A stretch of 64,000 bases of DNA from positions 1 to 64,000 of IMG/VR virus record IMGVR_UViG_3300030098_002071. One strand, 5' to 3'. Position numbers and translations under genes: made by a program. Under the pieces are notes generated by a model. The model saw nothing but the letters and a program-made list of their open reading frames with translations, was not told where the DNA came from and ran no database searches. The DNA is from a virus. Shown here one piece after another: positions 1 to 64,000 of the stretch; the stretch's first letter is position 1; each line of letters begins with the position of its first letter.

Positions 1-287
1 CCCGTTCCCGACCCCAAACTTGTTAAAGTAACCCGACAAGTGATATGGCATATACGTCCTATTTTTGTATAAAATCCAGTACTGTTCGACTGTGTGGTAC
101 TAGAGCCACCTACTGTAGCGGTAGCCGTAAACGTCCCCTCTTCGTAATCGTCCAAAGTGTTCGCATTTGCACTAGAAACTTGCGTAGCTGGAAACGCCAC
201 GCCTTTAGCGGCAGTTGCAATTTCTGCCAGTGTAACTTTTCCATCGGATGCGATGGTTATAGCATCGGTATCAGAAGCACTACCAAT
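1..287. repeat. fiber C-terminal repeat, left copy (partner 58064-58350)
   Basis: Bases 1-287 align without gaps to 58064-58350 with 13 mismatches (about 95%). The first 68 bases are identical. Beyond 287 the homology stops abruptly. The repeat lies inside two tail fiber genes in the same frame. It may be a recombined adhesin domain or the overlap produced when a circular genome is assembled past its own start. Confidence 0.95.
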
Positions 288-986
288 AGTGCCATCATCC
301 GGTATAACCAAGTTGCTACCAGCAGCTTGAGCCCCAATGTCTGACAGCACCTCACTAGCAGACCTTCCCTCTATATCTGTCCCATCTACTCTAAGAAAAT
401 CATTATCCGCTACGCCAGAAGTAAATTTAGCTATATTTGTGTTAGATATTCCTGTATCTAGTACTGCTGCCGTTCCCAATCCTAAAGATGTTCGTGCAGT
501 TGCTCCCGATTCTGCTACAAAATTAGACCCATCACCTACGATAAAATTACCGTTAGTAACAGCCAATCCTGCCACATCTTGTAACTGTGCATCTAACCTA
601 GCATTTGCCACAGTACCTGACAATTGACTTGCATCAATGGTCTTGTTAGTAAGAGTTTGGGCATCGCTAGTAGTGACTGCCTTTTCTGAAGGGTACGTAA
701 CAAATACATCCTTAGTTCCTGCAGAAAAATCTACAGCATTATTAGAGTTACTTGATTTTAGTACCGTAGTTCTAGCTAAAGTATTTGAACCAGAAGTTGA
801 TACTGTACCTAACCCTACCTCAAATTCATTAGCATTTTGATGAGCTATAGCGTAGTAAGTAGTATTAGTATTTCCTATGGCAGAAGCAAAAGTTTGATAA
901 GATTGAGCTGCTCCACCTAGAGTTATAGTTCCAGTTCCTGTAGTAGTTGTAGTCTCCCTAACTCTGTCTGCTAATACAAACGCCAT
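1..986 (-). CDS. tail fiber protein, copy A (3' end beyond the left edge)
   Basis: The frame is open from an ATG at 986, with AGGAG 8 nt upstream, to the window edge, giving about 328 residues. The N-terminus (MAFVLADRVRETTTTTG) is a particle-anchoring start that I recognise from many marine phage fibers. It is followed by a segment with TLTNKTIDAS and the fiber-type repeat RTSLGLGTAAVLDTG. The last ~95 residues (from about DTDAITIASDGKV) are nearly the same as part of the fiber at 57805-59106, whereas the N-terminal two thirds differ completely. Expected role: receptor-binding or tail appendage protein at the virion surface. It is last in the leftward head and connector operon. The missing C-terminus may be encoded at 57805-58063 if the genome is circular. 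Confidence 0.8.
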   Translation of the reverse strand, partial: MAFVLADRVRETTTTTGTGTITLGGAAQSYQTFASAIGNTNTTYYAIAHQNANEFEVGLGTVSTSGSNTLARTTVLKSSNSNNAVDFSAGTKDVFVTYPSEKAVTTSDAQTLTNKTIDASQLSGTVANARLDAQLQDVAGLAVTNGNFIVGDGSNFVAESGATARTSLGLGTAAVLDTGISNTNIAKFTSGVADNDFLRVDGTDIEGRSASEVLSDIGAQAAGSNLVIPDDGTIGSASDTDAITIASDGKVTLAEIATAAKGVAFPATQVSSANANTLDDYEEGTFTATATVGGSSTTQSNSTGFYTKIGRICHITCRVTLTSLGSGT

Positions 987-996
987 CTATCATCTC

Positions 997-1446
997 CTAA
1001 GCTAACCTTATTATAGCTGTAGATGCACCTGCAGCTGGAAAGGTAATTGTAAAGTCTCCTGCTGTAGCTGTAATATCACTGCCAAAGTTTAATATGACAC
1101 ATGCAGGATTAGTTAATGAAGCAGATGTAGTATTAGGCGTGGAGTTGTATATCATCGCCCCACGAGCTGTAATTGTTACTGTCGAAAAAGTTAAGTTACT
1201 AAAATCACATACAGCCGTACTACTATCTAAAGCAGGGTCTATAGAAGTTAAACTAGCTCCCCCCGAAGAATAACCTGTGCCTGAAACTTCATTAGAAGTA
1301 GTAAATGCTGTAGTGCTCGCACTTAAACTAGCACTTGATGTATATAAAGCTAATTTAAAAGTATCCCCCGAAGACGCATCAAAATCATGTGCCCCGACTA
1401 AAAGTTCTTTTTTAAAGCTGTTACATACTGCTTGTGTAATTGCCAT
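997..1446 (-). CDS. conserved virion-associated protein, copy A
   Basis: A 149-residue protein of a family with the N-terminus MAITQAVCNSFKKELL, Ser/Thr-rich and probably beta-rich, with ITFPAAG near the C-terminus. A clear relative of 138 residues lies at 59117-59533 and shares ALYTSSASL, STSNEVSG and the FPAAG...AIIRL end. I know the family only as hypothetical or structural proteins next to fibers in marine phages. It overlaps the next upstream gene (start 1736, stop 1446) by one base and precedes the fiber by 10 nt, so it is translated in the same operon. A role in fiber attachment or the tail tip is an inference from position. Confidence 0.75.
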   Translation of the reverse strand: MAITQAVCNSFKKELLVGAHDFDASSGDTFKLALYTSSASLSASTTAFTTSNEVSGTGYSSGGASLTSIDPALDSSTAVCDFSNLTFSTVTITARGAMIYNSTPNTTSASLTNPACVILNFGSDITATAGDFTITFPAAGASTAIIRLA

Positions 1447-1736
1447 TAAAGTCTCCTGATAATTTTTGCTGCATCCGTATGTCCAGCGTTATTTAACTTG
1501 TTTACTAAAGTAGTTCTATCACTTTTAACTGCTTGTTTCAAATAGTGTAATATAACCTGTTTTAACCTATTTTGATAGGCCATAGCTTGATCCCGTAAAG
1601 GTTTTGGTGCGTCTTTCCCCACATATATTATATTGGAGATAGCCATTTCTGTAAGCTCTTCAGGGGTTAACCCCCTATTAGAAGTTGTATTTACCGTTAC
1701 ATTCCCAACACTACCATTAAGTATCTCGCCAAGCAT
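1446..1736 (-). CDS. small protein of unknown function
   Basis: 96 residues. The N-terminus is Gly/Asn/Thr-rich (GNVTVNTTSNRGLTPEE), followed by a charged helical part with LRDQAMAYQNRLKQVILHYLKQAVK. It is tightly coupled on both sides (1-nt overlaps with the genes ending at 1736 and starting at 1446), so it is a real late gene. The second structural module at 57.8-64 kb has no counterpart between the adaptor and the MAITQA protein. I do not recognise the family. The helical half could pack in the connector, but that is only a guess from position. Confidence 0.65.
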   Translation of the reverse strand: MLGEILNGSVGNVTVNTTSNRGLTPEELTEMAISNIIYVGKDAPKPLRDQAMAYQNRLKQVILHYLKQAVKSDRTTLVNKLNNAGHTDAAKIIRRL

Positions 1737-2368
1737 TAAGTTACCTCATATCTAACTTGCCCTGATCTATAGGCATCTCGTCTATCTTTACCATCTCCTA
1801 ACATCTTTAACTGACGCATACCATCCGCATATCGTTCTTTATACAAAGTCAAAAGGTCTGGATCACCCTTCATAAAAGTATATGCCTCTAGTAAACAACC
1901 ATACAATAAAACTTGATCGTAATTAGTTCCTAACCATGTGGTTGTTGCTGTAACAATAGACGTAGGCATATAGTAATAATGTAATTCAAGAGAATATGCA
2001 GCATCAGGCACTGGAGCCATTAATATAGTATTGTCATCAAACAAAGAATAATATTTAGGTAATCCAGTAATAGAAGTGCTGTTGTATGCCTCTCGTATCC
2101 AGTTTACATCCTTATTTATTAAATAAGAATACGCCCCACTATTTATAACCGCCAAGGAATACGCAGCTAAAAAATCATCCGGCAACTGTAAATAAGTATT
2201 TCCTGAGGCTGTAAGACCCGTAGAGTTTTTACGAAGCACAGGTAACTGTACCTCATTATATATGCGTCTTTCTGCTTGCTTAATAAAAGAATCTATATTA
2301 TTTACAAACGTAGTTTCGGCATTTTCTGTGTAATCCTGAATAGCTTGTTTAAGTTCTGTGTAATTCAT
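1736..2368 (-). CDS. SU10-type head-tail adaptor protein, copy A
   Basis: 210 residues starting MNYTELKQAIQDYTENAETTFVNN, with an INxFIxxAExxIYxxV pattern. This matches the phage adaptor family described for SU10-like phages, which forms the ring below the portal that connects head to tail. A 208-residue homolog lies at 59533-60159 with the same start (MNYTEL) and the same spacing of hydrophobic positions, including SGxLYEAxxFLK near the C-terminus. It overlaps the following gene by 4 nt (ATGA type). Assignment rests on N-terminal pattern and context; the length fits the family. Confidence 0.75.
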   Translation of the reverse strand: MNYTELKQAIQDYTENAETTFVNNIDSFIKQAERRIYNEVQLPVLRKNSTGLTASGNTYLQLPDDFLAAYSLAVINSGAYSYLINKDVNWIREAYNSTSITGLPKYYSLFDDNTILMAPVPDAAYSLELHYYYMPTSIVTATTTWLGTNYDQVLLYGCLLEAYTFMKGDPDLLTLYKERYADGMRQLKMLGDGKDRRDAYRSGQVRYEVT

Positions 2369-2835
2369 CGCATATACCCACTAAATAAAGACATAAGCCC
2401 ACCCCCAAAAGGTGAACCATATCCTCCACCATACCCCATCATAGGAGACATTCCGTAGCCACCATAACCGCCATACCCCATCATTGGGGACATCCCGTAA
2501 GAACCCAATCCGTACATACTTCTACCACCATACCCAAAAGGAGAGTATTGAGGTGGCCTCATATAACTTTGAAATTGCTGCATCAAATAGTTATATGGAT
2601 TAAATTGCTGACGTTGCTGACGTTGTTGTACAGGTTGTGTTGATTGTACAGATGGAGGTTGTGTAGGTTGTTCTATAGGATCAACTATTACAGGTGGGGG
2701 TTGTATAGGAGTTTGTATAGGCGAAATAGGTTTACTACCAATACCCGGCAAATCTACACCAAAACCGGGCATCCCTAAGTTTTCCGGTGTATTTACATCA
2801 TCTAATTCACTACCTATATCGTCTATTGGACTCAT
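2365..2835 (-). CDS. Gly/Tyr/Met-rich low-complexity structural protein
   Basis: 156 residues. The first part is acidic and Pro-rich (PIQTPIQPPPVIVDPIEQPTQ), followed by a QQRQQRQQ segment. The last 60 residues are mostly G, Y, S and M with repeats of GYGGYGMSPMMGYGG. No transmembrane segment or catalytic motif is visible. It overlaps its neighbours by 4 nt on both sides. I cannot assign a function. Such sticky disordered C-termini occur in virion proteins of marine phages. Absent from the second structural module. Confidence 0.65.
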   Translation of the reverse strand: MSPIDDIGSELDDVNTPENLGMPGFGVDLPGIGSKPISPIQTPIQPPPVIVDPIEQPTQPPSVQSTQPVQQRQQRQQFNPYNYLMQQFQSYMRPPQYSPFGYGGRSMYGLGSYGMSPMMGYGGYGGYGMSPMMGYGGGYGSPFGGGLMSLFSGYMR

Positions 2836-3170
2836 GATACTGTCACCGTTACTGTTCCTACTCCAGAACTTATTTGTGTGCTAACTGTTCCAGATAAACT
2901 TAAATTACCATCCCCTACAGGATTCCAACCAAAAGCCCCTCTACCTGCTATAGCTCCTGTTGGCCTAGGGTCTTTTAACGCTTGCGGGTCACTTATCTTG
3001 TACCTACCCAAAAAATTCTGTGGGTGATCTTTGTCAAAAACATCTTTACCAACTCTAAGCCCTGTACGCACCCCCGCACTATACTCATGCTTTAAATCCT
3101 TGAGTTTATATCTAAACCCTGTCCGATCACAAAACCCAAACGCATGTTTCCCTGTAGCATATTTAGGCAT
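2832..3170 (-). CDS. conserved connector-region protein (MPKYATGK family), copy A
   Basis: 112 residues starting MPKYATGKHAFGFCDRTGFRY, followed by YKLKDLKHEYSAG and GKDVFDKDHPQNF. The pattern K-Y-A-x-G-K...D-x-(S/T)-G-F-(K/R)-(V/Y)-x-Y-(K/R)-x-L-K, then (E/K)xxxDxxHPQ, is shared with two tandem genes at 60161-60967 and 60968-61288. I recognise the family as a common small marine phage protein located between connector genes. Its precise role is unknown. The Cys and charged N-terminal part hint at a small structural fold rather than an enzyme. Confidence 0.7.
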   Translation of the reverse strand: MPKYATGKHAFGFCDRTGFRYKLKDLKHEYSAGVRTGLRVGKDVFDKDHPQNFLGRYKISDPQALKDPRPTGAIAGRGAFGWNPVGDGNLSLSGTVSTQISSGVGTVTVTVS

Positions 3171-3172
3171 AC

Positions 3173-3325
3173 TTACGCTAATCTTTTACTTACTTTATTC
3201 CCTCTAGTAGAAGCACCTTTTCCTTTCATTGGAATAGTCTGTGTGGAAGGAATATTATTTGGATACCCTGCAAAATCAGGCACAGGTACTTTTTTAGGTT
3301 GTTGATATACAGTCTCTTCTTTCAT
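3173..3325 (-). CDS. small basic protein, 50 aa
   Basis: A short frame from ATG at 3325 to TAA at 3173 encoding MKEETVYQQPKKVPVPDFAG... and ending in a Lys/Arg-rich tail (KGKGASTRGNKVSKRLA). The start has AGGAG 6 nt upstream. It fills the gap between two tightly packed genes (10 nt from one, 3 nt from the other), which argues that it is real. No family recognised. The basic tail suggests nucleic acid or capsid contact, but this is only an inference. Confidence 0.6.
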   Translation of the reverse strand: MKEETVYQQPKKVPVPDFAGYPNNIPSTQTIPMKGKGASTRGNKVSKRLA

Positions 3326-3334
3326 AATTTTCTC

Positions 3335-4021
3335 CTATACTGAACTTATACTAGGCACAAACTGCACTGAGGCTTTACTCCTATCTTCATCTGCGGCTAG
3401 GGTAAATTGTTCTTCATATGCAGCTTTTAATAATGCCACTCTGTTAAGGTCTACTTCTGGTCGTTTTAACGCTATTTGATAAGCAAGCCCTGCAACCAAA
3501 GGAGGGATGAAACGACTAGGAGCGTCATAAGTGTTAGAAGCAGCAGCACCAACATCTTCAATCCTGCGAATACGCCAATACACCAATGTGTAAGTAGATG
3601 CGGAGTCTGGCACAGGCCAGAGTGTAACTGTTGGAGTTGCTTGTCTATCCACATAAATCTGTACAGGTTTTCCCTCACTATTTTTAGATGTCAGTGTAGC
3701 ATAAGTAGAGCCTGAAATACGGGTAAGGGATTGATCTGACTGTGTTGAGCCTGAGCCTGTGCGAATAACATGCTCTAACAAATCTATAGTATCTGATGGT
3801 AACGTATAAGTAGCAGTACCAGCCGTTATGGATACTGTGCCTTCTGCTACAGTCCATAGGTTTAACCCTCTATTAGACCATTCAGCAGACATTATATTAA
3901 GGCTACGTCTAGCAGTTCGTAGATCATAACCGCTTCGCATTTCTAACCCACAGCGTTCAAATGCCTCTTCGCATATCTCCGCTATGTCTGGGTTAAACGC
4001 TGCTGTACCACTAGTTGCCAT
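3335..4021 (-). CDS. head-tail connector / tail completion protein, copy A
   Basis: 228 residues with the N-terminal signature EICEEAFERCGLEMRSGYDLRTARRSLNIMSAEWSNRGLNLW. The homolog of 226 residues at 61290-61970 carries the same signature (EIISEAYERCGI...ARRSLNMLFSEWSNRGINYW). The family is common in short-tailed marine phages next to adaptor and nozzle genes. The Y-T-L-P-x-(D/G)-T-I-D-L motif and a beta-rich C-terminal half fit a connector or tail-tube-base protein. Which ring of the neck it forms is not decidable here. It follows the Lys/Met-rich gene without a gap. Confidence 0.72.
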   Translation of the reverse strand: MATSGTAAFNPDIAEICEEAFERCGLEMRSGYDLRTARRSLNIMSAEWSNRGLNLWTVAEGTVSITAGTATYTLPSDTIDLLEHVIRTGSGSTQSDQSLTRISGSTYATLTSKNSEGKPVQIYVDRQATPTVTLWPVPDSASTYTLVYWRIRRIEDVGAAASNTYDAPSRFIPPLVAGLAYQIALKRPEVDLNRVALLKAAYEEQFTLAADEDRSKASVQFVPSISSV

Positions 4022-4465
4022 TTAAACCATCCTTGCCCTAGTTTTGCCTTTTTTAGCCATACCATCACACTTAGGGTTAAATGTTTTATTCCCCATAGCC
4101 ATACCGCCATTCTTCATTTTTTTCATAGCCATACCACCGCCCATATAGCCCATCATTTTCTTTTTGTCTTTCATGGTCATACCACCACCCATCATTTTTT
4201 TAACTTTGCCCCCATAGTTATAACCCATTTTTTTAGCTACATCAGGACGTTCTTTTTTTAAAGCCATCATACCGGGATTCATGCCACCACCTTTGTACCC
4301 CATTTGTTTATTCATACCACCACCTTTCATAGTTTTCATAGGTTTCATTTTATCTTTTTTATGCATCCCCATAGCCATAGCTGCAGGAGATAACATAGCC
4401 AAAGGTCTATATCCTTTTTTGCGAAGTTTTTTTGCTGCCATAGGCAGTAGTCCCATCAAAGCCAT
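4022..4465 (-). CDS. Lys/Met/Gly-rich protein of the marine phage type
   Basis: 147 residues of strongly biased composition: repeated GGGM, KKM and KMK runs, ending in FNPKCDGMAKKGKTRARMV. The C-terminal CDG-(I/M)-A-x-x-GKTR-x-R motif is one I recognise from small basic proteins of many marine phages. It has no enzyme motif and is very basic, which suggests DNA or capsid interior contact; that is an inference. The second structural module lacks it. It sits between the small membrane protein gene and the connector gene in the leftward operon. Confidence 0.7.
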   Translation of the reverse strand: MALMGLLPMAAKKLRKKGYRPLAMLSPAAMAMGMHKKDKMKPMKTMKGGGMNKQMGYKGGGMNPGMMALKKERPDVAKKMGYNYGGKVKKMMGGGMTMKDKKKMMGYMGGGMAMKKMKNGGMAMGNKTFNPKCDGMAKKGKTRARMV

Positions 4466-4470
4466 TAAAC

Positions 4471-4650
4471 TTACTCCTTGTTTTTATTAACTAAACTCTG
4501 CACAGTTTTAGTTTCCCATATACGGATAGCGAACCATACAATTGTAAAAATTCCAACTAATGCTTGAATATAACCAAAAAACACTCCAACCCCTAGAGTT
4601 GCAGATACCCCGTCTATAATAGGTTTTATAGATTCAGGGTTGCTCTCCAT
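4471..4650 (-). CDS. small membrane protein, holin candidate
   Basis: 59 residues from ATG at 4650 to TAA at 4471. A polar N-terminus (MESNPESIKP) is followed by one or two hydrophobic stretches (GVSATLGVGVFFGYIQALVGIFTIVWFAI) and a charged C-terminus (NKNKE). Small size, membrane segment and charged tail fit a holin or another inner-membrane protein. A better holin candidate lies at 53929-54312 beside the endolysin. Its ATG overlaps the stop of the gene upstream (TGATG), so translation is coupled. Confidence 0.6.
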   Translation of the reverse strand: MESNPESIKPIIDGVSATLGVGVFFGYIQALVGIFTIVWFAIRIWETKTVQSLVNKNKE

Positions 4651-4829
4651 CAGACGTTCCTCTTTCTAGCTTTTAGTTTTGCCGTTTTAGACAAATCTTT
4701 AAAATGAAATAATTTTTTACTGTTTTTACCGTGTCTTGCACCAGAATGTACATCTCCATTGGGCATTTTATGACTCTTGCCAGTAAACTTTGTGCCATCT
4801 CTAAAATAATGTCCTACACCTTTAGCCAT
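4650..4829 (-). CDS. small basic protein, 59 aa
   Basis: ATG at 4829, with GGAG 7 nt upstream (AGGAGTAAAGC), to TGA at 4650. The product is MAKGVGHYFRDGTKFTGKSH... and ends KLKARKRNV. It has several His and Lys residues and no hydrophobic segment. GVGHYFRDGTxFxGxxHKMPNG resembles small proteins often found near connector genes in marine phages, but I cannot name a function. It is coupled to the membrane protein gene by a 1-base overlap. Confidence 0.6.
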   Translation of the reverse strand: MAKGVGHYFRDGTKFTGKSHKMPNGDVHSGARHGKNSKKLFHFKDLSKTAKLKARKRNV

Positions 4830-4840
4830 GCTTTACTCCT

Positions 4841-5134
4841 TTACCATTTAACTTTATCCGCCCAGTAAGCCGCTGACATCTTACCCTTCTTTATATTCTT
4901 ACCGTGTCTAGCTTTGAAGGAACGCCTTTTAGCTTTCATACGAGCAGACTCCCCTGCTTTAGGTTTACCTGCCGTACCCTTTACAGTGCCAACCTTTTTA
5001 CCTTGTTGACCAAAGCGTATTACTTTTTCCTTACCATCCTTACATGCTTTAACAATGTGTGACTTCTTGGGATGTTTAGGAGTACGCTTTGGCCTATTGC
5101 AAGGCATTTTCTTTTTATTTACACGAGCAACCAT
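4841..5134 (-). CDS. conserved basic phage protein (KSFxARH...YW family)
   Basis: 97 residues, very basic. The central part has KKSHIVKACKDGKEKVIRFGQQG and the C-terminal part RRSFKARHGKNIKKGKMSAAYWADKVKW. The (K/R)-S-F-(K/R)-A-R-H-x-x-(N/D)...YW signature is widespread in cyanophages and other marine phages, where the proteins remain uncharacterised. The two Cys and the His might bind metal. It lies between the small 93-aa structural gene and the 59-aa basic gene with 1 and 11 nt gaps. No counterpart in the second module. Confidence 0.7.
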   Translation of the reverse strand: MVARVNKKKMPCNRPKRTPKHPKKSHIVKACKDGKEKVIRFGQQGKKVGTVKGTAGKPKAGESARMKAKRRSFKARHGKNIKKGKMSAAYWADKVKW

Positions 5135-5416
5135 TTATCCAGTATAGAAAATATTTATATCAGCGACATTCGATCCGGTTATAGTTACATGAATGTCTGT
5201 CTCAAATAATATACCATCATCAGGAATATAAATATCGTTTACCCCATTTTCGACACGGGCTAACAAAGTCAAAATAGTAGTGCCAGAAGCCCCACCGTCT
5301 TTAAATGTCATCGTATCATCACCATCAGCAGTGTAAACAATGCCTTTTAATCTAGCTCGTCTATTAACTAAAGTGCCTGTAGCAGTAACTCTAGCAACTT
5401 TTATATCAGAAGACAT
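5135..5416 (-). CDS. small beta-rich structural protein, 93 aa
   Basis: 93 residues with alternating hydrophobic and polar positions (VARVTATGTLVNRRARLKGIVYTADG, TILTLLARVENGVNDIYIPDDGILF), typical of a small beta-sandwich. I know similar small proteins (often ending DINIFYTG or INIFY) next to capsid genes of marine phages, where head stabilisation or decoration is suspected. It lies 14 nt after the MANTTF-type gene. No homolog is seen in the second module, where an unrelated 137-aa gene takes its place. Confidence 0.65.
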   Translation of the reverse strand: MSSDIKVARVTATGTLVNRRARLKGIVYTADGDDTMTFKDGGASGTTILTLLARVENGVNDIYIPDDGILFETDIHVTITGSNVADINIFYTG

Positions 5417-5430
5417 AAGTACCTCCTAAT

Positions 5431-5913
5431 TTAAGATGCGTCAGAAGAGCTAGACAATCCAAAGAATTTCATAACAACAGTAGTATCTGCTCCGGGATCT
5501 CCAGAAAGAACAATCTCAACCTCGTCTGCTGTGGCAGTAGCTGCTGTAGTAGCCCCTCCAGACATCCCTAAAACACCATTACATGGGAAAAATCCTTTGA
5601 AACCTGTTGAGTTTGCCGCAGCAGAAATACCATCTACAAATCCATCTGTATCGGCATCCGTACCTATATCTTGTACATTAACAGCGTTAGAGGCAGCTCC
5701 AGTAACAGCTATCATTACACCCATTGGAATAAAATTAGAAGGAATACCAATAGCAGATTCTTTGCCTGTGGTAGCACCGTCAGCAACTGTAACTGTTGCT
5801 ACATAAGTTTCCATAGACATTGTATTAGTAATTTCACCTGTAGTAGTGCTTGTTTTGATAGCATCAAAGCCATCTTTAGACCGCACTGGGCCTGTAAATG
5901 TAGTATTAGCCAT
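5431..5913 (-). CDS. MANTTF-family structural protein, copy A
   Basis: 160 residues beginning MANTTFTGPVRSKDGFDAI and ending FFGLSSSSDAS. The N-terminus is a recognisable family start among marine podovirus-like phages, always close to the major capsid gene. A copy at 62399-62881 differs at only about nine residues. Ala/Thr/Gly-rich and probably beta-rich; capsid decoration or a head-attached protein is the likely role, inferred from position directly downstream of MCP. AGGAG precedes the ATG. It lies behind two terminator hairpins that separate it from the capsid gene. Confidence 0.75.
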   Translation of the reverse strand: MANTTFTGPVRSKDGFDAIKTSTTTGEITNTMSMETYVATVTVADGATTGKESAIGIPSNFIPMGVMIAVTGAASNAVNVQDIGTDADTDGFVDGISAAANSTGFKGFFPCNGVLGMSGGATTAATATADEVEIVLSGDPGADTTVVMKFFGLSSSSDAS

Positions 5914-5965
5914 ATTAATCTCCTGTCTTGGCTAGTGTCAGCTTACGCTGTCAGAAGTTAAAAAT
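5914..5965 (-). promoter_or_regulatory. conserved leader of the MANTTF gene, copy A
   Basis: The ~50 nt upstream of the ATG are almost identical to 62882-62933 although the rest of the two intergenic regions differs. Read on the minus strand it contains CTGACAGCGTAAGCTGACA (GTCAG direct repeat on the other strand) and AGGAG. It may hold a promoter or a translation-control element; no good -10/-35 pair is visible. Confidence 0.45.
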
Positions 5966-5997
5966 ATATTTATACCCTTAAGCACATAATGAGTCAA

Positions 5998-6044
5998 TAA
6001 AAAAAGCCCACTAATAACCATAAAAGGGGCCAGTTAGTGGGCTT
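5998..6044 (-). terminator. Rho-independent terminator between MCP-A and MANTTF gene (second)
   Basis: On the minus strand an 11-bp stem AAGCCCACTAA / TTAGTGGGCTT with a 19-nt loop is followed by a run of T (TTTTTT). It is oriented to stop leftward transcription and lies ~60 nt after a first terminator, so the capsid transcript has a double stop. Confidence 0.85.
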
Positions 6045-6097
6045 CCGAAATACCTAGGAGGAGGTATCATGGAACCCACATAGTATCACGTTACTTA

Positions 6098-6128
6098 TAA
6101 AAATAAAAGACCCACCGAAGTGGGTCTT
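6098..6128 (-). terminator. Rho-independent terminator after MCP-A (first)
   Basis: Minus-strand stem AAGACCCAC / GTGGGTCTT with a TTCG tetraloop, followed by TTTATTTTT, 23 nt after the capsid stop codon. This is a textbook terminator. Leftward transcripts would be enriched for the capsid gene relative to genes downstream. Confidence 0.92.
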
Positions 6129-6150
6129 CTAGGGGGGGTCGATGCTTTAA

Positions 6151-7059
6151 TTAAGCACCGGGGGAGCCAAACATTCCGAGTGGATCACTCCATCCGAAAC
6201 TATAACGCTCACGAGCCTTATATCTTGCGTTACCTGTATCAAAATCCCCGTCCATAGAGGTTTGCATTGCGGTACGTACAAAATGTTTAAGACCATTAGG
6301 TACATCAGTAGTCAAGAACCATGCATCAGTATCAGTTAGATAGTGATTAATCGCAAATCCTTGAGGAATAGACCCCATAGAACGAAGAGCGTTTACATCA
6401 TTATCTGCCGTACCTACACGACCTTGAGACTCCATCAAACGAGTTGCTACAAACTGCAAAGCTGAAGGAATGATTAACTTCATGGGACGAGCAGCGATTT
6501 TTAACCCACGTTCGTCAGTCCAGCCACCAATAGTAATGACTGCGTTTTCCAAAGAAGTTTCATTCAAGTCAGATGCCGTTGTAGGCTCATTTTGGTTAGT
6601 TCCACCAGAAACAAGTGGGTGTGCGGTAGAGAATAACTCAACTCCGTCACCACCAGTATAGGTGCTATCGAAACCATTGTTAAGAATCGAGGCAGCCTTT
6701 ACTTGCTTAGTGTAAGCCATTGCACGAGCAAGAGCCTTTGTGTAACGAGCCGATAGACTGTCATACAAATTATCTTCAACTGCTTCCTCAGTAACCGAAA
6801 AGCCCATAGCAATGGTTTCGTGGTTATATCTAGCAGTCCAAGCCTCTTGAGCGTTGTCATACGCAATAGCAGAACCTTCATTTTTAACTGGAGCAGCACT
6901 GAAACCTGAGAGTTTTACTTCCTCTTCAAAACTACGCTCTGAAGACTCTTGCTCAAAAATCTCTTGGTGCTCTTCTCCGTACTTCTCATACTCCAAACCG
7001 AATAATGCATTTAAGCCCGGAAGGAGTTCTTTTAATAATTGTGCTCTTGAAATAGCCAT
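6151..7059 (-). CDS. major capsid protein, copy A
   Basis: 302 residues. Features: an N-terminal helix (RAQLLKELLPGLNALFGLEY), an acidic segment with ERSFEEEVKLSGF, then WTARYNHETIAMGFSVTEEAVEDN, RYTKALARAMAYTKQVKAASILNN and the C-terminal ARYKARERYSFGWSDPLGMFGSPGA. The (F/Y)TARYxHETxAxxFxxTEE...YxxxxxRYxKALARxM pattern resembles HK97-fold capsid subunits of the Mu gpT type. Its homolog at 62971-63879 has the same length and is about half identical by eye. Placement after scaffold and before connector genes, and dedicated terminators, support the call. It forms the icosahedral shell. Confidence 0.88.
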   Translation of the reverse strand: MAISRAQLLKELLPGLNALFGLEYEKYGEEHQEIFEQESSERSFEEEVKLSGFSAAPVKNEGSAIAYDNAQEAWTARYNHETIAMGFSVTEEAVEDNLYDSLSARYTKALARAMAYTKQVKAASILNNGFDSTYTGGDGVELFSTAHPLVSGGTNQNEPTTASDLNETSLENAVITIGGWTDERGLKIAARPMKLIIPSALQFVATRLMESQGRVGTADNDVNALRSMGSIPQGFAINHYLTDTDAWFLTTDVPNGLKHFVRTAMQTSMDGDFDTGNARYKARERYSFGWSDPLGMFGSPGA

Positions 7060-7073
7060 TATTTAAATCTCCC

Positions 7074-7709
7074 TTATAAGCCAGTGCCAACCATATAAGC
7101 GTGACCACCCGTAGCAACATTACTGTTCTCATACGGAGCGTTCCACTTAACGAGCACTTCTGTGTAATTACCGGATGTATCAGTAGATTCTTCAACCACA
7201 TCAACAATTCTCATCGGTAAGGATAAAGTAGTAGCGACACTAGTGCTTAAAATAGCAACTTTGGAGTTACCATTCGTAGTGCTACCTGCGTTTTGAACTA
7301 ATGCAGCATTAGACCCGATAGAGCCATATGCAATACCAGCAATAGTAGTTGTGCCAGATACGACAGCTACTTTCATTAGTACATTAGGATCGTCAACAAT
7401 ATACGCCTGAATATCAGAAGCGGCAGTGCTGGCGGGGTAAAACTGCTTAAAAGTTTTTTGGGATGTGCTTGGGTCTGTGTAAGTAACACCTACAAAAACA
7501 CCAATCACGCCTGTGGCAGTAACAGAAGTAGTACCTGTCTCTTTCTGGATAGTTCCGTCGGCAGCTCTTTTTACAACATCTCCGTTAAAGATGTTAGTAG
7601 CGTAGCCGGAAGCTATCTTCATCTGCCTTGTAGAACCCGCATATGGAGTGCCGCCAATTAAATTAATTGGTACTAAACCATATGGGGCTTCAACAGTTGG
7701 ATAAGCCAT
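7074..7709 (-). CDS. capsid-associated (decoration-like) protein
   Basis: 211 residues, starting MAYPTVEAPYGLVPINLIGG and continuing PYAGSTRQMKIASGYATNIFNGDVV. The N-terminal pattern APYGLxPINLIGGxPxAGSTR is familiar from marine phage proteins located just before the capsid gene. Beta-rich composition and 14 nt distance to MCP suggest a head decoration or minor head protein (inference). The fragment upstream of MCP-B at 63896-64000 ends differently, so this gene is not obviously duplicated. Confidence 0.7.
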   Translation of the reverse strand: MAYPTVEAPYGLVPINLIGGTPYAGSTRQMKIASGYATNIFNGDVVKRAADGTIQKETGTTSVTATGVIGVFVGVTYTDPSTSQKTFKQFYPASTAASDIQAYIVDDPNVLMKVAVVSGTTTIAGIAYGSIGSNAALVQNAGSTTNGNSKVAILSTSVATTLSLPMRIVDVVEESTDTSGNYTEVLVKWNAPYENSNVATGGHAYMVGTGL

Positions 7710-7741
7710 GATTAAAAAATCTCCATAATCAAATTAATAAA

Positions 7742-8191
7742 TTAATTTCCTTTAGACACCGTTGAGCGTTTATCACTAAACAAAGGCATCCTTGGGTTGT
7801 TTTCCCTCATAAAGTTATTGTCCACCGACTCTAGTTGTTGCCTATTTTGCGTTTGATAGTAGTCTGTACGACTATCAACAACCTCTGTCGGTATTTTACA
7901 AAGCATTAAACCTCCGCTTTCTATATTGCCAGACTTATTCACATTGGAAGTAAGCCCATATGCAGCAACTAATTCAGGATGTTCCTCTGATTTAACAGGT
8001 TCCCATCCCTCACGGAATCTAATGGAAACATTGCGAGCATCTTCTTGCCCTAATAGCGATACTCTAACCCATCTAAAAGAAAAACCTCTTTCTGGTTTAG
8101 GATCGGGTAGTTGCGTTGGGGGAGCCCAAGTTTTTTTGCGTGTTGTTTTCTCACGGGTCTTAAATTCTCTCTGTGTACGTTGTTCAACCAT
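7742..8191 (-). CDS. conserved phage head-region protein
   Basis: 149 residues. It contains RGFSFRWVRVSLLGQEDARNVS, FREGWEPVKSEEHPEL, GNIESGGLMLCKIPTEVV and the C-terminal VDNNFMRENNPRMPLFSDKR. These motifs (YRW-R...DxxNVxxxxREGWEPV; NIExGGLxLCKxP; NFMRENxPRMPLF) are typical of a conserved protein between scaffold and capsid genes of marine short-tailed phages. The role is not established; involvement in prohead assembly is inferred from location. Confidence 0.7.
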   Translation of the reverse strand: MVEQRTQREFKTREKTTRKKTWAPPTQLPDPKPERGFSFRWVRVSLLGQEDARNVSIRFREGWEPVKSEEHPELVAAYGLTSNVNKSGNIESGGLMLCKIPTEVVDSRTDYYQTQNRQQLESVDNNFMRENNPRMPLFSDKRSTVSKGN

Positions 8192-8209
8192 TACTATCTC
8201 CTATCTTAT

Positions 8210-9151
8210 CTATTTTTCCAACTCAGCAACTTTTTTAGCATATTCTTCCAAAGGCACATTTAACCTTTTAGCTAAAGCTACTTGTGTTTGAGTTAATCGG
8301 ATTTTTTTAGAAGATGGGCTTCTTTTTACAGGTGCAACAACATTAGCAGGTTTGCTCTGTTGTAGAGTAACAGTCTCATCTCCGCTTTCCACTTCCCCTT
8401 CAAAACGGGTAGGAAAGACTTCTTTTATACGGCTATCAATCCTTTCGTAATACTCATCGCTGCGTGGATCAACACCGCTTTTAACTAATTTTTCGTGCAG
8501 CCCATATGCTAGGGCAGTCATCTCTTCATCGCTCCCAAACCAAGTGTTTTTCTTAAACCATGCTTCTGCTTTTGCATCTGGTTTAGGAACTTCATTATTA
8601 CTATATACTTGATCTGGGCCTGTTTGTAAAGGTTTTTCTTCTTTATAAGAACGTTTTGATGGGTCATATTCTCCATATTTAGGGGCGTAGCCATTCCATT
8701 TATCACGCTCAACTGTAGCCTTAGTTATTTTAGTTTGGGCTTCTACGACACTATCTGTATCGCCTATTTCATAGGCTTTTCTATACTCTTCTTGTGCTTT
8801 AGCTAATTCTGCGTCTGCCCTAGCTTTAGATTGTTCTACAAGAACATTTTCCCCTTTTTGAAGGTTTTCTTTAAGTTTTCTATTCTCCTCTTGAATAGAT
8901 TGAGCAAACTTAAACGCCTCTCTAGCTTCTCTCTCTTTAGCTTCTTTCACCCGTCTTTCATCATGATAGGCTTTTTTGAGCTTACCTATACGGTTTTTAA
9001 CTTTATCTGAATAATCCTCTAACTCATCCGCAGAAGGTTCAGGATTATCATCCTTTGGTAGAGGTTCCTTTCCTCTATCCTCTTCAGGAGTGTCGTCTAT
9101 AATTTCAAAATTAGGTTCTTGTACTTCTACTTCCTGTTCTTGTTTAGCCAT
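8210..9151 (-). CDS. scaffolding-like protein
   Basis: 313 residues, highly charged. The acidic N-terminus (EEVEVQEPNFEIIDDTPEEDRGKEPLPKDD-like composition) is followed by a long coiled-coil stretch (about residues 45-165, rich in K, E, A, R and L) and a short basic C-terminal helix (PSSKKIRLTQTQVALAKRLNVPLEEYAKKVAELEK). The size, charge, coiled coil and position between portal and capsid genes match phage scaffolding proteins, whose C-terminal basic helix contacts the capsid subunit. AGGAG lies 7 nt before the ATG. Confidence 0.75.
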   Translation of the reverse strand: MAKQEQEVEVQEPNFEIIDDTPEEDRGKEPLPKDDNPEPSADELEDYSDKVKNRIGKLKKAYHDERRVKEAKEREAREAFKFAQSIQEENRKLKENLQKGENVLVEQSKARADAELAKAQEEYRKAYEIGDTDSVVEAQTKITKATVERDKWNGYAPKYGEYDPSKRSYKEEKPLQTGPDQVYSNNEVPKPDAKAEAWFKKNTWFGSDEEMTALAYGLHEKLVKSGVDPRSDEYYERIDSRIKEVFPTRFEGEVESGDETVTLQQSKPANVVAPVKRSPSSKKIRLTQTQVALAKRLNVPLEEYAKKVAELEK

Positions 9152-9160
9152 TATTAACTC

Positions 9161-9565
9161 CTAGTTTGCTCGTGAAAAACCACGAGGGTCTGCAACAACA
9201 CCATCAATGCTGTCATCGTTTAACATACGAAATTCTTCCCCATCTATATACATACGTGTGCCAGAATACGGACGCATAACTATAAAATCCCCCTCTTTAC
9301 ACCAAGGGCCAGTAGGAAATTTATCTTTATCTTTATACGCATCTGGGCCTAAAGCTACAACAAACCCAATATTTGCGGCTGTTTCTTCTCTATCCACTAC
9401 ACTATCTGGTTTTATAATGCCCCCTGCGGTTTTTTCTTCGATTTTTGGTAATGTAACCAATATCTTATAACCGACTGGTATAGGGAGTCTAAGTGATTTA
9501 TCTTTTATACGGTTTACTTCTTCTAATGTCTTATCGACATCTATGGTTCCTACAGCAGAGTTCAT
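9161..9565 (-). CDS. GroES-like co-chaperonin
   Basis: 134 residues from the ATG at 9565, which has GAGGAG directly upstream; an in-frame ATG at 9595 lies inside the preceding gene and is less likely. The segment LRLPIPVGYKILVTLPKIEEKTAGGIIKPDSV, then GFVVALGPDAY, KEGDFIVMRPYSGTRMYIDGEEFRMLNDDSI, follows the GroES fold: the first strand of the barrel, the mobile loop with AGGII, and the second GD-x-V core. It would replace or compete with host GroES to fold the capsid subunit inside GroEL, as T4 gp31 does. No GroEL gene is visible. It is located in the head gene cluster, which fits that role. Confidence 0.85.
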   Translation of the reverse strand: MNSAVGTIDVDKTLEEVNRIKDKSLRLPIPVGYKILVTLPKIEEKTAGGIIKPDSVVDREETAANIGFVVALGPDAYKDKDKFPTGPWCKEGDFIVMRPYSGTRMYIDGEEFRMLNDDSIDGVVADPRGFSRAN

Positions 9566-9566
9566 A

Positions 9567-9758
9567 TTACTCCTCAGATTTTTTAGCAGCATCAATTATG
9601 TCTAAGAAAGTCCTTTCAGCTAAAGCTAAACCTTCTATAACCCCTACCAGATGCCGATAGTGGGGGAAATCCGTTGCACCGCCAGTAGCTACTGTGTCAG
9701 CGTAATCATTCATTATTTTGCGTAAATCTTCTTTAAATACGTCTTCAAAACTAGCCAT
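9567..9758 (-). CDS. small helical protein, 63 aa
   Basis: 63 residues (MASFEDVFKEDLRKIMNDYAD...HLVGVIEGLALAERTFLDII), predicted all-helical, acidic. One-base overlap with the portal stop and a 1-nt gap to the GroES start, so it is part of the packaging operon. Small helical proteins of this kind with ...YRxLVGxIxGLxLAER are common directly after portal genes in phages; function unknown. Confidence 0.7.
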   Translation of the reverse strand: MASFEDVFKEDLRKIMNDYADTVATGGATDFPHYRHLVGVIEGLALAERTFLDIIDAAKKSEE

Positions 9759-12166
9759 TAAACACCATCCCTCATATTAGGCATTTCTTTAGTTGTATCA
9801 GGTTCAGTAAGGTCTTTTGCTACTTGTAACCCTATCTTGAGCCCTTCAGTTTTTTGTTTTTCAGTCAATTCATTTTGTTGTTTACTCAATTCAACACCAA
9901 GTTTAGCCCCTTCAATTTGCTTTTCAGTCTCAATTTCCTCATTTTTAAGCACCGCATCCATAAGGTCTTTTGCTGATTTACGTTTAAGTTCAGCTTCCTT
10001 AATAGCCAATTCTTGCTGCTGCATTTGTACAAGTGGGTCTTGTGCTCTTTGTTGAGCTTGCTCTTGTGCTTGTTGGGCAGCAGATTGCTCCTGCACCTGA
10101 GTAGATGCCTGTGCCATCATTTGTGATAGTTTAGTTTCCACATCTTCAGGTAGCGGTTGATCTGGTGGGGGTAATTCTACGCCCATTTGTTTCTCTACTT
10201 CTGCTCTATACTGCATAGCTACGTGATCGGCTATGTGAGCTGCTAGGGCTCCTTGCACAGCGTTTGCCATAGGACTTTGCCCTATTAATTTAGCAATCTG
10301 TGGGTTTTGTGCCGCAGACATATGTGTCTGGATATGTGCTGCATGGTCTTGATATAAAAAGGCTTTTACTGGTTTGCCTGTAAGTAACGCCATGTTTTCG
10401 CTTACTGGGTCTTTTGGAACCATATCCTCTTCTGTAGGCACTAATTTGGTTGCATCTTTAATACCTAAAGTCTGTAACATTTGCTGGTGTAATTTAGGAA
10501 GATCATATAATTGTGGGGCTTGGGACGCTAATTGTAGAGCTGCCTGATACTGGACAACCCGCATAGACATAGTAGCTGCATTAGGATCACTAACAGGAAT
10601 AATGTCTACCTCGTTATACGCCTTTTGCTCCTCTACGTTATCGGTGAGCATATACTGACTAACTATATCCTTAATTAACCTAAACTCTGTTTTCATAGAG
10701 GTATGCATACGAGCCTGTACTGCACTCATAACTTTTAGCATTCTCTCCAAAATAGCTAGAGTTGTGCCTACAGGGGCTTCAGAATTAAGATCAACTCCCT
10801 TAAAATCAGACACCGCTGCCATAGATCGACCTTGGTCTATGATATTATTAAACAAAGCTAACAGTGTTTGGGAAGGTTCTTTATAGGGTAAAAAGGCTAT
10901 GTTATCTAGTATTTTACCTCCGGGTACATCTACATCTCTAAACTCACCGGGCATAATCGGGGTTTCGTCCCCTTTAATACGCAATCCTCTACTTTTAAGC
11001 CCACCGGGTAAATTATTAAGTGTACCTGCGTCAACTAACTGCCGAAGTAGAGAAGTACCAGACTTAGCATGCCCACCAAGTAAATGTATAAGTCCAAATC
11101 CATAAAATCCAAATCCCGGTACATATGTGTAATGTACAAAATGGTTACGTTTTCTCCTGAGTTGGTCATCAGGGCTCCAATTACGATATATAGATAGTAT
11201 TGTTAAAGACGACCTATCCATAGTAATGACATAAGGAAGAGCTATTTGGTTGTCATCCTCTCCTAAGTCATATTCCACATGCATCTCAAGAAGTTCGTAT
11301 CGACTATCTTCTGTTAGATCAACTCCCTCTGTATCATCCTTTTTCTTCTGTATATCGGTACGTAAAAATCCGGGGTCTCCTAAATCAGCATTTCTGTAAA
11401 ACCCATCTACTTGTAAAAACTTAACCTCGTTTTCAGTCTTACGCATAATATGAGTTACACGGGGGCAGGTATTTAGATCAGATGACCCGTAGGAAACTAC
11501 CAAATCCTCTGCGGGTATAAACGCTGCACACTGCCTACCCATAGCAGGATCATAGTAAACTTTTTTAAATGCTGACCCCGCCAACGCCAAATTCCATAAC
11601 AATCTTTCGTGCTCTGGGCGATATTCTGTCATCTCTTCTGTAAGACGGTAATTCATATCGTCACGAACTTGCTCTGCAGCCTTTTCTTTCTCTTTATCAC
11701 TTTTGCCAACAACTTGGGCTTTTACAGGGCCAGCTGCAGGAAATGTCTCGGTTATAGCCTCAGACTGAAACCTAACTACTGCTTCAGATAATAATGGATG
11801 GTATACCCCACAAGCTCCATCCCAAGGTTCAGTTCGCTCTTCTATCTTTAAACCTAAAAGATTTAGCCCATCCTCGTATGTCTTCTTCCACTCTGTACGG
11901 CTGTCATCATCAGAATTAAATGAATTTATTAAATCATCGGCTATGGAGGTCAATTCGTCCTCCCCCATATTTTCTGCTAAATTAATATTAAAGCCCGTAT
12001 CAGGTACATCTTCAGCATCCCCGCCCATAACGACTTCTACGCTGCCGTCATCTTTTATCTCTATATCTACTGCGGTTTCAGGCTCACCTGCCGCAACTTC
12101 AATATCCTGTGGGGCTTCTTCTGTAATTGCTTCTATACCTACTTGTAGTGCTGGTTCAACCGCCAT
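9758..12166 (-). CDS. portal protein (SU10-like)
   Basis: 802 residues. An acidic N-terminus of ~75 residues is followed by the conserved body with W-x-x-x-Y-x-x-G-L-x-x-LG (EWKKTYEDGLNLLGL), WDGACGVYHPLLSEAVVRFQS, ETFPAAGPVK, and later FVHYTYVPGFGFYGFGLIHLLGG. The C-terminal ~170 residues are Gln/Ala/Glu-rich coiled coil. This matches the large portal family of SU10-like phages, which forms the dodecameric DNA gate of the head. It is placed between terminase and scaffold as expected, with AAAGGA upstream of the ATG. Length is in the family range. Confidence 0.88.
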   Translation of the reverse strand: MAVEPALQVGIEAITEEAPQDIEVAAGEPETAVDIEIKDDGSVEVVMGGDAEDVPDTGFNINLAENMGEDELTSIADDLINSFNSDDDSRTEWKKTYEDGLNLLGLKIEERTEPWDGACGVYHPLLSEAVVRFQSEAITETFPAAGPVKAQVVGKSDKEKEKAAEQVRDDMNYRLTEEMTEYRPEHERLLWNLALAGSAFKKVYYDPAMGRQCAAFIPAEDLVVSYGSSDLNTCPRVTHIMRKTENEVKFLQVDGFYRNADLGDPGFLRTDIQKKKDDTEGVDLTEDSRYELLEMHVEYDLGEDDNQIALPYVITMDRSSLTILSIYRNWSPDDQLRRKRNHFVHYTYVPGFGFYGFGLIHLLGGHAKSGTSLLRQLVDAGTLNNLPGGLKSRGLRIKGDETPIMPGEFRDVDVPGGKILDNIAFLPYKEPSQTLLALFNNIIDQGRSMAAVSDFKGVDLNSEAPVGTTLAILERMLKVMSAVQARMHTSMKTEFRLIKDIVSQYMLTDNVEEQKAYNEVDIIPVSDPNAATMSMRVVQYQAALQLASQAPQLYDLPKLHQQMLQTLGIKDATKLVPTEEDMVPKDPVSENMALLTGKPVKAFLYQDHAAHIQTHMSAAQNPQIAKLIGQSPMANAVQGALAAHIADHVAMQYRAEVEKQMGVELPPPDQPLPEDVETKLSQMMAQASTQVQEQSAAQQAQEQAQQRAQDPLVQMQQQELAIKEAELKRKSAKDLMDAVLKNEEIETEKQIEGAKLGVELSKQQNELTEKQKTEGLKIGLQVAKDLTEPDTTKEMPNMRDGV

Positions 12167-12178
12167 TTTTTAAATCCT

Positions 12179-12496
12179 TTACATTATTTGATTGCATACG
12201 GTAGTATTTTTTAGAAGAGTAACATAAAGAGGTGTTTTTTCTCCCATATATGACCCGGCAATATTGTATTCAAAATACTCTTCTGCTTCCTCGTAGCTCA
12301 TATCTTTAGTTAGATTATCTATAATTAAATCTTTATCGTACACAACTACTACTTCAGATTTTACGTTCCGGGTAAGTCCCAAAATAGCAGAATCAAAATA
12401 TTCAGCGGGGGCTAAAAACAGAAATCCATCTTGAAAACTCTCACCAAAACCTTCAATAATTTTTTCTTGAATTTTACTCATCTTAACTTCCGCCAC
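12179..12496 (-). CDS. conserved small phage protein between terminase and portal
   Basis: 105 residues. LFLAPAEYFDSAILGLTRN, VVVVYDKDLIIDNLTKDMSYEEAEEYFEYNIAGSYMGEKTPLYV is a pattern I have seen in conserved hypothetical proteins of several phages (AEYFDxAIxG...YD...AxEYFEYNxxGxYxGExTPxF). No function is known to me. Acidic, mixed alpha/beta. 12 nt before the portal start, so it belongs to the packaging operon. Confidence 0.7.
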   Translation of the reverse strand: MAEVKMSKIQEKIIEGFGESFQDGFLFLAPAEYFDSAILGLTRNVKSEVVVVYDKDLIIDNLTKDMSYEEAEEYFEYNIAGSYMGEKTPLYVTLLKNTTVCNQIM

Positions 12497-12546
12497 TTAA
12501 ACCCCCTTATTATTCCTTAATAGTAACTTGCTCGTTTATACTTCAA

Positions 12547-14067
12547 CTAATAGTAGGTAGTCTTCCTACGTCTTAGGTATTTAAATTCGTCTTCCTCTTC
12601 ATCTGTTCCTAATTTAATAAACCCGCCTTGTCTATACCTTAAAAGTGCTTGAGTCGTACTATCTACATAATCATCGTGTTCCCCTGCAGGAAAAGATGCT
12701 GTTTCTTCCACAACCTCTTGTGCCCATCTAGTGTCTGGAGCCCAAATTGCCCCTGAAGCAAATAAATCTGTAACTGCGTTTACCCTAGCTATCTTATCAT
12801 TCCCCCTAGTAGGGGTAAATTCTGACACGGGTATACCCATAGCTCGTAATTCAAATACTAGTGGTGCTCCAGCAGCTTTCGCTTCTATTATCAGTGCATC
12901 TGGTTCCCAATCTGTATAATGTTCTTGTGCTTTTATCTTTAATTCTGGAAACTCCATGCGTTTTCTATACGCATCTAACAATATAAGGTTTGGAACGGTA
13001 CGCCCAGTATCTTCATCCTCCCTATTAAACACCCCCCATGTCGTACAAGCAGAATAATCCGCCCTATTTGTCTTTAAAAACGCTGTATCCCACGACTGAA
13101 TAATAAAATCACACGGAGGGGGCTTGTCTTGTTCCCAAATACGCCACCATTCACGTTTTATCAAGGCTCCTTCTTCAGATGTAGGGCTTTGCTGATACTG
13201 AGCTTGCCATTTTGACACCGGAAGTTGGGTTTTTAGCGTTTCTAACTCCTCTTTTGCCCAAAATTCAGGCCAAACAGGATTTCCAGAAGGCAATATAGCA
13301 GGAAATTCAATAACTTTCCATTCATCACCCCCATACTGGGCACTTGCTTTGATAACTTGCCCCGTCAAATCCCGTTTTGACCACCTTGTCATTACCACAA
13401 CAATAGAACCACCCGGTTGCAAACGCTGTCTTGGGCCAGATGTGTACCAATCGTAAACTTTATCGTAGACTTCAGGGCTCGTTTCAGCAATAACAGCTTC
13501 TTGTTCTGAGTGCGGGTCGTCAATAATTAACAAATCAGCACCTTTACCTGTTACAGCACCGCCTACACCAATAGCAAAGTAGTCACCTCCAGCATTTGTG
13601 TTCCATCTACCAGCCGCTTTAGAGTCAGATTGTAAATGCACCGTGGGAAACACCTCTTTATACTGGTCGCTACCTACTAAGTTTCTAACCTTACGACCAA
13701 AACCCACGGCTAATTCTGCAGTATGGGACGTTTGTATAATTTTTTTATTGGGAAATTTACCCAAGAACCAAGCAGGTAGCAGATAAGACGCAAACTCCGA
13801 CTTAGTATGGCGAGGAGGCATATTAATAATAAGTCGCTTAGTTTTGCCCTCTGCTACCTCTTGGAAAGCCTCAGCCATTTTTATGTGGTGTCGCCCTTCT
13901 ATAAACTCAGGCCACATTGTTTTTACAAATTTAATAAACTCTTTTTCTGCTTTCCTACGTTCTTGCCGTTTTGCTAGCTCCTCCAACAACTCCAAAGTCT
14001 CTGTTTTCTCGTACACCGACATATGAGGTATTTTAGCTCTAATCTGTTGGACTTGTTGTGGGGTCAT
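12547..14067 (-). CDS. terL: terminase large subunit
   Basis: 506 residues. N-terminal ATPase: Walker A variant PPRHTKS at about residues 84-90, Walker B LLIIDD at 179-184, coupling motif MTRW at 226-229. C-terminal RNase H-fold nuclease begins around SWDTAF with D327, with further acidic residues in the DALIIEAKAAG and HDDYVDS segments. It cuts concatemeric DNA and pumps it through the portal into the prohead. The type of ends cannot be deduced from this sequence alone. It overlaps the small subunit gene by 4 nt (ATGA). Confidence 0.95.
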   Translation of the reverse strand: MTPQQVQQIRAKIPHMSVYEKTETLELLEELAKRQERRKAEKEFIKFVKTMWPEFIEGRHHIKMAEAFQEVAEGKTKRLIINMPPRHTKSEFASYLLPAWFLGKFPNKKIIQTSHTAELAVGFGRKVRNLVGSDQYKEVFPTVHLQSDSKAAGRWNTNAGGDYFAIGVGGAVTGKGADLLIIDDPHSEQEAVIAETSPEVYDKVYDWYTSGPRQRLQPGGSIVVVMTRWSKRDLTGQVIKASAQYGGDEWKVIEFPAILPSGNPVWPEFWAKEELETLKTQLPVSKWQAQYQQSPTSEEGALIKREWWRIWEQDKPPPCDFIIQSWDTAFLKTNRADYSACTTWGVFNREDEDTGRTVPNLILLDAYRKRMEFPELKIKAQEHYTDWEPDALIIEAKAAGAPLVFELRAMGIPVSEFTPTRGNDKIARVNAVTDLFASGAIWAPDTRWAQEVVEETASFPAGEHDDYVDSTTQALLRYRQGGFIKLGTDEEEDEFKYLRRRKTTYY

Positions 14068-14702
14068 TTTTCTATAGGTTTAGGTTTAATTAACTCTCTT
14101 TTTTCTTTAAAACTTTTATGTTCTATCCCCTGACTAAGATCAGGAGAACCTAACTCTGCAACAACATCTATAGACTCAGAAGACACAGACTCTAATACTT
14201 CTACTTCTTCTGCATCTATAACTTTTTCTAGTTTTTCATACAGGCGTTTCTCTAATTCCTCAGTGCTCTGATGCTTTATCGTTATTTCGGTTCGTTCCGC
14301 AAATAGCCCTACATCTGTAATCTTACCTAGTAACTCCAAAGCCCGCATTCTAGTCCTTGCATCCTTAGAGTTAGACTCTTCAATTAATCTATTGGTTATG
14401 TAAGTACGTAACTGTGCAGAGCTATCTACAATCTGTTTATCGTATTCTGTCAGTAGAGCTGCAAGGTGCATTCCAACAGCAGGGTTTTGTAGAGCTGCCG
14501 AAACTTTCTTTTCCCCAGTGTAGACTTTACGAGCAGCTTCTTTGTCTTCTTCTGTAGGCTCAATTTTTACCCCAAAACTACCTAGAGCTTGTGCTGTTTG
14601 ACAAGCAACTTTGGCTCTTTTAAGTGTAGTAGTTAATTCATCGGGAGATAAATCTATTGGTAAAGGTATACCGCTATCAAAAGATACTGAAAGATCACTC
14701 AT
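14064..14702 (-). CDS. terminase small subunit (probable)
   Basis: 212 residues from the ATG at 14702, which overlaps the stop of the preceding gene (ATGA); an upstream in-frame ATG at 14729 lies within that gene. It is mainly helical: LSPDELTTTLKRAKVACQTAQALG, then a segment with TRMRALELLGKITDVGLFAERTEI, which is typical of phage terminase small subunits near the oligomerisation and TerL-contact region. Immediately upstream of terL. It would recognise packaging sites in viral DNA. No sharp HTH motif is visible, so the call rests on position and the LLGKxxDVGLFxE pattern. Confidence 0.75.
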   Translation of the reverse strand: MSDLSVSFDSGIPLPIDLSPDELTTTLKRAKVACQTAQALGSFGVKIEPTEEDKEAARKVYTGEKKVSAALQNPAVGMHLAALLTEYDKQIVDSSAQLRTYITNRLIEESNSKDARTRMRALELLGKITDVGLFAERTEITIKHQSTEELEKRLYEKLEKVIDAEEVEVLESVSSESIDVVAELGSPDLSQGIEHKSFKEKRELIKPKPIEK

Positions 14703-14974
14703 CCTTTTATATGCTCCTGTATAGCCCAATCTAGATATACTTTGGCTTTCAGCAAATCCTGCACCCCGCCTTTATGTTTATACCTAGATGTATATTTGTA
14801 AACATTGCCCATACAATACGCTATGTATCCGTCTTTGCCTAGTTTTGCTCGGATATATTGAATTACTTCTATGCCACCTTCCGTATAATGTTTGGGGTGA
14901 TTTACAGAGTCATCTGTATTAGATTCCCCAATGTTGTATTCCCAGTTGGGCACAGTTTTTCTAGCATCGTCCAT
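14699..14974 (-). CDS. DUF3310 family protein
   Basis: 91 residues from ATG 14974 (SD GGAG lies between this ATG and an upstream one at 14986). VNHPKHYTEGGIEVIQYIRAKLG...GYIAYCMGNVYKYTSRYKHKGGVQDLLKAKVYLDWAI is the DUF3310 signature: HPxHY, GNxxKYxxR, KGGxxDLxKAxxYL. These proteins are common in phages and have been proposed to act in nucleotide metabolism, which is not proven. It is the first gene of the leftward operon, directly downstream of the divergent promoter region. Confidence 0.88.
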   Translation of the reverse strand: MDDARKTVPNWEYNIGESNTDDSVNHPKHYTEGGIEVIQYIRAKLGKDGYIAYCMGNVYKYTSRYKHKGGVQDLLKAKVYLDWAIQEHIKG

Positions 14975-15090
14975 GCTTTTCTCCATAAATACAGTAATGT
15001 ATCAAAAAATATTATTTAAGGAAACAGGGGAGGTAAAAAATAAGTGACGGGGGGGTTTTTTGAAAAAATTTCAAATTGTTTGTGCAGATT

Positions 15091-15119
15091 AATATATATA
15101 CATAAAAATATTTTGACAG
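15091..15119 (-). promoter_or_regulatory. leftward promoter candidate for the packaging/head operon
   Basis: On the minus strand CTGTCA (15119-15114) is followed after 17 nt by TATATT (15096-15091), about 120 nt upstream of the DUF3310 gene. The -35 differs from consensus, so moderate confidence. It is the only reasonable sigma70-like site I see at the head of the leftward operon. Confidence 0.45.
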
Positions 15120-15134
15120 GTCAGTTTAGGGGCT

Positions 15135-15164
15135 CCCACCCCCCGTAGGGACACCCCACCCCCC
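15135..15164 (-). other. G-run cluster on the minus strand (possible G-quadruplex)
   Basis: The plus strand carries CCC, CCCCCC, CCCC and CCCCCC runs, so the minus strand has four G runs of 6, 4, 6 and 3 separated by 1, 9 and 1 nt. This lies between the divergent promoters. An otherwise AT-rich genome makes the block stand out. A seven-G run also occurs on the plus strand at about 15050. Confidence 0.5.
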
Positions 15165-15183
15165 TATTATTTCCTAGTATTAC

Positions 15184-15212
15184 TTGACATTAAATGGTAA
15201 GTTTGCCATAAT
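15184..15212 (+). promoter_or_regulatory. early rightward sigma70-type promoter
   Basis: TTGACA (15184-15189), 17-nt spacer, CATAAT (15207-15212). Start of transcription would be near 15219, giving a leader of about 40 nt before the gene at 15260. The leader contains ACTGG and CCAG arms like those behind the promoter at 16096. Confidence 0.85.
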
Positions 15213-15259
15213 AGGTTCACTGGTCGCAGTTAAGGGCCAGCAACCAATAGGAGAATATC

Positions 15260-15478
15260 ATGGGACAACCATTAATCAATCCAGAAACACAGTTTAGAAC
15301 ATCAATGGCAATATACATTGACAAGATTAGATATGGCAAGAGAACGTTTACAAAGGATCGTGCAGAAAAATATCTAATGCAATTAGCCGCACAACTTGAT
15401 GAGTTAAAGAGATTAGAGAAAGATACCCATACAGATGCAGGTAAAGAAAAACTTTGCAGAGCTGTTTGGAGACTGTAG
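15260..15478 (+). CDS. small early protein, 72 aa
   Basis: 72 residues, charged and helical (IDKIRYGKRTFTKDRAEKYLMQLAAQLDELKRLEKD). First gene of the rightward early unit, with AGGAG 7 nt before ATG. No family recognised. Early position right behind the strongest-looking promoter is typical of host takeover proteins, an inference from location only. The gene is followed by a GC hairpin that may reduce read-through. Confidence 0.75.
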   Translation: MGQPLINPETQFRTSMAIYIDKIRYGKRTFTKDRAEKYLMQLAAQLDELKRLEKDTHTDAGKEKLCRAVWRL

Positions 15479-15481
15479 TAA

Positions 15482-15517
15482 TACCGAATGGGGGGACGGT
15501 TTCCCCCCTTATTTTTT
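15482..15517 (+). terminator. repeated G6/C6 hairpin, copy 1 (partial terminator)
   Basis: GGGGGG (15490-15495), loop ACGGTTT, CCCCCC (15503-15508), then TTATTTTTTAT. The same ACCGAATGGGGGG... unit returns at 15719-15750. The stem plus U-rich tail looks like a terminator or attenuator placed between the short early genes. Confidence 0.7.
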
Positions 15518-15531
15518 ATAGGAGAAGTATC

Positions 15532-15717
15532 ATGGAAGCGAAGCAAATCTTAGATTCATCTGATGAGACATTACAAAAAGCATTGCACAAGCTAATGTAT
15601 TGTTCAAATTCAACCCGCATAAAGAATTTGGTGGTACATCACAATGAGAAAGATAAATGGTCAATTCACGTTAACTTTATTACCAATGATCAAATTTACG
15701 ATTACGATGGTAAGTAA
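15532..15717 (+). CDS. small early protein, 61 aa
   Basis: ATG at 15532 with GGAGAAGTATC upstream; the frame is open further left, but without a ribosome site. MEAKQILDSSDETLQKALHKLMYCSNSTRIK, then VHHNEKDKWSIHVNFITNDQIYDYDGK: an N-terminal helix followed by two or three beta strands. No family recognised. It sits between two copies of the G6/C6 hairpin and the same type of leader (GGAGAA-TATCATG) as its neighbours. Confidence 0.7.
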   Translation: MEAKQILDSSDETLQKALHKLMYCSNSTRIKNLVVHHNEKDKWSIHVNFITNDQIYDYDGK

Positions 15718-15751
15718 TACCGAATGGGGGGACGGTTTCCCCCCTTACTTT
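15718..15751 (+). terminator. repeated G6/C6 hairpin, copy 2 (partial terminator)
   Basis: GGGGGG (15726-15731), loop ACGGTTT, CCCCCC (15739-15744), then TTACTTTTCT. About 28 identical bases are shared with copy 1 at 15482. Each copy follows a short early gene directly, as if gene and hairpin had been duplicated or the hairpin were a mobile regulatory cassette. Confidence 0.7.
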
Positions 15752-15765
15752 TCTAGGAGAATATC

Positions 15766-15996
15766 ATGAAGTATTTTTACCAAGTAACTATGGTTGTATC
15801 CGCAAGCATTGCCGTATTGTTTGCATACTGGGCAGGAATACATACTGGGTTATCAGATACAGATAACTGGGGAACAATAGCTCAGATGTTACCAGACGGA
15901 GAGTTTGGTTCCTTGTCAGTACTCTTACTTGTCTTTGCTTTCGCACCATACTTAATACTGCAAGATTACATTAACGATACACAATTAGAAGAATGA
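15766..15996 (+). CDS. small membrane protein, 76 aa
   Basis: Two hydrophobic segments: residues ~6-26 (QVTMVVSASIAVLFAYWAGI) and ~50-66 (LSVLLLVFAFAPYLIL), joined by a short polar loop; acidic C-terminus (DYINDTQLEE). Likely inner-membrane protein with two spans. It is the third gene of the first early unit, after hairpin copy 2, and is followed by a terminator. Function unknown; early membrane proteins can act in superinfection exclusion, which is only a possibility here. Confidence 0.75.
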   Translation: MKYFYQVTMVVSASIAVLFAYWAGIHTGLSDTDNWGTIAQMLPDGEFGSLSVLLLVFAFAPYLILQDYINDTQLEE

Positions 15997-15998
15997 CT

Positions 15999-16029
15999 AG
16001 GAAGGGGATGAAATATTCCCCTCCTTTTC
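15999..16029 (+). terminator. terminator of the first early unit
   Basis: GGAAGGGGA (16000-16008) pairs with TTCCCCTCC (16016-16024) around a short AT-rich loop, followed by TTTTCT. It lies directly after the stop of the 76-aa gene. Confidence 0.7.
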
Positions 16030-16030
16030 T

Positions 16031-16110
16031 GATACCAGTTATCAGACTCTAGGCCTTGCTTTTCTGTAGGACACCATATATATGATACCCTATGGTTGAC
16101 ATTAAATACC
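16031..16110. repeat. imperfect ~80-nt direct repeat, copy 1
   Basis: GATACCAGTTATCAGACTCT, then a GCTTTxTGTAGG-like part, CATATATATGA and ATAAATACC/ATTAAATACC match 16992-17069 in the same order with a few indels. The two copies flank the 225-aa gene at 16192-16869. Copy 1 contains the -35 box of the promoter at 16096; copy 2 has lost it. Confidence 0.8.
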
Positions 16111-16125
16111 AATATGTCCTATTAT
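16096..16125 (+). promoter_or_regulatory. promoter for the 225-aa gene
   Basis: TTGACA (16096-16101), 18-nt spacer, TATTAT (16120-16125). The first 12 bases (TTGACATTAAAT) equal those of the promoter at 15184, and the leader again has ACTGG ... CCAG arms. Drives the single gene at 16192. Confidence 0.8.
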
Positions 16126-16191
16126 ATAGTCACTGGGCAGGAAACTCTCCAGTAACATTATTAAATAACCAATTATGAAAGGTAGTATCTT

Positions 16192-16869
16192 ATGAGTAAG
16201 AAACAAGCTAGTGACATCCTTAACTATTCAACAGAATATGCAGGGATTACGCACACCATACGGGAACCTAAGGTTCCTTTTAGTGTTTCGGCTATGAGTG
16301 ACTTATCAGCTAGTAAAGACGAACAACAGCATTCTCTTTGCTTTTCGATACTTCGACCAGTAGCAATGGGCAATACTATAGCATTTGATAGTTTAACCCC
16401 GACAATTCGTAAAGAATTACAAGGGAGTCGGTCATTAAAATCAACTGACTTGAGCGAAGAATCTAGAGAATTTTTAAAGATACTTAATCAAGCAGGTATA
16501 GCTAATGCGAGTGGTAATTTGAGGATAATCCTTAATTATACTAATGAGCAATTAGCTAAAGCATTTTCGGCAGGATTCGCTAAAGCGAAGAAATTAGGAT
16601 CACATCTTACACTTCACCAGCTAGCAGGATTCGTTAAGGATTATTTCTCTAAGGATTTTCCTAAGAGCACTCCGAAGACTGGCGGAGTAGTAGTGACCGA
16701 ACCTGCTAAAAAGTACAATGATCTGAAAGCTTCAATAGTAAAGTTTGCTATAAGAGAATCTAATGGCAACAAGGAATACATCAAAAGAATATGGAAAGAG
16801 TTTCTTAAAGACCATATGACAGCGGATGAAGTTAACGACATAGTTAACAAGATAGCAGAATCTAAGTAA
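16192..16869 (+). CDS. 225-aa protein of unknown function in its own transcription unit
   Basis: 225 residues. Mixed N-terminal half (SNYSTEYAGITHTIREP-type polar part, then FSILRPVAMGNTIAFDSLTPTIRKELQG), a Lys-rich helical C-terminal half (KDYFSKDFPKS, KKYNDLKASIVKFAIRESNGNKEYIKRIWKEFLKDHMTADEVND). No TM segment, no enzyme motif seen. The gene has a dedicated promoter and a strong terminator and is bracketed by imperfect direct repeats, so it looks like a self-contained, movable early gene. A regulatory or takeover role would fit, but the family is not recognised. Confidence 0.8.
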   Translation: MSKKQASDILNYSTEYAGITHTIREPKVPFSVSAMSDLSASKDEQQHSLCFSILRPVAMGNTIAFDSLTPTIRKELQGSRSLKSTDLSEESREFLKILNQAGIANASGNLRIILNYTNEQLAKAFSAGFAKAKKLGSHLTLHQLAGFVKDYFSKDFPKSTPKTGGVVVTEPAKKYNDLKASIVKFAIRESNGNKEYIKRIWKEFLKDHMTADEVNDIVNKIAESK

Positions 16870-16878
16870 TACTTTTAA

Positions 16879-16909
16879 CCCTCGGCAGAAATGTCGAGGG
16901 TTTTTTTTT
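16879..16909 (+). terminator. strong Rho-independent terminator
   Basis: Nine-pair stem CCCTCGGCA / TGTCGAGGG (one G-U pair) with a GAAA tetraloop, followed by nine T. Ends the transcript of the 225-aa gene. Confidence 0.95.
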
Positions 16910-16918
16910 GGCTCTGCC

Positions 16919-16994
16919 ACCAGTTCCCTGACTATACGCCTATCTTACCTTTTGATACCAGTTCCCTGACTATACGCCTATCTTACCTTTTGAT
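16919..16994. repeat. tandem 38-bp repeat, two copies
   Basis: The 38-nt unit beginning ACCAGTTCCCTGACTATACG occurs twice without a mismatch (16919-16956 and 16957-16994). A third start (ACCAGTTATCAG) leads into the imperfect 80-nt repeat. Non-coding; likely replication slippage or part of an origin. Confidence 0.95.
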
Positions 16995-17069
16995 ACCAGT
17001 TATCAGACTCTAAGCCTAGCTTTCCGTAGGGCTTCATATATATGACTCCATACACTCTCAATAAATACC
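16992..17069. repeat. imperfect ~80-nt direct repeat, copy 2
   Basis: Partner of 16031-16110, located downstream of the 225-aa gene. The stretch corresponding to the TTGACA box reads CTCTCA, so this copy is probably not a promoter. Confidence 0.8.
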
Positions 17070-17110
17070 ATGAAATAAATTGTTATGATGTTTTCTATCA
17101 TATACTAAAG

Positions 17111-17395
17111 TTTTTACATTTGTAAAAACATTGCTACATCCGCATATAATCAGGGTTTGCAGGAGATTAGCACGTGAAAAAAGCCCTTTGTTTTTACATA
17201 TATATTATTTTAGTGTAAAAAAGTATATAAGTAAGTAACCCTCATGTGTCTGTACGAGGTAGTCTTATTGTTTAAGCTTTCATTTATATTCTCAAAAAAC
17301 CAGATTTGTAAAAACAAAGCCATTTTTACTCACAGAAATCCCCCCATATCCCGCATTATTCCCCATTGTATTAATGTTTAACTAATTGTAAAAAC
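17111..17395. other. AT-rich block with repeated TGTAAAAACA motifs (origin or operator candidate)
   Basis: TGTAAAAA or its complement TTTTTACA occurs at 17111-17118, 17121-17128, 17191-17198, 17214-17221, ~17308-17316 and ~17388-17395. Two pairs form inverted repeats (TTTTTACA-tt-TGTAAAAA at 17111-17128, and the 17191/17214 pair). There is no plausible gene from 16870 to 17605. Repeated short motifs in AT-rich non-coding DNA at the junction of leftward and rightward transcription are typical of phage replication origins or repressor sites. Confidence 0.6.
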
Positions 17396-17464
17396 ACCAC
17401 CTCATATTCTAAAACATTATAACAATACACTACTTGTTATTAGGTATTACTTAGTAGGACATAT

Positions 17465-17493
17465 TTGACACCATACAGGAAATATGCTATAAT
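17465..17493 (+). promoter_or_regulatory. consensus sigma70 promoter of the main early region
   Basis: TTGACA (17465-17470), exactly 17 nt, TATAAT (17488-17493): a perfect match to the bacterial consensus. Transcription would start near 17500, ~105 nt before the gene at 17606, and the leader includes palindrome copy 1. Confidence 0.92.
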
Positions 17494-17559
17494 AATAATG
17501 TAGCAATTCGTCTTGCGTATATGTAGCGTTTGTCCATTTATGTGAGATTTGTTCATTTC

Positions 17560-17587
17560 GTATGACATCATAATTATGGTGTCCTAC
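17560..17587. promoter_or_regulatory. 28-nt palindromic element, copy 1
   Basis: Left half GTATGACATCATAA, right half TTATGGTGTCCTAC; 12 Watson-Crick pairs, one T/G, one mismatch. It ends 18 nt before the ATG at 17606, upstream of the SD. Same core (CATAATTATG) and same total length as the copies at 19542, 23653 and 27141. Confidence 0.85.
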
Positions 17588-17605
17588 AGAATACAGGAGG
17601 GTGTT

Positions 17606-17854
17606 ATGTCAGCAATCAAGCAGTTATTATTTTGTAGCGTATGTGATGTAGATGTAGATATAGACAGAGTAGATTTCTGTCAGAAAACTTACGGCAAAAC
17701 CTATTGCCTAGACTGTGGTGATAAGCAAGCCACAATCGCTAGAAGTAAATGGACAGTTGCTCAGGAGTATACCAAAGGTAACTATCAATTTATTACCCAA
17801 GATTCTGTGCGTAGTACCTTACGCCAGACTAACCCCAAAAACACAAGGAGATAA
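17606..17854 (+). CDS. small Cys-rich (zinc-ribbon-like) protein
   Basis: 82 residues from ATG 17606 (GGAGGGTGTT upstream; an ATG at 17549 lies before the palindrome and lacks an SD). CSVC at residues 10-13, Cys at 26 (DFCQKTYGKTYCLDCGDK) and YCLDC give two possible CxxC-type metal sites. The basic C-terminus ends RQTNPKNTRR. A small zinc-binding protein that could contact nucleic acid or host RNA polymerase; first gene behind the perfect consensus promoter. The function itself is not recognised. Confidence 0.75.
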   Translation: MSAIKQLLFCSVCDVDVDIDRVDFCQKTYGKTYCLDCGDKQATIARSKWTVAQEYTKGNYQFITQDSVRSTLRQTNPKNTRR

Positions 17855-17856
17855 TC

Positions 17857-18066
17857 ATGGAGCTAGATATAAAATGTCAAACAGCTATAGAGTATCTAAA
17901 GAGTAGAGACAAGTATGTAAACGATCCTAGATGTACATTCAGTCCCAAGTCTGCCAATCAGATGCAGATGAAGGTGCATCACGTACGAGACACAATCCAA
18001 GAGTACCGCACCGCCATGCAGTTGGGTGGTGGATGCACAATGACCAGAATAGAAGGGAGTGAGTAA
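17857..18066 (+). CDS. small early protein, 69 aa
   Basis: 69 residues (MELDIKCQTAIEYLKSRDKYVNDPRCTF...VHHVRDTIQEYRTAMQLGGG). Helical, mixed charge, no known motif. 2 nt after the preceding stop with AAGGAGATAATC as ribosome site, so it belongs to the same early operon. Function unknown. Confidence 0.7.
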   Translation: MELDIKCQTAIEYLKSRDKYVNDPRCTFSPKSANQMQMKVHHVRDTIQEYRTAMQLGGGCTMTRIEGSE

Positions 18067-18067
18067 G

Positions 18068-18253
18068 ATGAAAATGGATGATATAAATCTTGGGGTTGCC
18101 ATAGGGCTCAACGCTACATGGACACTGGGTGGTTTCTTATTATGTGTAATGGTAGGAATAAACCCTGTGCATTATACAATTTTCATAGGATGGTTATGCG
18201 TAGGATTATTCGTACTTTATATATTAACGCCAGAGAAAAAAGAGGAGGAGTGA
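18068..18253 (+). CDS. small membrane protein, 61 aa
   Basis: ATG at 18068; a GTG 9 nt upstream is an alternative. Two hydrophobic spans: about residues 8-28 (VAIGLNATWTLGGFLLCVMVG) and 34-53 (YTIFIGWLCVGLFVLYIL), ending EKKEEE. Probably an inner-membrane protein with two helices. The SD of the next gene is built from its last codons (GAGGAG). Function unknown. Confidence 0.72.
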   Translation: MKMDDINLGVAIGLNATWTLGGFLLCVMVGINPVHYTIFIGWLCVGLFVLYILTPEKKEEE

Positions 18254-18256
18254 GTA

Positions 18257-18442
18257 ATGAGTTATGTTATTGCAGATATTACCTTTTACAAGGTAGACGA
18301 AGATGGTAACGATATTGTAGATGCTGATGGGAAACTAATTCTATTCGAACCGAAAGGCAGGTGGAAACAGTTAGAGCATTTAACTGAGGGGTGTGATGAT
18401 TCTGATTTTCAACCAATACATAAGGAGAAGAAAGATGGTTGA
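18257..18442 (+). CDS. small early protein, 61 aa
   Basis: 61 residues, acidic, starting MSYVIADITFYKVDEDGNDIVDADGK. The DEDGNDIVDADGK stretch looks like a beta hairpin. Starts 3 nt after the preceding stop. No family recognised. Confidence 0.68.
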   Translation: MSYVIADITFYKVDEDGNDIVDADGKLILFEPKGRWKQLEHLTEGCDDSDFQPIHKEKKDG

Positions 18443-18605
18443 TCCGATTGTATGTACAGGTGTATGTCTAGTGTGTACCGCTATGGCTTACTATGTTGGC
18501 AAGGGAGTAGGGGGGAAACCCATGAGGTTTCTGTTCTACAAATTACAAGAAGAAGGTTATTTTCAAATAACTGAAGACACTAAAATCATAATTAGGAAAT
18601 CATAA
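18435..18605 (+). CDS. small membrane protein, 56 aa
   Basis: ATG at 18435 with GGAGAAGAAA just upstream; overlaps the previous gene by 8 nt. MVDPIVCTGVCLVCTAMAYYVGKGVGG is a hydrophobic segment with three Cys, followed by a soluble tail (LFYKLQEEGYFQITEDTKIIIRKS). Single-span membrane protein, function unknown. A 14-nt direct duplication (ATAATTAGGAAATC) ends the gene. Confidence 0.68.
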   Translation: MVDPIVCTGVCLVCTAMAYYVGKGVGGKPMRFLFYKLQEEGYFQITEDTKIIIRKS

Positions 18606-18629
18606 TTAGGAAATCATAAGGAGAATATT

Positions 18630-19538
18630 ATGGAGCAGTACGGAGCAGACGGAGACTATGCAACATTGAAATCTAGTGGAGCATTAATATCTCTAAGTTG
18701 TAATCAATATCAGAATATGTATAGCCACATACCTTTAGGGGAAGAAGTAGCCCGTGACAAAAACGCCAAGACTAAACGAGGCATTAAAGTTAAGGTAAAT
18801 TTGTTGGCAGAGAATGACCATAAACTTAAGGCTATAGCTAAACACGTATCTCAAGTTAGGGCTAAGTCTATATATCCTTATGCTTTTCCTTGGACGGCAG
18901 GGCAGGGGGGTATGATGTATGTACCCACAGGGAATATACCTATAGTTATGCAGAAGACTTCTAGTGACGAGAATTATTTTTGGAAGTTGGTTGATGAGTT
19001 CTGTTTGGCGTATCCAAGCCTAAAAGCCAAAATGCCTGATATTTTGGAGGATTTGTATGACGAGTCTAAGTATCAGCATGTAGATGAGGTCAGAGCGTCT
19101 TTTACTTGGAATCTAAATTGGGGTGATGTAGATGCTACGAGTCATTTCTTTTTGGAGTTGGAGCAAGACAAGCTCAATGATATGCACGATAAGAAACTCA
19201 AGGCTATAAGTAAAGCTGTAGAGGATAATAGTAGGTCTATGTATAAGAAAGTGCATGACCATGTGGCGACTCTTATCCACAAAGCGACTACAACTATAGA
19301 TGAGGAGGGTAACGAAACAAAACCTAGAATACACGATACCCTTATTCCCAAGATGCGAGAGGACTGTGAGGTACTCAAACATCTAAATGTAATGAATGAC
19401 CCTACTTTGGAGGCTATGCGAGCTGACTTATTAAAGTTGGTTACAGGTACAGATGTAGAGGCATTGAGAGATTCAGCGGCAGAACGAGAAGAAATAAAAG
19501 CTAAAGCTGAAGCAATGAGAGAGAAGTTCAATTTCTAA
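18630..19538 (+). CDS. DUF3150-like protein
   Basis: 302 residues. After a polar N-terminus comes KVKVNLLAENDHKLKAIAKHVSQVRAKSIYPYAFPWTAGQGGMMYVP, then a long helical C-terminal part (SKAVEDNSRSMYKKVHDHVATLI..., ending EREEIKAKAEAMREKFNF). Composition and context match the DUF3150 family, which in phages precedes a MoxR-type AAA ATPase and a VWA protein, as here. It may act as substrate adaptor of that machine; this is an inference from conserved gene order. Family assignment is tentative because I cannot align it. Confidence 0.65.
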   Translation: MEQYGADGDYATLKSSGALISLSCNQYQNMYSHIPLGEEVARDKNAKTKRGIKVKVNLLAENDHKLKAIAKHVSQVRAKSIYPYAFPWTAGQGGMMYVPTGNIPIVMQKTSSDENYFWKLVDEFCLAYPSLKAKMPDILEDLYDESKYQHVDEVRASFTWNLNWGDVDATSHFFLELEQDKLNDMHDKKLKAISKAVEDNSRSMYKKVHDHVATLIHKATTTIDEEGNETKPRIHDTLIPKMREDCEVLKHLNVMNDPTLEAMRADLLKLVTGTDVEALRDSAAEREEIKAKAEAMREKFNF

Positions 19539-19541
19539 ACC

Positions 19542-19569
19542 GTATGACATCATAATTATGATCTCATAC
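19542..19569. promoter_or_regulatory. 28-nt palindromic element, copy 2
   Basis: Left half GTATGACATCATAA, right half TTATGATCTCATAC: one mismatch (C/C at the seventh pair). It begins 4 nt after the DUF3150 gene stop and ends 20 nt before the ATPase ATG. Confidence 0.88.
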
Positions 19570-19589
19570 ACAAATATAGGAGAAGTATC

Positions 19590-20693
19590 ATGGCAGATAA
19601 AGTTAATCACGCAGAAGCAGTAAACATTATTGAGGCAATGGGGCCAACTGATTGGGTTCGTTTGATCGGCCCCGTGGGTTGTGGCAAGAGTTCAATCCTT
19701 AACACATTGGCAAAACGTAACCCAGAGCATGTGCCTATACATTTAGATGTACCCACAATGGACTTTCCTGATTTCTATATGCCATCAGTGGACAAAGAGA
19801 AAGAGGAGTCTATGCTCTTTCTTAACCGTAGGTTCGGCAAAAGTGACCCACGACCTAAGATATATCTGTACGATGAGTGGGATAAAGCTATGGAGAGTGT
19901 GAAGAAGATGACCTTACAGCAACTTCTGCATCTAGACTTCAATGGGTGGACACCGCCAAAAGATACAATGCGATTCTCTACAGGTAACCTGAACAGTGAG
20001 GGAGTGGGTGACACTATCCAAGCCCATGCTATGAATCGGAATATCGAGATCGAGATAGGTAAACCTACAGTCAGTGAGTTGAAGGAATACGCATTGGACA
20101 ATAATTGGGCTCCAGAAATTATCGTGCTACTACAGGAAGTGCCAGAATGTTTGGATGACTACAGGGATATGGACGATGCACAGATTACAACGGAAGAAGA
20201 ACGTATGAAACATAATCCCTATATACATGACCCCAGAGTACATAAAGGTCAGTTTGTAAGTCCCCGATCCTTGGAAAGAGGTAGCCGTATCATTAGCAGT
20301 AAGTTGGGGGACAACACAGAGTCTATGTTTAAAGCTTGCTCTGGTAATTGGGGGTCAGCTATGACGGAGAAGTTTCGTACTATATTGCAGACTTCCAATC
20401 AATTACCCCGATGGCAGGATATAATGGATGATCCTGATACAGCTAAACTACCAGAAAGCGGTATTGCTGAGACTATCCTTGTGACTAAAGCACAGAATCA
20501 AGTGAAGAGTAGTGATGCTATGACTAAGTGGATGACATATCTTAATCGCATCGAGTCAGTGGAGACTCAATCCATGTTTGCTACCCTGATGTATCGGATG
20601 GGGGGAGAAAAGCAGAGACTTGCTATGCACAATCAGATGTTCACCAAGTGGGCACGAGACAATAGGTGGGTATTTGCCGCTGATAAACGATAG
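19590..20693 (+). CDS. MoxR-type AAA ATPase
   Basis: 367 residues. Walker A GPVGCGKSS at 27-35, Walker B IYLYDE at 91-96, and an N-at-sensor-1-like RFSTGNLNSEG stretch around 127-137. The fold order fits the MoxR-like branch of AAA+ ATPases that work with VWA partners to remodel proteins or insert metals. GGAGAAGTATC precedes the ATG. The next gene starts 8 nt downstream and encodes the VWA partner. In this operon it could dismantle or activate a host target, unproven. Confidence 0.85.
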   Translation: MADKVNHAEAVNIIEAMGPTDWVRLIGPVGCGKSSILNTLAKRNPEHVPIHLDVPTMDFPDFYMPSVDKEKEESMLFLNRRFGKSDPRPKIYLYDEWDKAMESVKKMTLQQLLHLDFNGWTPPKDTMRFSTGNLNSEGVGDTIQAHAMNRNIEIEIGKPTVSELKEYALDNNWAPEIIVLLQEVPECLDDYRDMDDAQITTEEERMKHNPYIHDPRVHKGQFVSPRSLERGSRIISSKLGDNTESMFKACSGNWGSAMTEKFRTILQTSNQLPRWQDIMDDPDTAKLPESGIAETILVTKAQNQVKSSDAMTKWMTYLNRIESVETQSMFATLMYRMGGEKQRLAMHNQMFTKWARDNRWVFAADKR

Positions 20694-20701
20694 GAGGATA
20701 C

Positions 20702-21841
20702 ATGAAACTAACAGTAAAACAACGGCTAGTGAAGAATCATGTGGCTCTAAGGAATAATCAACATACAGTTTTGTACAGTGAGATTATTCGATTGGGTAAA
20801 GCTACAGTGTGTAAAGATACACCTACAGCGTACACTGATGGGTTGAATGTAGTTTATGGGCATGATTTTTGTGACCAACTGACAGACTCTGATTTTAGAG
20901 GTGTGATACTGCATGAGAATCTACACAAAGCATTTGAGCATTTAGTAGTGTGGAGACATCTATCTAAGATCAACCACAGGAAAGCCAATATGTGTGCAGA
21001 TTATGTCATAAACTGGATTATTGTTGATTTGGAGAAATTGACTAATGGGTTTGTGACTTTACCTGAATGTGCGTTGTATGATCCCAAGTACAAAAATTGG
21101 AGTGTCCAGAGAGTGTGGAACGATCTACCCGATGACCCAGAGGGTGACTCTATGGACGACCATGATTGGGAAGGGGCTAAAGAACTATCTGAGGAAGAGC
21201 AGAAGAAGCAGTCTGAGAGTATAAAAGAAGCTCTAAGGCAAGGTCAGTTGATTGCGGGCAAGATGGGGGGAAATATACCTAGAGGTATAGGTGAACTCAC
21301 AACCCCCAAGGTTGAGTGGAGTAAAGTAGCACTACAGAAGTTGGCATCTGATGTTAAGGGACATGATAGTCAGTCTTGGAGAAGATTCCAACGTAGGTTT
21401 GTACATCAAGAACTCTACTTCCCTGAGCACGTAGGTAACTCTGTGGGGGAGTTGGTGGTAGCTGTAGACTCGTCTGGCAGTATGGGACAGAAAGAATTAC
21501 GCCATGCACTATCAGATGTATATGTAATGATGCAAACATTGAATCCCCGGAAGGTGCATCTATTGTATTGGGATGCTAGTGTAGATGCACATGAAAGGTA
21601 TGAACCGTCTACCTATGCGTCACTACCAAAATCTACTAGACCGATAGGGGGTGGTGGTACAGACCCCCAATGTGTAGTGGACTACATGAAGAAGCATAAG
21701 ATGAAACCGTCAGCAACTATGGTGTTTACTGATGGCTACGTTAATTCATGGGGTAAAGGTTGGACTGTCGACCCCCTGTGGATAATTATACCTAATGGCA
21801 GTAAACAAAAACCCAATGTGGGTACAACTATTTATATGTAA
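20702..21841 (+). CDS. VWA-like protein with metallopeptidase-like N-terminus (DUF2201 type)
   Basis: 379 residues. N-terminal domain with HENLH at 71-75 (VILHENLHKAFEH), a zinc-peptidase-like HExxH. C-terminal VWA-like domain with the MIDAS motif DSSGS at 256-260 (VVAVDSSGSMG), GGGGTD at 316-321 and FTDGY at 342-346. This is the DUF2201-type two-domain layout, paired in many genomes with MoxR ATPases. It probably binds a divalent metal through the MIDAS and couples substrate to the ATPase. Stop followed by AGGAGG of the next gene. Confidence 0.88.
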   Translation: MKLTVKQRLVKNHVALRNNQHTVLYSEIIRLGKATVCKDTPTAYTDGLNVVYGHDFCDQLTDSDFRGVILHENLHKAFEHLVVWRHLSKINHRKANMCADYVINWIIVDLEKLTNGFVTLPECALYDPKYKNWSVQRVWNDLPDDPEGDSMDDHDWEGAKELSEEEQKKQSESIKEALRQGQLIAGKMGGNIPRGIGELTTPKVEWSKVALQKLASDVKGHDSQSWRRFQRRFVHQELYFPEHVGNSVGELVVAVDSSGSMGQKELRHALSDVYVMMQTLNPRKVHLLYWDASVDAHERYEPSTYASLPKSTRPIGGGGTDPQCVVDYMKKHKMKPSATMVFTDGYVNSWGKGWTVDPLWIIIPNGSKQKPNVGTTIYM

Positions 21842-21853
21842 AGGAGGTAAGTG

Positions 21854-22021
21854 ATGGAGTTTGACAGTGACGACTTAGATGATTTTTGCGATCAGCAATT
21901 TGGGCATACAGATTGGTCGTTCTACGACATGATGACGGAGGAAGAAATAAAGAAGCAAAAGAAAAATATGTATGTGATTGCTCTTTTTATAAAACCCAGA
22001 GAAGGAGGCAAAAATGAATGA
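21854..22021 (+). CDS. small acidic protein, 55 aa
   Basis: ATG at 21854 with AAGGAGG 8 nt upstream, TGA at 22019-22021 overlapping the start of the next gene. MEFDSDDLDDFCDQQFGHTDWSFYDMMTEEE is acidic; the C-terminal half is basic and hydrophobic. Strong SD and overlap with the following start argue for a real gene. No family recognised. Acidic small early proteins often mimic DNA, which is one possibility. Confidence 0.65.
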   Translation: MEFDSDDLDDFCDQQFGHTDWSFYDMMTEEEIKKQKKNMYVIALFIKPREGGKNE

Positions 22022-22226
22022 TACAGAGATCTTAAAAAAAGTTGAGGAATGGCTGATAGAAGAGGTATATGAGGGTGCAGAAATTGTTGAAGCCAAAGAT
22101 AACAAGGAGGAGGCCGTCACTTCAGATGGCACTGATGACATCATATATGGTCGAGCCGAATGTGCAGAAGGTCTTTTAAAACAAATGGCAAAGTGGAAAG
22201 GGGAGGGGGTGAAGAATGAAAATTGA
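22014..22226 (+). CDS. small acidic protein, 70 aa
   Basis: 70 residues (MNDTEILKKVEEWLIEEVYEGAEIVEAKDNKEEAV..., ending LLKQMAKWKGEGVKNEN). Helical and acidic. Overlaps neighbours by 8 and 11 nt. The end of the gene supplies the SD (GGGGAGGGGG) for the next one. Function unknown. Confidence 0.65.
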   Translation: MNDTEILKKVEEWLIEEVYEGAEIVEAKDNKEEAVTSDGTDDIIYGRAECAEGLLKQMAKWKGEGVKNEN

Positions 22227-22404
22227 TTTTACGACAGATGTTTTTGGCGAGCATTGTGACGTTCAGGCAGAAGTCTTTAACAATAAAATTTCATACATTA
22301 AGTTGGATGGCGATAATTATGTGCACGATTTTGATACCCTGCCAAAATTTTTAATCGATGCTATTTATCAACGGGCAAAAGAGGAGGGGGTGAGTGATGA
22401 GTAA
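22216..22404 (+). CDS. small protein, 62 aa
   Basis: 62 residues (MKIDFTTDVFGEHCDVQAEVFNNKISYIKLDGDNYVHDF...). Strand-rich N-terminal part, short C-terminal helix (LPKFLIDAIYQRAKEEG). Its last codons contain GAGGAGG and overlap the next start by 8 nt. No family recognised. Confidence 0.65.
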   Translation: MKIDFTTDVFGEHCDVQAEVFNNKISYIKLDGDNYVHDFDTLPKFLIDAIYQRAKEEGVSDE

Positions 22405-22630
22405 AACTTTTTTAACCAAGAAACAAAAAGCAACTCTAGAAAAATCGGGGTGGGAAATTCCTCCCACTAAGGAGGGAGTCATTTGGTTTGGACAGGATTG
22501 GGACAGTAGAAAAAACTCTTTGGTATCAATTAGCAACGAGCATCCTGATTTATTAGATGCATCAGATGAGAGCATTGTTGGATATGATTTTTTGGTGGTA
22601 GGTATTAGACCTAACAAAGGGGGTGAGTGA
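22397..22630 (+). CDS. small protein, 77 aa
   Basis: ATG at 22397, behind GAGGAGGGGGTGAGTG. Starts MSKTFLTKKQKATLEKSGWE, then IPPTKEGVIWFGQDWDSRKNSL. Small alpha/beta protein; no family recognised. Stop overlaps the next start by one base. Confidence 0.65.
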   Translation: MSKTFLTKKQKATLEKSGWEIPPTKEGVIWFGQDWDSRKNSLVSISNEHPDLLDASDESIVGYDFLVVGIRPNKGGE

Positions 22631-29979: not shown

Positions 29980-31533
29980 GTGGATATAGTAGAGAATAAA
30001 GCGTTACTTTTAAGGCTTAGAAATCCTGCGTTGGTGTTAGATCAAGTATCTAAGTCTAAGTTATACAAAAAATCTAATAGTAAAGGTATTAGTGAAGTTT
30101 TAGTTTATTGGGGCATAAAAGAATCTCAACAACTTACTGAAATAGGTGTTCAGAATGTGCCTTCACCTATAAAAACTAATTATGAGTGGTCGGGTAGATT
30201 TAAACCTTTTGACCACCAGATAGAGACATCTTCATTTCTTACACTACATAAACGGGCCTGTTGCTTTAATGAACAGGGTACAGGTAAGACTGCATCCGTT
30301 ATTTGGGCGGCTGATTACCTAATGAAGCTAGGGTTAGTAAATAGGGTATTAGTTATATGTCCACTATCCATTATGCAATCTGCTTGGATGGAAGATTTGT
30401 TTTCCTGTGCTATGCACAGAACAGCCGCAGTCTGTCACGGTAGGCGAAATAAAAGGGTAGAGGTTGTTGAGTCTGAAGCGGAATTTGTAATTATTAATTA
30501 CGATGGCGTGGAGATAGTAAGAGATGAAATTAAAGATGGCGGGTTTGATTTAATAGTAGTTGACGAGGCTAACGCATATAAGAATGTGTCAACTAAACGG
30601 TGGAAAGTATTACGATCTTTAATAACAGACTCGACAAGATTATGGATGCTTACAGGTACACCTGCATCTCAAAGTCCTGTAGACGCTTACGGGTTAGCTA
30701 AATTAGTTAACCCTACAAATGTACCTAGATTTTTGGGTAGATGGCGAGAAATGGTAATGCGTAAGGTTACACAATTTAAATATATACCTAGAATTGAAGC
30801 TAAAGGATTAGTTTATAAGGCGTTACAACCAGCTATAAGATATACGAAAGAGGAGTGTTTAGATCTACCTGCTATAACTTATGTTACTAGGGATGTAGCT
30901 TTAACTGCACAACAAAATAAATATTATAAGCTAATGAAACAACGACTTATAGTTAATGCCGCAGGGGAAGATATAACAATGGTTAATGCCGCTGCCGCAA
31001 TGAATAAGTTACTACAGTTATCTGGCGGCACTGTGTATTCCGATGAGGGAGAAATAATTACTTTTGATGCCTCCCCTCGCATAAAAGTATTAGATGAGAT
31101 AATAGAAGAGTCATCCCACAAGTTAATTATATTTGTGCCATATAGACACGCCATATTAACTGTATCAGAACACTTAGAAAAATCAGGAATTACCTCCGAA
31201 ATTATAAACGGTGCAGTCAGTGCATCAAAAAGAGCTGATATATTTAAAAGGTTTCAAGAAAAAGAAGACCCCGAAGTTTTAGTTATACAACCTCAAGCCG
31301 CATCACATGGCGTAACTTTGCATCGTGCGGATACAGTCGTGTATTGGAGTCCTGTCATGTCTGTAGAGACTTACCTTCAGTGTAATGCTAGGGCTCATAG
31401 GGCAGGACAAAGAAATCCTGTTACTGTTATTCACCTACAGGGCAGTGAAGTTGAGAGGAAAGTATACAAAATGCTCCAAGATAAAATAGATATCCATTCA
31501 AATATTGTAAACTTATATAAAGATGTGTTATGA
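29980..31533 (+). CDS. SNF2/DEAD-type helicase
   Basis: 517 residues, GTG start preceded by AGGAGG. Superfamily 2 motifs: Q-like FDHQ near 77-80, Walker A NEQGTGKT at 97-104, motif II DEAN at 195-198 (LIVVDEANAYKN), motif III LTGTPASQ, and in the second domain QPQAASHGVTLHRAD and motif VI CNARAHRAGQRNPV. These are SNF2-family features. In phages such helicases assist replication fork or recombination steps. It is the same type found beside DUF2815 and AEP primase genes in many phages. Confidence 0.93.
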   Translation: MDIVENKALLLRLRNPALVLDQVSKSKLYKKSNSKGISEVLVYWGIKESQQLTEIGVQNVPSPIKTNYEWSGRFKPFDHQIETSSFLTLHKRACCFNEQGTGKTASVIWAADYLMKLGLVNRVLVICPLSIMQSAWMEDLFSCAMHRTAAVCHGRRNKRVEVVESEAEFVIINYDGVEIVRDEIKDGGFDLIVVDEANAYKNVSTKRWKVLRSLITDSTRLWMLTGTPASQSPVDAYGLAKLVNPTNVPRFLGRWREMVMRKVTQFKYIPRIEAKGLVYKALQPAIRYTKEECLDLPAITYVTRDVALTAQQNKYYKLMKQRLIVNAAGEDITMVNAAAAMNKLLQLSGGTVYSDEGEIITFDASPRIKVLDEIIEESSHKLIIFVPYRHAILTVSEHLEKSGITSEIINGAVSASKRADIFKRFQEKEDPEVLVIQPQAASHGVTLHRADTVVYWSPVMSVETYLQCNARAHRAGQRNPVTVIHLQGSEVERKVYKMLQDKIDIHSNIVNLYKDVL

Positions 31534-31625
31534 TTGAATTTGTAGTATCAAATAATAATAATATGCAGTTATATGTCACAAAATATATAGGAGATGGTAA
31601 TGGAAAAATCTGGAGTTTCTGCTGA
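31530..31625 (+). CDS. possible tiny protein, 31 aa
   Basis: ATG at 31530 overlaps the helicase stop (ATGA), and the frame runs to TGA at 31623-31625, giving MIEFVVSNNNNMQLYVTKYI plus 11 residues. Its only support is the coupling overlap; it overlaps the next gene by 26 nt. It fills the 66-nt gap otherwise left there. Confidence 0.3.
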   Translation: MIEFVVSNNNNMQLYVTKYIGDGNGKIWSFC

Positions 31626-32001
31626 TGGACTTGTTAAGGCGTATGTCAATATACGTTCTAAACGGGAAGAACTGTCTAAAGAATATGATAGTAAAGACAG
31701 TGAATTAGCTTCTCAATTAAATTTAATTAAGGAAGAGTTGTTAAAGTTGTGTGCCTCTATTGATGCAGATAGCATCAAGACAGGTAGTGGGACAATTACT
31801 CGTACCGTAAAGACTAAGTATATGACTACTGATTGGGAGTCTGTGTATGAGTTTATTAAAAAGAATGACGCAGTGGAGATATTAGAGAAGCGAATACATC
31901 AAGGTAATCTTAGGTCACTGATAGAAGAGAACCCTGATTTATTGCCTAAAGGTATGAACTGCCTTAGAGAATATGCAATTACAGTTAGGAGATCAAGATA
32001 A
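31600..32001 (+). CDS. conserved phage protein with coiled coil, 133 aa
   Basis: ATG at 31600, because the SD AGGAG (31589-31593) is at proper distance; an ATG at 31594 directly abuts it. An N-terminal coiled coil (YVNIRSKREELSKEYDSKDSELASQLNLIKEELLKLC) is followed by GSGTITRTVKTKYMTTDWESVYEFIKKNDAVEILEKRIHQGNLRSLIEENPDLLPKG. I recognise this two-part layout from phage replication regions, where it is usually hypothetical. Overlaps the next start by one base. Confidence 0.75.
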   Translation: MEKSGVSADGLVKAYVNIRSKREELSKEYDSKDSELASQLNLIKEELLKLCASIDADSIKTGSGTITRTVKTKYMTTDWESVYEFIKKNDAVEILEKRIHQGNLRSLIEENPDLLPKGMNCLREYAITVRRSR

Positions 32002-32264
32002 TGACTACGGTTTATGAAGCAAAGCAGGATGACACCCAAATGGTTACGATTGTACAGGTGGCTAAGTATCTAAACGTGAGTGTTAATACCATTAGAAGTC
32101 TTATAAGGAAAAATCAACTCCCTTTTGTAGTTGTAGGGGGAGCCTATAGATTTGACTTAGATGAAATTAAAAAAACTTTGAAGGATACTACGCCAGACAA
32201 TCATAAAAATATATCCAGACGAGGTGATTTAAAATCAAATGAAGAAGATATTACTGAAGAATAG
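32001..32264 (+). CDS. MerR/excisionase-type HTH protein
   Basis: 87 residues. MVTIVQVAKYLNVSVNTIRSLIRKNQLPFVVVGGAYRFDLDEIKK is an HTH_17 domain (VAxxLNVSxxTIRxLIRxxxLPxxxVGxxxRFxxxEI). It binds DNA, as excisionase-like or small transcription regulators do. With no integrase in view, a regulator of viral transcription or a partner of the replication proteins is more likely than excision. ATG overlaps the previous stop. Confidence 0.88.
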   Translation: MTTVYEAKQDDTQMVTIVQVAKYLNVSVNTIRSLIRKNQLPFVVVGGAYRFDLDEIKKTLKDTTPDNHKNISRRGDLKSNEEDITEE

Positions 32265-32874
32265 TAAATTTTCTATTTCTGAAAATGGGGAGTACGCTCC
32301 TGATAATTCTGCTGGTATTCATAAGTGGTTGATAGTTGGAGTTTCAGATACTATGCATAGGACATGGTTTGCAAAAAAGATGGATTACGCAGATTCGCCT
32401 GATTGTTGGAGTAGTGATGGTGTCAAACCAGACGCAGATGTAGATGATGCTCCTAGTGATTCTTGTAAAAAATGCAAGTATGATATAAAAGGGTCAGGAA
32501 ATCACAATTCTAAAGCCTGTAAGTACAGCATAAGGTTAGCCGTAATGCTAGAGGGGGATACAGATTATAATTTATACCAAGTTATACTATCTTCTGCCTC
32601 TATATTTGGGGAAGGCAGTATAGGAAAACATCCCTATAATGCTTACGTGAAACACTTGAAGAAGTATAAGTTAGGCGTTACACATGTAGTAACAGAAGTT
32701 AGATTTGATGAGGAGCATTATACTCCTAGAGTTTTGTTTCGTCCTTTACGGGCGGTAACTGAGGAAGAGTATAACACTGTCTCCACGAAAGGCAGTGAAA
32801 CAAAAGATTTAACAAAATTAGTAGTTGAAAAGAATACTGATATGCAGTTTACGAAAATTGTAGATCATGTATAA
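32239..32874 (+). CDS. conserved phage protein with Cys cluster, possibly ssDNA-binding
   Basis: 211 residues. DSCKKCKYDIKGSGNHNSKACKYSIRLAVMLEG holds a CxxC...C...C-like cluster before a beta-rich body (YQVILSSASIFGEG, YVKHLKKY, RVLFRPLRAV). I know similar proteins (CxxCPxN...G...ACxxxxRLAV) from replication regions of several phages, next to DUF2815 as here. The likely fold is OB-like with a zinc knuckle, binding ssDNA or the polymerase; this is an inference. Starts within the HTH gene. Confidence 0.68.
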   Translation: MKKILLKNSKFSISENGEYAPDNSAGIHKWLIVGVSDTMHRTWFAKKMDYADSPDCWSSDGVKPDADVDDAPSDSCKKCKYDIKGSGNHNSKACKYSIRLAVMLEGDTDYNLYQVILSSASIFGEGSIGKHPYNAYVKHLKKYKLGVTHVVTEVRFDEEHYTPRVLFRPLRAVTEEEYNTVSTKGSETKDLTKLVVEKNTDMQFTKIVDHV

Positions 32875-32908
32875 AACCAAAATTTAAATTAAACATAGGA
32901 GATGTATT

Positions 32909-33475
32909 ATGGCAGAAGCCAAAAAATTACTATCTGAGCCTCGTAACTTTCGCATGAATAATGTGGAGCTTAATTGGCCTAAGTTGGTAAAAGCTGTTAA
33001 TCCTTTTGGGACAGAACAGTGGGAGTTACAAATTGCTACTACTGATAAAAAGGTAGCAGACGAATGGGAGAATAATTATTTTAAGGTTAAGTTTGACAAA
33101 GAGGGTAAAAAGTACACAGTCAATCTTAAACGAAAGGTATATAGGGCTGACGGCAGTGAGAATAAACCTGTACGGGTGGTCGATGCTTCAGTTAAACCAA
33201 TAGATGCTACTAATTTAGGTAATGGTTCTATGGGTAACGTATTGGTTTATCAATATCCTTACGAAACTGCAGGGCGTACTGGAGTAGCAGCATCATTAAC
33301 AGCAGTCCAAGTAATTAAGTTTGAGGAGTATACGGGTGGGGGAGAAGACTTTGAAGTTGTAGATACGTCTGATGCCCTAGATGAACCTACTAAACGTCCT
33401 AGTAAAAAAGATAAAACTCCACCGAAGAATGTGGGGGATGTAGTAAAAGATTGGTCTCAAGAGTCTGACGACTAA
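32909..33475 (+). CDS. DUF2815-like ssDNA-binding protein
   Basis: 188 residues. PRNFRMNNVELNWPKLVKAVNPFGTEQWELQIATTDKKVADEW... with GxGSMGNVLVYQYPYETAGRTGVAASLTAVQVIKFEEYTG fits DUF2815/gp2.5-like OB-fold proteins. The C-terminus is acidic with a terminal WSQESDD, the kind of tail by which phage and bacterial SSBs dock replication partners. It would coat ssDNA at the fork. GGAGATGTATT upstream. Confidence 0.85.
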   Translation: MAEAKKLLSEPRNFRMNNVELNWPKLVKAVNPFGTEQWELQIATTDKKVADEWENNYFKVKFDKEGKKYTVNLKRKVYRADGSENKPVRVVDASVKPIDATNLGNGSMGNVLVYQYPYETAGRTGVAASLTAVQVIKFEEYTGGGEDFEVVDTSDALDEPTKRPSKKDKTPPKNVGDVVKDWSQESDD

Positions 33476-33486
33476 CATTTTGTTTT

Positions 33487-33552
33487 TTGAGATGGGAGCT
33501 TTGGGTAAGTTTTTTCTACCTCTTACTTTCGTGGCTTACTTAGAGCTCTCAA
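33487..33552 (+). promoter_or_regulatory. possible structured leader RNA before the HTH/primase genes
   Basis: Three consecutive complementary arm pairs: TTGA (33487) with TCAA (33549), GAGCT (33496) with AGCTC (33544), and GTAAG (33505) with CTTAC (33535), enclosing a T-rich loop. A 100-nt gap in a tightly packed operon supports a function, possibly an RNA switch or processing site. Confidence 0.4.
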
Positions 33553-33574
33553 CTCATTTATTTAGGGGGGTTAC

Positions 33575-33784
33575 ATGGCATATTCTAGGAGAAGTTTAGG
33601 AGAACGTTTAGGAGATTGTTGCGTTCGTTTGAAAATAACAGCTACTGATATATCTATATTGTTAAATGTATCTAGGCCAACACTATCATCTTGGTTTGAG
33701 GGGACTACTTCACCGACACAAGATATACATATTCATAAAGTTAAAATTCTATTGGCTATGTTAGATAGAGCAGAAAACAGATAA
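33575..33784 (+). CDS. small HTH protein (XRE-like)
   Basis: 69 residues. LGERLGDCCVRLKITATDISILLNVSRPTLSSWFEGTTSPT is a helix-turn-helix of the Cro/CI type (IxxLLNVSRPTLSxWFxG). Small DNA-binding regulator, right before the primase gene. GGGGGG precedes the start by 6 nt. Possible binding targets include the palindromes and TGTAAAAACA repeats; untested. Confidence 0.82.
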   Translation: MAYSRRSLGERLGDCCVRLKITATDISILLNVSRPTLSSWFEGTTSPTQDIHIHKVKILLAMLDRAENR

Positions 33785-33795
33785 AGGCGGTTGTT

Positions 33796-36700
33796 ATGGA
33801 CTCTGAAGAATTTTTAAATCATGTGTTACCTGATAATAATGGGGACATATGCTATAACCTGACCTGTATAGGTAAAGGCACTAAACAATATTTTTACGAC
33901 ACTATAGAGGAAGCGGCAAAGCAAGCGTTGGTTTTTAGTGAGGAAGAACTAGACGTATATTATGGATTTGCAGGTTTTGATGTAGAGGTCTTAGAAAGAT
34001 ATAAGAAAGGTGAGCGAAAGAATTTAAGGACAGCTGATAATGCTAAATTATTTAAATGTCTTGCATTAGATATAGATGTAGATGAAAGCGGCTCAAAAAT
34101 TAATACATATGAGAGCTTAGAAAAAGCAGGGGAAGCACTAAACAAATTTATTACCAATAATAATTTACCGATGCCTTTGATTGTATGTTCGGGGCGTGGG
34201 CTACACGTTTATCAAGTTTTTACCAACGCAATCCCCCACGACAAGTGGCACAAACTAGCTACTGCGTACAAAAACCTAGCTATAGAACAGAATCTAATAA
34301 TAGACCCGTCTGTAACTGCAGATGCGGCTCGTATACTAAGAGTAGTTGGGACTTTTAATAACAAGGGAGAAGTAGGTGTTCCAGTTATTGTATTAAATGA
34401 AGGGGATGATCCGAGAGCATACACATACTGGAGAAATAAATTAAATACAAGCAGTGCGGAAACAGTAGTAGAAGAAACTCCTTCAGAACCTAGTGATGCA
34501 CCTTTAGTGGCTCATAATATTATAGGGCGTAAGGATGATGAACTTTCCTCTACTGTTAAATATAGTTGGAAGATAATAAAAGAGAGTAGAAACTGTCAGC
34601 AAATAAATTTCATGTACGACCACAAAAATGAGGTATCAGAACCTCTCTGGAGATGTGGTACAGGGGTAGCAACATTTTGTATAGACAGAGATTTTGCGAT
34701 ACATGATTTATCTAAAGGGTATGAAGGGTACGATCCAGAGGAGACTAAGAAGAAAGCAGATGGGATTAAGTACGGCCCCATCTCTTGCTTAGAGTTTGAA
34801 AAACAAAACCCAAACGGGTGTAAGGGATGTGAGTTTAAGTCAAGAAAAGGTAGTAAAGGCCCACTTAAAAGCCCCATTCTTTTAGGGGCGACAGTAGAGC
34901 AAGTTGCTTCTGAGGAGCGTGTTGTACTCGATAAAGACACAGGTATAGAGAAAAAAATATCAATGCCTAAGGATTTACCAGATGGGTATATTAGGAGTGA
35001 GAAAGGCATATTTAAAATACGTGAAGGTGACTTACCTCCTTTAGCTATATATCCTGATGATTTCTGGGTGCAGGAACGTCTGTATAGTCGGGTTGATGGT
35101 CATATGATTAGTTTAGTTCATATATTCCCGCACAAAAATGATGGTATAGAGCAATGGGTTATGCCTTATGATTTTAAGAGCCATGTTAGTGAGTTAAGTA
35201 AACATGGAATAGTGATGGCTACTAAAAAAGAAGAAAACTATATTATGGAATATATAGCAGCTTGGATTAATAAATTAAAAACAGAAAGAGCATATGGACA
35301 AGCGTATGTCCAGATGGGTTGGCAGGATGGGCAAGTTATCGAGGGGTCTAGTGATAATGAAATAGAATTTCATACCTCGTTTATTTTAGGTAGGAGAAAG
35401 TTTACAGCAGGGGGAGTTGCGGAGTTACCTTTTGAAGAAGGCATTGGTAAATTAATTAGTGGTGGAGAAAATTCTATTATTGAGGATGATTACATAAAGA
35501 ATGCTACAAATGTACAGGTTGCATCTATATCATCTACTTTAGAACAGACAGCTAGAGCTTTTCCTAAGAAAGGTAGCTTGGAGAAATGGACTAAAGCTAT
35601 TCAGCAGTTATACTCAAGGGATCGGACAGGGCTAAAAGCAGGGGAAGAGGACGGGGAAGAGACTAAACGTTTTGTCATGGGTTATGGTCTAGCTAGTCCT
35701 TTATTTAAATTTACTCCTATTCGTTCTGCTCTATTACACATGGTATCCGGTACTACTGGAAGTGGTAAGACTAGCACGTTGAGAGCTGTTGCTTCTATAT
35801 GGGGACACCCAAAGGATGCGTTGAGTCAAGGTGGGGATACTACTTTTAGTTGGTTCCAAAAGCTAGGCGAGTTTAATAGTGTGCCGTTCTTTATAGACGA
35901 GATAACTGAAATGAACCCTAAAGCAATGTCTCAGCTTATATACAGTCTGTCACATGGTAAAGGACGAGACAGGATGGAAGGTAGCACCAATAGGCTGAGA
36001 GTAAATGAAACCACTTGGTGTACTGGAGTTATTACAACTGCTAATACAGAAGTTTCTTCTGTGTTAAAGAGTATGAAAAATAGGCCAGAAGCAGAATTGG
36101 CTAGGATGTTAGAGATACCTGTAATCGATAATGATTTAACTCTACAAGAAAACACTAAACTAGTAAGTAGTCTAGATCATAATCACGGTCTTGCGGCAGA
36201 AAAATTTATACCTTGGGTTCTTGCTAACCAAGTAGAGTGTGAACGAATTGTCTCAGAAGTTACTGAAAAGATCGTTAAAGAATGTAATCTGGATAAGCGG
36301 CATCGTTTTAAAGCTGCTATGGGTGGTGTTGCTATTGCAGGACTACTGATAGGTAATAAACTAGGGATATGGGATTTTGAAGTAAAAAGCACTTTCCAGT
36401 GGTTCGTTAATATGTTGCTTAGTAACAAAGAAGATGAGGGTACTGATAGGGATAGAGAGACGAGATCACAAGAAGATTGTTTAAGTATTTTAGGTGAGTT
36501 TTTTAACGAGCATAGACCCAATACATTACAAGTAGATGATTCAGATGATTATACAGACGGATTGAAAGAACTGATAAACGTGGGAGGGAAGAGATTGCGA
36601 CCGGAGGCGTTATATATAAGAGATGAGGTACATAGCAAACAGATTGTCGTCATTAGGTCTCGGTTATTAAATTGGTGTAATGAAAACGCTGTACAATTTA

Positions 36701-36882
36701 AAGAGTTAATAAATGATATAGCATCTATAAAAGATGGGAAGGGTAACAGTGCAGTATTAGAAAAAAACAAGCAAATGAGGATAGGTAAAGGGCATAAGGA
36801 TGGGGCAGTTGATTTAAATATTCCTTGTGTTGTGTTTGACGCTACAAAACTAATACCACTAGACGATGATGACTCCGCATAA
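33796..36882 (+). CDS. primase-helicase (AEP-like primase fused to SF3/DUF927-type helicase)
   Basis: 1028 residues. N-terminal AEP/PrimPol-like part: catalytic DID at 92-94 (LALDIDVDE), SGRGLHVY at 132-139, DAARILRVVGTFNNK at 176-190. Middle: a Cys cluster (CGTGVATFC ... CLEF ... CKGC) that may bind zinc. C-terminal ATPase with GTTGSGKTS Walker A around 650-660 and FFIDEITEM Walker B ~40 residues later. It makes primers and unwinds DNA at the fork. Last large gene of the replication operon. Confidence 0.9.
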   Translation: MDSEEFLNHVLPDNNGDICYNLTCIGKGTKQYFYDTIEEAAKQALVFSEEELDVYYGFAGFDVEVLERYKKGERKNLRTADNAKLFKCLALDIDVDESGSKINTYESLEKAGEALNKFITNNNLPMPLIVCSGRGLHVYQVFTNAIPHDKWHKLATAYKNLAIEQNLIIDPSVTADAARILRVVGTFNNKGEVGVPVIVLNEGDDPRAYTYWRNKLNTSSAETVVEETPSEPSDAPLVAHNIIGRKDDELSSTVKYSWKIIKESRNCQQINFMYDHKNEVSEPLWRCGTGVATFCIDRDFAIHDLSKGYEGYDPEETKKKADGIKYGPISCLEFEKQNPNGCKGCEFKSRKGSKGPLKSPILLGATVEQVASEERVVLDKDTGIEKKISMPKDLPDGYIRSEKGIFKIREGDLPPLAIYPDDFWVQERLYSRVDGHMISLVHIFPHKNDGIEQWVMPYDFKSHVSELSKHGIVMATKKEENYIMEYIAAWINKLKTERAYGQAYVQMGWQDGQVIEGSSDNEIEFHTSFILGRRKFTAGGVAELPFEEGIGKLISGGENSIIEDDYIKNATNVQVASISSTLEQTARAFPKKGSLEKWTKAIQQLYSRDRTGLKAGEEDGEETKRFVMGYGLASPLFKFTPIRSALLHMVSGTTGSGKTSTLRAVASIWGHPKDALSQGGDTTFSWFQKLGEFNSVPFFIDEITEMNPKAMSQLIYSLSHGKGRDRMEGSTNRLRVNETTWCTGVITTANTEVSSVLKSMKNRPEAELARMLEIPVIDNDLTLQENTKLVSSLDHNHGLAAEKFIPWVLANQVECERIVSEVTEKIVKECNLDKRHRFKAAMGGVAIAGLLIGNKLGIWDFEVKSTFQWFVNMLLSNKEDEGTDRDRETRSQEDCLSILGEFFNEHRPNTLQVDDSDDYTDGLKELINVGGKRLRPEALYIRDEVHSKQIVVIRSRLLNWCNENAVQFKELINDIASIKDGKGNSAVLEKNKQMRIGKGHKDGAVDLNIPCVVFDATKLIPLDDDDSA

Positions 36883-37102
36883 GATAATCGGTTCGTTATC
36901 TCAGTTTAACTTAGAGGGAACTCCTGTACACATAGACTGGATGGCGTTTCATGTGGGTACTAGTTTTTTCTTGCCTTGTTGTAGATGCATAGCTTTAAAA
37001 AATGAAATAGTAAACAAAGCCATTGTAGCTGGACTAGAAGTAGACTCCAGAATAGTAATAGAAAATGAAGTAAGGGGCGTAAGAACTTGGAGACTATCTT
37101 GA
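36866..37102 (+). CDS. small protein at the end of the early operon
   Basis: 78 residues. HKIIGSLSQFNLEGTPVHIDWMAFHVGTSFFLPCCRCIALKNEIVNKAIVAGLEVDSRIVIENEVRGVRTWR; similar small proteins with G(T/S)SFF(I/V)P and RVWR occur at the end of phage replication operons. Overlaps the primase end by 17 nt; converges with the late gene ending at 37108 only 6 nt away, with no obvious terminator between. Confidence 0.7.
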   Translation: MMTPHKIIGSLSQFNLEGTPVHIDWMAFHVGTSFFLPCCRCIALKNEIVNKAIVAGLEVDSRIVIENEVRGVRTWRLS

Positions 37103-37107
37103 AGGTT

Positions 37108-40100
37108 TTACCCCCCGCTAAAAAATAGGTCATTAAAGTTGACATCGTGATCGAACTCTCCGAAATCTTCAAGAGCACTTGCTCTATACCTTTTAGGTAC
37201 AGATATCCCCCACATCATGCCTCCCTCCATAGTAGAGGCTTTAGCTCTTGATTTTAGTCTACGCTCTATAGACTTAGGTGTTAAGTTAGTTCTTGGGTCT
37301 TTTACTCCAAGTTCTAAGAGTTCTTGATAAGTATCTAAAAATAATTCTGTATCATAAGTGCGTCTAGCTAAGAATAATTTGTTCATAAGTCGGCTCTCCA
37401 ACCCACGAATCTCGTTTTGTATTCGTTTTTGCTGTGCATTAGCTTCAGCTACCATCATTACTGATTTTGGTGAGAACCCTAAAAGTTGCATGCCTACGTT
37501 ATACCCTGACACATTCCCTACCATTGTATCGCCTCTAATAGTTTTTGCTCCGTCACTAGCGTACCTGTAACTTTTAAGGGCATTTCTAAAAGCTAATGGC
37601 AGCATGGTTTCTATTCCTCTTGCAGTGTGCCCATTTAACATTAAATTAGCACCTTTTTCTGTTTGGGTTGCAATACTATATGGAGCTCCTAGTAACTGAG
37701 TAAGTATTCTGTCTGTTAGATATACATTCCTGCTTGTATCTGCAAGACCATCTCTAATAACAAGATCATTCCAACCTACTCTACTTGAAAAGGATATTCC
37801 AAAGGCTTTATCAAATAATGACTCTCCAAAAAACTTTCTAGTTTTAGTTTCAAAATCTTCTTCGCCTTCTTCTTTTAGTATGTCATGCACTAGTTCTGGA
37901 ATCCAAAACATAGGTATACCGTGGACTCCTGCTAATAAAGCTGAAGCCCCTATTACTCCTGATAATTGGAATCTAGCTATACGAGCTTCTGCACGTTCTT
38001 CGGGAGTCATACCTTTTCTAGGGAATGCATTCGCCATCATACGGAACAGTAAGGTATACATAGCAAAACCGTAAGATTTAAATATAGTAAATACTTTACC
38101 TACGTTTGTTTGGGATATTTGTGACGTTGCCCCTAGAGCTGTTGCTCCATGCATTTCCTGTATACCGTTAGCCATTTGTCTAACTATGCGTCCTAACTCA
38201 GAATCTCTGTTCGCATTTCCCTCATCTAGACTCTCAGCTATAGGTTTACCTCCCCACATCCCATTAACTATTTTTTTATTCTTTTTAGCTTTAAGTATTT
38301 CCATTTGTAATATAGACAGGGCTGTTACTTCCCTACTAAATTGTTCTGCTGCATTAAATACTGTCCCACTAAGTTTTAAAAGTTTGCCTTGTGCTCTTTT
38401 TATTTTATTAAATTGGGTTGAGTATCGAGATATATCTAAATAATCAAACATAGTGGATGTGCCTATGTGATTATGAGTACGTAAATCTTCTAGTACAGCT
38501 TTTACTGTACCTGCAGGGGCTCCTATTTCTTTATCTATTTGGCTAAGTCTTTTATCAGAGTAGTTGAGCATACTTGGGTTACTAGATACAGTATGAGTTT
38601 TACCTGACAGATCAGTTACATCTCTTGAAAAACCAGTTCCCATGACATACCGCATAGATTTAAGTATGGCTCGTCCCCCACCGGGGCCATATCTTCCTAG
38701 TAACATAGGGATAATAACTAAAGGTATTTGGGTAAACTGCATGAAGCCTGATGATATGTTAAGCCCTAGCATCCAATGGAAACTTGTTGCGGTCATAAAA
38801 TTAGTCAAACGACTAAAGTTAGGATTTTTTGCGAACTCAACTTGTTTTGCAATTTTATCAGCGTAATATGTTGCTTCTTCTGCTCCTAACGGAAATGCAA
38901 TATCCCCTTGGCTACCTTGATTTTCTTCTATGTGGGCTCTTATCTCCCCCATAGTAGATGTCATTTTACTATTAAACTGTATAGCTGATATTTTATTTAT
39001 CATGCCGTCTGTAGACTGAACAAAAGTTCTAGCAATATCTCTAGATGCTCCTTGTATAGAAGGTTTTGATCTTAGCCTAACTTTACCCGCCATAACAACT
39101 TCAGGCATAGACGCTATAAGCAAATCAAGAAATTCTTTTTTCTGTTCTTTAACAAGTCTAATTGACTCTATGTTTCCTTCTTTCTCTACGACTTTTATAT
39201 TGTCGTCTAGGGTCTTTACAAACCCTCTTAGTAAACTATCAGGAGGAATGTTTTTTTCAAAACTAGCGTCATAACTTTCTTGAAATTTAATAATCCCGTC
39301 CATTTTACTCAACGTTATTTTTTGGTCTACAGTTAAACCTTCTTGTATATTGCCAAGCTCCTCAATAGTTGCTGTTGCTTCTTGTTGAGTTACCCCATCA
39401 ACCCTTGCAATTTTATCTATCGCTGCATTAAGTTCGTCAACTGTTGCATCTGCTATTTCTCTCGTATCTATTCCATATCGACTGCGGCTCTCGTAGAGTT
39501 TAAAAACTTGAGTTCTTAACTGAGGATCAGTTATATTTGAAGCATACTCATTTATTAATTCATTTATTTTATCGTTACGTCTAGCTTCTGTTTCAAAGTG
39601 TTCTACCCCTCGCATAGGTTCAGTGGACGTACCCGCATCTGATTTATTAATTTGAAGTTTAGTAGGATGGGTGTAGCTTAACCTAAATGCACCAAATCTA
39701 CCTAAAGCAAAATACGGGTCAATCATTGCTCGGTTTATTATGTTGTTTTGTAGGTTTGTTATGATGTTTCTTTTTTCTTCGGGCTGTAGTTGCAACCTAT
39801 TTACAACAGGCTGTATTTGTTTCTTTATTTCATTCCACAAAGTTTTATAAGATTCCTCCATTTGATTATATGCTTCTTTATATTCTGGAGAGAGTGCGTT
39901 GTACCTATCTTGTAGTTCTTTATGTTCTGCTAATGCAGCTTCTAACCCCTCATTGTATAAACCGTCTGCATTACTTATAATCTTTGCTTTCATCTTTTTA
40001 TACATCTCGCCCGATTCGGCAGTCTCATCAAGATTTCCCTCTGAATCATAAGCTCGAATTTTTTCTTTACTATTTTCTACATATCGAGGGTTTAATTCTA

Positions 40101-43100
40101 TTTCAGTAGTTTGTATCGTAAGTTCAGCTAATTCTTTAAACGCTTCAGGGTCTTTCTTTTGTAATCTTTCTATATTATTAATTACGGGCTCAACCCTTTT
40201 CCTAAGACTAGCTTCTCTAGCTGGTTTTTGTTGTATTACTTCTTCTAAAATTTTTCCTTTTTCTTGTAAAAAACTATCAAAAGATGTATTAGCCGCAGGG
40301 AGCAACCCTCTAGAAAAAGGTGCAAACGATAACACTGCGTCTTTTATTACTCTAGGTAATTTACTAACAAATATAGCCCAATTATTTGACTGTACTCTGG
40401 GCACGCCACTTCTGTATTGTTCAATAGTTTGATCTATAACTTCATTATTAACCGCAAACTCGTACAAAGTAGGCATATCTTTATTTGAGATAGGAGTGCT
40501 TAGAATAGAATTTACACTGCTATAGGCTTCGTCAAATACAGACATCCTTTTTTTAGATGGTTTAGTTTTTATAAACGGAAATAAAATACGCTTAACCGTG
40601 TCTATTATCTTGTCCCAAAAACTTATTATGGTGTCTTTAAAAGTTTTTTCTTTTATCTTGCCATCAAAATATCGTAATTCTTTTAACCGTTGTTGTAATA
40701 CAGGATTCGCAATAACCTCTGCTACAAATTCTCCTATATTGGTATTTGCATTGTTAAACATCTCAGGCTCTAAGAAAGGTTTAACGTCATTAAAGATTTG
40801 ATTTAATAGATACGCAGGGCTACCTTTTTTAGGAGGTGTAATAAATGTGGAGCCATCGGGAGTTACGTTGAGGACTTGCAAAGTAGCAGCATGAGCCGCT
40901 TCGTGTAAAATTACATACGGAGTATTACCTGTTCTGGGGTTTATAAGAATTGTTCCGTTTACAAATCTGCCCCCTATATGGTCAGGTAATGAGTTGTCGT
41001 AGCGTATACCTACCGTTGAAGTTAGTGAAGTTAATCTTTTTGCAATCTTACTCATAAAAGGTAAAACTGGACTTACTTGTTCCGCTACAGCACGTAGTAC
41101 ATCAGGGGTATTACCGCTTTCTATAGCTAAACCTACTTTTGGAGAAGCTGGGATACTTAGTATTTTTTGTTTAGCACTTGCTTTAATCCGTTTTTGCATA
41201 CCTTTAGATAATTTAAGGTCTGCACCTGCTGTGCCATTAGTATTACCGTCATGTTTATCTATTATAGCTTCTGCTACTGCGGTTTCTACTGCATCTACAA
41301 GATTATTAAAGGCTTCTTTGCCTCCTTCTATAGACTCTAGAGCTGCTTTTTCTTGAGTTACGTCACGTTTTTTGGTAGCTTTGGCTAGTTTTGCTGTTCT
41401 TTCTTTTTCACGTTTTTCTTCTTGAATTTCAGTTTCGGTTTCAGCAATTGTTACCTCACTAATTGGCGTTTTATATTGGGTTTTTACAATATTTGCTAAC
41501 GCTATTTCATTCCGTGTCTTAGTATCAATATCTGCTGATGCATTTATTTTTTCTAGTTCTTTTGCAACTTTATTACGTAATTCTAATAAACTTTCAGATT
41601 GCCGTTTTACTTTAATTAGATCAGTATAAAGTTTAGTTACTTGCTCTATCTTTGCGTTACTATCTCCTGTTGTATTGACAGGAATTGACTCAACAAATTT
41701 ATTTTTTATACTTTCTAGTTTTTTAGAAGTTGTATTGGCATCTAGTAAGGTATCTTGTAATTGTCTAGTTACATCCTGTGTTGCTGTCCTAAGTCGTCCT
41801 AATTGTGCGGCTGTATCAAGTCCTGTTTCTACTGCTTCTAATCTCTGTGCTGCAAGCTCGGTTTGCTCACGAAGACCATAAGGAAAAGATAGTCTAAACC
41901 TTTCGTTTGCAATTCTTTCCGCTGAACTTATTGCCTCTGTATCTGCTGCACTTCTTGGTGGTTGTGCAATATTTACAATTTCTGCGACTAATCTTGACTC
42001 AGCTTGTTTTAAATTATTTTCTGTTTTTGTTAGTTTGGTGGTAATTGGCCTCCCTTTGCCGTCTTTCCCTTTTAGTTTTATTTCACTACCTGCTTTGCCA
42101 TCTTCGATTATAAAATTATACTCATTTAATTTGTTTTGTATTAGCTGACTTCTAGCTACAACTTCTCCTGCAGCTTTTTCTTCCAGCTTCGTAGCATCAG
42201 TTAATGATTTTTCTAATCCTACGAAATTTCCATCGGCATCTCTGAGTTGTTTTATTCTAGTTTTGGGGGTTGCTGTAAGGTTGTATTTTGTAGTTGCTTT
42301 TTCTAACTCCTCAAAAAGGTCTATAATTTCGTTCCGTCTTGTTTCGTTTTCATTCCCTAGAGCCCCTCTAACTTCTTCTGCTGTAAGTTGTTTAGCTTCT
42401 AATACTTTATCTATTGTTTTGTAAGCATCAGCATCCATATCTTCTGTATCTTTTAGTTCAGGAATAGCTGAATACTGTCTATCTACTATTTTTCTTGTTG
42501 CTTCTGCAGCTTTATTAGGAAACCGTTCTAATAACGCTTGATCTCTAGCTTCCAAGTTATTGTATCGAGTGCCCTCTATACTCATTCTGTTTATTAAAGG
42601 CTCTACATTTGCAGGGTCATCTTGATATAATGTTGTCTCTGCTGTTTTTGCATTGTAGGCGGCTTGTCCTTGTTCCCATGCTGTGCCTGTCCCTACTTCA
42701 ATTTTTCTACCACTTTTTTCTTTAGGATCGCCTTTTATTTTCCCTAACGCTTCTTTCCCTCTTTTTACAGCATCTTCCCTAGTATCTTGAACCGCTGCCT
42801 TCTCAATTATGCCTTGAACTTTTGTTTCCTCGTCCTTTTCCCCTCTTTTTATAAGTTCTTCTTTTAATTTTTGATTAAGAAGTTTTTGGAATATTCTATT
42901 TGCTTCCTCGCTATTCTGAGAAAATTTTTCTTGCAACTCTGGGGATATGTCTACTAACCCAATATTTTCTAAATAATCTATTCTTTCTTGGAAATCAGTA
43001 GGAACATCTCTCATGTCCCCTTCATCTAAAAGACCTTGATTAATTGCAAAATTAGATACAAGTTGGTCAAGCGAGGTATTGTCAATATTAGCACTCGTTG

Positions 43101-44262
43101 CAACATCCGCTGTAGTATCCGCTGTAGTATCCGCTGTAGTATCCGCTGGGTCATCCGTTGTAGTCCTTGCTGCAACCCCCGCTCCCGACCCACTAGCGTC
43201 ATCTGTAGTTTGCTTAGGAGTACTAACTGGAGTTCCTTCACTTTCCGCAGGGGGAGGTGCGGATATAGCGTTAAGGGACGCACCTAAGGGAGCCCCTAAT
43301 AGAAGTGCTGCAAATCCTGCTTCTGTGTATTCTTTTCTTGCATCGGCATCGGAAAGGCTTAGACCTGCTTGCGACCTTTCAGCAACCGCTTGTAGTAATT
43401 CCTGTGGCACTTCCATCCCACTAACAGTAATTGCACCTTTGAGAGCTCGTGTGCCTACAGTGTCATCGGGAAGGGTTTTAAGTTTTAAAGTTTCTGCTAT
43501 ATCAGAAGCAAATTTTGTAGCTGCTTCCGGCCCTTCAAACCCTACTAATCTAGATAAAGGTTTAAAAATAAATGGGACTATATCTAGTGATGCTTGAAAC
43601 CCAGAAGCTAACGCTGCTGACTCCCAATTTGGGTCTCTTATCTCCTCGCCTTGGTTAATACGGTCTTGATTTGCTGCTGCTTGACGCTCCATGTTGTCGC
43701 CAAAATATTGAGCCGCTGCTGTAACACCAAATCCTAAAGCAGATAAAGCATTCCCCATAGGGGTTAATCTAGCAGCTACACCAATACCTTTACCTATAAA
43801 GGACGCAGTTATAGGAGCAGTCATAAACCCAACTGAGTCTCCTGCTAGTTGTTTCATGTAGGTAAAAAATTTAGAAGAAGAAAAATCGTTCTCTTCCCCT
43901 ACACCTAAAGCCTCATCAAACGAAGTCCTACTTAGAGCCCCCGGTTCTGTAGCAAGTATAGCGTCTCTTGTAGTAGATTCTTCTAGACTAGTCTCAGCCC
44001 CTGCATAATCTAATGCTTGCCTAATCTTTTCTGGACTAAAAACACCATCTCTAACAGCATCTAAAAAACCAGCTTGTCTGTTAGAAATTCCTTCTAAATA
44101 TCTTTTACGTGCCTCTTCTGGATCATAATTTAAATAATCTAAAGGCAACCCCATTAAATCTGGGGGGATAATTATATCTGGGTTAAATCCAGACAGATCA
44201 AGGTTTGAACTAGGGCTACTAGTTGTAGCCGAACTATAAATATCATCAAATATACCAGCCAT
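37108..44262 (-). CDS. giant internal virion protein (2384 aa) with a zinc protease motif
   Basis: The largest gene. N-terminal third: hydrophobic and Gly-rich segments (SVGFMTAPITASFIGKGIGVAARL), then a low-complexity stretch TADTTADTTADTTAD near 375, then long coiled coils. Middle: ILHEAAHAATLQVL with H1120, E1121 and H1124 and FVAEVIA ~45 residues later, a metzincin or gluzincin-like HExxH protease site. C-terminal third: helical with hydrophobic segments. Size, helical content and place in the tail and ejection cluster fit an internal virion protein that is ejected and forms or opens a channel through the envelope. The protease domain is an unusual addition. Confidence 0.8.
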   Translation of the reverse strand: MAGIFDDIYSSATTSSPSSNLDLSGFNPDIIIPPDLMGLPLDYLNYDPEEARKRYLEGISNRQAGFLDAVRDGVFSPEKIRQALDYAGAETSLEESTTRDAILATEPGALSRTSFDEALGVGEENDFSSSKFFTYMKQLAGDSVGFMTAPITASFIGKGIGVAARLTPMGNALSALGFGVTAAAQYFGDNMERQAAANQDRINQGEEIRDPNWESAALASGFQASLDIVPFIFKPLSRLVGFEGPEAATKFASDIAETLKLKTLPDDTVGTRALKGAITVSGMEVPQELLQAVAERSQAGLSLSDADARKEYTEAGFAALLLGAPLGASLNAISAPPPAESEGTPVSTPKQTTDDASGSGAGVAARTTTDDPADTTADTTADTTADVATSANIDNTSLDQLVSNFAINQGLLDEGDMRDVPTDFQERIDYLENIGLVDISPELQEKFSQNSEEANRIFQKLLNQKLKEELIKRGEKDEETKVQGIIEKAAVQDTREDAVKRGKEALGKIKGDPKEKSGRKIEVGTGTAWEQGQAAYNAKTAETTLYQDDPANVEPLINRMSIEGTRYNNLEARDQALLERFPNKAAEATRKIVDRQYSAIPELKDTEDMDADAYKTIDKVLEAKQLTAEEVRGALGNENETRRNEIIDLFEELEKATTKYNLTATPKTRIKQLRDADGNFVGLEKSLTDATKLEEKAAGEVVARSQLIQNKLNEYNFIIEDGKAGSEIKLKGKDGKGRPITTKLTKTENNLKQAESRLVAEIVNIAQPPRSAADTEAISSAERIANERFRLSFPYGLREQTELAAQRLEAVETGLDTAAQLGRLRTATQDVTRQLQDTLLDANTTSKKLESIKNKFVESIPVNTTGDSNAKIEQVTKLYTDLIKVKRQSESLLELRNKVAKELEKINASADIDTKTRNEIALANIVKTQYKTPISEVTIAETETEIQEEKREKERTAKLAKATKKRDVTQEKAALESIEGGKEAFNNLVDAVETAVAEAIIDKHDGNTNGTAGADLKLSKGMQKRIKASAKQKILSIPASPKVGLAIESGNTPDVLRAVAEQVSPVLPFMSKIAKRLTSLTSTVGIRYDNSLPDHIGGRFVNGTILINPRTGNTPYVILHEAAHAATLQVLNVTPDGSTFITPPKKGSPAYLLNQIFNDVKPFLEPEMFNNANTNIGEFVAEVIANPVLQQRLKELRYFDGKIKEKTFKDTIISFWDKIIDTVKRILFPFIKTKPSKKRMSVFDEAYSSVNSILSTPISNKDMPTLYEFAVNNEVIDQTIEQYRSGVPRVQSNNWAIFVSKLPRVIKDAVLSFAPFSRGLLPAANTSFDSFLQEKGKILEEVIQQKPAREASLRKRVEPVINNIERLQKKDPEAFKELAELTIQTTEIELNPRYVENSKEKIRAYDSEGNLDETAESGEMYKKMKAKIISNADGLYNEGLEAALAEHKELQDRYNALSPEYKEAYNQMEESYKTLWNEIKKQIQPVVNRLQLQPEEKRNIITNLQNNIINRAMIDPYFALGRFGAFRLSYTHPTKLQINKSDAGTSTEPMRGVEHFETEARRNDKINELINEYASNITDPQLRTQVFKLYESRSRYGIDTREIADATVDELNAAIDKIARVDGVTQQEATATIEELGNIQEGLTVDQKITLSKMDGIIKFQESYDASFEKNIPPDSLLRGFVKTLDDNIKVVEKEGNIESIRLVKEQKKEFLDLLIASMPEVVMAGKVRLRSKPSIQGASRDIARTFVQSTDGMINKISAIQFNSKMTSTMGEIRAHIEENQGSQGDIAFPLGAEEATYYADKIAKQVEFAKNPNFSRLTNFMTATSFHWMLGLNISSGFMQFTQIPLVIIPMLLGRYGPGGGRAILKSMRYVMGTGFSRDVTDLSGKTHTVSSNPSMLNYSDKRLSQIDKEIGAPAGTVKAVLEDLRTHNHIGTSTMFDYLDISRYSTQFNKIKRAQGKLLKLSGTVFNAAEQFSREVTALSILQMEILKAKKNKKIVNGMWGGKPIAESLDEGNANRDSELGRIVRQMANGIQEMHGATALGATSQISQTNVGKVFTIFKSYGFAMYTLLFRMMANAFPRKGMTPEERAEARIARFQLSGVIGASALLAGVHGIPMFWIPELVHDILKEEGEEDFETKTRKFFGESLFDKAFGISFSSRVGWNDLVIRDGLADTSRNVYLTDRILTQLLGAPYSIATQTEKGANLMLNGHTARGIETMLPLAFRNALKSYRYASDGAKTIRGDTMVGNVSGYNVGMQLLGFSPKSVMMVAEANAQQKRIQNEIRGLESRLMNKLFLARRTYDTELFLDTYQELLELGVKDPRTNLTPKSIERRLKSRAKASTMEGGMMWGISVPKRYRASALEDFGEFDHDVNFNDLFFSGG

Positions 44263-46853
44263 TATTTATCGCCACGCATATACTGGTCATATTCCGCCAA
44301 AAATTCGCTTTCTATATGCTGTCTAGCAAATTTTCTTAAATCATTTTCTGTAACTTGCCCTTCTTTCTTACCACCGAAAAGTCTGCTCCAAAAACCGTCA
44401 GTGTATAACTTATTTTTATTAGCTTCTTTTAACTTTTCAAGAGCTTCATTTTCTGCTTGCATCGCTGCTGAAGTACCTAAGTAGTCTTGAAGTGCCTCTC
44501 TTCTATTTCCTCTATACTCTTGTGTTTTTATTGCTTTTCTAAGGGCGGCTGTAGCTTCTCTACTTTTAATCATTTCGTTAAGTCGTATTCGATTCAACTC
44601 AAAGTTTCTATCTTGATTATATTGAAGTTTTTCTCTCTCTAGCTTTCTATCTGCTCTGGTTTCCTTTCTATCTCGTAGCTTGCCTAATTCAACCAAAAGT
44701 GAAACTTCTGTTGCTCTATTTCTATAGGCTTGGGTATTTGCTTCTTGTTGTAACCTAAATGCAAAGTCTCTTTCTCCCCTTTGAAACTCTGATTCAGCCT
44801 GTCCTAATAAGAAACGAGTTTTTGCATTTTCGTTGTCTAATTGTCGTTTTCTTTCACCTATATTCATAGCAGTATCTAAATAACTTTTACCCGCTGCAGC
44901 CATAGTGCGGAGTACGTTAGGATCATTAGAAGCTAGAGCAGTTAGGGCCGCATTGAACAATGGCATCTGATCTAAAAATTTATCTTGTTTTTTCCTATTT
45001 AAACCTTGCTCATCTAAGAATTTTCGATAGTCTTCAAAAGGAGACTTCATACCTTCAGTTTTAGCTGCGGCTTCTATAGCGGTTGGTTTTGTATTTTTAA
45101 GGTCTTTTATTAAATTAGTTATCTGTTCTGAGATACTTTTATCTTCGGAAAATTGTATAGCCCCATCACCTTTTATTATTGCATTGGGGTTATTGCCTAA
45201 TAAACTTTGTGCCAATCTATCTCGTACTTTAGCACTATCAGAATCTATAGTAGTGGTTTGGTCATCTACCGTTGGTACTTTTACTGTTCCTGCTTCTGTT
45301 TCTGGTTCCGCTGCGATGTTAGTATCTACTTCTTCTGTTCGCTTTACTTTTTTTGGTGCATCTGTACCTGTTTCTGTTTCTCCTACAATAATTGGATCCA
45401 TATATTGTTGTGCACTTGCGAGCACTTCATCGGCTTTTGAACCTTTTGGTACAACTGGAAAAGTTGTTCTATCGTCTTGTGCTTCTAAAGCTAATCTTGC
45501 ATCTCTCTCTTCAGTTCCTTCTCCAAAAATAGTTGATTTTCTGCCTCTAGGTGATAATTTAGGGTCACCTCTTTCTATTCGTCTGAATTCTTTTTCTCTT
45601 TCAGCTAATACCTCATCTGATATAAACCCACCTTGCTCTCTTATCTTGGCTACATCTGCTAAATTAGCGTCTATATTTTTTCTAAGGTCTTTTGCTCTTT
45701 TACTTTCTTTATTTTTAAGTTTTCGTAGGGAGCGTTCTTGTCTATCTATTACTTTTAGTTTAGCTAACAACTTACTATTAAGTTTTCTTTGGTCTCTTTC
45801 GTTAAGTGAAGGTGGCAACATGTTACTAGCCATACCTTCAGTTATTTTTTGATCTTCTTTTGCTCGATCTTCTTGTTTTTTCCTTTCTTCTGCTGCTAAG
45901 GCGGCACGATACGCATCGGTTTGTTGAGGTAGCATATTACTAGCCATACCTTCAGTTATTGCTCGGTTTTCTGCGTCAGTAACAGCTTGAGTTTTTGGTA
46001 AAGTACCACGAGCATAATCAAGCATTGATTGGTAATTACGCTGATCTGGAGGAGGAGAAGGCGGAGCCGCTAAAGGATAGTCTGCAGCTAAAGTAGTAGC
46101 AAGATAAGCGGGAGTTTTTGGTAAAGTACCACGAGCATAATCAAGCATTGATTGGGGATTTGTCTGGTCTGGAGGAGGAGAAGGCGGAGCCGCTGAAGAA
46201 TAGTCCATAGTCCCTAAATTTTCTCTATCTATTTGCCTATCTATACGTCTTACATCCCCTGCTGTTTGGGCCGCAGGATTAGTAGAAAGTTCTTCATATA
46301 TCTGTTTTATTCTTGGTTTTGGCTGTAAATTTTCAGGCTGTGCTAAAAGAGTATCTAACTCCCTTTGTAGTTCTTGGTAATAAAAAGGAGATTGTACAAA
46401 TCCTCGGTTTTGGAATTTAATAACCCCACCACTTCGTGCTGCCATCGTTTGAGATGCCATTCTTTGTGCGTCTTGAGCTTGTTCAAACGCAGTAACAGCT
46501 CCGGGTATTCCTGCTTCTTGAGGTGCACTACCTACTTGATCTAAGACTTGTTGGGCTACAGTTGGTCTTTGCTGTTTAGCTGCGGCATCAGCCATTTGAG
46601 CTCGTTTTTGTCCATCTACCCTACGCTGTAATTCTGCCATGACCATATATAAAGGTATATTACCGCTTGGATTACGGACGTATTTTTTAAGATAGTCCAT
46701 GCTCGCACCTTTAAGTTTTTCTGCCATTTCAAACTGACCAACCATGCTATGAAAAGGAGCAGCTGAAGGCATAGAAGAACCACCGTACCCACCTATTTGT
46801 TGGTTAGCACCTGCATTAGCTCGTAGTCTTTCGTTTGGAGATTTCATTACCAT
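44262..46853 (-). CDS. internal virion / ejection protein, 863 aa
   Basis: 863 residues, mostly charged helices, with a Pro-rich part containing two copies of AAPPSPPPDQxNxQSMLDYA followed by RGTLPKT and two copies of ITEGMASNMLP. The long Lys/Arg/Glu-rich C-terminal half (KEAxxF...RKRQLDNENAKTRFLL) should form coiled coil. Starts one base inside the next gene's end (46853). Likely one of the internal core or ejection proteins, as T7 gp15 or gp14 analogs; inferred from position between the giant protein and the GNAT-like gene. No enzymatic motif seen. Confidence 0.72.
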   Translation of the reverse strand: MVMKSPNERLRANAGANQQIGGYGGSSMPSAAPFHSMVGQFEMAEKLKGASMDYLKKYVRNPSGNIPLYMVMAELQRRVDGQKRAQMADAAAKQQRPTVAQQVLDQVGSAPQEAGIPGAVTAFEQAQDAQRMASQTMAARSGGVIKFQNRGFVQSPFYYQELQRELDTLLAQPENLQPKPRIKQIYEELSTNPAAQTAGDVRRIDRQIDRENLGTMDYSSAAPPSPPPDQTNPQSMLDYARGTLPKTPAYLATTLAADYPLAAPPSPPPDQRNYQSMLDYARGTLPKTQAVTDAENRAITEGMASNMLPQQTDAYRAALAAEERKKQEDRAKEDQKITEGMASNMLPPSLNERDQRKLNSKLLAKLKVIDRQERSLRKLKNKESKRAKDLRKNIDANLADVAKIREQGGFISDEVLAEREKEFRRIERGDPKLSPRGRKSTIFGEGTEERDARLALEAQDDRTTFPVVPKGSKADEVLASAQQYMDPIIVGETETGTDAPKKVKRTEEVDTNIAAEPETEAGTVKVPTVDDQTTTIDSDSAKVRDRLAQSLLGNNPNAIIKGDGAIQFSEDKSISEQITNLIKDLKNTKPTAIEAAAKTEGMKSPFEDYRKFLDEQGLNRKKQDKFLDQMPLFNAALTALASNDPNVLRTMAAAGKSYLDTAMNIGERKRQLDNENAKTRFLLGQAESEFQRGERDFAFRLQQEANTQAYRNRATEVSLLVELGKLRDRKETRADRKLEREKLQYNQDRNFELNRIRLNEMIKSREATAALRKAIKTQEYRGNRREALQDYLGTSAAMQAENEALEKLKEANKNKLYTDGFWSRLFGGKKEGQVTENDLRKFARQHIESEFLAEYDQYMRGDK
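45990..46200 (-). repeat. coding duplication of about 120 bp in the 863-aa gene
   Basis: The ~42-nt stretch starting GTTTTTGGTAAAGTACCACG (plus strand) occurs at 45992 and again at 46112, and each is followed by GGAGGAGGAGAAGGCGGAGC. The duplication encodes the repeated PPSPPPDQ...LDYARGTLPKT module. A second pair (CTAGCCATACCTTCAGTTAT) lies at 45826 and 45940. Confidence 0.85.
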
Positions 46854-47854
46854 TACGCAGTCCCTCTATTTCCTAACATGTTATACGCCCCTAATCCCGC
46901 TAAACCTAAACCCAAAGCAGTAGAAAATGGGCTAGGAGAAGGCTGTCTTGATTCCGTACCATAAGGAGAAATAGGTTGCAGTCCTCTAATCATAGAAGAA
47001 TAAAACCCAAGTTGTCTGTATGGGTAATCTTGTTGACGTAAGAAATCTTGATAATCTTGATCTAAATACCTTTGAGCTTCTGCTTGCCTTAATGTACCCG
47101 CACGTTCTAAATTTTGTAACCTTCTAAATTCTGCTTGTTGTTGGGCGGTTCCTAAATCACCTAGAGCTTGTGCTCCTGTTATACCTAAACCAAGTCCTCG
47201 TTGTCTTAATTCTTCAGCAGTCATACGAGCTGCTCGATCTCTCTCAAACTGTTGTTGGGCTTGTTGGAACGCAGCTTCTGAGCCTTTGGCTTGTATGTCA
47301 GATAGACGAGTACCTAAATCAGAATAAAGTTTACCCTCCATGAGTCCATAACGAGAACCACCGAATGCCCCTGCTTTTTGAGCTCGTCCAGCCATATCAG
47401 CTCTCATCTTCTCTGCTTCACTTGTAGCCTGTCTCTTAGCAATGTCAGTAACGGCTTGTTGATATGGAGACATATATTGAGCTGCTTGTTCTGCACCAAA
47501 TTGTTGAGGTGTAAACCCTTGCATAGCCCCTTGGGTTGCTTGTAGAGCCGCTAATCCAGCTGCAGGAAAATAAGGAGATGCCCCCATAGATTCATACGCA
47601 CTTAACGCTCTTTCCTGTGCTGGAGACATAGCTGCAATACGTTGCCCTTCATATGGGATGTATTCTTCCGCAGCATATTTCTGAGCTTGTTGGGCTATAT
47701 CTCTTGCATACGGTACTAATTCTTTTGGCATTTGAGATTGATATACGGTCTGGCTGCCGCCCCCGCCACCACCTTTACTTCCACCATAAAAAGTAAAAAG
47801 CTCCATCCAAAATCGTGGATTTATTAAGTCATAAATTTTCATATCCATTGGCAA
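46853..47854 (-). CDS. internal virion protein (T7 gp14-like position), 333 aa
   Basis: 333 residues. Gly run (GGSKGGGGGGSQTVYQSQ), then MPKELVPYARDIAQQAQKYAAEEYIPYEGQRIAAMSPAQERAL, AGAFGGSRYGLMEG and Gln/Ala-rich helices, and a Gly-rich C-terminus (LGLGLAGLGAYNML). The GGGS...PYxxxxxxxAQxxxxxxYxPYxGQRxAxxSPxQ pattern is common in short-tailed marine phage genomes next to ejection proteins. Probably part of the DNA-ejection apparatus; the hydrophobic tail could insert in the membrane. Confidence 0.72.
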   Translation of the reverse strand: MPMDMKIYDLINPRFWMELFTFYGGSKGGGGGGSQTVYQSQMPKELVPYARDIAQQAQKYAAEEYIPYEGQRIAAMSPAQERALSAYESMGASPYFPAAGLAALQATQGAMQGFTPQQFGAEQAAQYMSPYQQAVTDIAKRQATSEAEKMRADMAGRAQKAGAFGGSRYGLMEGKLYSDLGTRLSDIQAKGSEAAFQQAQQQFERDRAARMTAEELRQRGLGLGITGAQALGDLGTAQQQAEFRRLQNLERAGTLRQAEAQRYLDQDYQDFLRQQDYPYRQLGFYSSMIRGLQPISPYGTESRQPSPSPFSTALGLGLAGLGAYNMLGNRGTA

Positions 47855-48249
47855 TCTCTCTTATGCATCTCTAATAGAATTAAATCCCCACCGTCATCAT
47901 GCATTCCTTCCCAACGCATTTTTTCTGTAAAACCTAATTTTATATCGTACTTTAACACCTTGTCATTCAAACTATTAACCACACCAAACACAATATCAAC
48001 CCCACACTTATTAAAAGGATAATCGAAAGCAGCGGATAAGAGAGATTTGGGCGTGTACTTATACTCTCCCACACACGCAACATGCATTTGTACAGTTTTT
48101 CCAATCCAAGCTGTATACCCCACCACCCAGTCAATAGTGCCTCTTTTACTGTACCAAAGTAGTGATTTAAGGTCATTTGTAGGTTGTACCAGTGCTCTTT
48201 CATATAATATTCCTGCTGATAATTCTTGCGACTTTGGTTCTACTACCAT
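47839..48249 (-). CDS. GNAT-like protein (T7 gp13-like)
   Basis: 136 residues. VGYTAWIGKTVQMHVACVGEYKYTPKSLLSAAFDYPFNKCGVDIVFGVVNSLNDKVLKYDIKLGFTEKMRWEGMHDDGGDLILLEM follows the GNAT fold: strand with the AcCoA-facing region, YPF, V.G.V...N.....Y..KLGF, then D.ILL.M. Phages keep a GNAT-like protein (T7 gp13) at this place, needed for virion morphogenesis rather than acetylation. Overlaps the preceding gene by 16 nt. Confidence 0.82.
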   Translation of the reverse strand: MVVEPKSQELSAGILYERALVQPTNDLKSLLWYSKRGTIDWVVGYTAWIGKTVQMHVACVGEYKYTPKSLLSAAFDYPFNKCGVDIVFGVVNSLNDKVLKYDIKLGFTEKMRWEGMHDDGGDLILLEMHKRDCQWI

Positions 48250-49919
48250 TAAGCGGGCATCATTACACTTACGTCAATAGCTGGAGCTTGTTGCATTGTC
48301 CCCGTTCTAGCCTTTCTTATTCTGTCCATCATATCGTATAGTCTTTCTGCACCAGATTCGCTTGACCCGTTGCCTATACCGCTAACTACATCTGCGGGAA
48401 TTATAAACTCTCCTTCAGACAAAGCTACTTTTTGCATATTGTCTATAGTCCCGTACACATTATCTGACATGCCATCCCCTGCACCACTAACCATGCCTTC
48501 TGATATAGTAGTCAGTCCACCTTCTTGCATCCCTATTGGTGGGCCATACTCACCCCCTCTAGTACCTTCAGTTTGTTCTACTTGAGGTTGATAATCTATA
48601 TATCTAGCACCCTCTGGTCGATAGGGTATCAATATACCTCTACGGGTTAAATCTTCCATTTCCAATGCAGATAAATTTTTAGTAGGCATTAACCTGTATT
48701 CTGAAGGTTCAGACATATCCATTCTACCTGTAGATCCGGGTGGATTAACAAGTGTGTACATAAATCCTTCAGGAGCTTTTCGATCATCAAAAGAATCAAA
48801 CCCAAATCTAGGTTCACGACTACCTATACCCCCACTACCAACAGCTACCGGAGCTACTCCATAGTCTTTTTCCCCCATGTCTGTTCTCATTGTAGGTTGC
48901 ATGGGAGTAGGATTGTACTCAGGTAATGCTCCTAGCCCAGTATCATAAGAAGGATAGTTTGCTATTAAAGGAGCATATGCCATAAGCCCTAAGGAATCAT
49001 CTTCTACAGGACTAGTAGGGTCTACTTCCCCACCTTCTTGCATTTTATTTACATAACCACCAGAAGCCCCATAGATACCTGACGGGTCAAAGTATTGAAA
49101 TTCTCCTACATAACCCGGAGGCTTTCTTCTATATTTACGCCTCCAAGGTTCCGCTAGACTTATGCCATATTCTTCTTCTGGTTCTTCTTCTATAGGAGTA
49201 GATGCGTAAGCCCCCAACGCTCCTGCCCCACCTAAACCCAATGTGTCCCCATAATTTATGTTACGACCTGTTGCATCTTTAGGTAAAAAATCTTTTATAC
49301 CTATTTTAGACTCAGGAATTCTTGCTTTATCGAGAAGACTAGCAGTACGACTCTTATCTACAATATCTACTGGATTTGCTACTGCTGCAGGGTTAGTAAT
49401 AACTGCTCCTGATGGATTGATTGGAGGTGCATTTTGACTAGCTAGACCAATAGGAAACTCTGAACTTCTTGTTACAGCGTCAGTTAATTGCTGGTTTACG
49501 ACCTCTGTTCCGCCCTCTACACCTGAAGGCACTGCTTTTCCAGCACCAGCGAGTTTAGACCCTAATCCATAAGTAAGTCCTGCGGTTAAGCCACTAGTTA
49601 AGGCTTCATCGGTATTACCCCCTGCTAGTAAAGTACCTAAACCTGACCCTACACCCGATAAAGCTGCTTTAGCAAAAACACTAGAGCCCGCTAAAGTAGG
49701 AGCCATCGCTGGAAGAGCAATAGACCCTGCAATGGGTAAAGCAAACCGTAAAAAATCTCTGAACTTAAACGCTTCTGGTAGCCCTGTCTCAGGGTTAATT
49801 GTCATCTGCCCCGGAGCTAAAGATGCTATTCCTGCTACTTCTTCGGGGTTCATGTGGACGAGCATGGAGTCCCCATACCGTCCTTTACTTGCTAATTCTT
49901 GTGCTGTTGGGTTCATCAT
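48249..49919 (-). CDS. tail/ejection-associated structural protein, 556 aa
   Basis: 556 residues. The N-terminus has KFRDFLRFALPIAGSIALPAMAPTLAG, an Ala/Gly-rich hydrophobic segment, with GSGLGTLLAGG and LTAGLTYGLGS following; the middle is Pro/Gly/Tyr-rich; the C-terminus has VALSEGEFIIPADVVSGIGNGSSESGAERLYDMMDRIRKARTG. This C-terminal signature is typical of a protein family in short-tailed marine phage morphogenesis clusters. Membrane-active internal protein is likely. One-base overlap with the next gene. Confidence 0.72.
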   Translation of the reverse strand: MMNPTAQELASKGRYGDSMLVHMNPEEVAGIASLAPGQMTINPETGLPEAFKFRDFLRFALPIAGSIALPAMAPTLAGSSVFAKAALSGVGSGLGTLLAGGNTDEALTSGLTAGLTYGLGSKLAGAGKAVPSGVEGGTEVVNQQLTDAVTRSSEFPIGLASQNAPPINPSGAVITNPAAVANPVDIVDKSRTASLLDKARIPESKIGIKDFLPKDATGRNINYGDTLGLGGAGALGAYASTPIEEEPEEEYGISLAEPWRRKYRRKPPGYVGEFQYFDPSGIYGASGGYVNKMQEGGEVDPTSPVEDDSLGLMAYAPLIANYPSYDTGLGALPEYNPTPMQPTMRTDMGEKDYGVAPVAVGSGGIGSREPRFGFDSFDDRKAPEGFMYTLVNPPGSTGRMDMSEPSEYRLMPTKNLSALEMEDLTRRGILIPYRPEGARYIDYQPQVEQTEGTRGGEYGPPIGMQEGGLTTISEGMVSGAGDGMSDNVYGTIDNMQKVALSEGEFIIPADVVSGIGNGSSESGAERLYDMMDRIRKARTGTMQQAPAIDVSVMMPA

Positions 49920-50203
49920 GTCGCTACTTTCAAAGTTCCACTGTCATTATAAACGGTTCCTACGGCTAAACCTGACGCTGAAGTCGGTAAATTACTCAAT
50001 ATTATATGTGTTTTTGATGTTGCTGTGTCAAATTCTGTATCTACAATCACCCCACCATCGTTATCAAGTATCTGTAATCTTGCGGTTTGGAATATTTCTG
50101 GAGTGTCATAGCGAGTAAAAAACAATCTGAGCACACGGTTAAGCTCGTCTAAATACCTTCTTTCATACTGCATTGGTGGTGTAGGTAGTATTGGTATCGC
50201 CAT
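49916..50203 (-). CDS. small tail-region protein, 95 aa
   Basis: 95 residues; MAIPILPTPPMQYERRYLDELNRVLRLFFTRYDTPE at the N-terminus, LPTSASGLAVGTVYNDSGTLKV at the C-terminus. The Y(D/E)xxYxxxLxxxLRLxFxxxD and LPTSxxGLxxGxxYxxxGxL patterns are common in marine phages adjacent to the nozzle gene. Structural role suspected. Confidence 0.72.
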   Translation of the reverse strand: MAIPILPTPPMQYERRYLDELNRVLRLFFTRYDTPEIFQTARLQILDNDGGVIVDTEFDTATSKTHIILSNLPTSASGLAVGTVYNDSGTLKVAT

Positions 50204-52407
50204 TATCGTTTTCCGTCTGTTCTAATATCCATGCGTGGTGTTCCTAATTGCCACTTGGTTCCGATAGAGGAACTTCCATCAACTCTAAATTTCATCTGCC
50301 TACCTCTAGCTCGCACGTTTACAACGTCTGTGTATAACTCAGTAGGTGATAATGCACTTGCAGTAACCGATTTAGCGGTTTCTGTGGTATAGGATGCACC
50401 CGAAAAATTACGGGGTGTTAATGTCAAAGACACATCTGGGGCTGTAGCTGTAGACCCAGTAAACGAAAGATCAGGTATTATACGCCATACAAATCCAAAA
50501 CGCTCGCCATCCCCTATATCAAAATCCGATGATTCTATATAAGAATTAATAGATGCGGCTGAAGTACCGGACAAATCGTCAATACCGCTTTCATGGTATA
50601 AAAGTCTGCTATTATAATCTGCTGCTATTGGGTTACTTTTCGATCCGCTGTCAAGCCAAGCACTTCTTGCCATAGTGCCAAAATACCATAGGTTTTCAAG
50701 ATAGTTATATATGACGTAGGAATCTACACTATTAGAACCACTTGAGCAGTAAAACCACCAGACCTCATTAAACCCTTCATTCCCTCCTGCAAAAATTTGA
50801 AACTTTTGATCGACATTCATACCATCGTATACATAAGATCGTAGTGTAGACGGTAAAGCTCTAACCTGCCCATCGTATACATAGAATTTATCATTACCCA
50901 TCCAAAAAACCAAGTTATTTGCAGTAAGAACTGAGTTGGGAGATATAATAGATATATTGTCAGCTATTAAATTAAATGTGAAAACATAGGGTAAGCCAAC
51001 AAACTGCATTGAATATATAGCTGAATCTGTAAATATAAGTATTTCTTGTCGAGTTTGTATAGCAGTAACTATTTGACTACCTCTATCTAATCTATAATCA
51101 CCTGCTGTATTATCAGTTCTTGGAACCCACATGGCTTCGTCTTCAGATGCTGACCATCTAATCTGTAGAGCATCAAATGCCCCACTAGCCCCACCAAATC
51201 TATCTGTACCTAGACATACAACGTGTCTTGACTGATCGGCTACTAAAATAGAAGTAGCTGTACGAGGTATGTAAGCCGCATCAAAACCTGTCGCACTACT
51301 AGTACGAGCACTTAAAGCTACTCCTCTAGTGCTTACGCCCGCTGATTTATCCCAGTAATAAACGCCTCCTTGATACACATTAAATACCAAATCTTCTCCA
51401 AACGTGTCGTGAGACCATATACGTAGCTGTGAAGCAAGATCAGCAACCCCTGTAGTTCCCCATGTAGAAGTAGTTGTATTTTCTTTGCGGATAGACACTG
51501 TGCCTCCCGCAGATGAATCAGAGCTATCAGGATCGTAGGTGACTCCATTTATTACCAAAGATATCGTGTATGAGTTAGCGTCTAGTTTAGTAATCTGAAA
51601 AGCTGTGAGCATAACATCCGTACAAGCGAAACCAGTTCTTCCATCTGTACCACTAAGATCAAAAGAAGTGCCTATAGAATTTATGTATATATAATCTCCT
51701 GTATCTAGACCATGCCCTGTATGAGTTACGGTAACCGTAGCACTACCCGCACTTACATTAAATGGGTCTGTACCTAAAGTTACATCTACATAATCAGGCC
51801 ATGTACCAGAACCCCACCCTGCTGCATAACTAAAAGACTCTGGCCCTGTATTCAATTGATAATCTGCATCTGTAGCAGAACCGCCATTCCCAGAATCAGA
51901 AGCGTTAGCTGTAGCACTAGCAGTAAAAGTATAAACAGTAGAACTTAATATAGCCGTAATCTCATGCTCGGTATTTATTACAGCAGCCGTTATAAGCCCA
52001 CCTAAACTGACAGCGTTAGATAAAGTTACATAATCTCCTACATTTGCCCCATGCCCTGCACTATCCGTAGCCGTTATTACAGCTGATCCATTGGTTGCAG
52101 ACAGTGTGGTTGTATTTGAATTAGTTGCTCGTACAGGGGTAATATCATTAAATGTGCCACCTTCTTCTATATAATACTTTTCGTTAGTGCCTACACCCGT
52201 TAAGTTATCTCCATCGAGAGCCACCCAGTTTATAAGATTACGAGCTGTACCTGCGTATTGATTAGCCGATACTCTAGTCCACCCACCTATTTGTTCAGGA
52301 AATCCTGCTTTAAAACGTATTTTATCTGATTTGTACCAACCACCTTCATTAGAGTAATTAGATACTTCTCTATTAACCCCCGGCTTAAATTGTAGTTTCT
52401 GTAACAT
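50203..52407 (-). CDS. tail nozzle-like protein, 734 aa
   Basis: 734 residues. N-terminus MLQKLQFKPGVNREVSNYSNEGGWYKSDKIRFKAGFPEQIGGW is the hallmark of a widespread tail protein family (LxFxPGxNxExTxYxxEGxWxxxxxVRFRxGxPExIGGW). The rest is beta-rich with a propeller-like series of short motifs (ILIFTDSAIYSMQFVG, NNLVFWMGNDKFYVYDGQVR, WWFYCSSGSNSVDSYVIYNY, WYFGTMARSAWLDSG). This matches nozzle proteins of SU10-like and T7-like tails (gp12 class), the distal tube through which DNA leaves. Confidence 0.85.
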   Translation of the reverse strand: MLQKLQFKPGVNREVSNYSNEGGWYKSDKIRFKAGFPEQIGGWTRVSANQYAGTARNLINWVALDGDNLTGVGTNEKYYIEEGGTFNDITPVRATNSNTTTLSATNGSAVITATDSAGHGANVGDYVTLSNAVSLGGLITAAVINTEHEITAILSSTVYTFTASATANASDSGNGGSATDADYQLNTGPESFSYAAGWGSGTWPDYVDVTLGTDPFNVSAGSATVTVTHTGHGLDTGDYIYINSIGTSFDLSGTDGRTGFACTDVMLTAFQITKLDANSYTISLVINGVTYDPDSSDSSAGGTVSIRKENTTTSTWGTTGVADLASQLRIWSHDTFGEDLVFNVYQGGVYYWDKSAGVSTRGVALSARTSSATGFDAAYIPRTATSILVADQSRHVVCLGTDRFGGASGAFDALQIRWSASEDEAMWVPRTDNTAGDYRLDRGSQIVTAIQTRQEILIFTDSAIYSMQFVGLPYVFTFNLIADNISIISPNSVLTANNLVFWMGNDKFYVYDGQVRALPSTLRSYVYDGMNVDQKFQIFAGGNEGFNEVWWFYCSSGSNSVDSYVIYNYLENLWYFGTMARSAWLDSGSKSNPIAADYNSRLLYHESGIDDLSGTSAASINSYIESSDFDIGDGERFGFVWRIIPDLSFTGSTATAPDVSLTLTPRNFSGASYTTETAKSVTASALSPTELYTDVVNVRARGRQMKFRVDGSSSIGTKWQLGTPRMDIRTDGKR

Positions 52408-52448
52408 TTGTATTGTCTTCCTTTAACGCTCCACAACATTCACCTGTT

Positions 52449-52625
52449 TTATTTGTCAGTCTGCTGCCACAACATTTTGTTTGCGGTTCTTTTTGTAAAC
52501 TCTCTTGCTTGTTGTCTTGTTTTAAATTCTTTAACTCTAGTTCCATTAGGTATCATCCAATTATTATTCATATGTACTATTCGCCAAACCCCAAATTTAT
52601 CTATGTATACTTGCCACTCATGCAA
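52449..52625 (-). CDS. small protein, 58 aa (TTG start)
   Basis: TTG at 52625 with AAGG 7 nt upstream, overlapping the end of the endolysin gene; TAA at 52449. The product MHEWQVYIDKFGVWRIVHMN... with NGTRVKEFKTRQQAREFTKR looks like a small folded protein. An overlapping frame (52385-52546, ATG) encodes 53 residues with KCCGSRLTNKTGECCG; only one of the two is likely. No family recognised. Confidence 0.5.
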   Translation of the reverse strand: MHEWQVYIDKFGVWRIVHMNNNWMIPNGTRVKEFKTRQQAREFTKRTANKMLWQQTDK

Positions 52626-53052
52626 AAAACCTTACTCCATCTTTATCAATAGTCAACGCATTTTTTCTAGGTTCTTCACCCGCTTCATTAGGCACAGATA
52701 TATGCACCCAACTATCATATTCACATATTACTTGATCGTAACTTATACCTGAATCTACTATCTTTCTAACAGCTTCTCTAGGAGTATATCCTGATACACG
52801 TATATCGCTCGCACAACCTTTCATATGCTGCGAGGTATCTTTCGACCCACAGGCACGATTGAGCTCTTTGCATCTGAAGCCAGAATTTATAAATATAGGA
52901 GCATCAAACATATTTCGTAACTCTTGTAGCATATAAGCTAGTCGTCTTAAATTACTTAACTGCACATCATTAGGAGTATTATCTATTCCTAGCCTAGCAG
53001 CTGTTCCAGAAGCGGTAAGTTCTTCTAAAGTAAAATTAGGTGTTAGTTGCAT
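52618..53052 (-). CDS. endolysin, M15-type peptidase
   Basis: 144 residues. ELRNMFDAPIFINSGFRCKELNRACGSKDTSQHMKGCASDI, then DQVICEYDSWVHISVPNE. The zinc ligands H76, D83 (SQHMKGCASD) and H117 (WVHIS) are the M15 peptidase set, as in L-alanyl-D-glutamate or D-Ala-D-Ala peptidases. No signal peptide, so export needs a holin; a 3-TM holin gene lies three genes upstream. It cleaves peptide crosslinks in the cell wall at lysis. Confidence 0.9.
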   Translation of the reverse strand: MQLTPNFTLEELTASGTAARLGIDNTPNDVQLSNLRRLAYMLQELRNMFDAPIFINSGFRCKELNRACGSKDTSQHMKGCASDIRVSGYTPREAVRKIVDSGISYDQVICEYDSWVHISVPNEAGEEPRKNALTIDKDGVRFFA

Positions 53053-53449
53053 CTAGTATTACCCTCCCATCTTTTTTGTAATAGGTCATTATTAAACAAC
53101 ATTGCTCTACTGGAATATCCTTACACCTTTCTGCTATTATTTCTTGAATACGAAAAGATAATTTGCCTTCTTTCATTAACGTATCTACTTCTAGTTTTAA
53201 TTTTTCCCACCATGCATTTCTACTCTTAGAATGTGCTTCATTTATAGGGGGAATTCCCCAAGCTGCGTTTATACGATCTAGGGGTAATCTGCTTTTAACA
53301 CTATCAAATATATACATAGCTAATTGAACCCTAACCTTACAGTGCTCACTTTTAACATCTTTATCCGCTTCTACCTTTATATTAATTAAAAAACTAGTAA
53401 AAGTAGTTATTATGGCTAAAACACCGATAGCAAATACTTGTCTACTCAT
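53036..53449 (-). CDS. membrane-anchored lysis-region protein, 137 aa
   Basis: 137 residues. N-terminal hydrophobic anchor (QVFAIGVLAIITTFTSFLINI) followed by a soluble Cys-containing domain (HCKVRVQLAMYIFDSVKSRLPLDRINAAWGIPPINEAH..., CKDIPVEQCC). Placed in the lysis cluster, it might be an i-spanin-like or periplasmic factor, but there is no coiled coil typical of spanins. Overlaps the endolysin start by 17 nt. Confidence 0.65.
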   Translation of the reverse strand: MSRQVFAIGVLAIITTFTSFLINIKVEADKDVKSEHCKVRVQLAMYIFDSVKSRLPLDRINAAWGIPPINEAHSKSRNAWWEKLKLEVDTLMKEGKLSFRIQEIIAERCKDIPVEQCCLIMTYYKKDGRVILDATNT

Positions 53450-53664
53450 AATGCTATAACTTCAGCATCCGTTTCTATCCATACCCTAGCTCCACACGGT
53501 AAAGGTCTATCAGGACTGTATATAACTTTAGATGCCCCTTTAATTTCTACTTCATTTGCGTAGGTATTAGTTTTATATGTCTTAACCGTAAGACAAGGTT
53601 TTCTTTCCCCTGTTTTATAGTTACTACGAATAACGTGCTGATTTACGTGTATTTTCTTTTTCAT
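53446..53664 (-). CDS. small protein, 72 aa
   Basis: 72 residues (HVNQHVIRSNYKTGERKPCLTVKTYKTNTYANEVEIKGASKVIYSPDRPLPCGARVWIETDAEV). The pattern HVNQHxIRxNxKxGxxxPVxTxK...A is common in small marine phage proteins near lysis genes, with no assigned function. Overlaps neighbours on both sides. Confidence 0.72.
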   Translation of the reverse strand: MKKKIHVNQHVIRSNYKTGERKPCLTVKTYKTNTYANEVEIKGASKVIYSPDRPLPCGARVWIETDAEVIAL

Positions 53665-53932
53665 TTCTTATAGCTTCTTTTCCTTTTTTAAAAATGCTAG
53701 CTACTGTTGTTTTACCCATAACCTTTGCTCTTTGCTCTCCAACCGTAAGTATCTGTATTTTTCTAGCATAAGGTTTATTTATCTTTTTTACTTTAGCCAC
53801 TGTAGCTCTTGCATCAGCAGGTGTAGCAAACTTAATGCTAACGGTGTCCTTTGGGTTCTCATCCGTATATAACCGTCTACCACTACCTTTAGGTTTTTTA
53901 CCTGTTCCTACCTTTGGATCACGTTTCTTCAT
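53624..53932 (-). CDS. small basic protein, 102 aa
   Basis: 102 residues. DPKVGTGKKPKGSGRRLYTDENPKDTVSIKFATPADARATVAKVKKINKPYARKIQILTVGEQRAKVMGK is a familiar sequence type in marine phages (KPKGSGRRLYTDENPxDTVxIxFxTxxDxxxT). Very basic; function unknown. Overlaps both neighbours. Confidence 0.72.
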   Translation of the reverse strand: MKKRDPKVGTGKKPKGSGRRLYTDENPKDTVSIKFATPADARATVAKVKKINKPYARKIQILTVGEQRAKVMGKTTVASIFKKGKEAIRNEKENTRKSARYS

Positions 53933-54312
53933 CGTCTACCAAAAAATTTAGTTGCACTTCTCACACCAAATGAAGCAGCCACAATCACTCCCAAGCTGTA
54001 TTGATACCACGTTGGCATCATCTCTAATTGCTCGAATCCATTTTGCACTATACCTTCTGCACCGGGGATAAAAGCAAGTATTAGTGGAAGTGAAAATAGG
54101 ATTGTCAACCATTCGTCTTTAAATGACTGTTGACTTCCTTGGGCCATGATCTTTTCCCAGTTGCCTTCTTGAAGAGCAGTTTGTTTATAAACCTCTGCCT
54201 CTGCCTCTGCTTTAGCCACAGCAACTTTTGTTTTTCCACGTTGTTTCTCCACTCTAGATTCAACAAAACTTCCCACTACAGAAGCTATTGGGTTAATTAA
54301 AGACTGCCACAT
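53929..54312 (-). CDS. holin of the GTA-type (3 TM) family
   Basis: 127 residues. An N-terminal amphipathic part (LINPIASVVGSFVESRVEKQRGK), a charged linker with EGNWEKIMAQGSQQSFKDEWLTILFSLPLILAF, and two hydrophobic segments (~87-105 and ~112-125), ending FGRR. The ...W...A..S..SWKDEWLT..... pattern fits the GTA_holin_3TM family. It sits in the lysis cluster, upstream of the endolysin in transcription order. Confidence 0.8.
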   Translation of the reverse strand: MWQSLINPIASVVGSFVESRVEKQRGKTKVAVAKAEAEAEVYKQTALQEGNWEKIMAQGSQQSFKDEWLTILFSLPLILAFIPGAEGIVQNGFEQLEMMPTWYQYSLGVIVAASFGVRSATKFFGRR

Positions 54313-54557
54313 TATGCTGTCCTCCTATATTTCCTAACTTTTTTAGCAATATTTTTAGGTTGTTTAACAAATTGTTTGCCTTTTTTGTTGCCTTTGGCTT
54401 TTGCTCTGTTAGTAGCTGCTTTTTCTGCAGGAGTTAGACTTTTCCAAGCTGCATCGGGCAAATACCGTTTTTTACCCTCAGACTTTTTACCATCTGAAGT
54501 CCTCCACTTTTGTTTAGTCCAAGACTTTAATGACCTTTGTGACTTCTTTAACGTCAT
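54312..54557 (-). CDS. small basic protein, 81 aa (marine phage family)
   Basis: 81 residues; KKSQRSLKSWTKQKWRTSDGKKSEGKKRYLPDAAWKSLTPAEKAATNRAKAKGNKKGKQFVKQPKNIAKKVRKYR. This is a very common marine phage protein (SLxxWxKQxWRTxxGKxSxGxxRYLPxxAxxxLTxxExxATxxAKxxGxxxGKQ). Basic, presumably nucleic acid binding; function unknown. Confidence 0.8.
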   Translation of the reverse strand: MTLKKSQRSLKSWTKQKWRTSDGKKSEGKKRYLPDAAWKSLTPAEKAATNRAKAKGNKKGKQFVKQPKNIAKKVRKYRRTA

Positions 54558-54748
54558 GATGTGTATCCGCCACCTGCTTTTTTATAGGCTGAAGCAAGCA
54601 TTTGGGCTTTGCGAGCACTCCATTGCCCCGGTTTCCCACCTTTTGATCCAGCTTTTATACGATTAAATAAACGCTTTCGCATAGTTGGCTTAGTATAATT
54701 ACCAGCCTCGTTTACTCTACTTTTAGTTTTTTTCTTTTTCACTGCCAT
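54554..54748 (-). CDS. small basic protein, 64 aa (marine phage family)
   Basis: ATG at 54748 (GGAG 9 nt upstream; an ATG at 54766 is less likely). MAVKKKKTKSRVNEAGNYTKPTMRKRLFNRIKAGSKGGKPGQWSARKAQMLASAYKKAGGGY: the signature VNxAGNYTKPxxRxxLFxxIKAxxxGGxPGQWSARKAQMLAxxYKxxGGGY is widespread in marine viruses. Function unknown; basic and probably nucleic acid binding. Confidence 0.82.
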   Translation of the reverse strand: MAVKKKKTKSRVNEAGNYTKPTMRKRLFNRIKAGSKGGKPGQWSARKAQMLASAYKKAGGGYTS

Positions 54749-55067
54749 TTCGTTTACTCCATGCACTTGTTGCCATAAACGTAGCCACCATACCCAAATT
54801 AGTAATGCTCCAAACCTGTAAAAACGGAATAATAATATTTAGTCTTGCCTCTGATACTAAAGGGGTTAGTATTACAACCACACCTGCACATACTGACAAT
54901 AAAGATACCCAACACATCTTTCGTTGCTGGTCAGACATTTGATCTGCATTTTCTATGCGGATCATCCGCTCTTCTCTTTTTAGCTCTTCGTCTGAAACAA
55001 CCCCATCGCCATCAAGATCATGAATGGCATATCTGCTATCCGTTTCAAATTTTTTTTGGTCTGACAA
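54723..55067 (-). CDS. EF-hand-like membrane protein, 114 aa
   Basis: 114 residues. YAIHDLDGDGVVSDEEL near the N-terminus is an EF-hand calcium-binding loop (DxDxDGxxxxxE). Two hydrophobic helices follow (MCWVSLLSVCAGVVVIL and LNIIIPFLQVWSITNLGMVATFM). Proteins with this layout are common in cyanophages and other marine phages. Possibly a membrane protein acting at lysis; the calcium loop is unusual in such a context. Confidence 0.78.
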   Translation of the reverse strand: MSDQKKFETDSRYAIHDLDGDGVVSDEELKREERMIRIENADQMSDQQRKMCWVSLLSVCAGVVVILTPLVSEARLNIIIPFLQVWSITNLGMVATFMATSAWSKRNGSEKEKN

Positions 55068-55092
55068 TTCTTTTACTCCAATCGAAAAATAC

Positions 55093-55596
55093 TCACCACT
55101 TACCTGCTCGTTGTCCCATCCCTATAGCCATGTCCACAATAAACCATATCATAAAACCACCAAAACCTAATATAGCAGCAATTGTTCCATAATAAACTAT
55201 GTTATCAATACGTTGTTTCTTTCTAGCTATCTCCCGTTCCCGTTCTAATTTTTGCTCCCGAATCATCTGTTGTCGGGTGCGTAAAAAATCCTTCCAAATC
55301 TGCCCTCCATCTGGGTATGGCCCCCATAATAACTTTTGTTTTATGTCAGCCAATGCTTGCTTGGCATTACGCTCTGCGGTTACTATATCCATAGCTTGTT
55401 GCGACAGCGACTTACCCTTCTTCCCCTTTCCTACTTCTTTCTTTGCTTGCGATAGTGTTTCTGTATGATCAAACAACTTCCCTAAGTCTTTGGTAACCTC
55501 ATTAACATCTTTTGCTGCTGCGATGCCTTTCTTTACAAGCTCCGTAGCGGTTTTTACTCCCGCTATAGCTAATCCAATACTTGCTGGATCTAACAT
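55093..55596 (-). CDS. conserved protein with C-terminal membrane helix, 167 aa
   Basis: 167 residues. An Ala-rich N-terminus (LDPASIGLAIAGVKTATELVKKGIAAAKDVNEV), a charged coiled coil, WGPYPDGGQIWKDFLRTRQQMIREQKLEREREIARK, and a hydrophobic C-terminal helix (GTIAAILGFGGFMIWFIVDMAIG). The layout (P-x-S-x-x-x-A...WxxFxxxRxxxxxxR) recurs in marine phages close to fibers and lysis genes, function unknown. Confidence 0.75.
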   Translation of the reverse strand: MLDPASIGLAIAGVKTATELVKKGIAAAKDVNEVTKDLGKLFDHTETLSQAKKEVGKGKKGKSLSQQAMDIVTAERNAKQALADIKQKLLWGPYPDGGQIWKDFLRTRQQMIREQKLEREREIARKKQRIDNIVYYGTIAAILGFGGFMIWFIVDMAIGMGQRAGKW

Positions 55597-55608
55597 TATC
55601 CATCCTCT

Positions 55609-55908
55609 TTACAAACCCTCTTTATCCCTAACCAGTCTAAGTTTAGTAGCCTCTTCTAAAACTTGATGACTACTCTCATTAGCTTTTACCATCTCATTTC
55701 TAAATGACTCTACAGCTGCACCTGTACTTCTTTGCTGCTGAGAGTTTTCTACAAGCAAAACCGGAAGCCATCCTACTGCACAGCCCCAGTCATCTATTTC
55801 TTCTCCAGTATTAGGATTATGCCCCCTCAATTGCGTAAACCAAGCACATTTCAACTCTATACAATCTTTTTTAATTAAAGGACAAAAAGACCCTGCTTTT
55901 AATTTCAT
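55609..55908 (-). CDS. conserved Cys-rich protein, 99 aa
   Basis: 99 residues. SFCPLIKKDCIELKCAWFTQLRGHNPNTGEEIDDWGCAVGWLPVLLVENSQQQRSTGAAVESFRNEMVKAN. Four Cys in CPLxxxxCxxxxCxW...WxC suggest a bound zinc or iron-sulfur centre. The family is very common next to tail fibers in marine phages but uncharacterised. Overlaps the fiber by one base. Confidence 0.8.
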   Translation of the reverse strand: MKLKAGSFCPLIKKDCIELKCAWFTQLRGHNPNTGEEIDDWGCAVGWLPVLLVENSQQQRSTGAAVESFRNEMVKANESSHQVLEEATKLRLVRDKEGL

Positions 55909-56948
55909 TAAGCATCCTTAGAGCAAATTATTACGTCTATGTAATTAACCCCTACATTTGTTGTACCTGATCCCGAAAAACTAGAAGTAGCTGATAACGC
56001 AGGTATGCTGTGCGTATGTGCTGTAGAAGATGCTTTTGAGGTAGATTCAGAACCTGATGTACTTGACCCCGATCCACCTGTAGCACCTGTAGTTTTACTG
56101 TTTACTCTTGTAGTAGAATCCCCTCCTCCAGCACCATCTGTATTTTCTGAAGCCTGTACACCCGCATGTGTATATACGTAGTGAGTGTGACCGGGAATAT
56201 TTTCTATAGTAAGGGCTGTACCACCAGTAGTTCCTGTGCTTACAGATGTAGACACACTACCAGATACTGTTACCGCCCTACTTGTAGCAAATGCTGTAGT
56301 AAATGCTACACTACCACCTGATCCTCCACCTGAACCACTGACTACTCGTAGAGCTTTATCATTATGGCTAGTAGATTTAGTCCAACCAGTGGGGGCCGCA
56401 GATTGGTAAAATAACATTACCGAACCAGTAGGTATAATAGGAGAAGACACCCAAGCAGACCCATTAGACCGTAATACATTACCACTTGTACCTGCAGCTG
56501 TTAACCCTGTACCTCCACCCTCCGGTGCTAATGCTGCCCCTAAATTAGTTAAGCCCGCAACTACATTTGTGCCGTCACAAAATACTAAGACTTTATCTCC
56601 ATTAGCAATAGTTACCCCTGACCCAGAGGATGTTTTAAATACAATAGATTGACTGCCAGAAGTAGCGTTATCAACTACATACAATTTTTCTTTAGTGGGG
56701 CAAATAACATTTCTAGAGGCAGACAATGTGCCTGTCAGTTTAATTATCATTTGTCTTGCTTCGTCACTGACCCCACTATTAGCTGTTAGGGTGTAATTAG
56801 CATCTGACATAGACACTGTAGCGTGTCCTGCTATAGCTTCCTCTATAAGAGTGCCTATATTTACGTTTGTAGTTGTACCCCATGTACCCGACTGTTCGCC
56901 TGAGCCTATGAGTTCTAACCGTAATCTATCCGAATATGTACTTGCCAT
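55908..56948 (-). CDS. tail fiber / collar protein, 346 aa
   Basis: 346 residues. N-terminal anchor MASTYSDRLRLELIGSGEQSGTWGTTTN like that of the fiber at 57805-59106 (MASSYVNDLRLNEMATGDASGTWGNVTN), then a beta-rich body and a collar-type segment IIPTGSVMLFYQSAAPTGWTKSTSHNDKALRVVSG, and a C-terminal Ser/Thr/Gly-rich tip with HTHSIPALSA. The GTxxxFxQxxAPxGWxK...LR motif marks phage tail collar domains. Probably an adhesin at the tail end. Confidence 0.8.
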   Translation of the reverse strand: MASTYSDRLRLELIGSGEQSGTWGTTTNVNIGTLIEEAIAGHATVSMSDANYTLTANSGVSDEARQMIIKLTGTLSASRNVICPTKEKLYVVDNATSGSQSIVFKTSSGSGVTIANGDKVLVFCDGTNVVAGLTNLGAALAPEGGGTGLTAAGTSGNVLRSNGSAWVSSPIIPTGSVMLFYQSAAPTGWTKSTSHNDKALRVVSGSGGGSGGSVAFTTAFATSRAVTVSGSVSTSVSTGTTGGTALTIENIPGHTHYVYTHAGVQASENTDGAGGGDSTTRVNSKTTGATGGSGSSTSGSESTSKASSTAHTHSIPALSATSSFSGSGTTNVGVNYIDVIICSKDA

Positions 56949-56959
56949 TTTTTATCCTA

Positions 56960-57469
56960 TTAAGAAGGTATTTCCGTCCAAATTGTACTAGGTTCTGTTA
57001 TTTCCGTCCAACTACCGGAAGGGCCGTTTGATATCTCTGACCACTGTCCATCTGGGCCTTCTGGGACAGTTGCAAAGAATCCCGCAATACCACCTTCACC
57101 TGCGGTTATAAGTAATCCATCAACACTAATTCCAGCACCTCCCCCCGGTGTTACATTATTAGTAGCAGAAATAACAACACCTGCAGTAGTAACTGTTATA
57201 TTTCCTGTTCCAGTAAGAGTAACGCTTGCTACCCCAGAAGTAATAGCCCCTGCAGTAGTTAAAGTAACCCCTGCCCCACCAGCAACTGTAACGCTAGATA
57301 ACCCAGATGTTATTGCACCTGCAGTAGTAACTGTTATATTCCCCGCCCCACTAGGAGTAACACTAGCAACAGATGAAGTTATAGCTTGTCCTGTTAAGGT
57401 TATCGCCCCATTAACATTAAAGTTACCATCTGAAAAACCTGTAGCTGAATATTGGGGCGTACCAAACAT
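56960..57469 (-). CDS. repetitive beta-rich protein, 169 aa
   Basis: 169 residues built from repeats of about 20 residues: VTPSGAGNITVTTAGAITSG, VTVAGGAGVTLTTAGAITSG, VTLTGTGNITVTTAGVVISA, VTPGGGAGISVDGLLITAGE. Ends in WTEIS...WTEI...IWTEIPS. Probably an elongated beta structure, such as a tail spike or accessory fiber. Located among fibers. No named family recognised. Confidence 0.72.
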   Translation of the reverse strand: MFGTPQYSATGFSDGNFNVNGAITLTGQAITSSVASVTPSGAGNITVTTAGAITSGLSSVTVAGGAGVTLTTAGAITSGVASVTLTGTGNITVTTAGVVISATNNVTPGGGAGISVDGLLITAGEGGIAGFFATVPEGPDGQWSEISNGPSGSWTEITEPSTIWTEIPS

Positions 57470-57592
57470 TTATTCATCCAAACTGTTTAAATATATTATA
57501 TAAATTAAAAGTATTACAAACCCTACTAAAGACAATCCCGCCAAAACCAAAAAAACCACTTCTCCAAACAGCAACACCTTTGAACAACTCAA
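57470..57592 (-). CDS. possible tiny membrane protein, 40 aa
   Basis: TTG at 57592 overlaps the stop of the preceding gene (TTTGAG), TAA at 57470. The product MSCSKVLLFGEVVFLVLAGLSL plus a further hydrophobic stretch is almost entirely one membrane helix. It accounts for the 120-nt gap. A GTG at 57577 is an alternative start. No SD for the TTG; translational coupling would be needed. Confidence 0.45.
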   Translation of the reverse strand: MSCSKVLLFGEVVFLVLAGLSLVGFVILLIYIIYLNSLDE

Positions 57593-57792
57593 ATTTGTGT
57601 CTTACTCACTGCCGTCAAATAAGCAGTTTTTACAGAGTCCGTGTGATGCTCCGCAACTAGAGCTTTTATCTCATCACTCTCAGAACTTGTGTCATCAAGA
57701 GGCGAAATAGTTCGCCTGTGTATCGCACCGTCTGTCTCCTCTCGTATCTCTATAAATTTAAACTCTCCAACCACTCTTGTTGTCACATTCAT
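57589..57792 (-). CDS. small protein, 67 aa
   Basis: 67 residues (MNVTTRVVGEFKFIEIREETDGAIHRRTISPLDDTSSESDEIKALVAEHHTDSVKTAYLTAVSK). The FxFIEIREExxGxIHRRTxxP beginning and HTxxVxxAYxxA end recur in small proteins beside marine phage fibers; possibly a fiber chaperone. 12 nt after the fiber stop. Confidence 0.7.
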   Translation of the reverse strand: MNVTTRVVGEFKFIEIREETDGAIHRRTISPLDDTSSESDEIKALVAEHHTDSVKTAYLTAVSKTQI

Positions 57793-57804
57793 TTGTCGTT
57801 TTCC

Positions 57805-59106
57805 TTATGTTGTGAAATACCTCAAACTGAGCATAAAGTCGGTGTTGTTAGCTAAAAATTGTGCTCCTGTATTCACCTGCAAAGTTGACCCCCCAAAACT
57901 TGTTGCAAGAGAAAAGCTGGCGGCATTGGCCGTGGCAATTGCATAAACTTGATTTGCCGTAATTGTTCCAGAACTCCCCGCAAAGTTTAACCCGTAATGC
58001 AAAAGCGTGCCACTTGGCACAGAATGGTTACTGGCCGTAAAGGGCAGACTTACAAGGAACGTACCCGTTCCCGACCCCAAACTTGTTAAAGTAACCCGAC
58101 AAGTGATATGGCATATACGTCCTATTTTTGTGTAAAATCCAGCACTGTTCGACTGTGTGGTACTAGAGCCACCTACTGTAGCGGTAGCCGTGAACGTCCC
58201 CTCTTCGTAATCGTCCAAAGTGTTCGCATCTGAACTAGCAACTTGCGTGGCTGGAAACGCCACGCCTTTGGCGACAGTTGCAATTTCTGCCAGTGTAACT
58301 TTTCCATCGGATGCGATGGTTATGGCATCCGTGTCAGACGCACTACCAATTGTTTTCCCATCGCCAATGACGAGATCGTCAGCTATGGTCAATAGTCCTG
58401 CGGAACTTAGCGACATTTTTTCAGCCGCCGCCTCAGAACTCGCAGTCTTAAAACTCAACTTAGTAGCGTTGCTACTGCTACTGAAGTCGCCCTCGGATAC
58501 AGCCTCAATTCCTGCTGCAACCAACAATGCGTCGGTGCCTGTGCCCTCGTCAGGAGCCTGAAAATTTATTACTCCCAACTTATCATCAGCAGCAATATCA
58601 GTATCGCCAGTTTGTAATAATAATGTTGCCGGACTAGAACTCGTGGCTGGGTTTTTAATTGTTAACTTGGTAGCAATGTTCAAATCAACTAATAAATCGT
58701 AAACAGCACCACTAGACCCAGCACCGTCTGTGGCAACCATTTTCACGTCGCCATTAGGAATAGTAATAGTAGCACCTGAGCCTTGTTTAATTGTTATAGC
58801 TTTACCGCCTGTGGTGGCGTTTTCTATAATCCAAACTTTAGATAATGTGTTTGGAGCAAGGGTCACTTCTCTATCTGCACTAAGTGAAGTAGAAGTAATT
58901 TTCAAATATAAAGATCTTGCCTCATCTGTTGCACCATCAGCTACTGTAATAGTAGTATTAGCATCACTGCCCAAGTTTTCGGTGCCATAGCTAAACGCTT
59001 CAGCAATCAGCTCTAGGTTAGTATTGGTGACATTTCCCCATGTACCAGAGGCATCACCTGTTGCCATCTCATTGAGTCGTAAATCATTTACATAACTACT
59101 AGCCAT
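57805..59106 (-). CDS. tail fiber protein, copy B (complete)
   Basis: 433 residues. N-terminal anchor MASSYVNDLRLNEMATGDASGTWGN, shared with the 346-aa fiber, then a beta-rich shaft (TITVADGATDEARSLYLKI..., KMVATDGAGSSGAVYDLLVDLN, KLSFKTASSEAAAEKMSL), and a C-terminal domain with TDAITIASDGKVTLAE, TATVGGSSTTQSN and FYTKIGRICHITCRVTLTSLGSGTG. This C-terminal domain is the part repeated at bases 1-287. The protein is a tail fiber or adhesin with exchangeable ends. Confidence 0.85.
   Translation of the reverse strand: MASSYVNDLRLNEMATGDASGTWGNVTNTNLELIAEAFSYGTENLGSDANTTITVADGATDEARSLYLKITSTSLSADREVTLAPNTLSKVWIIENATTGGKAITIKQGSGATITIPNGDVKMVATDGAGSSGAVYDLLVDLNIATKLTIKNPATSSSPATLLLQTGDTDIAADDKLGVINFQAPDEGTGTDALLVAAGIEAVSEGDFSSSSNATKLSFKTASSEAAAEKMSLSSAGLLTIADDLVIGDGKTIGSASDTDAITIASDGKVTLAEIATVAKGVAFPATQVASSDANTLDDYEEGTFTATATVGGSSTTQSNSAGFYTKIGRICHITCRVTLTSLGSGTGTFLVSLPFTASNHSVPSGTLLHYGLNFAGSSGTITANQVYAIATANAASFSLATSFGGSTLQVNTGAQFLANNTDFMLSLRYFTT
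58064..58350. repeat. fiber C-terminal repeat, right copy (partner 1-287)
   Basis: See the left copy at 1-287: same orientation, no indels, 13 differences, first 68 bases identical. The homology begins at the first base of the window, so its true left limit cannot be seen. Confidence 0.95.
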
Positions 59107-59116
59107 AACTAAACTC

Positions 59117-59533
59117 CTAGTCTATCCTAATTATTGCATTTGTTCCTGCTGCTGGAAATACAATTTTGAATGTCCCACTAGAAACTGTAAAGTCACCACC
59201 AAAATCTAAAACAGCTATTGCTTTATCTCCATTAGTGTCATTATAAATCAATGCACCTCGTGCAGTAAAACTAGCTGAAGTCCATGTTGGATCATCAGCA
59301 TCAAAAAAAGCTGTAGTGCCAGAGGTTGAAACCGTAGTGCTAGTCAAAGCAACTCCCCCAGCAGTATAACCACTACCACTAACTTCGTTGCTTGTTGAAT
59401 AAGCTGTGGTACTAGCACCAAGACTCGCACTGCTAGTAAACAACGCCACTTTAATTGTATCTGATGCAAGGTCATGCTGTTCGTCTAAAATTTCTGATTT
59501 AAACGAAGTGCACATTGCTTGTGTAATTGCCAT
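59117..59533 (-). CDS. conserved virion-associated protein, copy B
   Basis: 138 residues, starting MAITQAMCTSFKSEILDEQHDL with LFTSSASLGASTTAYSTSNEVSGSGYTAGGVALT. Homolog of 997-1446 (149 residues): same start, same Ser/Thr-rich core and FPAAGTNAIIRID end. It directly follows the adaptor gene here, without the 96-aa gene that separates the pair in module A. Confidence 0.75.
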   Translation of the reverse strand: MAITQAMCTSFKSEILDEQHDLASDTIKVALFTSSASLGASTTAYSTSNEVSGSGYTAGGVALTSTTVSTSGTTAFFDADDPTWTSASFTARGALIYNDTNGDKAIAVLDFGGDFTVSSGTFKIVFPAAGTNAIIRID

Positions 59534-60159
59534 TAAATCCCTCCGCTGTATTCTGCCGTGTAATCACGAGCCATTTCTTGTTGAAACAATTGTATTGCCT
59601 CGTCAAACTGTCCTTTATATAATTTTAGCGTTTCTCCAGCTTTAAGAAAAGCTGAAGTTTCATATAAAGCACCAGAGAGTAGTACATTCTCTGCATTATC
59701 TCCTATCCAAGTGTTAGTATTTGATGAAGATAAACCTGTTTCTGGTGATATGAAGTCTACCTGATAAGAAAGAGTAGCACTAGGAGTTGGAGCTAAAGTT
59801 ATTACTGTGCCTGAAGTTGTAGCATTTTTAGTGCTGTACATTATTGGTGTACCTGTTGTTGCTGAGTTTTTCCAGTAATCTCTTAAATAGGAATCTATTC
59901 TATGATCTAAATAATTAACATTACTACTAGAGTCTGTTAAAGAAACCTGACGTATCATCCTAGCATTAGCAACAGTGTATTCCGAAGTTCCTACAACAAA
60001 TGTTCCTGTGACTGAGTTTCTGAAACAAGGTAAGCTCGGCAACTTTTGGAAAATCATTTCTTCAGTCTGAGCAATTATTACATTAATAGAGTCTGATAGC
60101 TCAGTTGAATCGTCCTCTATAAAATTTTTAATATTAGCAACCAATTCTGTATAATTCAT
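59533..60159 (-). CDS. SU10-type head-tail adaptor protein, copy B
   Basis: 208 residues from ATG 60159, which follows the TAA of the previous gene by one base; an in-frame upstream ATG at 60198 lies within that gene. MNYTELVANIKNFIEDDSTELSDSINVIIAQTEEMIFQKLP, then LSGALYETSAFLKAGETLKLYKGQFDEAIQLFQQEMARD. Same family and layout as 1736-2368. It joins the portal to the tail in SU10-like phages. Confidence 0.75.
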   Translation of the reverse strand: MNYTELVANIKNFIEDDSTELSDSINVIIAQTEEMIFQKLPSLPCFRNSVTGTFVVGTSEYTVANARMIRQVSLTDSSSNVNYLDHRIDSYLRDYWKNSATTGTPIMYSTKNATTSGTVITLAPTPSATLSYQVDFISPETGLSSSNTNTWIGDNAENVLLSGALYETSAFLKAGETLKLYKGQFDEAIQLFQQEMARDYTAEYSGGI

Positions 60160-60160
60160 A

Positions 60161-60967
60161 TTAACGTCCCCAAGTTCCAGAACCCCAAGTGTCTTCACCC
60201 CAAGCTCTGTTTGTTTCTATCGAAACGCTGCCAACCGCACCTGTACCAGCAACTCCTGTTTCAGTGATAGATGCTTCTGGAACTTCTGTTCCAACCGCAC
60301 CTGTAGCAGCAACTCCCACCTCTGTAATTGAGGTTTCAAATGTTTCTGTCCCTATTGCTCCCGCACCAGAAACTCCTGTTTCAGTTATAGATGCCTCTGG
60401 GACTTCTGTTCCTACTGCACCTGTACCAGCCAGCCCTGTTTCAGTGATAGATGCCTCTAGTGCTTCTGTTCCCACTGCACCTGTAGCAGCAACTCCTGTT
60501 TCAGTGATAGATGTTTCAAGTACTTCTGTTCCCACTGCACCTGTACCAGCCAGCCCTGTTTCAGTTATAGATGCCTCTGGTGTTTCTGTTCCTATTGCTC
60601 CAGTGCCTGCAACTCCACTTGGCTCTGTGTCCGTAGATATAAGCAGATCTGTTCTAGGGTCAAAACCAACCCCACCCACAGCATTTACTCCTACTCCTGG
60701 ACGCAGTCTAGGGTCAGTAAATATATCTCCATAATTATAACCTACAAAAAAACTTACATCATCAGGATCAGAACTCGGTCTAGGCTTAAAGAGTGATGTT
60801 GCATCAATTACATTCCTAGGAGGTCTTAGTTGAGGGTGCTTTTTATCATACTCCTCTGGCTCAACTCTTAAACCTTTCCAAGTAGTCTTCAACGATTTAT
60901 ACGGCACTTTAAATCCACTAATATCGCTCATAGCGACTGATTTTTTGCCTTTTGCGTATTTAACCAC
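60161..60967 (-). CDS. MPKYATGK-family protein with a 20-aa tandem repeat
   Basis: 268 residues. N-terminal domain MVKYAKGKKSVAMSDISGFKVPYKSLKTTWKG and EPEEYDKKHPQLRPPRNVIDATSLFKPRPSSDPDDVSFFVGYNYG belongs to the same family as the genes at 2832 and 60968. Residues ~123-248 are six 20-residue repeats of the type GAVGTEVPEASITETGVAGT, followed by a Trp-rich end (RAWGEDTWGSGTWGR). The repeats probably form a beta solenoid or a flexible arm. Copy A at 2832-3170 lacks them, so the insertion is module specific. Confidence 0.75.
   Translation of the reverse strand: MVKYAKGKKSVAMSDISGFKVPYKSLKTTWKGLRVEPEEYDKKHPQLRPPRNVIDATSLFKPRPSSDPDDVSFFVGYNYGDIFTDPRLRPGVGVNAVGGVGFDPRTDLLISTDTEPSGVAGTGAIGTETPEASITETGLAGTGAVGTEVLETSITETGVAATGAVGTEALEASITETGLAGTGAVGTEVPEASITETGVSGAGAIGTETFETSITEVGVAATGAVGTEVPEASITETGVAGTGAVGSVSIETNRAWGEDTWGSGTWGR
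60242..60601 (-). repeat. coding minisatellite, six 60-bp units
   Basis: A 60-bp unit (codons GAVGTEVPEASITETGVAGT and variants) is repeated six times plus a partial unit, in frame. Units alternate between the endings GLAGT and GVAAT/GVAGT, as if dimers had been duplicated. The repeat also leaves a long shadow frame on the plus strand. Confidence 0.95.
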
Positions 60968-61288
60968 TTAGCTCACCGATATTGTAAAATTTCCTATTGT
61001 GCCTTTTGCAGCAATGCCGACATTTATTTTATTTCTATCTTGTGTTAAAGAATAATTGTAGCCTACAAAAAAAGCAACCTCTTCCTGATCTGCATCTGCT
61101 CTAGGTTTAAAAAGTGCAACAGCATCTATTATATTTTTCCTAGGAGTTAACTGAGGTTGTTTGTGATCGTACTCTTCTGGTTCAACTTTCAGCCCATCCC
61201 AAGTAGTTTTTAGTTTCCTATACGGAACTTCAAAACCTGTGATATCACTAATTGCTACTGATTTTTTGCCTTTTGCTCGCCTAAGCAT
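60968..61288 (-). CDS. MPKYATGK-family protein, tandem paralog
   Basis: 106 residues: MLRRAKGKKSVAISDITGFEVPYRKLKTTWDGLKVEPEEYDHKQPQLTPRKNIIDAVALFKPRADADQEEVAFFVGYNY. Very similar to the first ~100 residues of the adjacent 60161-60967 product, with which it abuts without a gap, so module B contains a tandem duplication of a gene that is single in module A. Confidence 0.78.
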   Translation of the reverse strand: MLRRAKGKKSVAISDITGFEVPYRKLKTTWDGLKVEPEEYDHKQPQLTPRKNIIDAVALFKPRADADQEEVAFFVGYNYSLTQDRNKINVGIAAKGTIGNFTISVS

Positions 61289-61289
61289 A

Positions 61290-61970
61290 CTATGATAAAT
61301 TTAACCCTGTTGGACGAATCCTCATACTAACACCATCATTGTCTGTAGAGGCTGCAAATTCAAAAGCCCTTTCATAAACTTGGTTAAGAATATCAAATTT
61401 TTCTGGTTGATACTTCATAGCTAATTTACTTGCTAGTCCTGCACAAATACAATCCGACCACCTATAGGGCACATCTGCATCTTGATTAGACTCTGTGATA
61501 TCTTCTAATTGGTTTATTGACCAATAAACTAAACTATAAGAAGTGTCTTCAGGAACTTGCCATATGTAAATTACAGGTGTGTACTGTTTATCAATCATAT
61601 ACTGACTAGGCTTACCAGAAGAGCTTTTATTAGGCAGTTGATTATAGTCTGCTATGCTAATTCTTTCTACAGAAGTATCTGTTGTTGTGCTACCAACCGT
61701 TTCTCTCACCACAACATCAATTAAATCTATTGTACCAACAGGCAAAGTATAATTTTTCGTGTCTGCTGCAAGGCTAAGAGTATTATTCTGAACAGCCCAA
61801 TAGTTTATACCTCTATTGGACCATTCGGAAAAAAGCATGTTTAAACTGCGTCGAGCTGATTCAGCATGATAACCTGTGCGAGTTTGAGCATCAATACCAC
61901 AACGTTCGTATGCTTCGGAAATTATTTCCTCTACATTAGGTCTAAATGCGACTGTGCCTGAAGTTGTCAT
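61290..61970 (-). CDS. head-tail connector / tail completion protein, copy B
   Basis: 226 residues. EIISEAYERCGIDAQTRTGYHAESARRSLNMLFSEWSNRGINYW, LSLAADTKNYTLPVGTIDLIDVVVRE, SLVYWSINQLEDI..., YRWSDCICAGLASKLAMKY. Homolog of 3335-4021 with the same motif order. Stop overlaps nothing; the start overlaps the previous stop by one base. Confidence 0.75.
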   Translation of the reverse strand: MTTSGTVAFRPNVEEIISEAYERCGIDAQTRTGYHAESARRSLNMLFSEWSNRGINYWAVQNNTLSLAADTKNYTLPVGTIDLIDVVVRETVGSTTTDTSVERISIADYNQLPNKSSSGKPSQYMIDKQYTPVIYIWQVPEDTSYSLVYWSINQLEDITESNQDADVPYRWSDCICAGLASKLAMKYQPEKFDILNQVYERAFEFAASTDNDGVSMRIRPTGLNLS

Positions 61971-62383
61971 TAGTATTGCTTTATTGCTCGGATAACAACT
62001 TGGTAAGCATCACCTGTTGCACCTGCACCAGTAGTGGTAAATTTTATATCGCCTGTACCATTAGTTCCATAACCAGAGCTCGTAGGCAACCCTCCTAATG
62101 TAGAAAAGTTTTGGTAACCGCTTTGCCCTTCTGTTAAATGCAACATAATAACGTCTGTGTCTGCGTCAGCCAACACCTCTACAGTCATTGCGGATATAAC
62201 CCACCATATTTCTGCTATCCGAACTCCTGTGCAAGCACTACCATCTGCACTATTACTTAACCCAGATACATCTATTTTAAGCACAGCACTTTCATTACCT
62301 GTGTCAACATATTGATACTGAAAAGCGTAAACGACCTCACGAGTGCTTTCTGATATTTTAGTTGATGTTGTAATGTCTGCCAT
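61970..62383 (-). CDS. structural protein, 137 aa
   Basis: 137 residues; MADITTSTKISESTREVVYAFQYQYVDTGNESAVLKIDVSGLS, GVRIAEIWWVISAMTVEVLADADTDVIMLHLTEGQSG. I have seen similar proteins (beta-rich, W-W, ending RK-I-K) in capsid-gene neighbourhoods. It takes the place of the 93-aa gene and following small genes in module A, but is not a homolog of them. A head stabilisation role is possible. Confidence 0.65.
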   Translation of the reverse strand: MADITTSTKISESTREVVYAFQYQYVDTGNESAVLKIDVSGLSNSADGSACTGVRIAEIWWVISAMTVEVLADADTDVIMLHLTEGQSGYQNFSTLGGLPTSSGYGTNGTGDIKFTTTGAGATGDAYQVVIRAIKQY

Positions 62384-62398
62384 AATCTATCCTCCTTA

Positions 62399-62881
62399 CT
62401 AAGAAGCGTCAGAAGAACTAGATAGCCCAAAGAATTTCATAACAACAGTAGTATCTGCTCCGGGATCTCCAGAGAGAACAATCTCAACCTCATCTGCTGT
62501 GGCAGTGGCTGCTGTAGTAGCTCCTCCAGACATTCCTAAAACGCCATTGCAAGGGAAAAACCCTTTAAATCCCACTGAGTTTACTGCAGCTGAAATACCG
62601 TCTACAAATCCATCCGTATCGGCATCTGTGCCTATGTCTTGTAAATTAACAGCATTAGATGCAGCTCCAGTAACAGCTATCATTACACCCATTGGGATAA
62701 AATTAGAAGGAATACCAATAGCAGATTCTTTGCCTGTGGTATCACCGTCAGCAACGGTTACAGTTGCCACATAGGTTTCCATAGACATTGTATTAGTAAC
62801 AGCTCCTGTTGTGCTGTTAGTTATGATGGCATCGAAACCATCTTTGGACCGCACTGGTCCTGTGAATGTAGTATTAGCCAT
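62399..62881 (-). CDS. MANTTF-family structural protein, copy B
   Basis: 160 residues, about nine differences from the product of 5431-5913; most substitutions cluster at residues 20-29 (ITNSTTGAVT versus KTSTTTGEIT). DNA is also close to 90% identical, much more than for the neighbouring capsid and connector genes. Capsid-associated role as for copy A. Confidence 0.78.
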   Translation of the reverse strand: MANTTFTGPVRSKDGFDAIITNSTTGAVTNTMSMETYVATVTVADGDTTGKESAIGIPSNFIPMGVMIAVTGAASNAVNLQDIGTDADTDGFVDGISAAVNSVGFKGFFPCNGVLGMSGGATTAATATADEVEIVLSGDPGADTTVVMKFFGLSSSSDAS

Positions 62882-62933
62882 AATTAATCTCCTGTCTTGG
62901 CTATTGTCAGCTTTACGCTGTCAGAAGTTAAAG
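62882..62933 (-). promoter_or_regulatory. conserved leader of the MANTTF gene, copy B
   Basis: Nearly identical to 5914-5965, including AGGAG and GTCAG repeats. The homology ends just before the terminator hairpin. Confidence 0.45.
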
Positions 62934-62938
62934 ATTAA

Positions 62939-62962
62939 GGGGAAAGGCTATTGCCTTTCCCC
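62939..62962 (-). terminator. hairpin after MCP-B
   Basis: Ten-base-pair stem GGGGAAAGGC / GCCTTTCCCC with a 4-nt loop, 9 nt after the capsid stop; on the minus strand it is followed by TTAATCTTTAA, a weak U tract. Probably a partial terminator analogous to the double terminator behind MCP-A, though the stem sequence is unrelated. Confidence 0.75.
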
Positions 62963-62970
62963 TTATTTTG

Positions 62971-63879
62971 TTATGCAGCTCCTTCGGAACCAAAAAGTCC
63001 ACGCCAATCAGTAAACCCGAAAGAATATCTTTCACGCACTTTATAGCGTACATTCCCTGTTTCAAAGTCACCTTCCATGCCCTTTTTAAGAGGAGAACGT
63101 TGGAACATTTTTAAGCCATCAGGAACATCAGTTTTGACGAAGAATGCATCCGAGTCTGAAAGTCTACGCATAATATGGTAGCCTTGTGGTAAGTAACCAC
63201 CAGACCTAATAGCATTGATGTCGTTATCAGCTGTGCCTGTTCTAAGCTGTGACTCTAGTAACCTTTCTGCCACAAAAGTGTAAGCAGTTGGGACAATTAA
63301 CATTGTGCCTTGTGCAGCAACCCTAAGTCCACGATCGTCTTTCATATCAGCAATCTGAATAAGAATAGACTCTAGTGAAGTTTCGGAAAGGTCTGCAGCA
63401 GTAGCCAATGTGTTACTTTGGTTCCCGTTACGAGTTGGATGAGATGTGCTTAAAAGAGTCACCCCATCACCACCTGTAAAGCCAGCAGTTGTTGCATTGT
63501 TAAGAATATTTGCTGCTTTAATTTCTTTAGTTGCTGCCATTGAACGTGCTAATGCTTTTGTGTAACGAGAAGCAATCGATCCATACTGGCCATCCTCTTC
63601 TGCCTCTTCTGTTATACTGAAAGCTAAAGCGATTGTTTCATGCTGATAGCGTGCAGTCCATTGCTGGCTTGCAGTATCATATGATATAGCAGCACCTTCA
63701 TTCTTAACCGGAGCATTACCAAACCCCTCTAACAAAACATCTTCTTCAAATGCTCTGTTTGAGCTATTGGCTTCGAACACCGGAGCGTGCTCTGGTGGAT
63801 AACTATCATACTCAAGACCGAAGAGGGTGTTCAATCCTGGCTCGAGCATTTTAGCAAATTGAGCTCTATTCATTGCCAT
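62971..63879 (-). CDS. major capsid protein, copy B
   Basis: 302 residues, same length as copy A. RAQFAKMLEPGLNTLFGLEYDSYPPEH, AFEEDVLLEGFGNAPVKNEGAAISYDTASQQWTARYQHETIALAFSITEEAEEDGQYGSIASRYTKALARSMAATKEIKAANILNN, C-terminal VRYKVRERYSFGFTDWRGLFGSEGAA. About half of the residues are identical to copy A by eye, with the conserved stretches spread over the whole length, so both should fold as complete capsid subunits. SD AGGAGG upstream. Confidence 0.88.
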   Translation of the reverse strand: MAMNRAQFAKMLEPGLNTLFGLEYDSYPPEHAPVFEANSSNRAFEEDVLLEGFGNAPVKNEGAAISYDTASQQWTARYQHETIALAFSITEEAEEDGQYGSIASRYTKALARSMAATKEIKAANILNNATTAGFTGGDGVTLLSTSHPTRNGNQSNTLATAADLSETSLESILIQIADMKDDRGLRVAAQGTMLIVPTAYTFVAERLLESQLRTGTADNDINAIRSGGYLPQGYHIMRRLSDSDAFFVKTDVPDGLKMFQRSPLKKGMEGDFETGNVRYKVRERYSFGFTDWRGLFGSEGAA

Positions 63880-63895
63880 TGTTTATACCCTCCTA

Positions 63896-64000
63896 TTAAA
63901 TGCCAGCACTGTCTTTTAGAAGATGCTCGTTTATAAGCACTTCCATGACAGCGTTGGTTCCAAAAGAATTTTCAGGAGCATCATACAAAGCAATAATTTT
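63896..64000 (-). CDS. C-terminal end of a gene upstream of MCP-B (partial)
   Basis: The last 34 codons of a leftward gene that enters from the right edge: ...KIIALYDAPENSFGTNAVMEVLINE..., stop at 63896-63898. It is not similar to the end of the gene before MCP-A (…GGHAYMVGTGL), so the modules may differ there. Too short to identify. Confidence 0.55.
   Translation of the reverse strand, partial: KIIALYDAPENSFGTNAVMEVLINEHLLKDSAGI

Follow-up and report, generated by a model that had tools for sequence, protein, structure and literature searches.

The IMG/VR contig IMGVR_UViG_3300030098_002071 (77,758 bases), whose first 64,000 bases form the window analysed here, is very probably an assembly chimera that joins the genomes of two related phages, designated A and B, and not a single genome. 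This verdict rests on an overlap by which phage A closes into a circle, a clean switch of relatives along the contig, separate contigs for the two halves, and a single major capsid protein (MCP) gene in nearly all MCP-bearing relatives. The features of the contig are listed in Table 1.

Table 1. Positions of the main features in the window
Feature	Position	Strand	Remark
Contig start, exact copy of 58,064–58,131	1–68		Overlap closing phage A as a 58,063-base circle
Phage A fibre gene, 5' part	1–996	-	With 57,805–58,063, a single 414-aa frame
Module A connector, adaptor and small genes	997–5913	-	SU10-type adaptor at 3335–4021
MANTTF gene directly behind MCP A	5431–5913	-	PHROG 36974, listed as unknown function; 94% to B copy
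Major capsid protein A	6151–7059	-	Phage_capsid_4 / Mu-like gpT, PHROG 371
Module A genes from MCP to portal	7074–9758	-	9161–9595 matches annotated GroES genes of relatives
Portal A	9758–12,166	-	PHROG 1216
Large terminase (TerL) A	12,547–14,067	-	Terminase_6C, PHROG 38
Phage A replication/metabolism region	15,766–37,102	+	Family A DNA polymerase at 27,200–29,044
Phage A tail region	37,108–57,792	-	Downstream of A head module once genome closed
Stretch also mismatch-free at the end of contig G022	55,956–58,131		Probable site of chimeric join
Phage B fibre gene	57,805–59,106	-	Tip 95.5% DNA-identical to fibre A over 287 bases
Module B connector and adaptor genes	59,117–62,881	-	Tandem duplicate at 60,161 and 60,968
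B copy of MANTTF gene behind MCP	62,399–62,881	-	94% identical to 5431–5913
Major capsid protein B	62,971–63,879	-	86% identical to MCP of Roseobacter phage CRP-901
Start of remaining module B	63,896–64,000	-	Beyond window: portal 73,484–75,916, TerL 75,909–77,417, contig end 77,758

Circular closure of phage A

The first 68 bases of the contig were repeated exactly at 58,064–58,131; identity was about 95% from there up to base 287, and the two sequences diverged after it. Since the 68-base overlap is exact, bases 1–58,063 close as a circle, which supports one of two readings given in the preliminary description, namely that two related phages were joined at a fibre domain after wrapping of a genome of about 58 kb. 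Closure gave an uninterrupted fibre frame of 414 aa, and the first 226 residues of the closed fibre, all encoded by bases 1–996, were 96% identical to the fibre at the same location in contig G023. An A-specific 33-mer, used to look for closure in the same strain, matched no viral contig in a collection from which near-identical records may be omitted, and the 40-mer immediately before 58,064 was found in no contig except G022. The fibre tip had no match in the phage collection searched.

Comparison of the two head modules

BLASTP and DNA comparison confirmed that head modules A and B were homologous and diverged, with the same gene order about 58 kb apart, at a level far above chance. Head genes do occur twice, as had been described, but the duplication does not end at the MCP or at the edge of the window: module B continues to a portal and a TerL gene, the last genes of the module before the contig stops at 77,758.

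The MCP copies, put at about half identical in the preliminary description, shared 59% of their residues by BLASTP. On the fibre side of the MCP, protein identities by BLASTP were 51% (997–1446 vs 59,117–59,533), 28% (1736–2368 vs 59,533–60,198), 39% (2832–3170 vs 60,161–60,967) and 44% for the adaptors (3335–4021 vs 61,290–61,970); the MANTTF proteins shared 94%, with DNA identity of 88.8% over 553 bases. On the other side, the genes starting at 7074 and 63,896 encoded proteins with 38% identity, followed by 32% (7742 vs 64,473), 27–32% (8210 vs 64,952), 32% (9161 vs 65,849), 40% (9567 vs 66,207), 35% for the portals and 36% for TerL, all by BLASTP.

The part common to the two fibre genes was the C-terminal tip only, with 95.5% DNA identity over 287 bases (58,064–58,350 vs 1–287) and 99 of 116 residues identical, counted in the portion present twice in the contig. 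With ORFs of at least 60 aa and E ≤ 1e-3, five small genes of module A in the interval between MCP and fibre (at 1446, 2365, 4022, 4841 and 5135) lacked a B copy, rather than the six first reported. The tandem duplicate in module B was confirmed, its two members being 60% identical by BLASTP, and repeats spaced 60 bases were present at 60,231–60,616. The G+C content was 0.35–0.43 across the whole window; composition did not tell the halves apart.

Relatives along the contig

Between 0.9 and 57.5 kb, all 47 matched ORFs scored best in records of the HTVC023P/DSL-LC04 type (A-type), with 13 more unmatched; between 57.8 and 77.8 kb, all 22 matched ORFs scored best in records of the CRP-901 type (B-type), with two more unmatched. 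These counts covered ORFs of at least 80 aa, with G022 and G024 (the latter without head genes) left out. The best relatives changed cleanly at one point, 57.8 kb, which again favours the joining of two phages, and no single relative covered the whole contig. In the replication/metabolism region of A, 12 of the 22 ORFs of at least 80 aa had a match, and every best match was in an A-type record.

TerL, portal, MCP and adaptor were homologous and in the same order in part A, with the HTVC023P/DSL-LC04 type as the closest group, and likewise in part B, with the CRP-901 type as the closest group. Adaptor A alone scored nearly equally in both groups (199 bits with CRP-901, 208 with DSL-LC04).

The pelagiphages HTVC023P and HTVC027P, together with 023Pt_psg01 and DSL-LC04, shared 55–59% (TerL) and 63–65% (MCP) with part A and had the same head gene order; their records are 57.6–61.5 kb long, each with one MCP match. 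Phage A differs from them in that many of its replication and tail proteins matched IMG/VR contigs only, or matched them better. DSL-LC04 carries an annotated cement protein gene at the MANTTF position, without sequence match to the MANTTF protein.

Part B shared 86% (MCP), 72% (portal) and 78% (TerL) with Roseobacter phages CRP-901 and CRP-902, with the same head gene order. In contrast, none of the 29 ORFs of at least 80 aa before 14.7 kb of G022 matched CRP-901 or CRP-902 (E ≤ 1e-4), the latter compared without its last 1954 bases. B has the head, not the whole plan, in common with CRP-901, and a CRP-901-type replication module was not found in the G022 continuation.

Separate contigs for each half

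Each half was present in its own genomic context, A in G023 and G025 and B in G022 and G013, and the separate contigs G023, G025 and G022 also speak for a join of two phages. G023 (19.6 kb) joined the A tail (48.7–57.8 kb) directly to head A (0.3–9.1 kb), and G025 (28.6 kb) joined 49.7–57.0 kb directly to 0.5–13.9 kb, including TerL; both are relatives of A from other strains. G022 (36.6 kb, metagenome 3300030329) matched 55,956–77,758, a span of 21,803 bases, at 99.9% identity (17 differences), and with zero mismatches in 55,956–58,425. It continued 14.8 kb past the end of the studied contig into different replication genes. Proteins there that align with two annotated DSL-LC04 proteins, the primase and the UvrD-like helicase, scored best with the B-type record G013, then with DSL-LC04.

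Speaking against a chimera, the join of 55,956–58,063 to module B is not unique to the studied record, as G022 has the same join without a mismatch. Either B truly carries an A-like cassette there, or both assemblies bridged one stretch.

Copy number of MCP and TerL genes

Among 48 relative records, hand-picked and mostly the longer ones among the matches listed, 40 had one MCP match, seven had none, and one (G010) had a second copy cut by the far contig end; MCP A was the query for some records and MCP B for others, and a second head module lying outside a fragment, as most of these records are, would go unseen. Of these 48 records, 23 were at least 50 kb long, and exactly one MCP was found in 22 of the 23. 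No second TerL gene was detected in 33 relative records, of which 29 had a single gene, lying in two adjacent pieces in six records, and four had none. These counts tell against the other reading of the preliminary description, that one genome carries two capsid/connector sets.

In G028 (87,451 bases), bases 1–3097 recurred at 63,674–66,754 with 80.6% identity, after which tail and helicase genes occurred again in diverged form; MCP, TerL and DNA polymerase each gave a single match. G028 thus shows an overrun of this kind too, but there the tail and helicase genes are doubled rather than the head, so the doubled content varies between contigs. Among eight whole relative records of at least 59 kb, end copies were diverged in G005, G010, G012 and G028, exact in G006 and G011, absent in G030 and ambiguous in G009.

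Origin of the contig

Bases 1 to about 58,063 very probably represent a complete, circularly closing phage A of the HTVC023P/DSL-LC04 type. A co-occurring phage B with a CRP-901-type head is very probably identical or nearly identical to A in 55,956–58,131, around the fibre tip. The assembler would have left the circle open and run on within this stretch into the fibre, connectors, MCP, portal and TerL of B, up to 77,758. That A and B occurred together in one sample is inferred, as is the precise course of the assembly.

In viral metagenome assemblies, chimeric contigs have been described for viruses that occur together and resemble each other in some regions, and such contigs have been benchmarked (PMC5610896). 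They resemble the present one in that two related genomes are linked through a highly identical stretch and the contig exceeds the closed genome. They differ in that the join here comes after one full turn of a closing genome, with the second head module appearing as a duplicate.

The fibre tip and the MANTTF gene were far more alike between the A and B lineages than their neighbours were. As two islands of high identity among diverged neighbours, they indicate that the lineages seem to exchange DNA, and the likeness of both probably arose through exchange. Real hybrid DNA, in which co-infection by A and B and recombination at the fibre tip gave an A–B concatemer or a recombinant with head B on the A tail, is nevertheless very unlikely. 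It would agree with DNA identities of 95.5% (fibre tip) and 88.8% (MANTTF gene) against protein identities of 27–59% for most neighbours, with the occurrence of B beside the A-like 55,956–57,792 in G022 without a mismatch, and with the gene at 56,960–57,469, which had no match in any of the seven other B-type records. However, a molecule with both complete modules would need to be abundant enough for assembly, and G022 stops at 55,956, where the A tail would need to go on. It is likewise very doubtful that two lineages, one with cultured relatives on Pelagibacter and the other with cultured relatives on Roseobacter, enter the same cell, exchange the fibre tip and the MANTTF gene and form molecules with both head modules.

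A single genuine genome of 78 kb or more, with two complete head modules serving as alternative or mixed capsids, is extremely improbable. Both modules are intact within one contig, and the join of the 55,956–58,063 stretch to module B recurs in G022; against this, the circle closes at 58,063, the replication genes that follow module B in G022 are different ones, the relatives switch cleanly, the copy numbers of MCP and TerL point to single head modules, and G028 is an overrun with other genes doubled. No published phage with two major capsid or head modules was evident among the titles and abstract openings covered by a limited literature search.

Tandem prophages were rejected, since the modules are ordered as expected for a single closing genome followed by an overrun, and a search of the window for tRNA genes found none. 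Genuine segmental duplication was rejected on the mostly 27–59% identity of the copies, the two near-identical islands and the placement of each copy in its own lineage. Size alone was set aside as an argument, since some records with a single MCP are as long as 72 and 87 kb, the 87-kb record being itself an overrun.

Implications

A real double-capsid genome, if true, would challenge views on how tailed phages are built; the studied contig is probably not one. The case offers an easy check on long viral contigs, in which the start is compared with interior sequence and the closest relatives are examined for a change one genome length further on. By this check, the record would be divided at about 58.06 kb, giving phage A complete and phage B as a fragment. 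Judging from the common fibre tip, joins of this kind can mark sites where phages trade host-binding parts.

Duplication of the head genes

The contig is very probably an assembly chimera of two phages, A (about 1-58,063) and B (about 57.8-77.8 kb), joined around a common fibre tip. The source IMG/VR record consisted of 77,758 bases and was classed as linear; the window was its bases 1-64,000. For comparison of the modules, 58,001-77,758 was added to the window, and ORFs of at least 60 aa were compared all-vs-all. Two head modules were found on the contig, both transcribed leftward. The A/B protein pairs shared 27-59% identity, the sole exception being the gene behind the major capsid protein (MCP), at 94% (PHROG 36974, unknown function). 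Pfam assigned both MCPs to Phage_capsid_4, Mu-like gpT, and also named both large terminases (TerL) and the adaptor of module A (SU10_adaptor). PHROGs named the MCP, TerL and portal of both modules, with the portals in PHROG 1216. The ORF comparison, Pfam and PHROGs bore out the preliminary description of two parallel modules; the duplication, described there within the window, ran beyond its edge to portal B and TerL B. ORF 60161-60967 of module B contained repeats with a 60-base spacing at window 60231-60616, 81-96% alike.

Features of the two head modules and associated RNA elements
Feature	Position	Direction or strand	Module	Remarks
TerL A	12547-14067	leftward	A	
Portal A	9758-12166	leftward	A	
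MCP A	6151-7059	leftward	A	
Connectors A		leftward	A	
Fibre gene A		leftward	A	truncated by contig start
TerL B	75909-77417	leftward	B	
Portal B	73484-75916	leftward	B	
MCP B	62971-63879	leftward	B	
Connectors B		leftward	B	
Fibre B	57805-59106	leftward	B	
Mu-gpT-DE RNA element A (RF03012)	5911-5956	-		Rfam, 50 bits (gathering score 49)
Mu-gpT-DE RNA element B (RF03012)	62879-62926	-		Rfam, 43.5 bits, below gathering score 49

Relatives of the two parts

For each region, coding-strand ORFs of at least 80 aa were matched to records classed by their head genes as A-type (13) or B-type (7); G022 was excluded because it overlaps module B, and G024 because it lacks head genes. The named records were HTVC023P, HTVC027P, 023Pt_psg01 and DSL-LC04 (A-type) and CRP-901 and CRP-902 (B-type). 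Of the 60 ORFs in 0.9-57.5 kb, 47 had matches, all 47 scoring best with an A-type record; of the 24 in 57.8-77.8 kb, 22 had matches, all 22 scoring best with a B-type record. According to extracts of the CRP-901 paper (PMC10149686), which puts genome sizes at 53.01 and 51.95 kb, many CRP-901 structural genes have relatives in HTVC023P and HTVC027P (29.63-56.52% amino acid identity), and its replication genes do not. The structural distance reported in those extracts resembles that between modules A and B.

Each part, or its counterpart in a relative, also stood in its own context on other viral contigs. G023 (19.6 kb) ran from the tail region 48.7-57.8 kb (81-93% DNA identity) through its own fibre tip into head A, 0.3-9.1 kb (90-94%), and G025 (28.6 kb) from tail 49.7-57.0 kb into head A, 0.5-13.9 kb, including TerL. 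Contig G022 (36.6 kb, metagenome 3300030329) differed from 55,956-77,758 at 17 of 21,803 bases, with 4 differences in the last 125 bases of the compared stretch. Eleven were packed into 43 bases of fibre B (window 58426-58468), the result of either local allele exchange or a switch in the assembly. G022 extended 14.8 kb beyond the end of our contig; at the thresholds used, the sole match of this extra part to our contig was 203 bases (73%) near 22.0-22.2 kb. It encoded proteins aligning with the annotated DSL-LC04 primase and UvrD-like helicase, and the best match of these proteins was in the B-type relative G013. Because G022 continues past head B into different, G013-like replication genes, B appears from sequence comparison to carry a replication region of its own and to represent a separate phage.

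Circle closure and the join

Bases 58,064-58,131 were an exact copy of bases 1-68, and when base 1 was placed after 58,063, fibre A became a single open frame of 414 aa; because of this overlap and read-through, 1-58,131 resembles a circular genome of 58,063 bases whose ends overlap by 68 bases. Records of the four named A-type phages measured 57,595 to 61,547 bases, and unit sizes of 60,946 and 66,711 bases were found for two whole viral contigs whose ends repeat exactly. Residues 1-226 of fibre A, all encoded in bases 1-996, were 96% identical to the G023 fibre.

Most likely, A and B co-occurred and were alike enough around the fibre tip to allow the assembler to leave the A circle and continue into B. 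Extracts of a viral assembly benchmark (PMC5610896) describe chimeric contigs of this kind, usually <2.5% of assembled sets and, in simulated data, <5% of large contigs. G022 also carried 55,956-58,063 with zero mismatches. Gene 56960-57469 within it had a 95% match in G023 and none in seven other B-type records. Either B recently took up an A-like cassette, or the same stretch was crossed in both assemblies; neither option alone implies both MCP genes on one molecule.

Copy number in related contigs

Of 48 relative records screened for an MCP (query MCP A in 27 and 15, MCP B in 6), 40 had one match, 7 none, and one, G010, two. Among the 23 records of at least 50 kb, 22 had a single match, the other being G010. 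Because its second copy was truncated by the contig end and lay in a terminal stretch 78.7% DNA-identical to the contig start, G010 looks like an overrun too. TerL A found one gene in 29 of 33 relative records (in 6 as two adjacent pieces) and none in 4. The G012 TerL pieces (L210, 6307-6807 and 7843-8814) met at residue 180/181 and were separated by about 1 kb, which may be an intron, a mobile gene or a break; no Rfam family passed its threshold at this site.

Judged by its repeats, G028 (87,451 bases) offers another full example of overrun, the second, of about 24 kb. Its bases 1-3097 recurred at 63,674-66,754 (80.6% DNA identity), with further proteins as diverged copies beyond. It had two matches each to our tail protein (50203-52407) and helicase-like protein (29980-31533), and a single match each to MCP, TerL and DNA polymerase; the doubled genes therefore vary by contig, as expected if set by the contig start position. 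Diverged end copies (79-86% DNA identity) were seen in other IMG/VR contigs from the phage group, namely G010 (L190-L193), G028 (L305-L309), G005 (L194-L197) and G012 (L210-L213), and probably reflect the same kind of assembly error as in our contig.

Stretches shared by A and B

Two stretches were far more alike than their neighbours. At the fibre tip, 57805-58350 matched the contig start from 58,064 onward (95.5% DNA identity over bases 1-287) and diverged beyond. Where the contig supplied A and B separately, 99 of 116 tip residues agreed; the last 85 residues come from one stretch, agree by construction and lie outside this count. The tip likeness was absent from the close relative G013 and weak in G023, and the tip had no match in the phage collection. 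These comparisons suggest an exchanged host-binding part.

The island behind MCP (window 5414-5962 and 62381-62932) showed 88.8% DNA identity. Both Mu-gpT-DE elements lay inside it, directly behind MCP, and ended at the start codon of the next gene. The island gene was patchily distributed: among 14 A-group records it occurred in one, and among 8 B-group records in 3 when the A copy was the query and in 4 when the B copy was. It was likely exchanged between lineages. The likeness of tip and island is probably real biology and is best explained by exchange between phages that occur together, which would be ordinary phage mosaicism.
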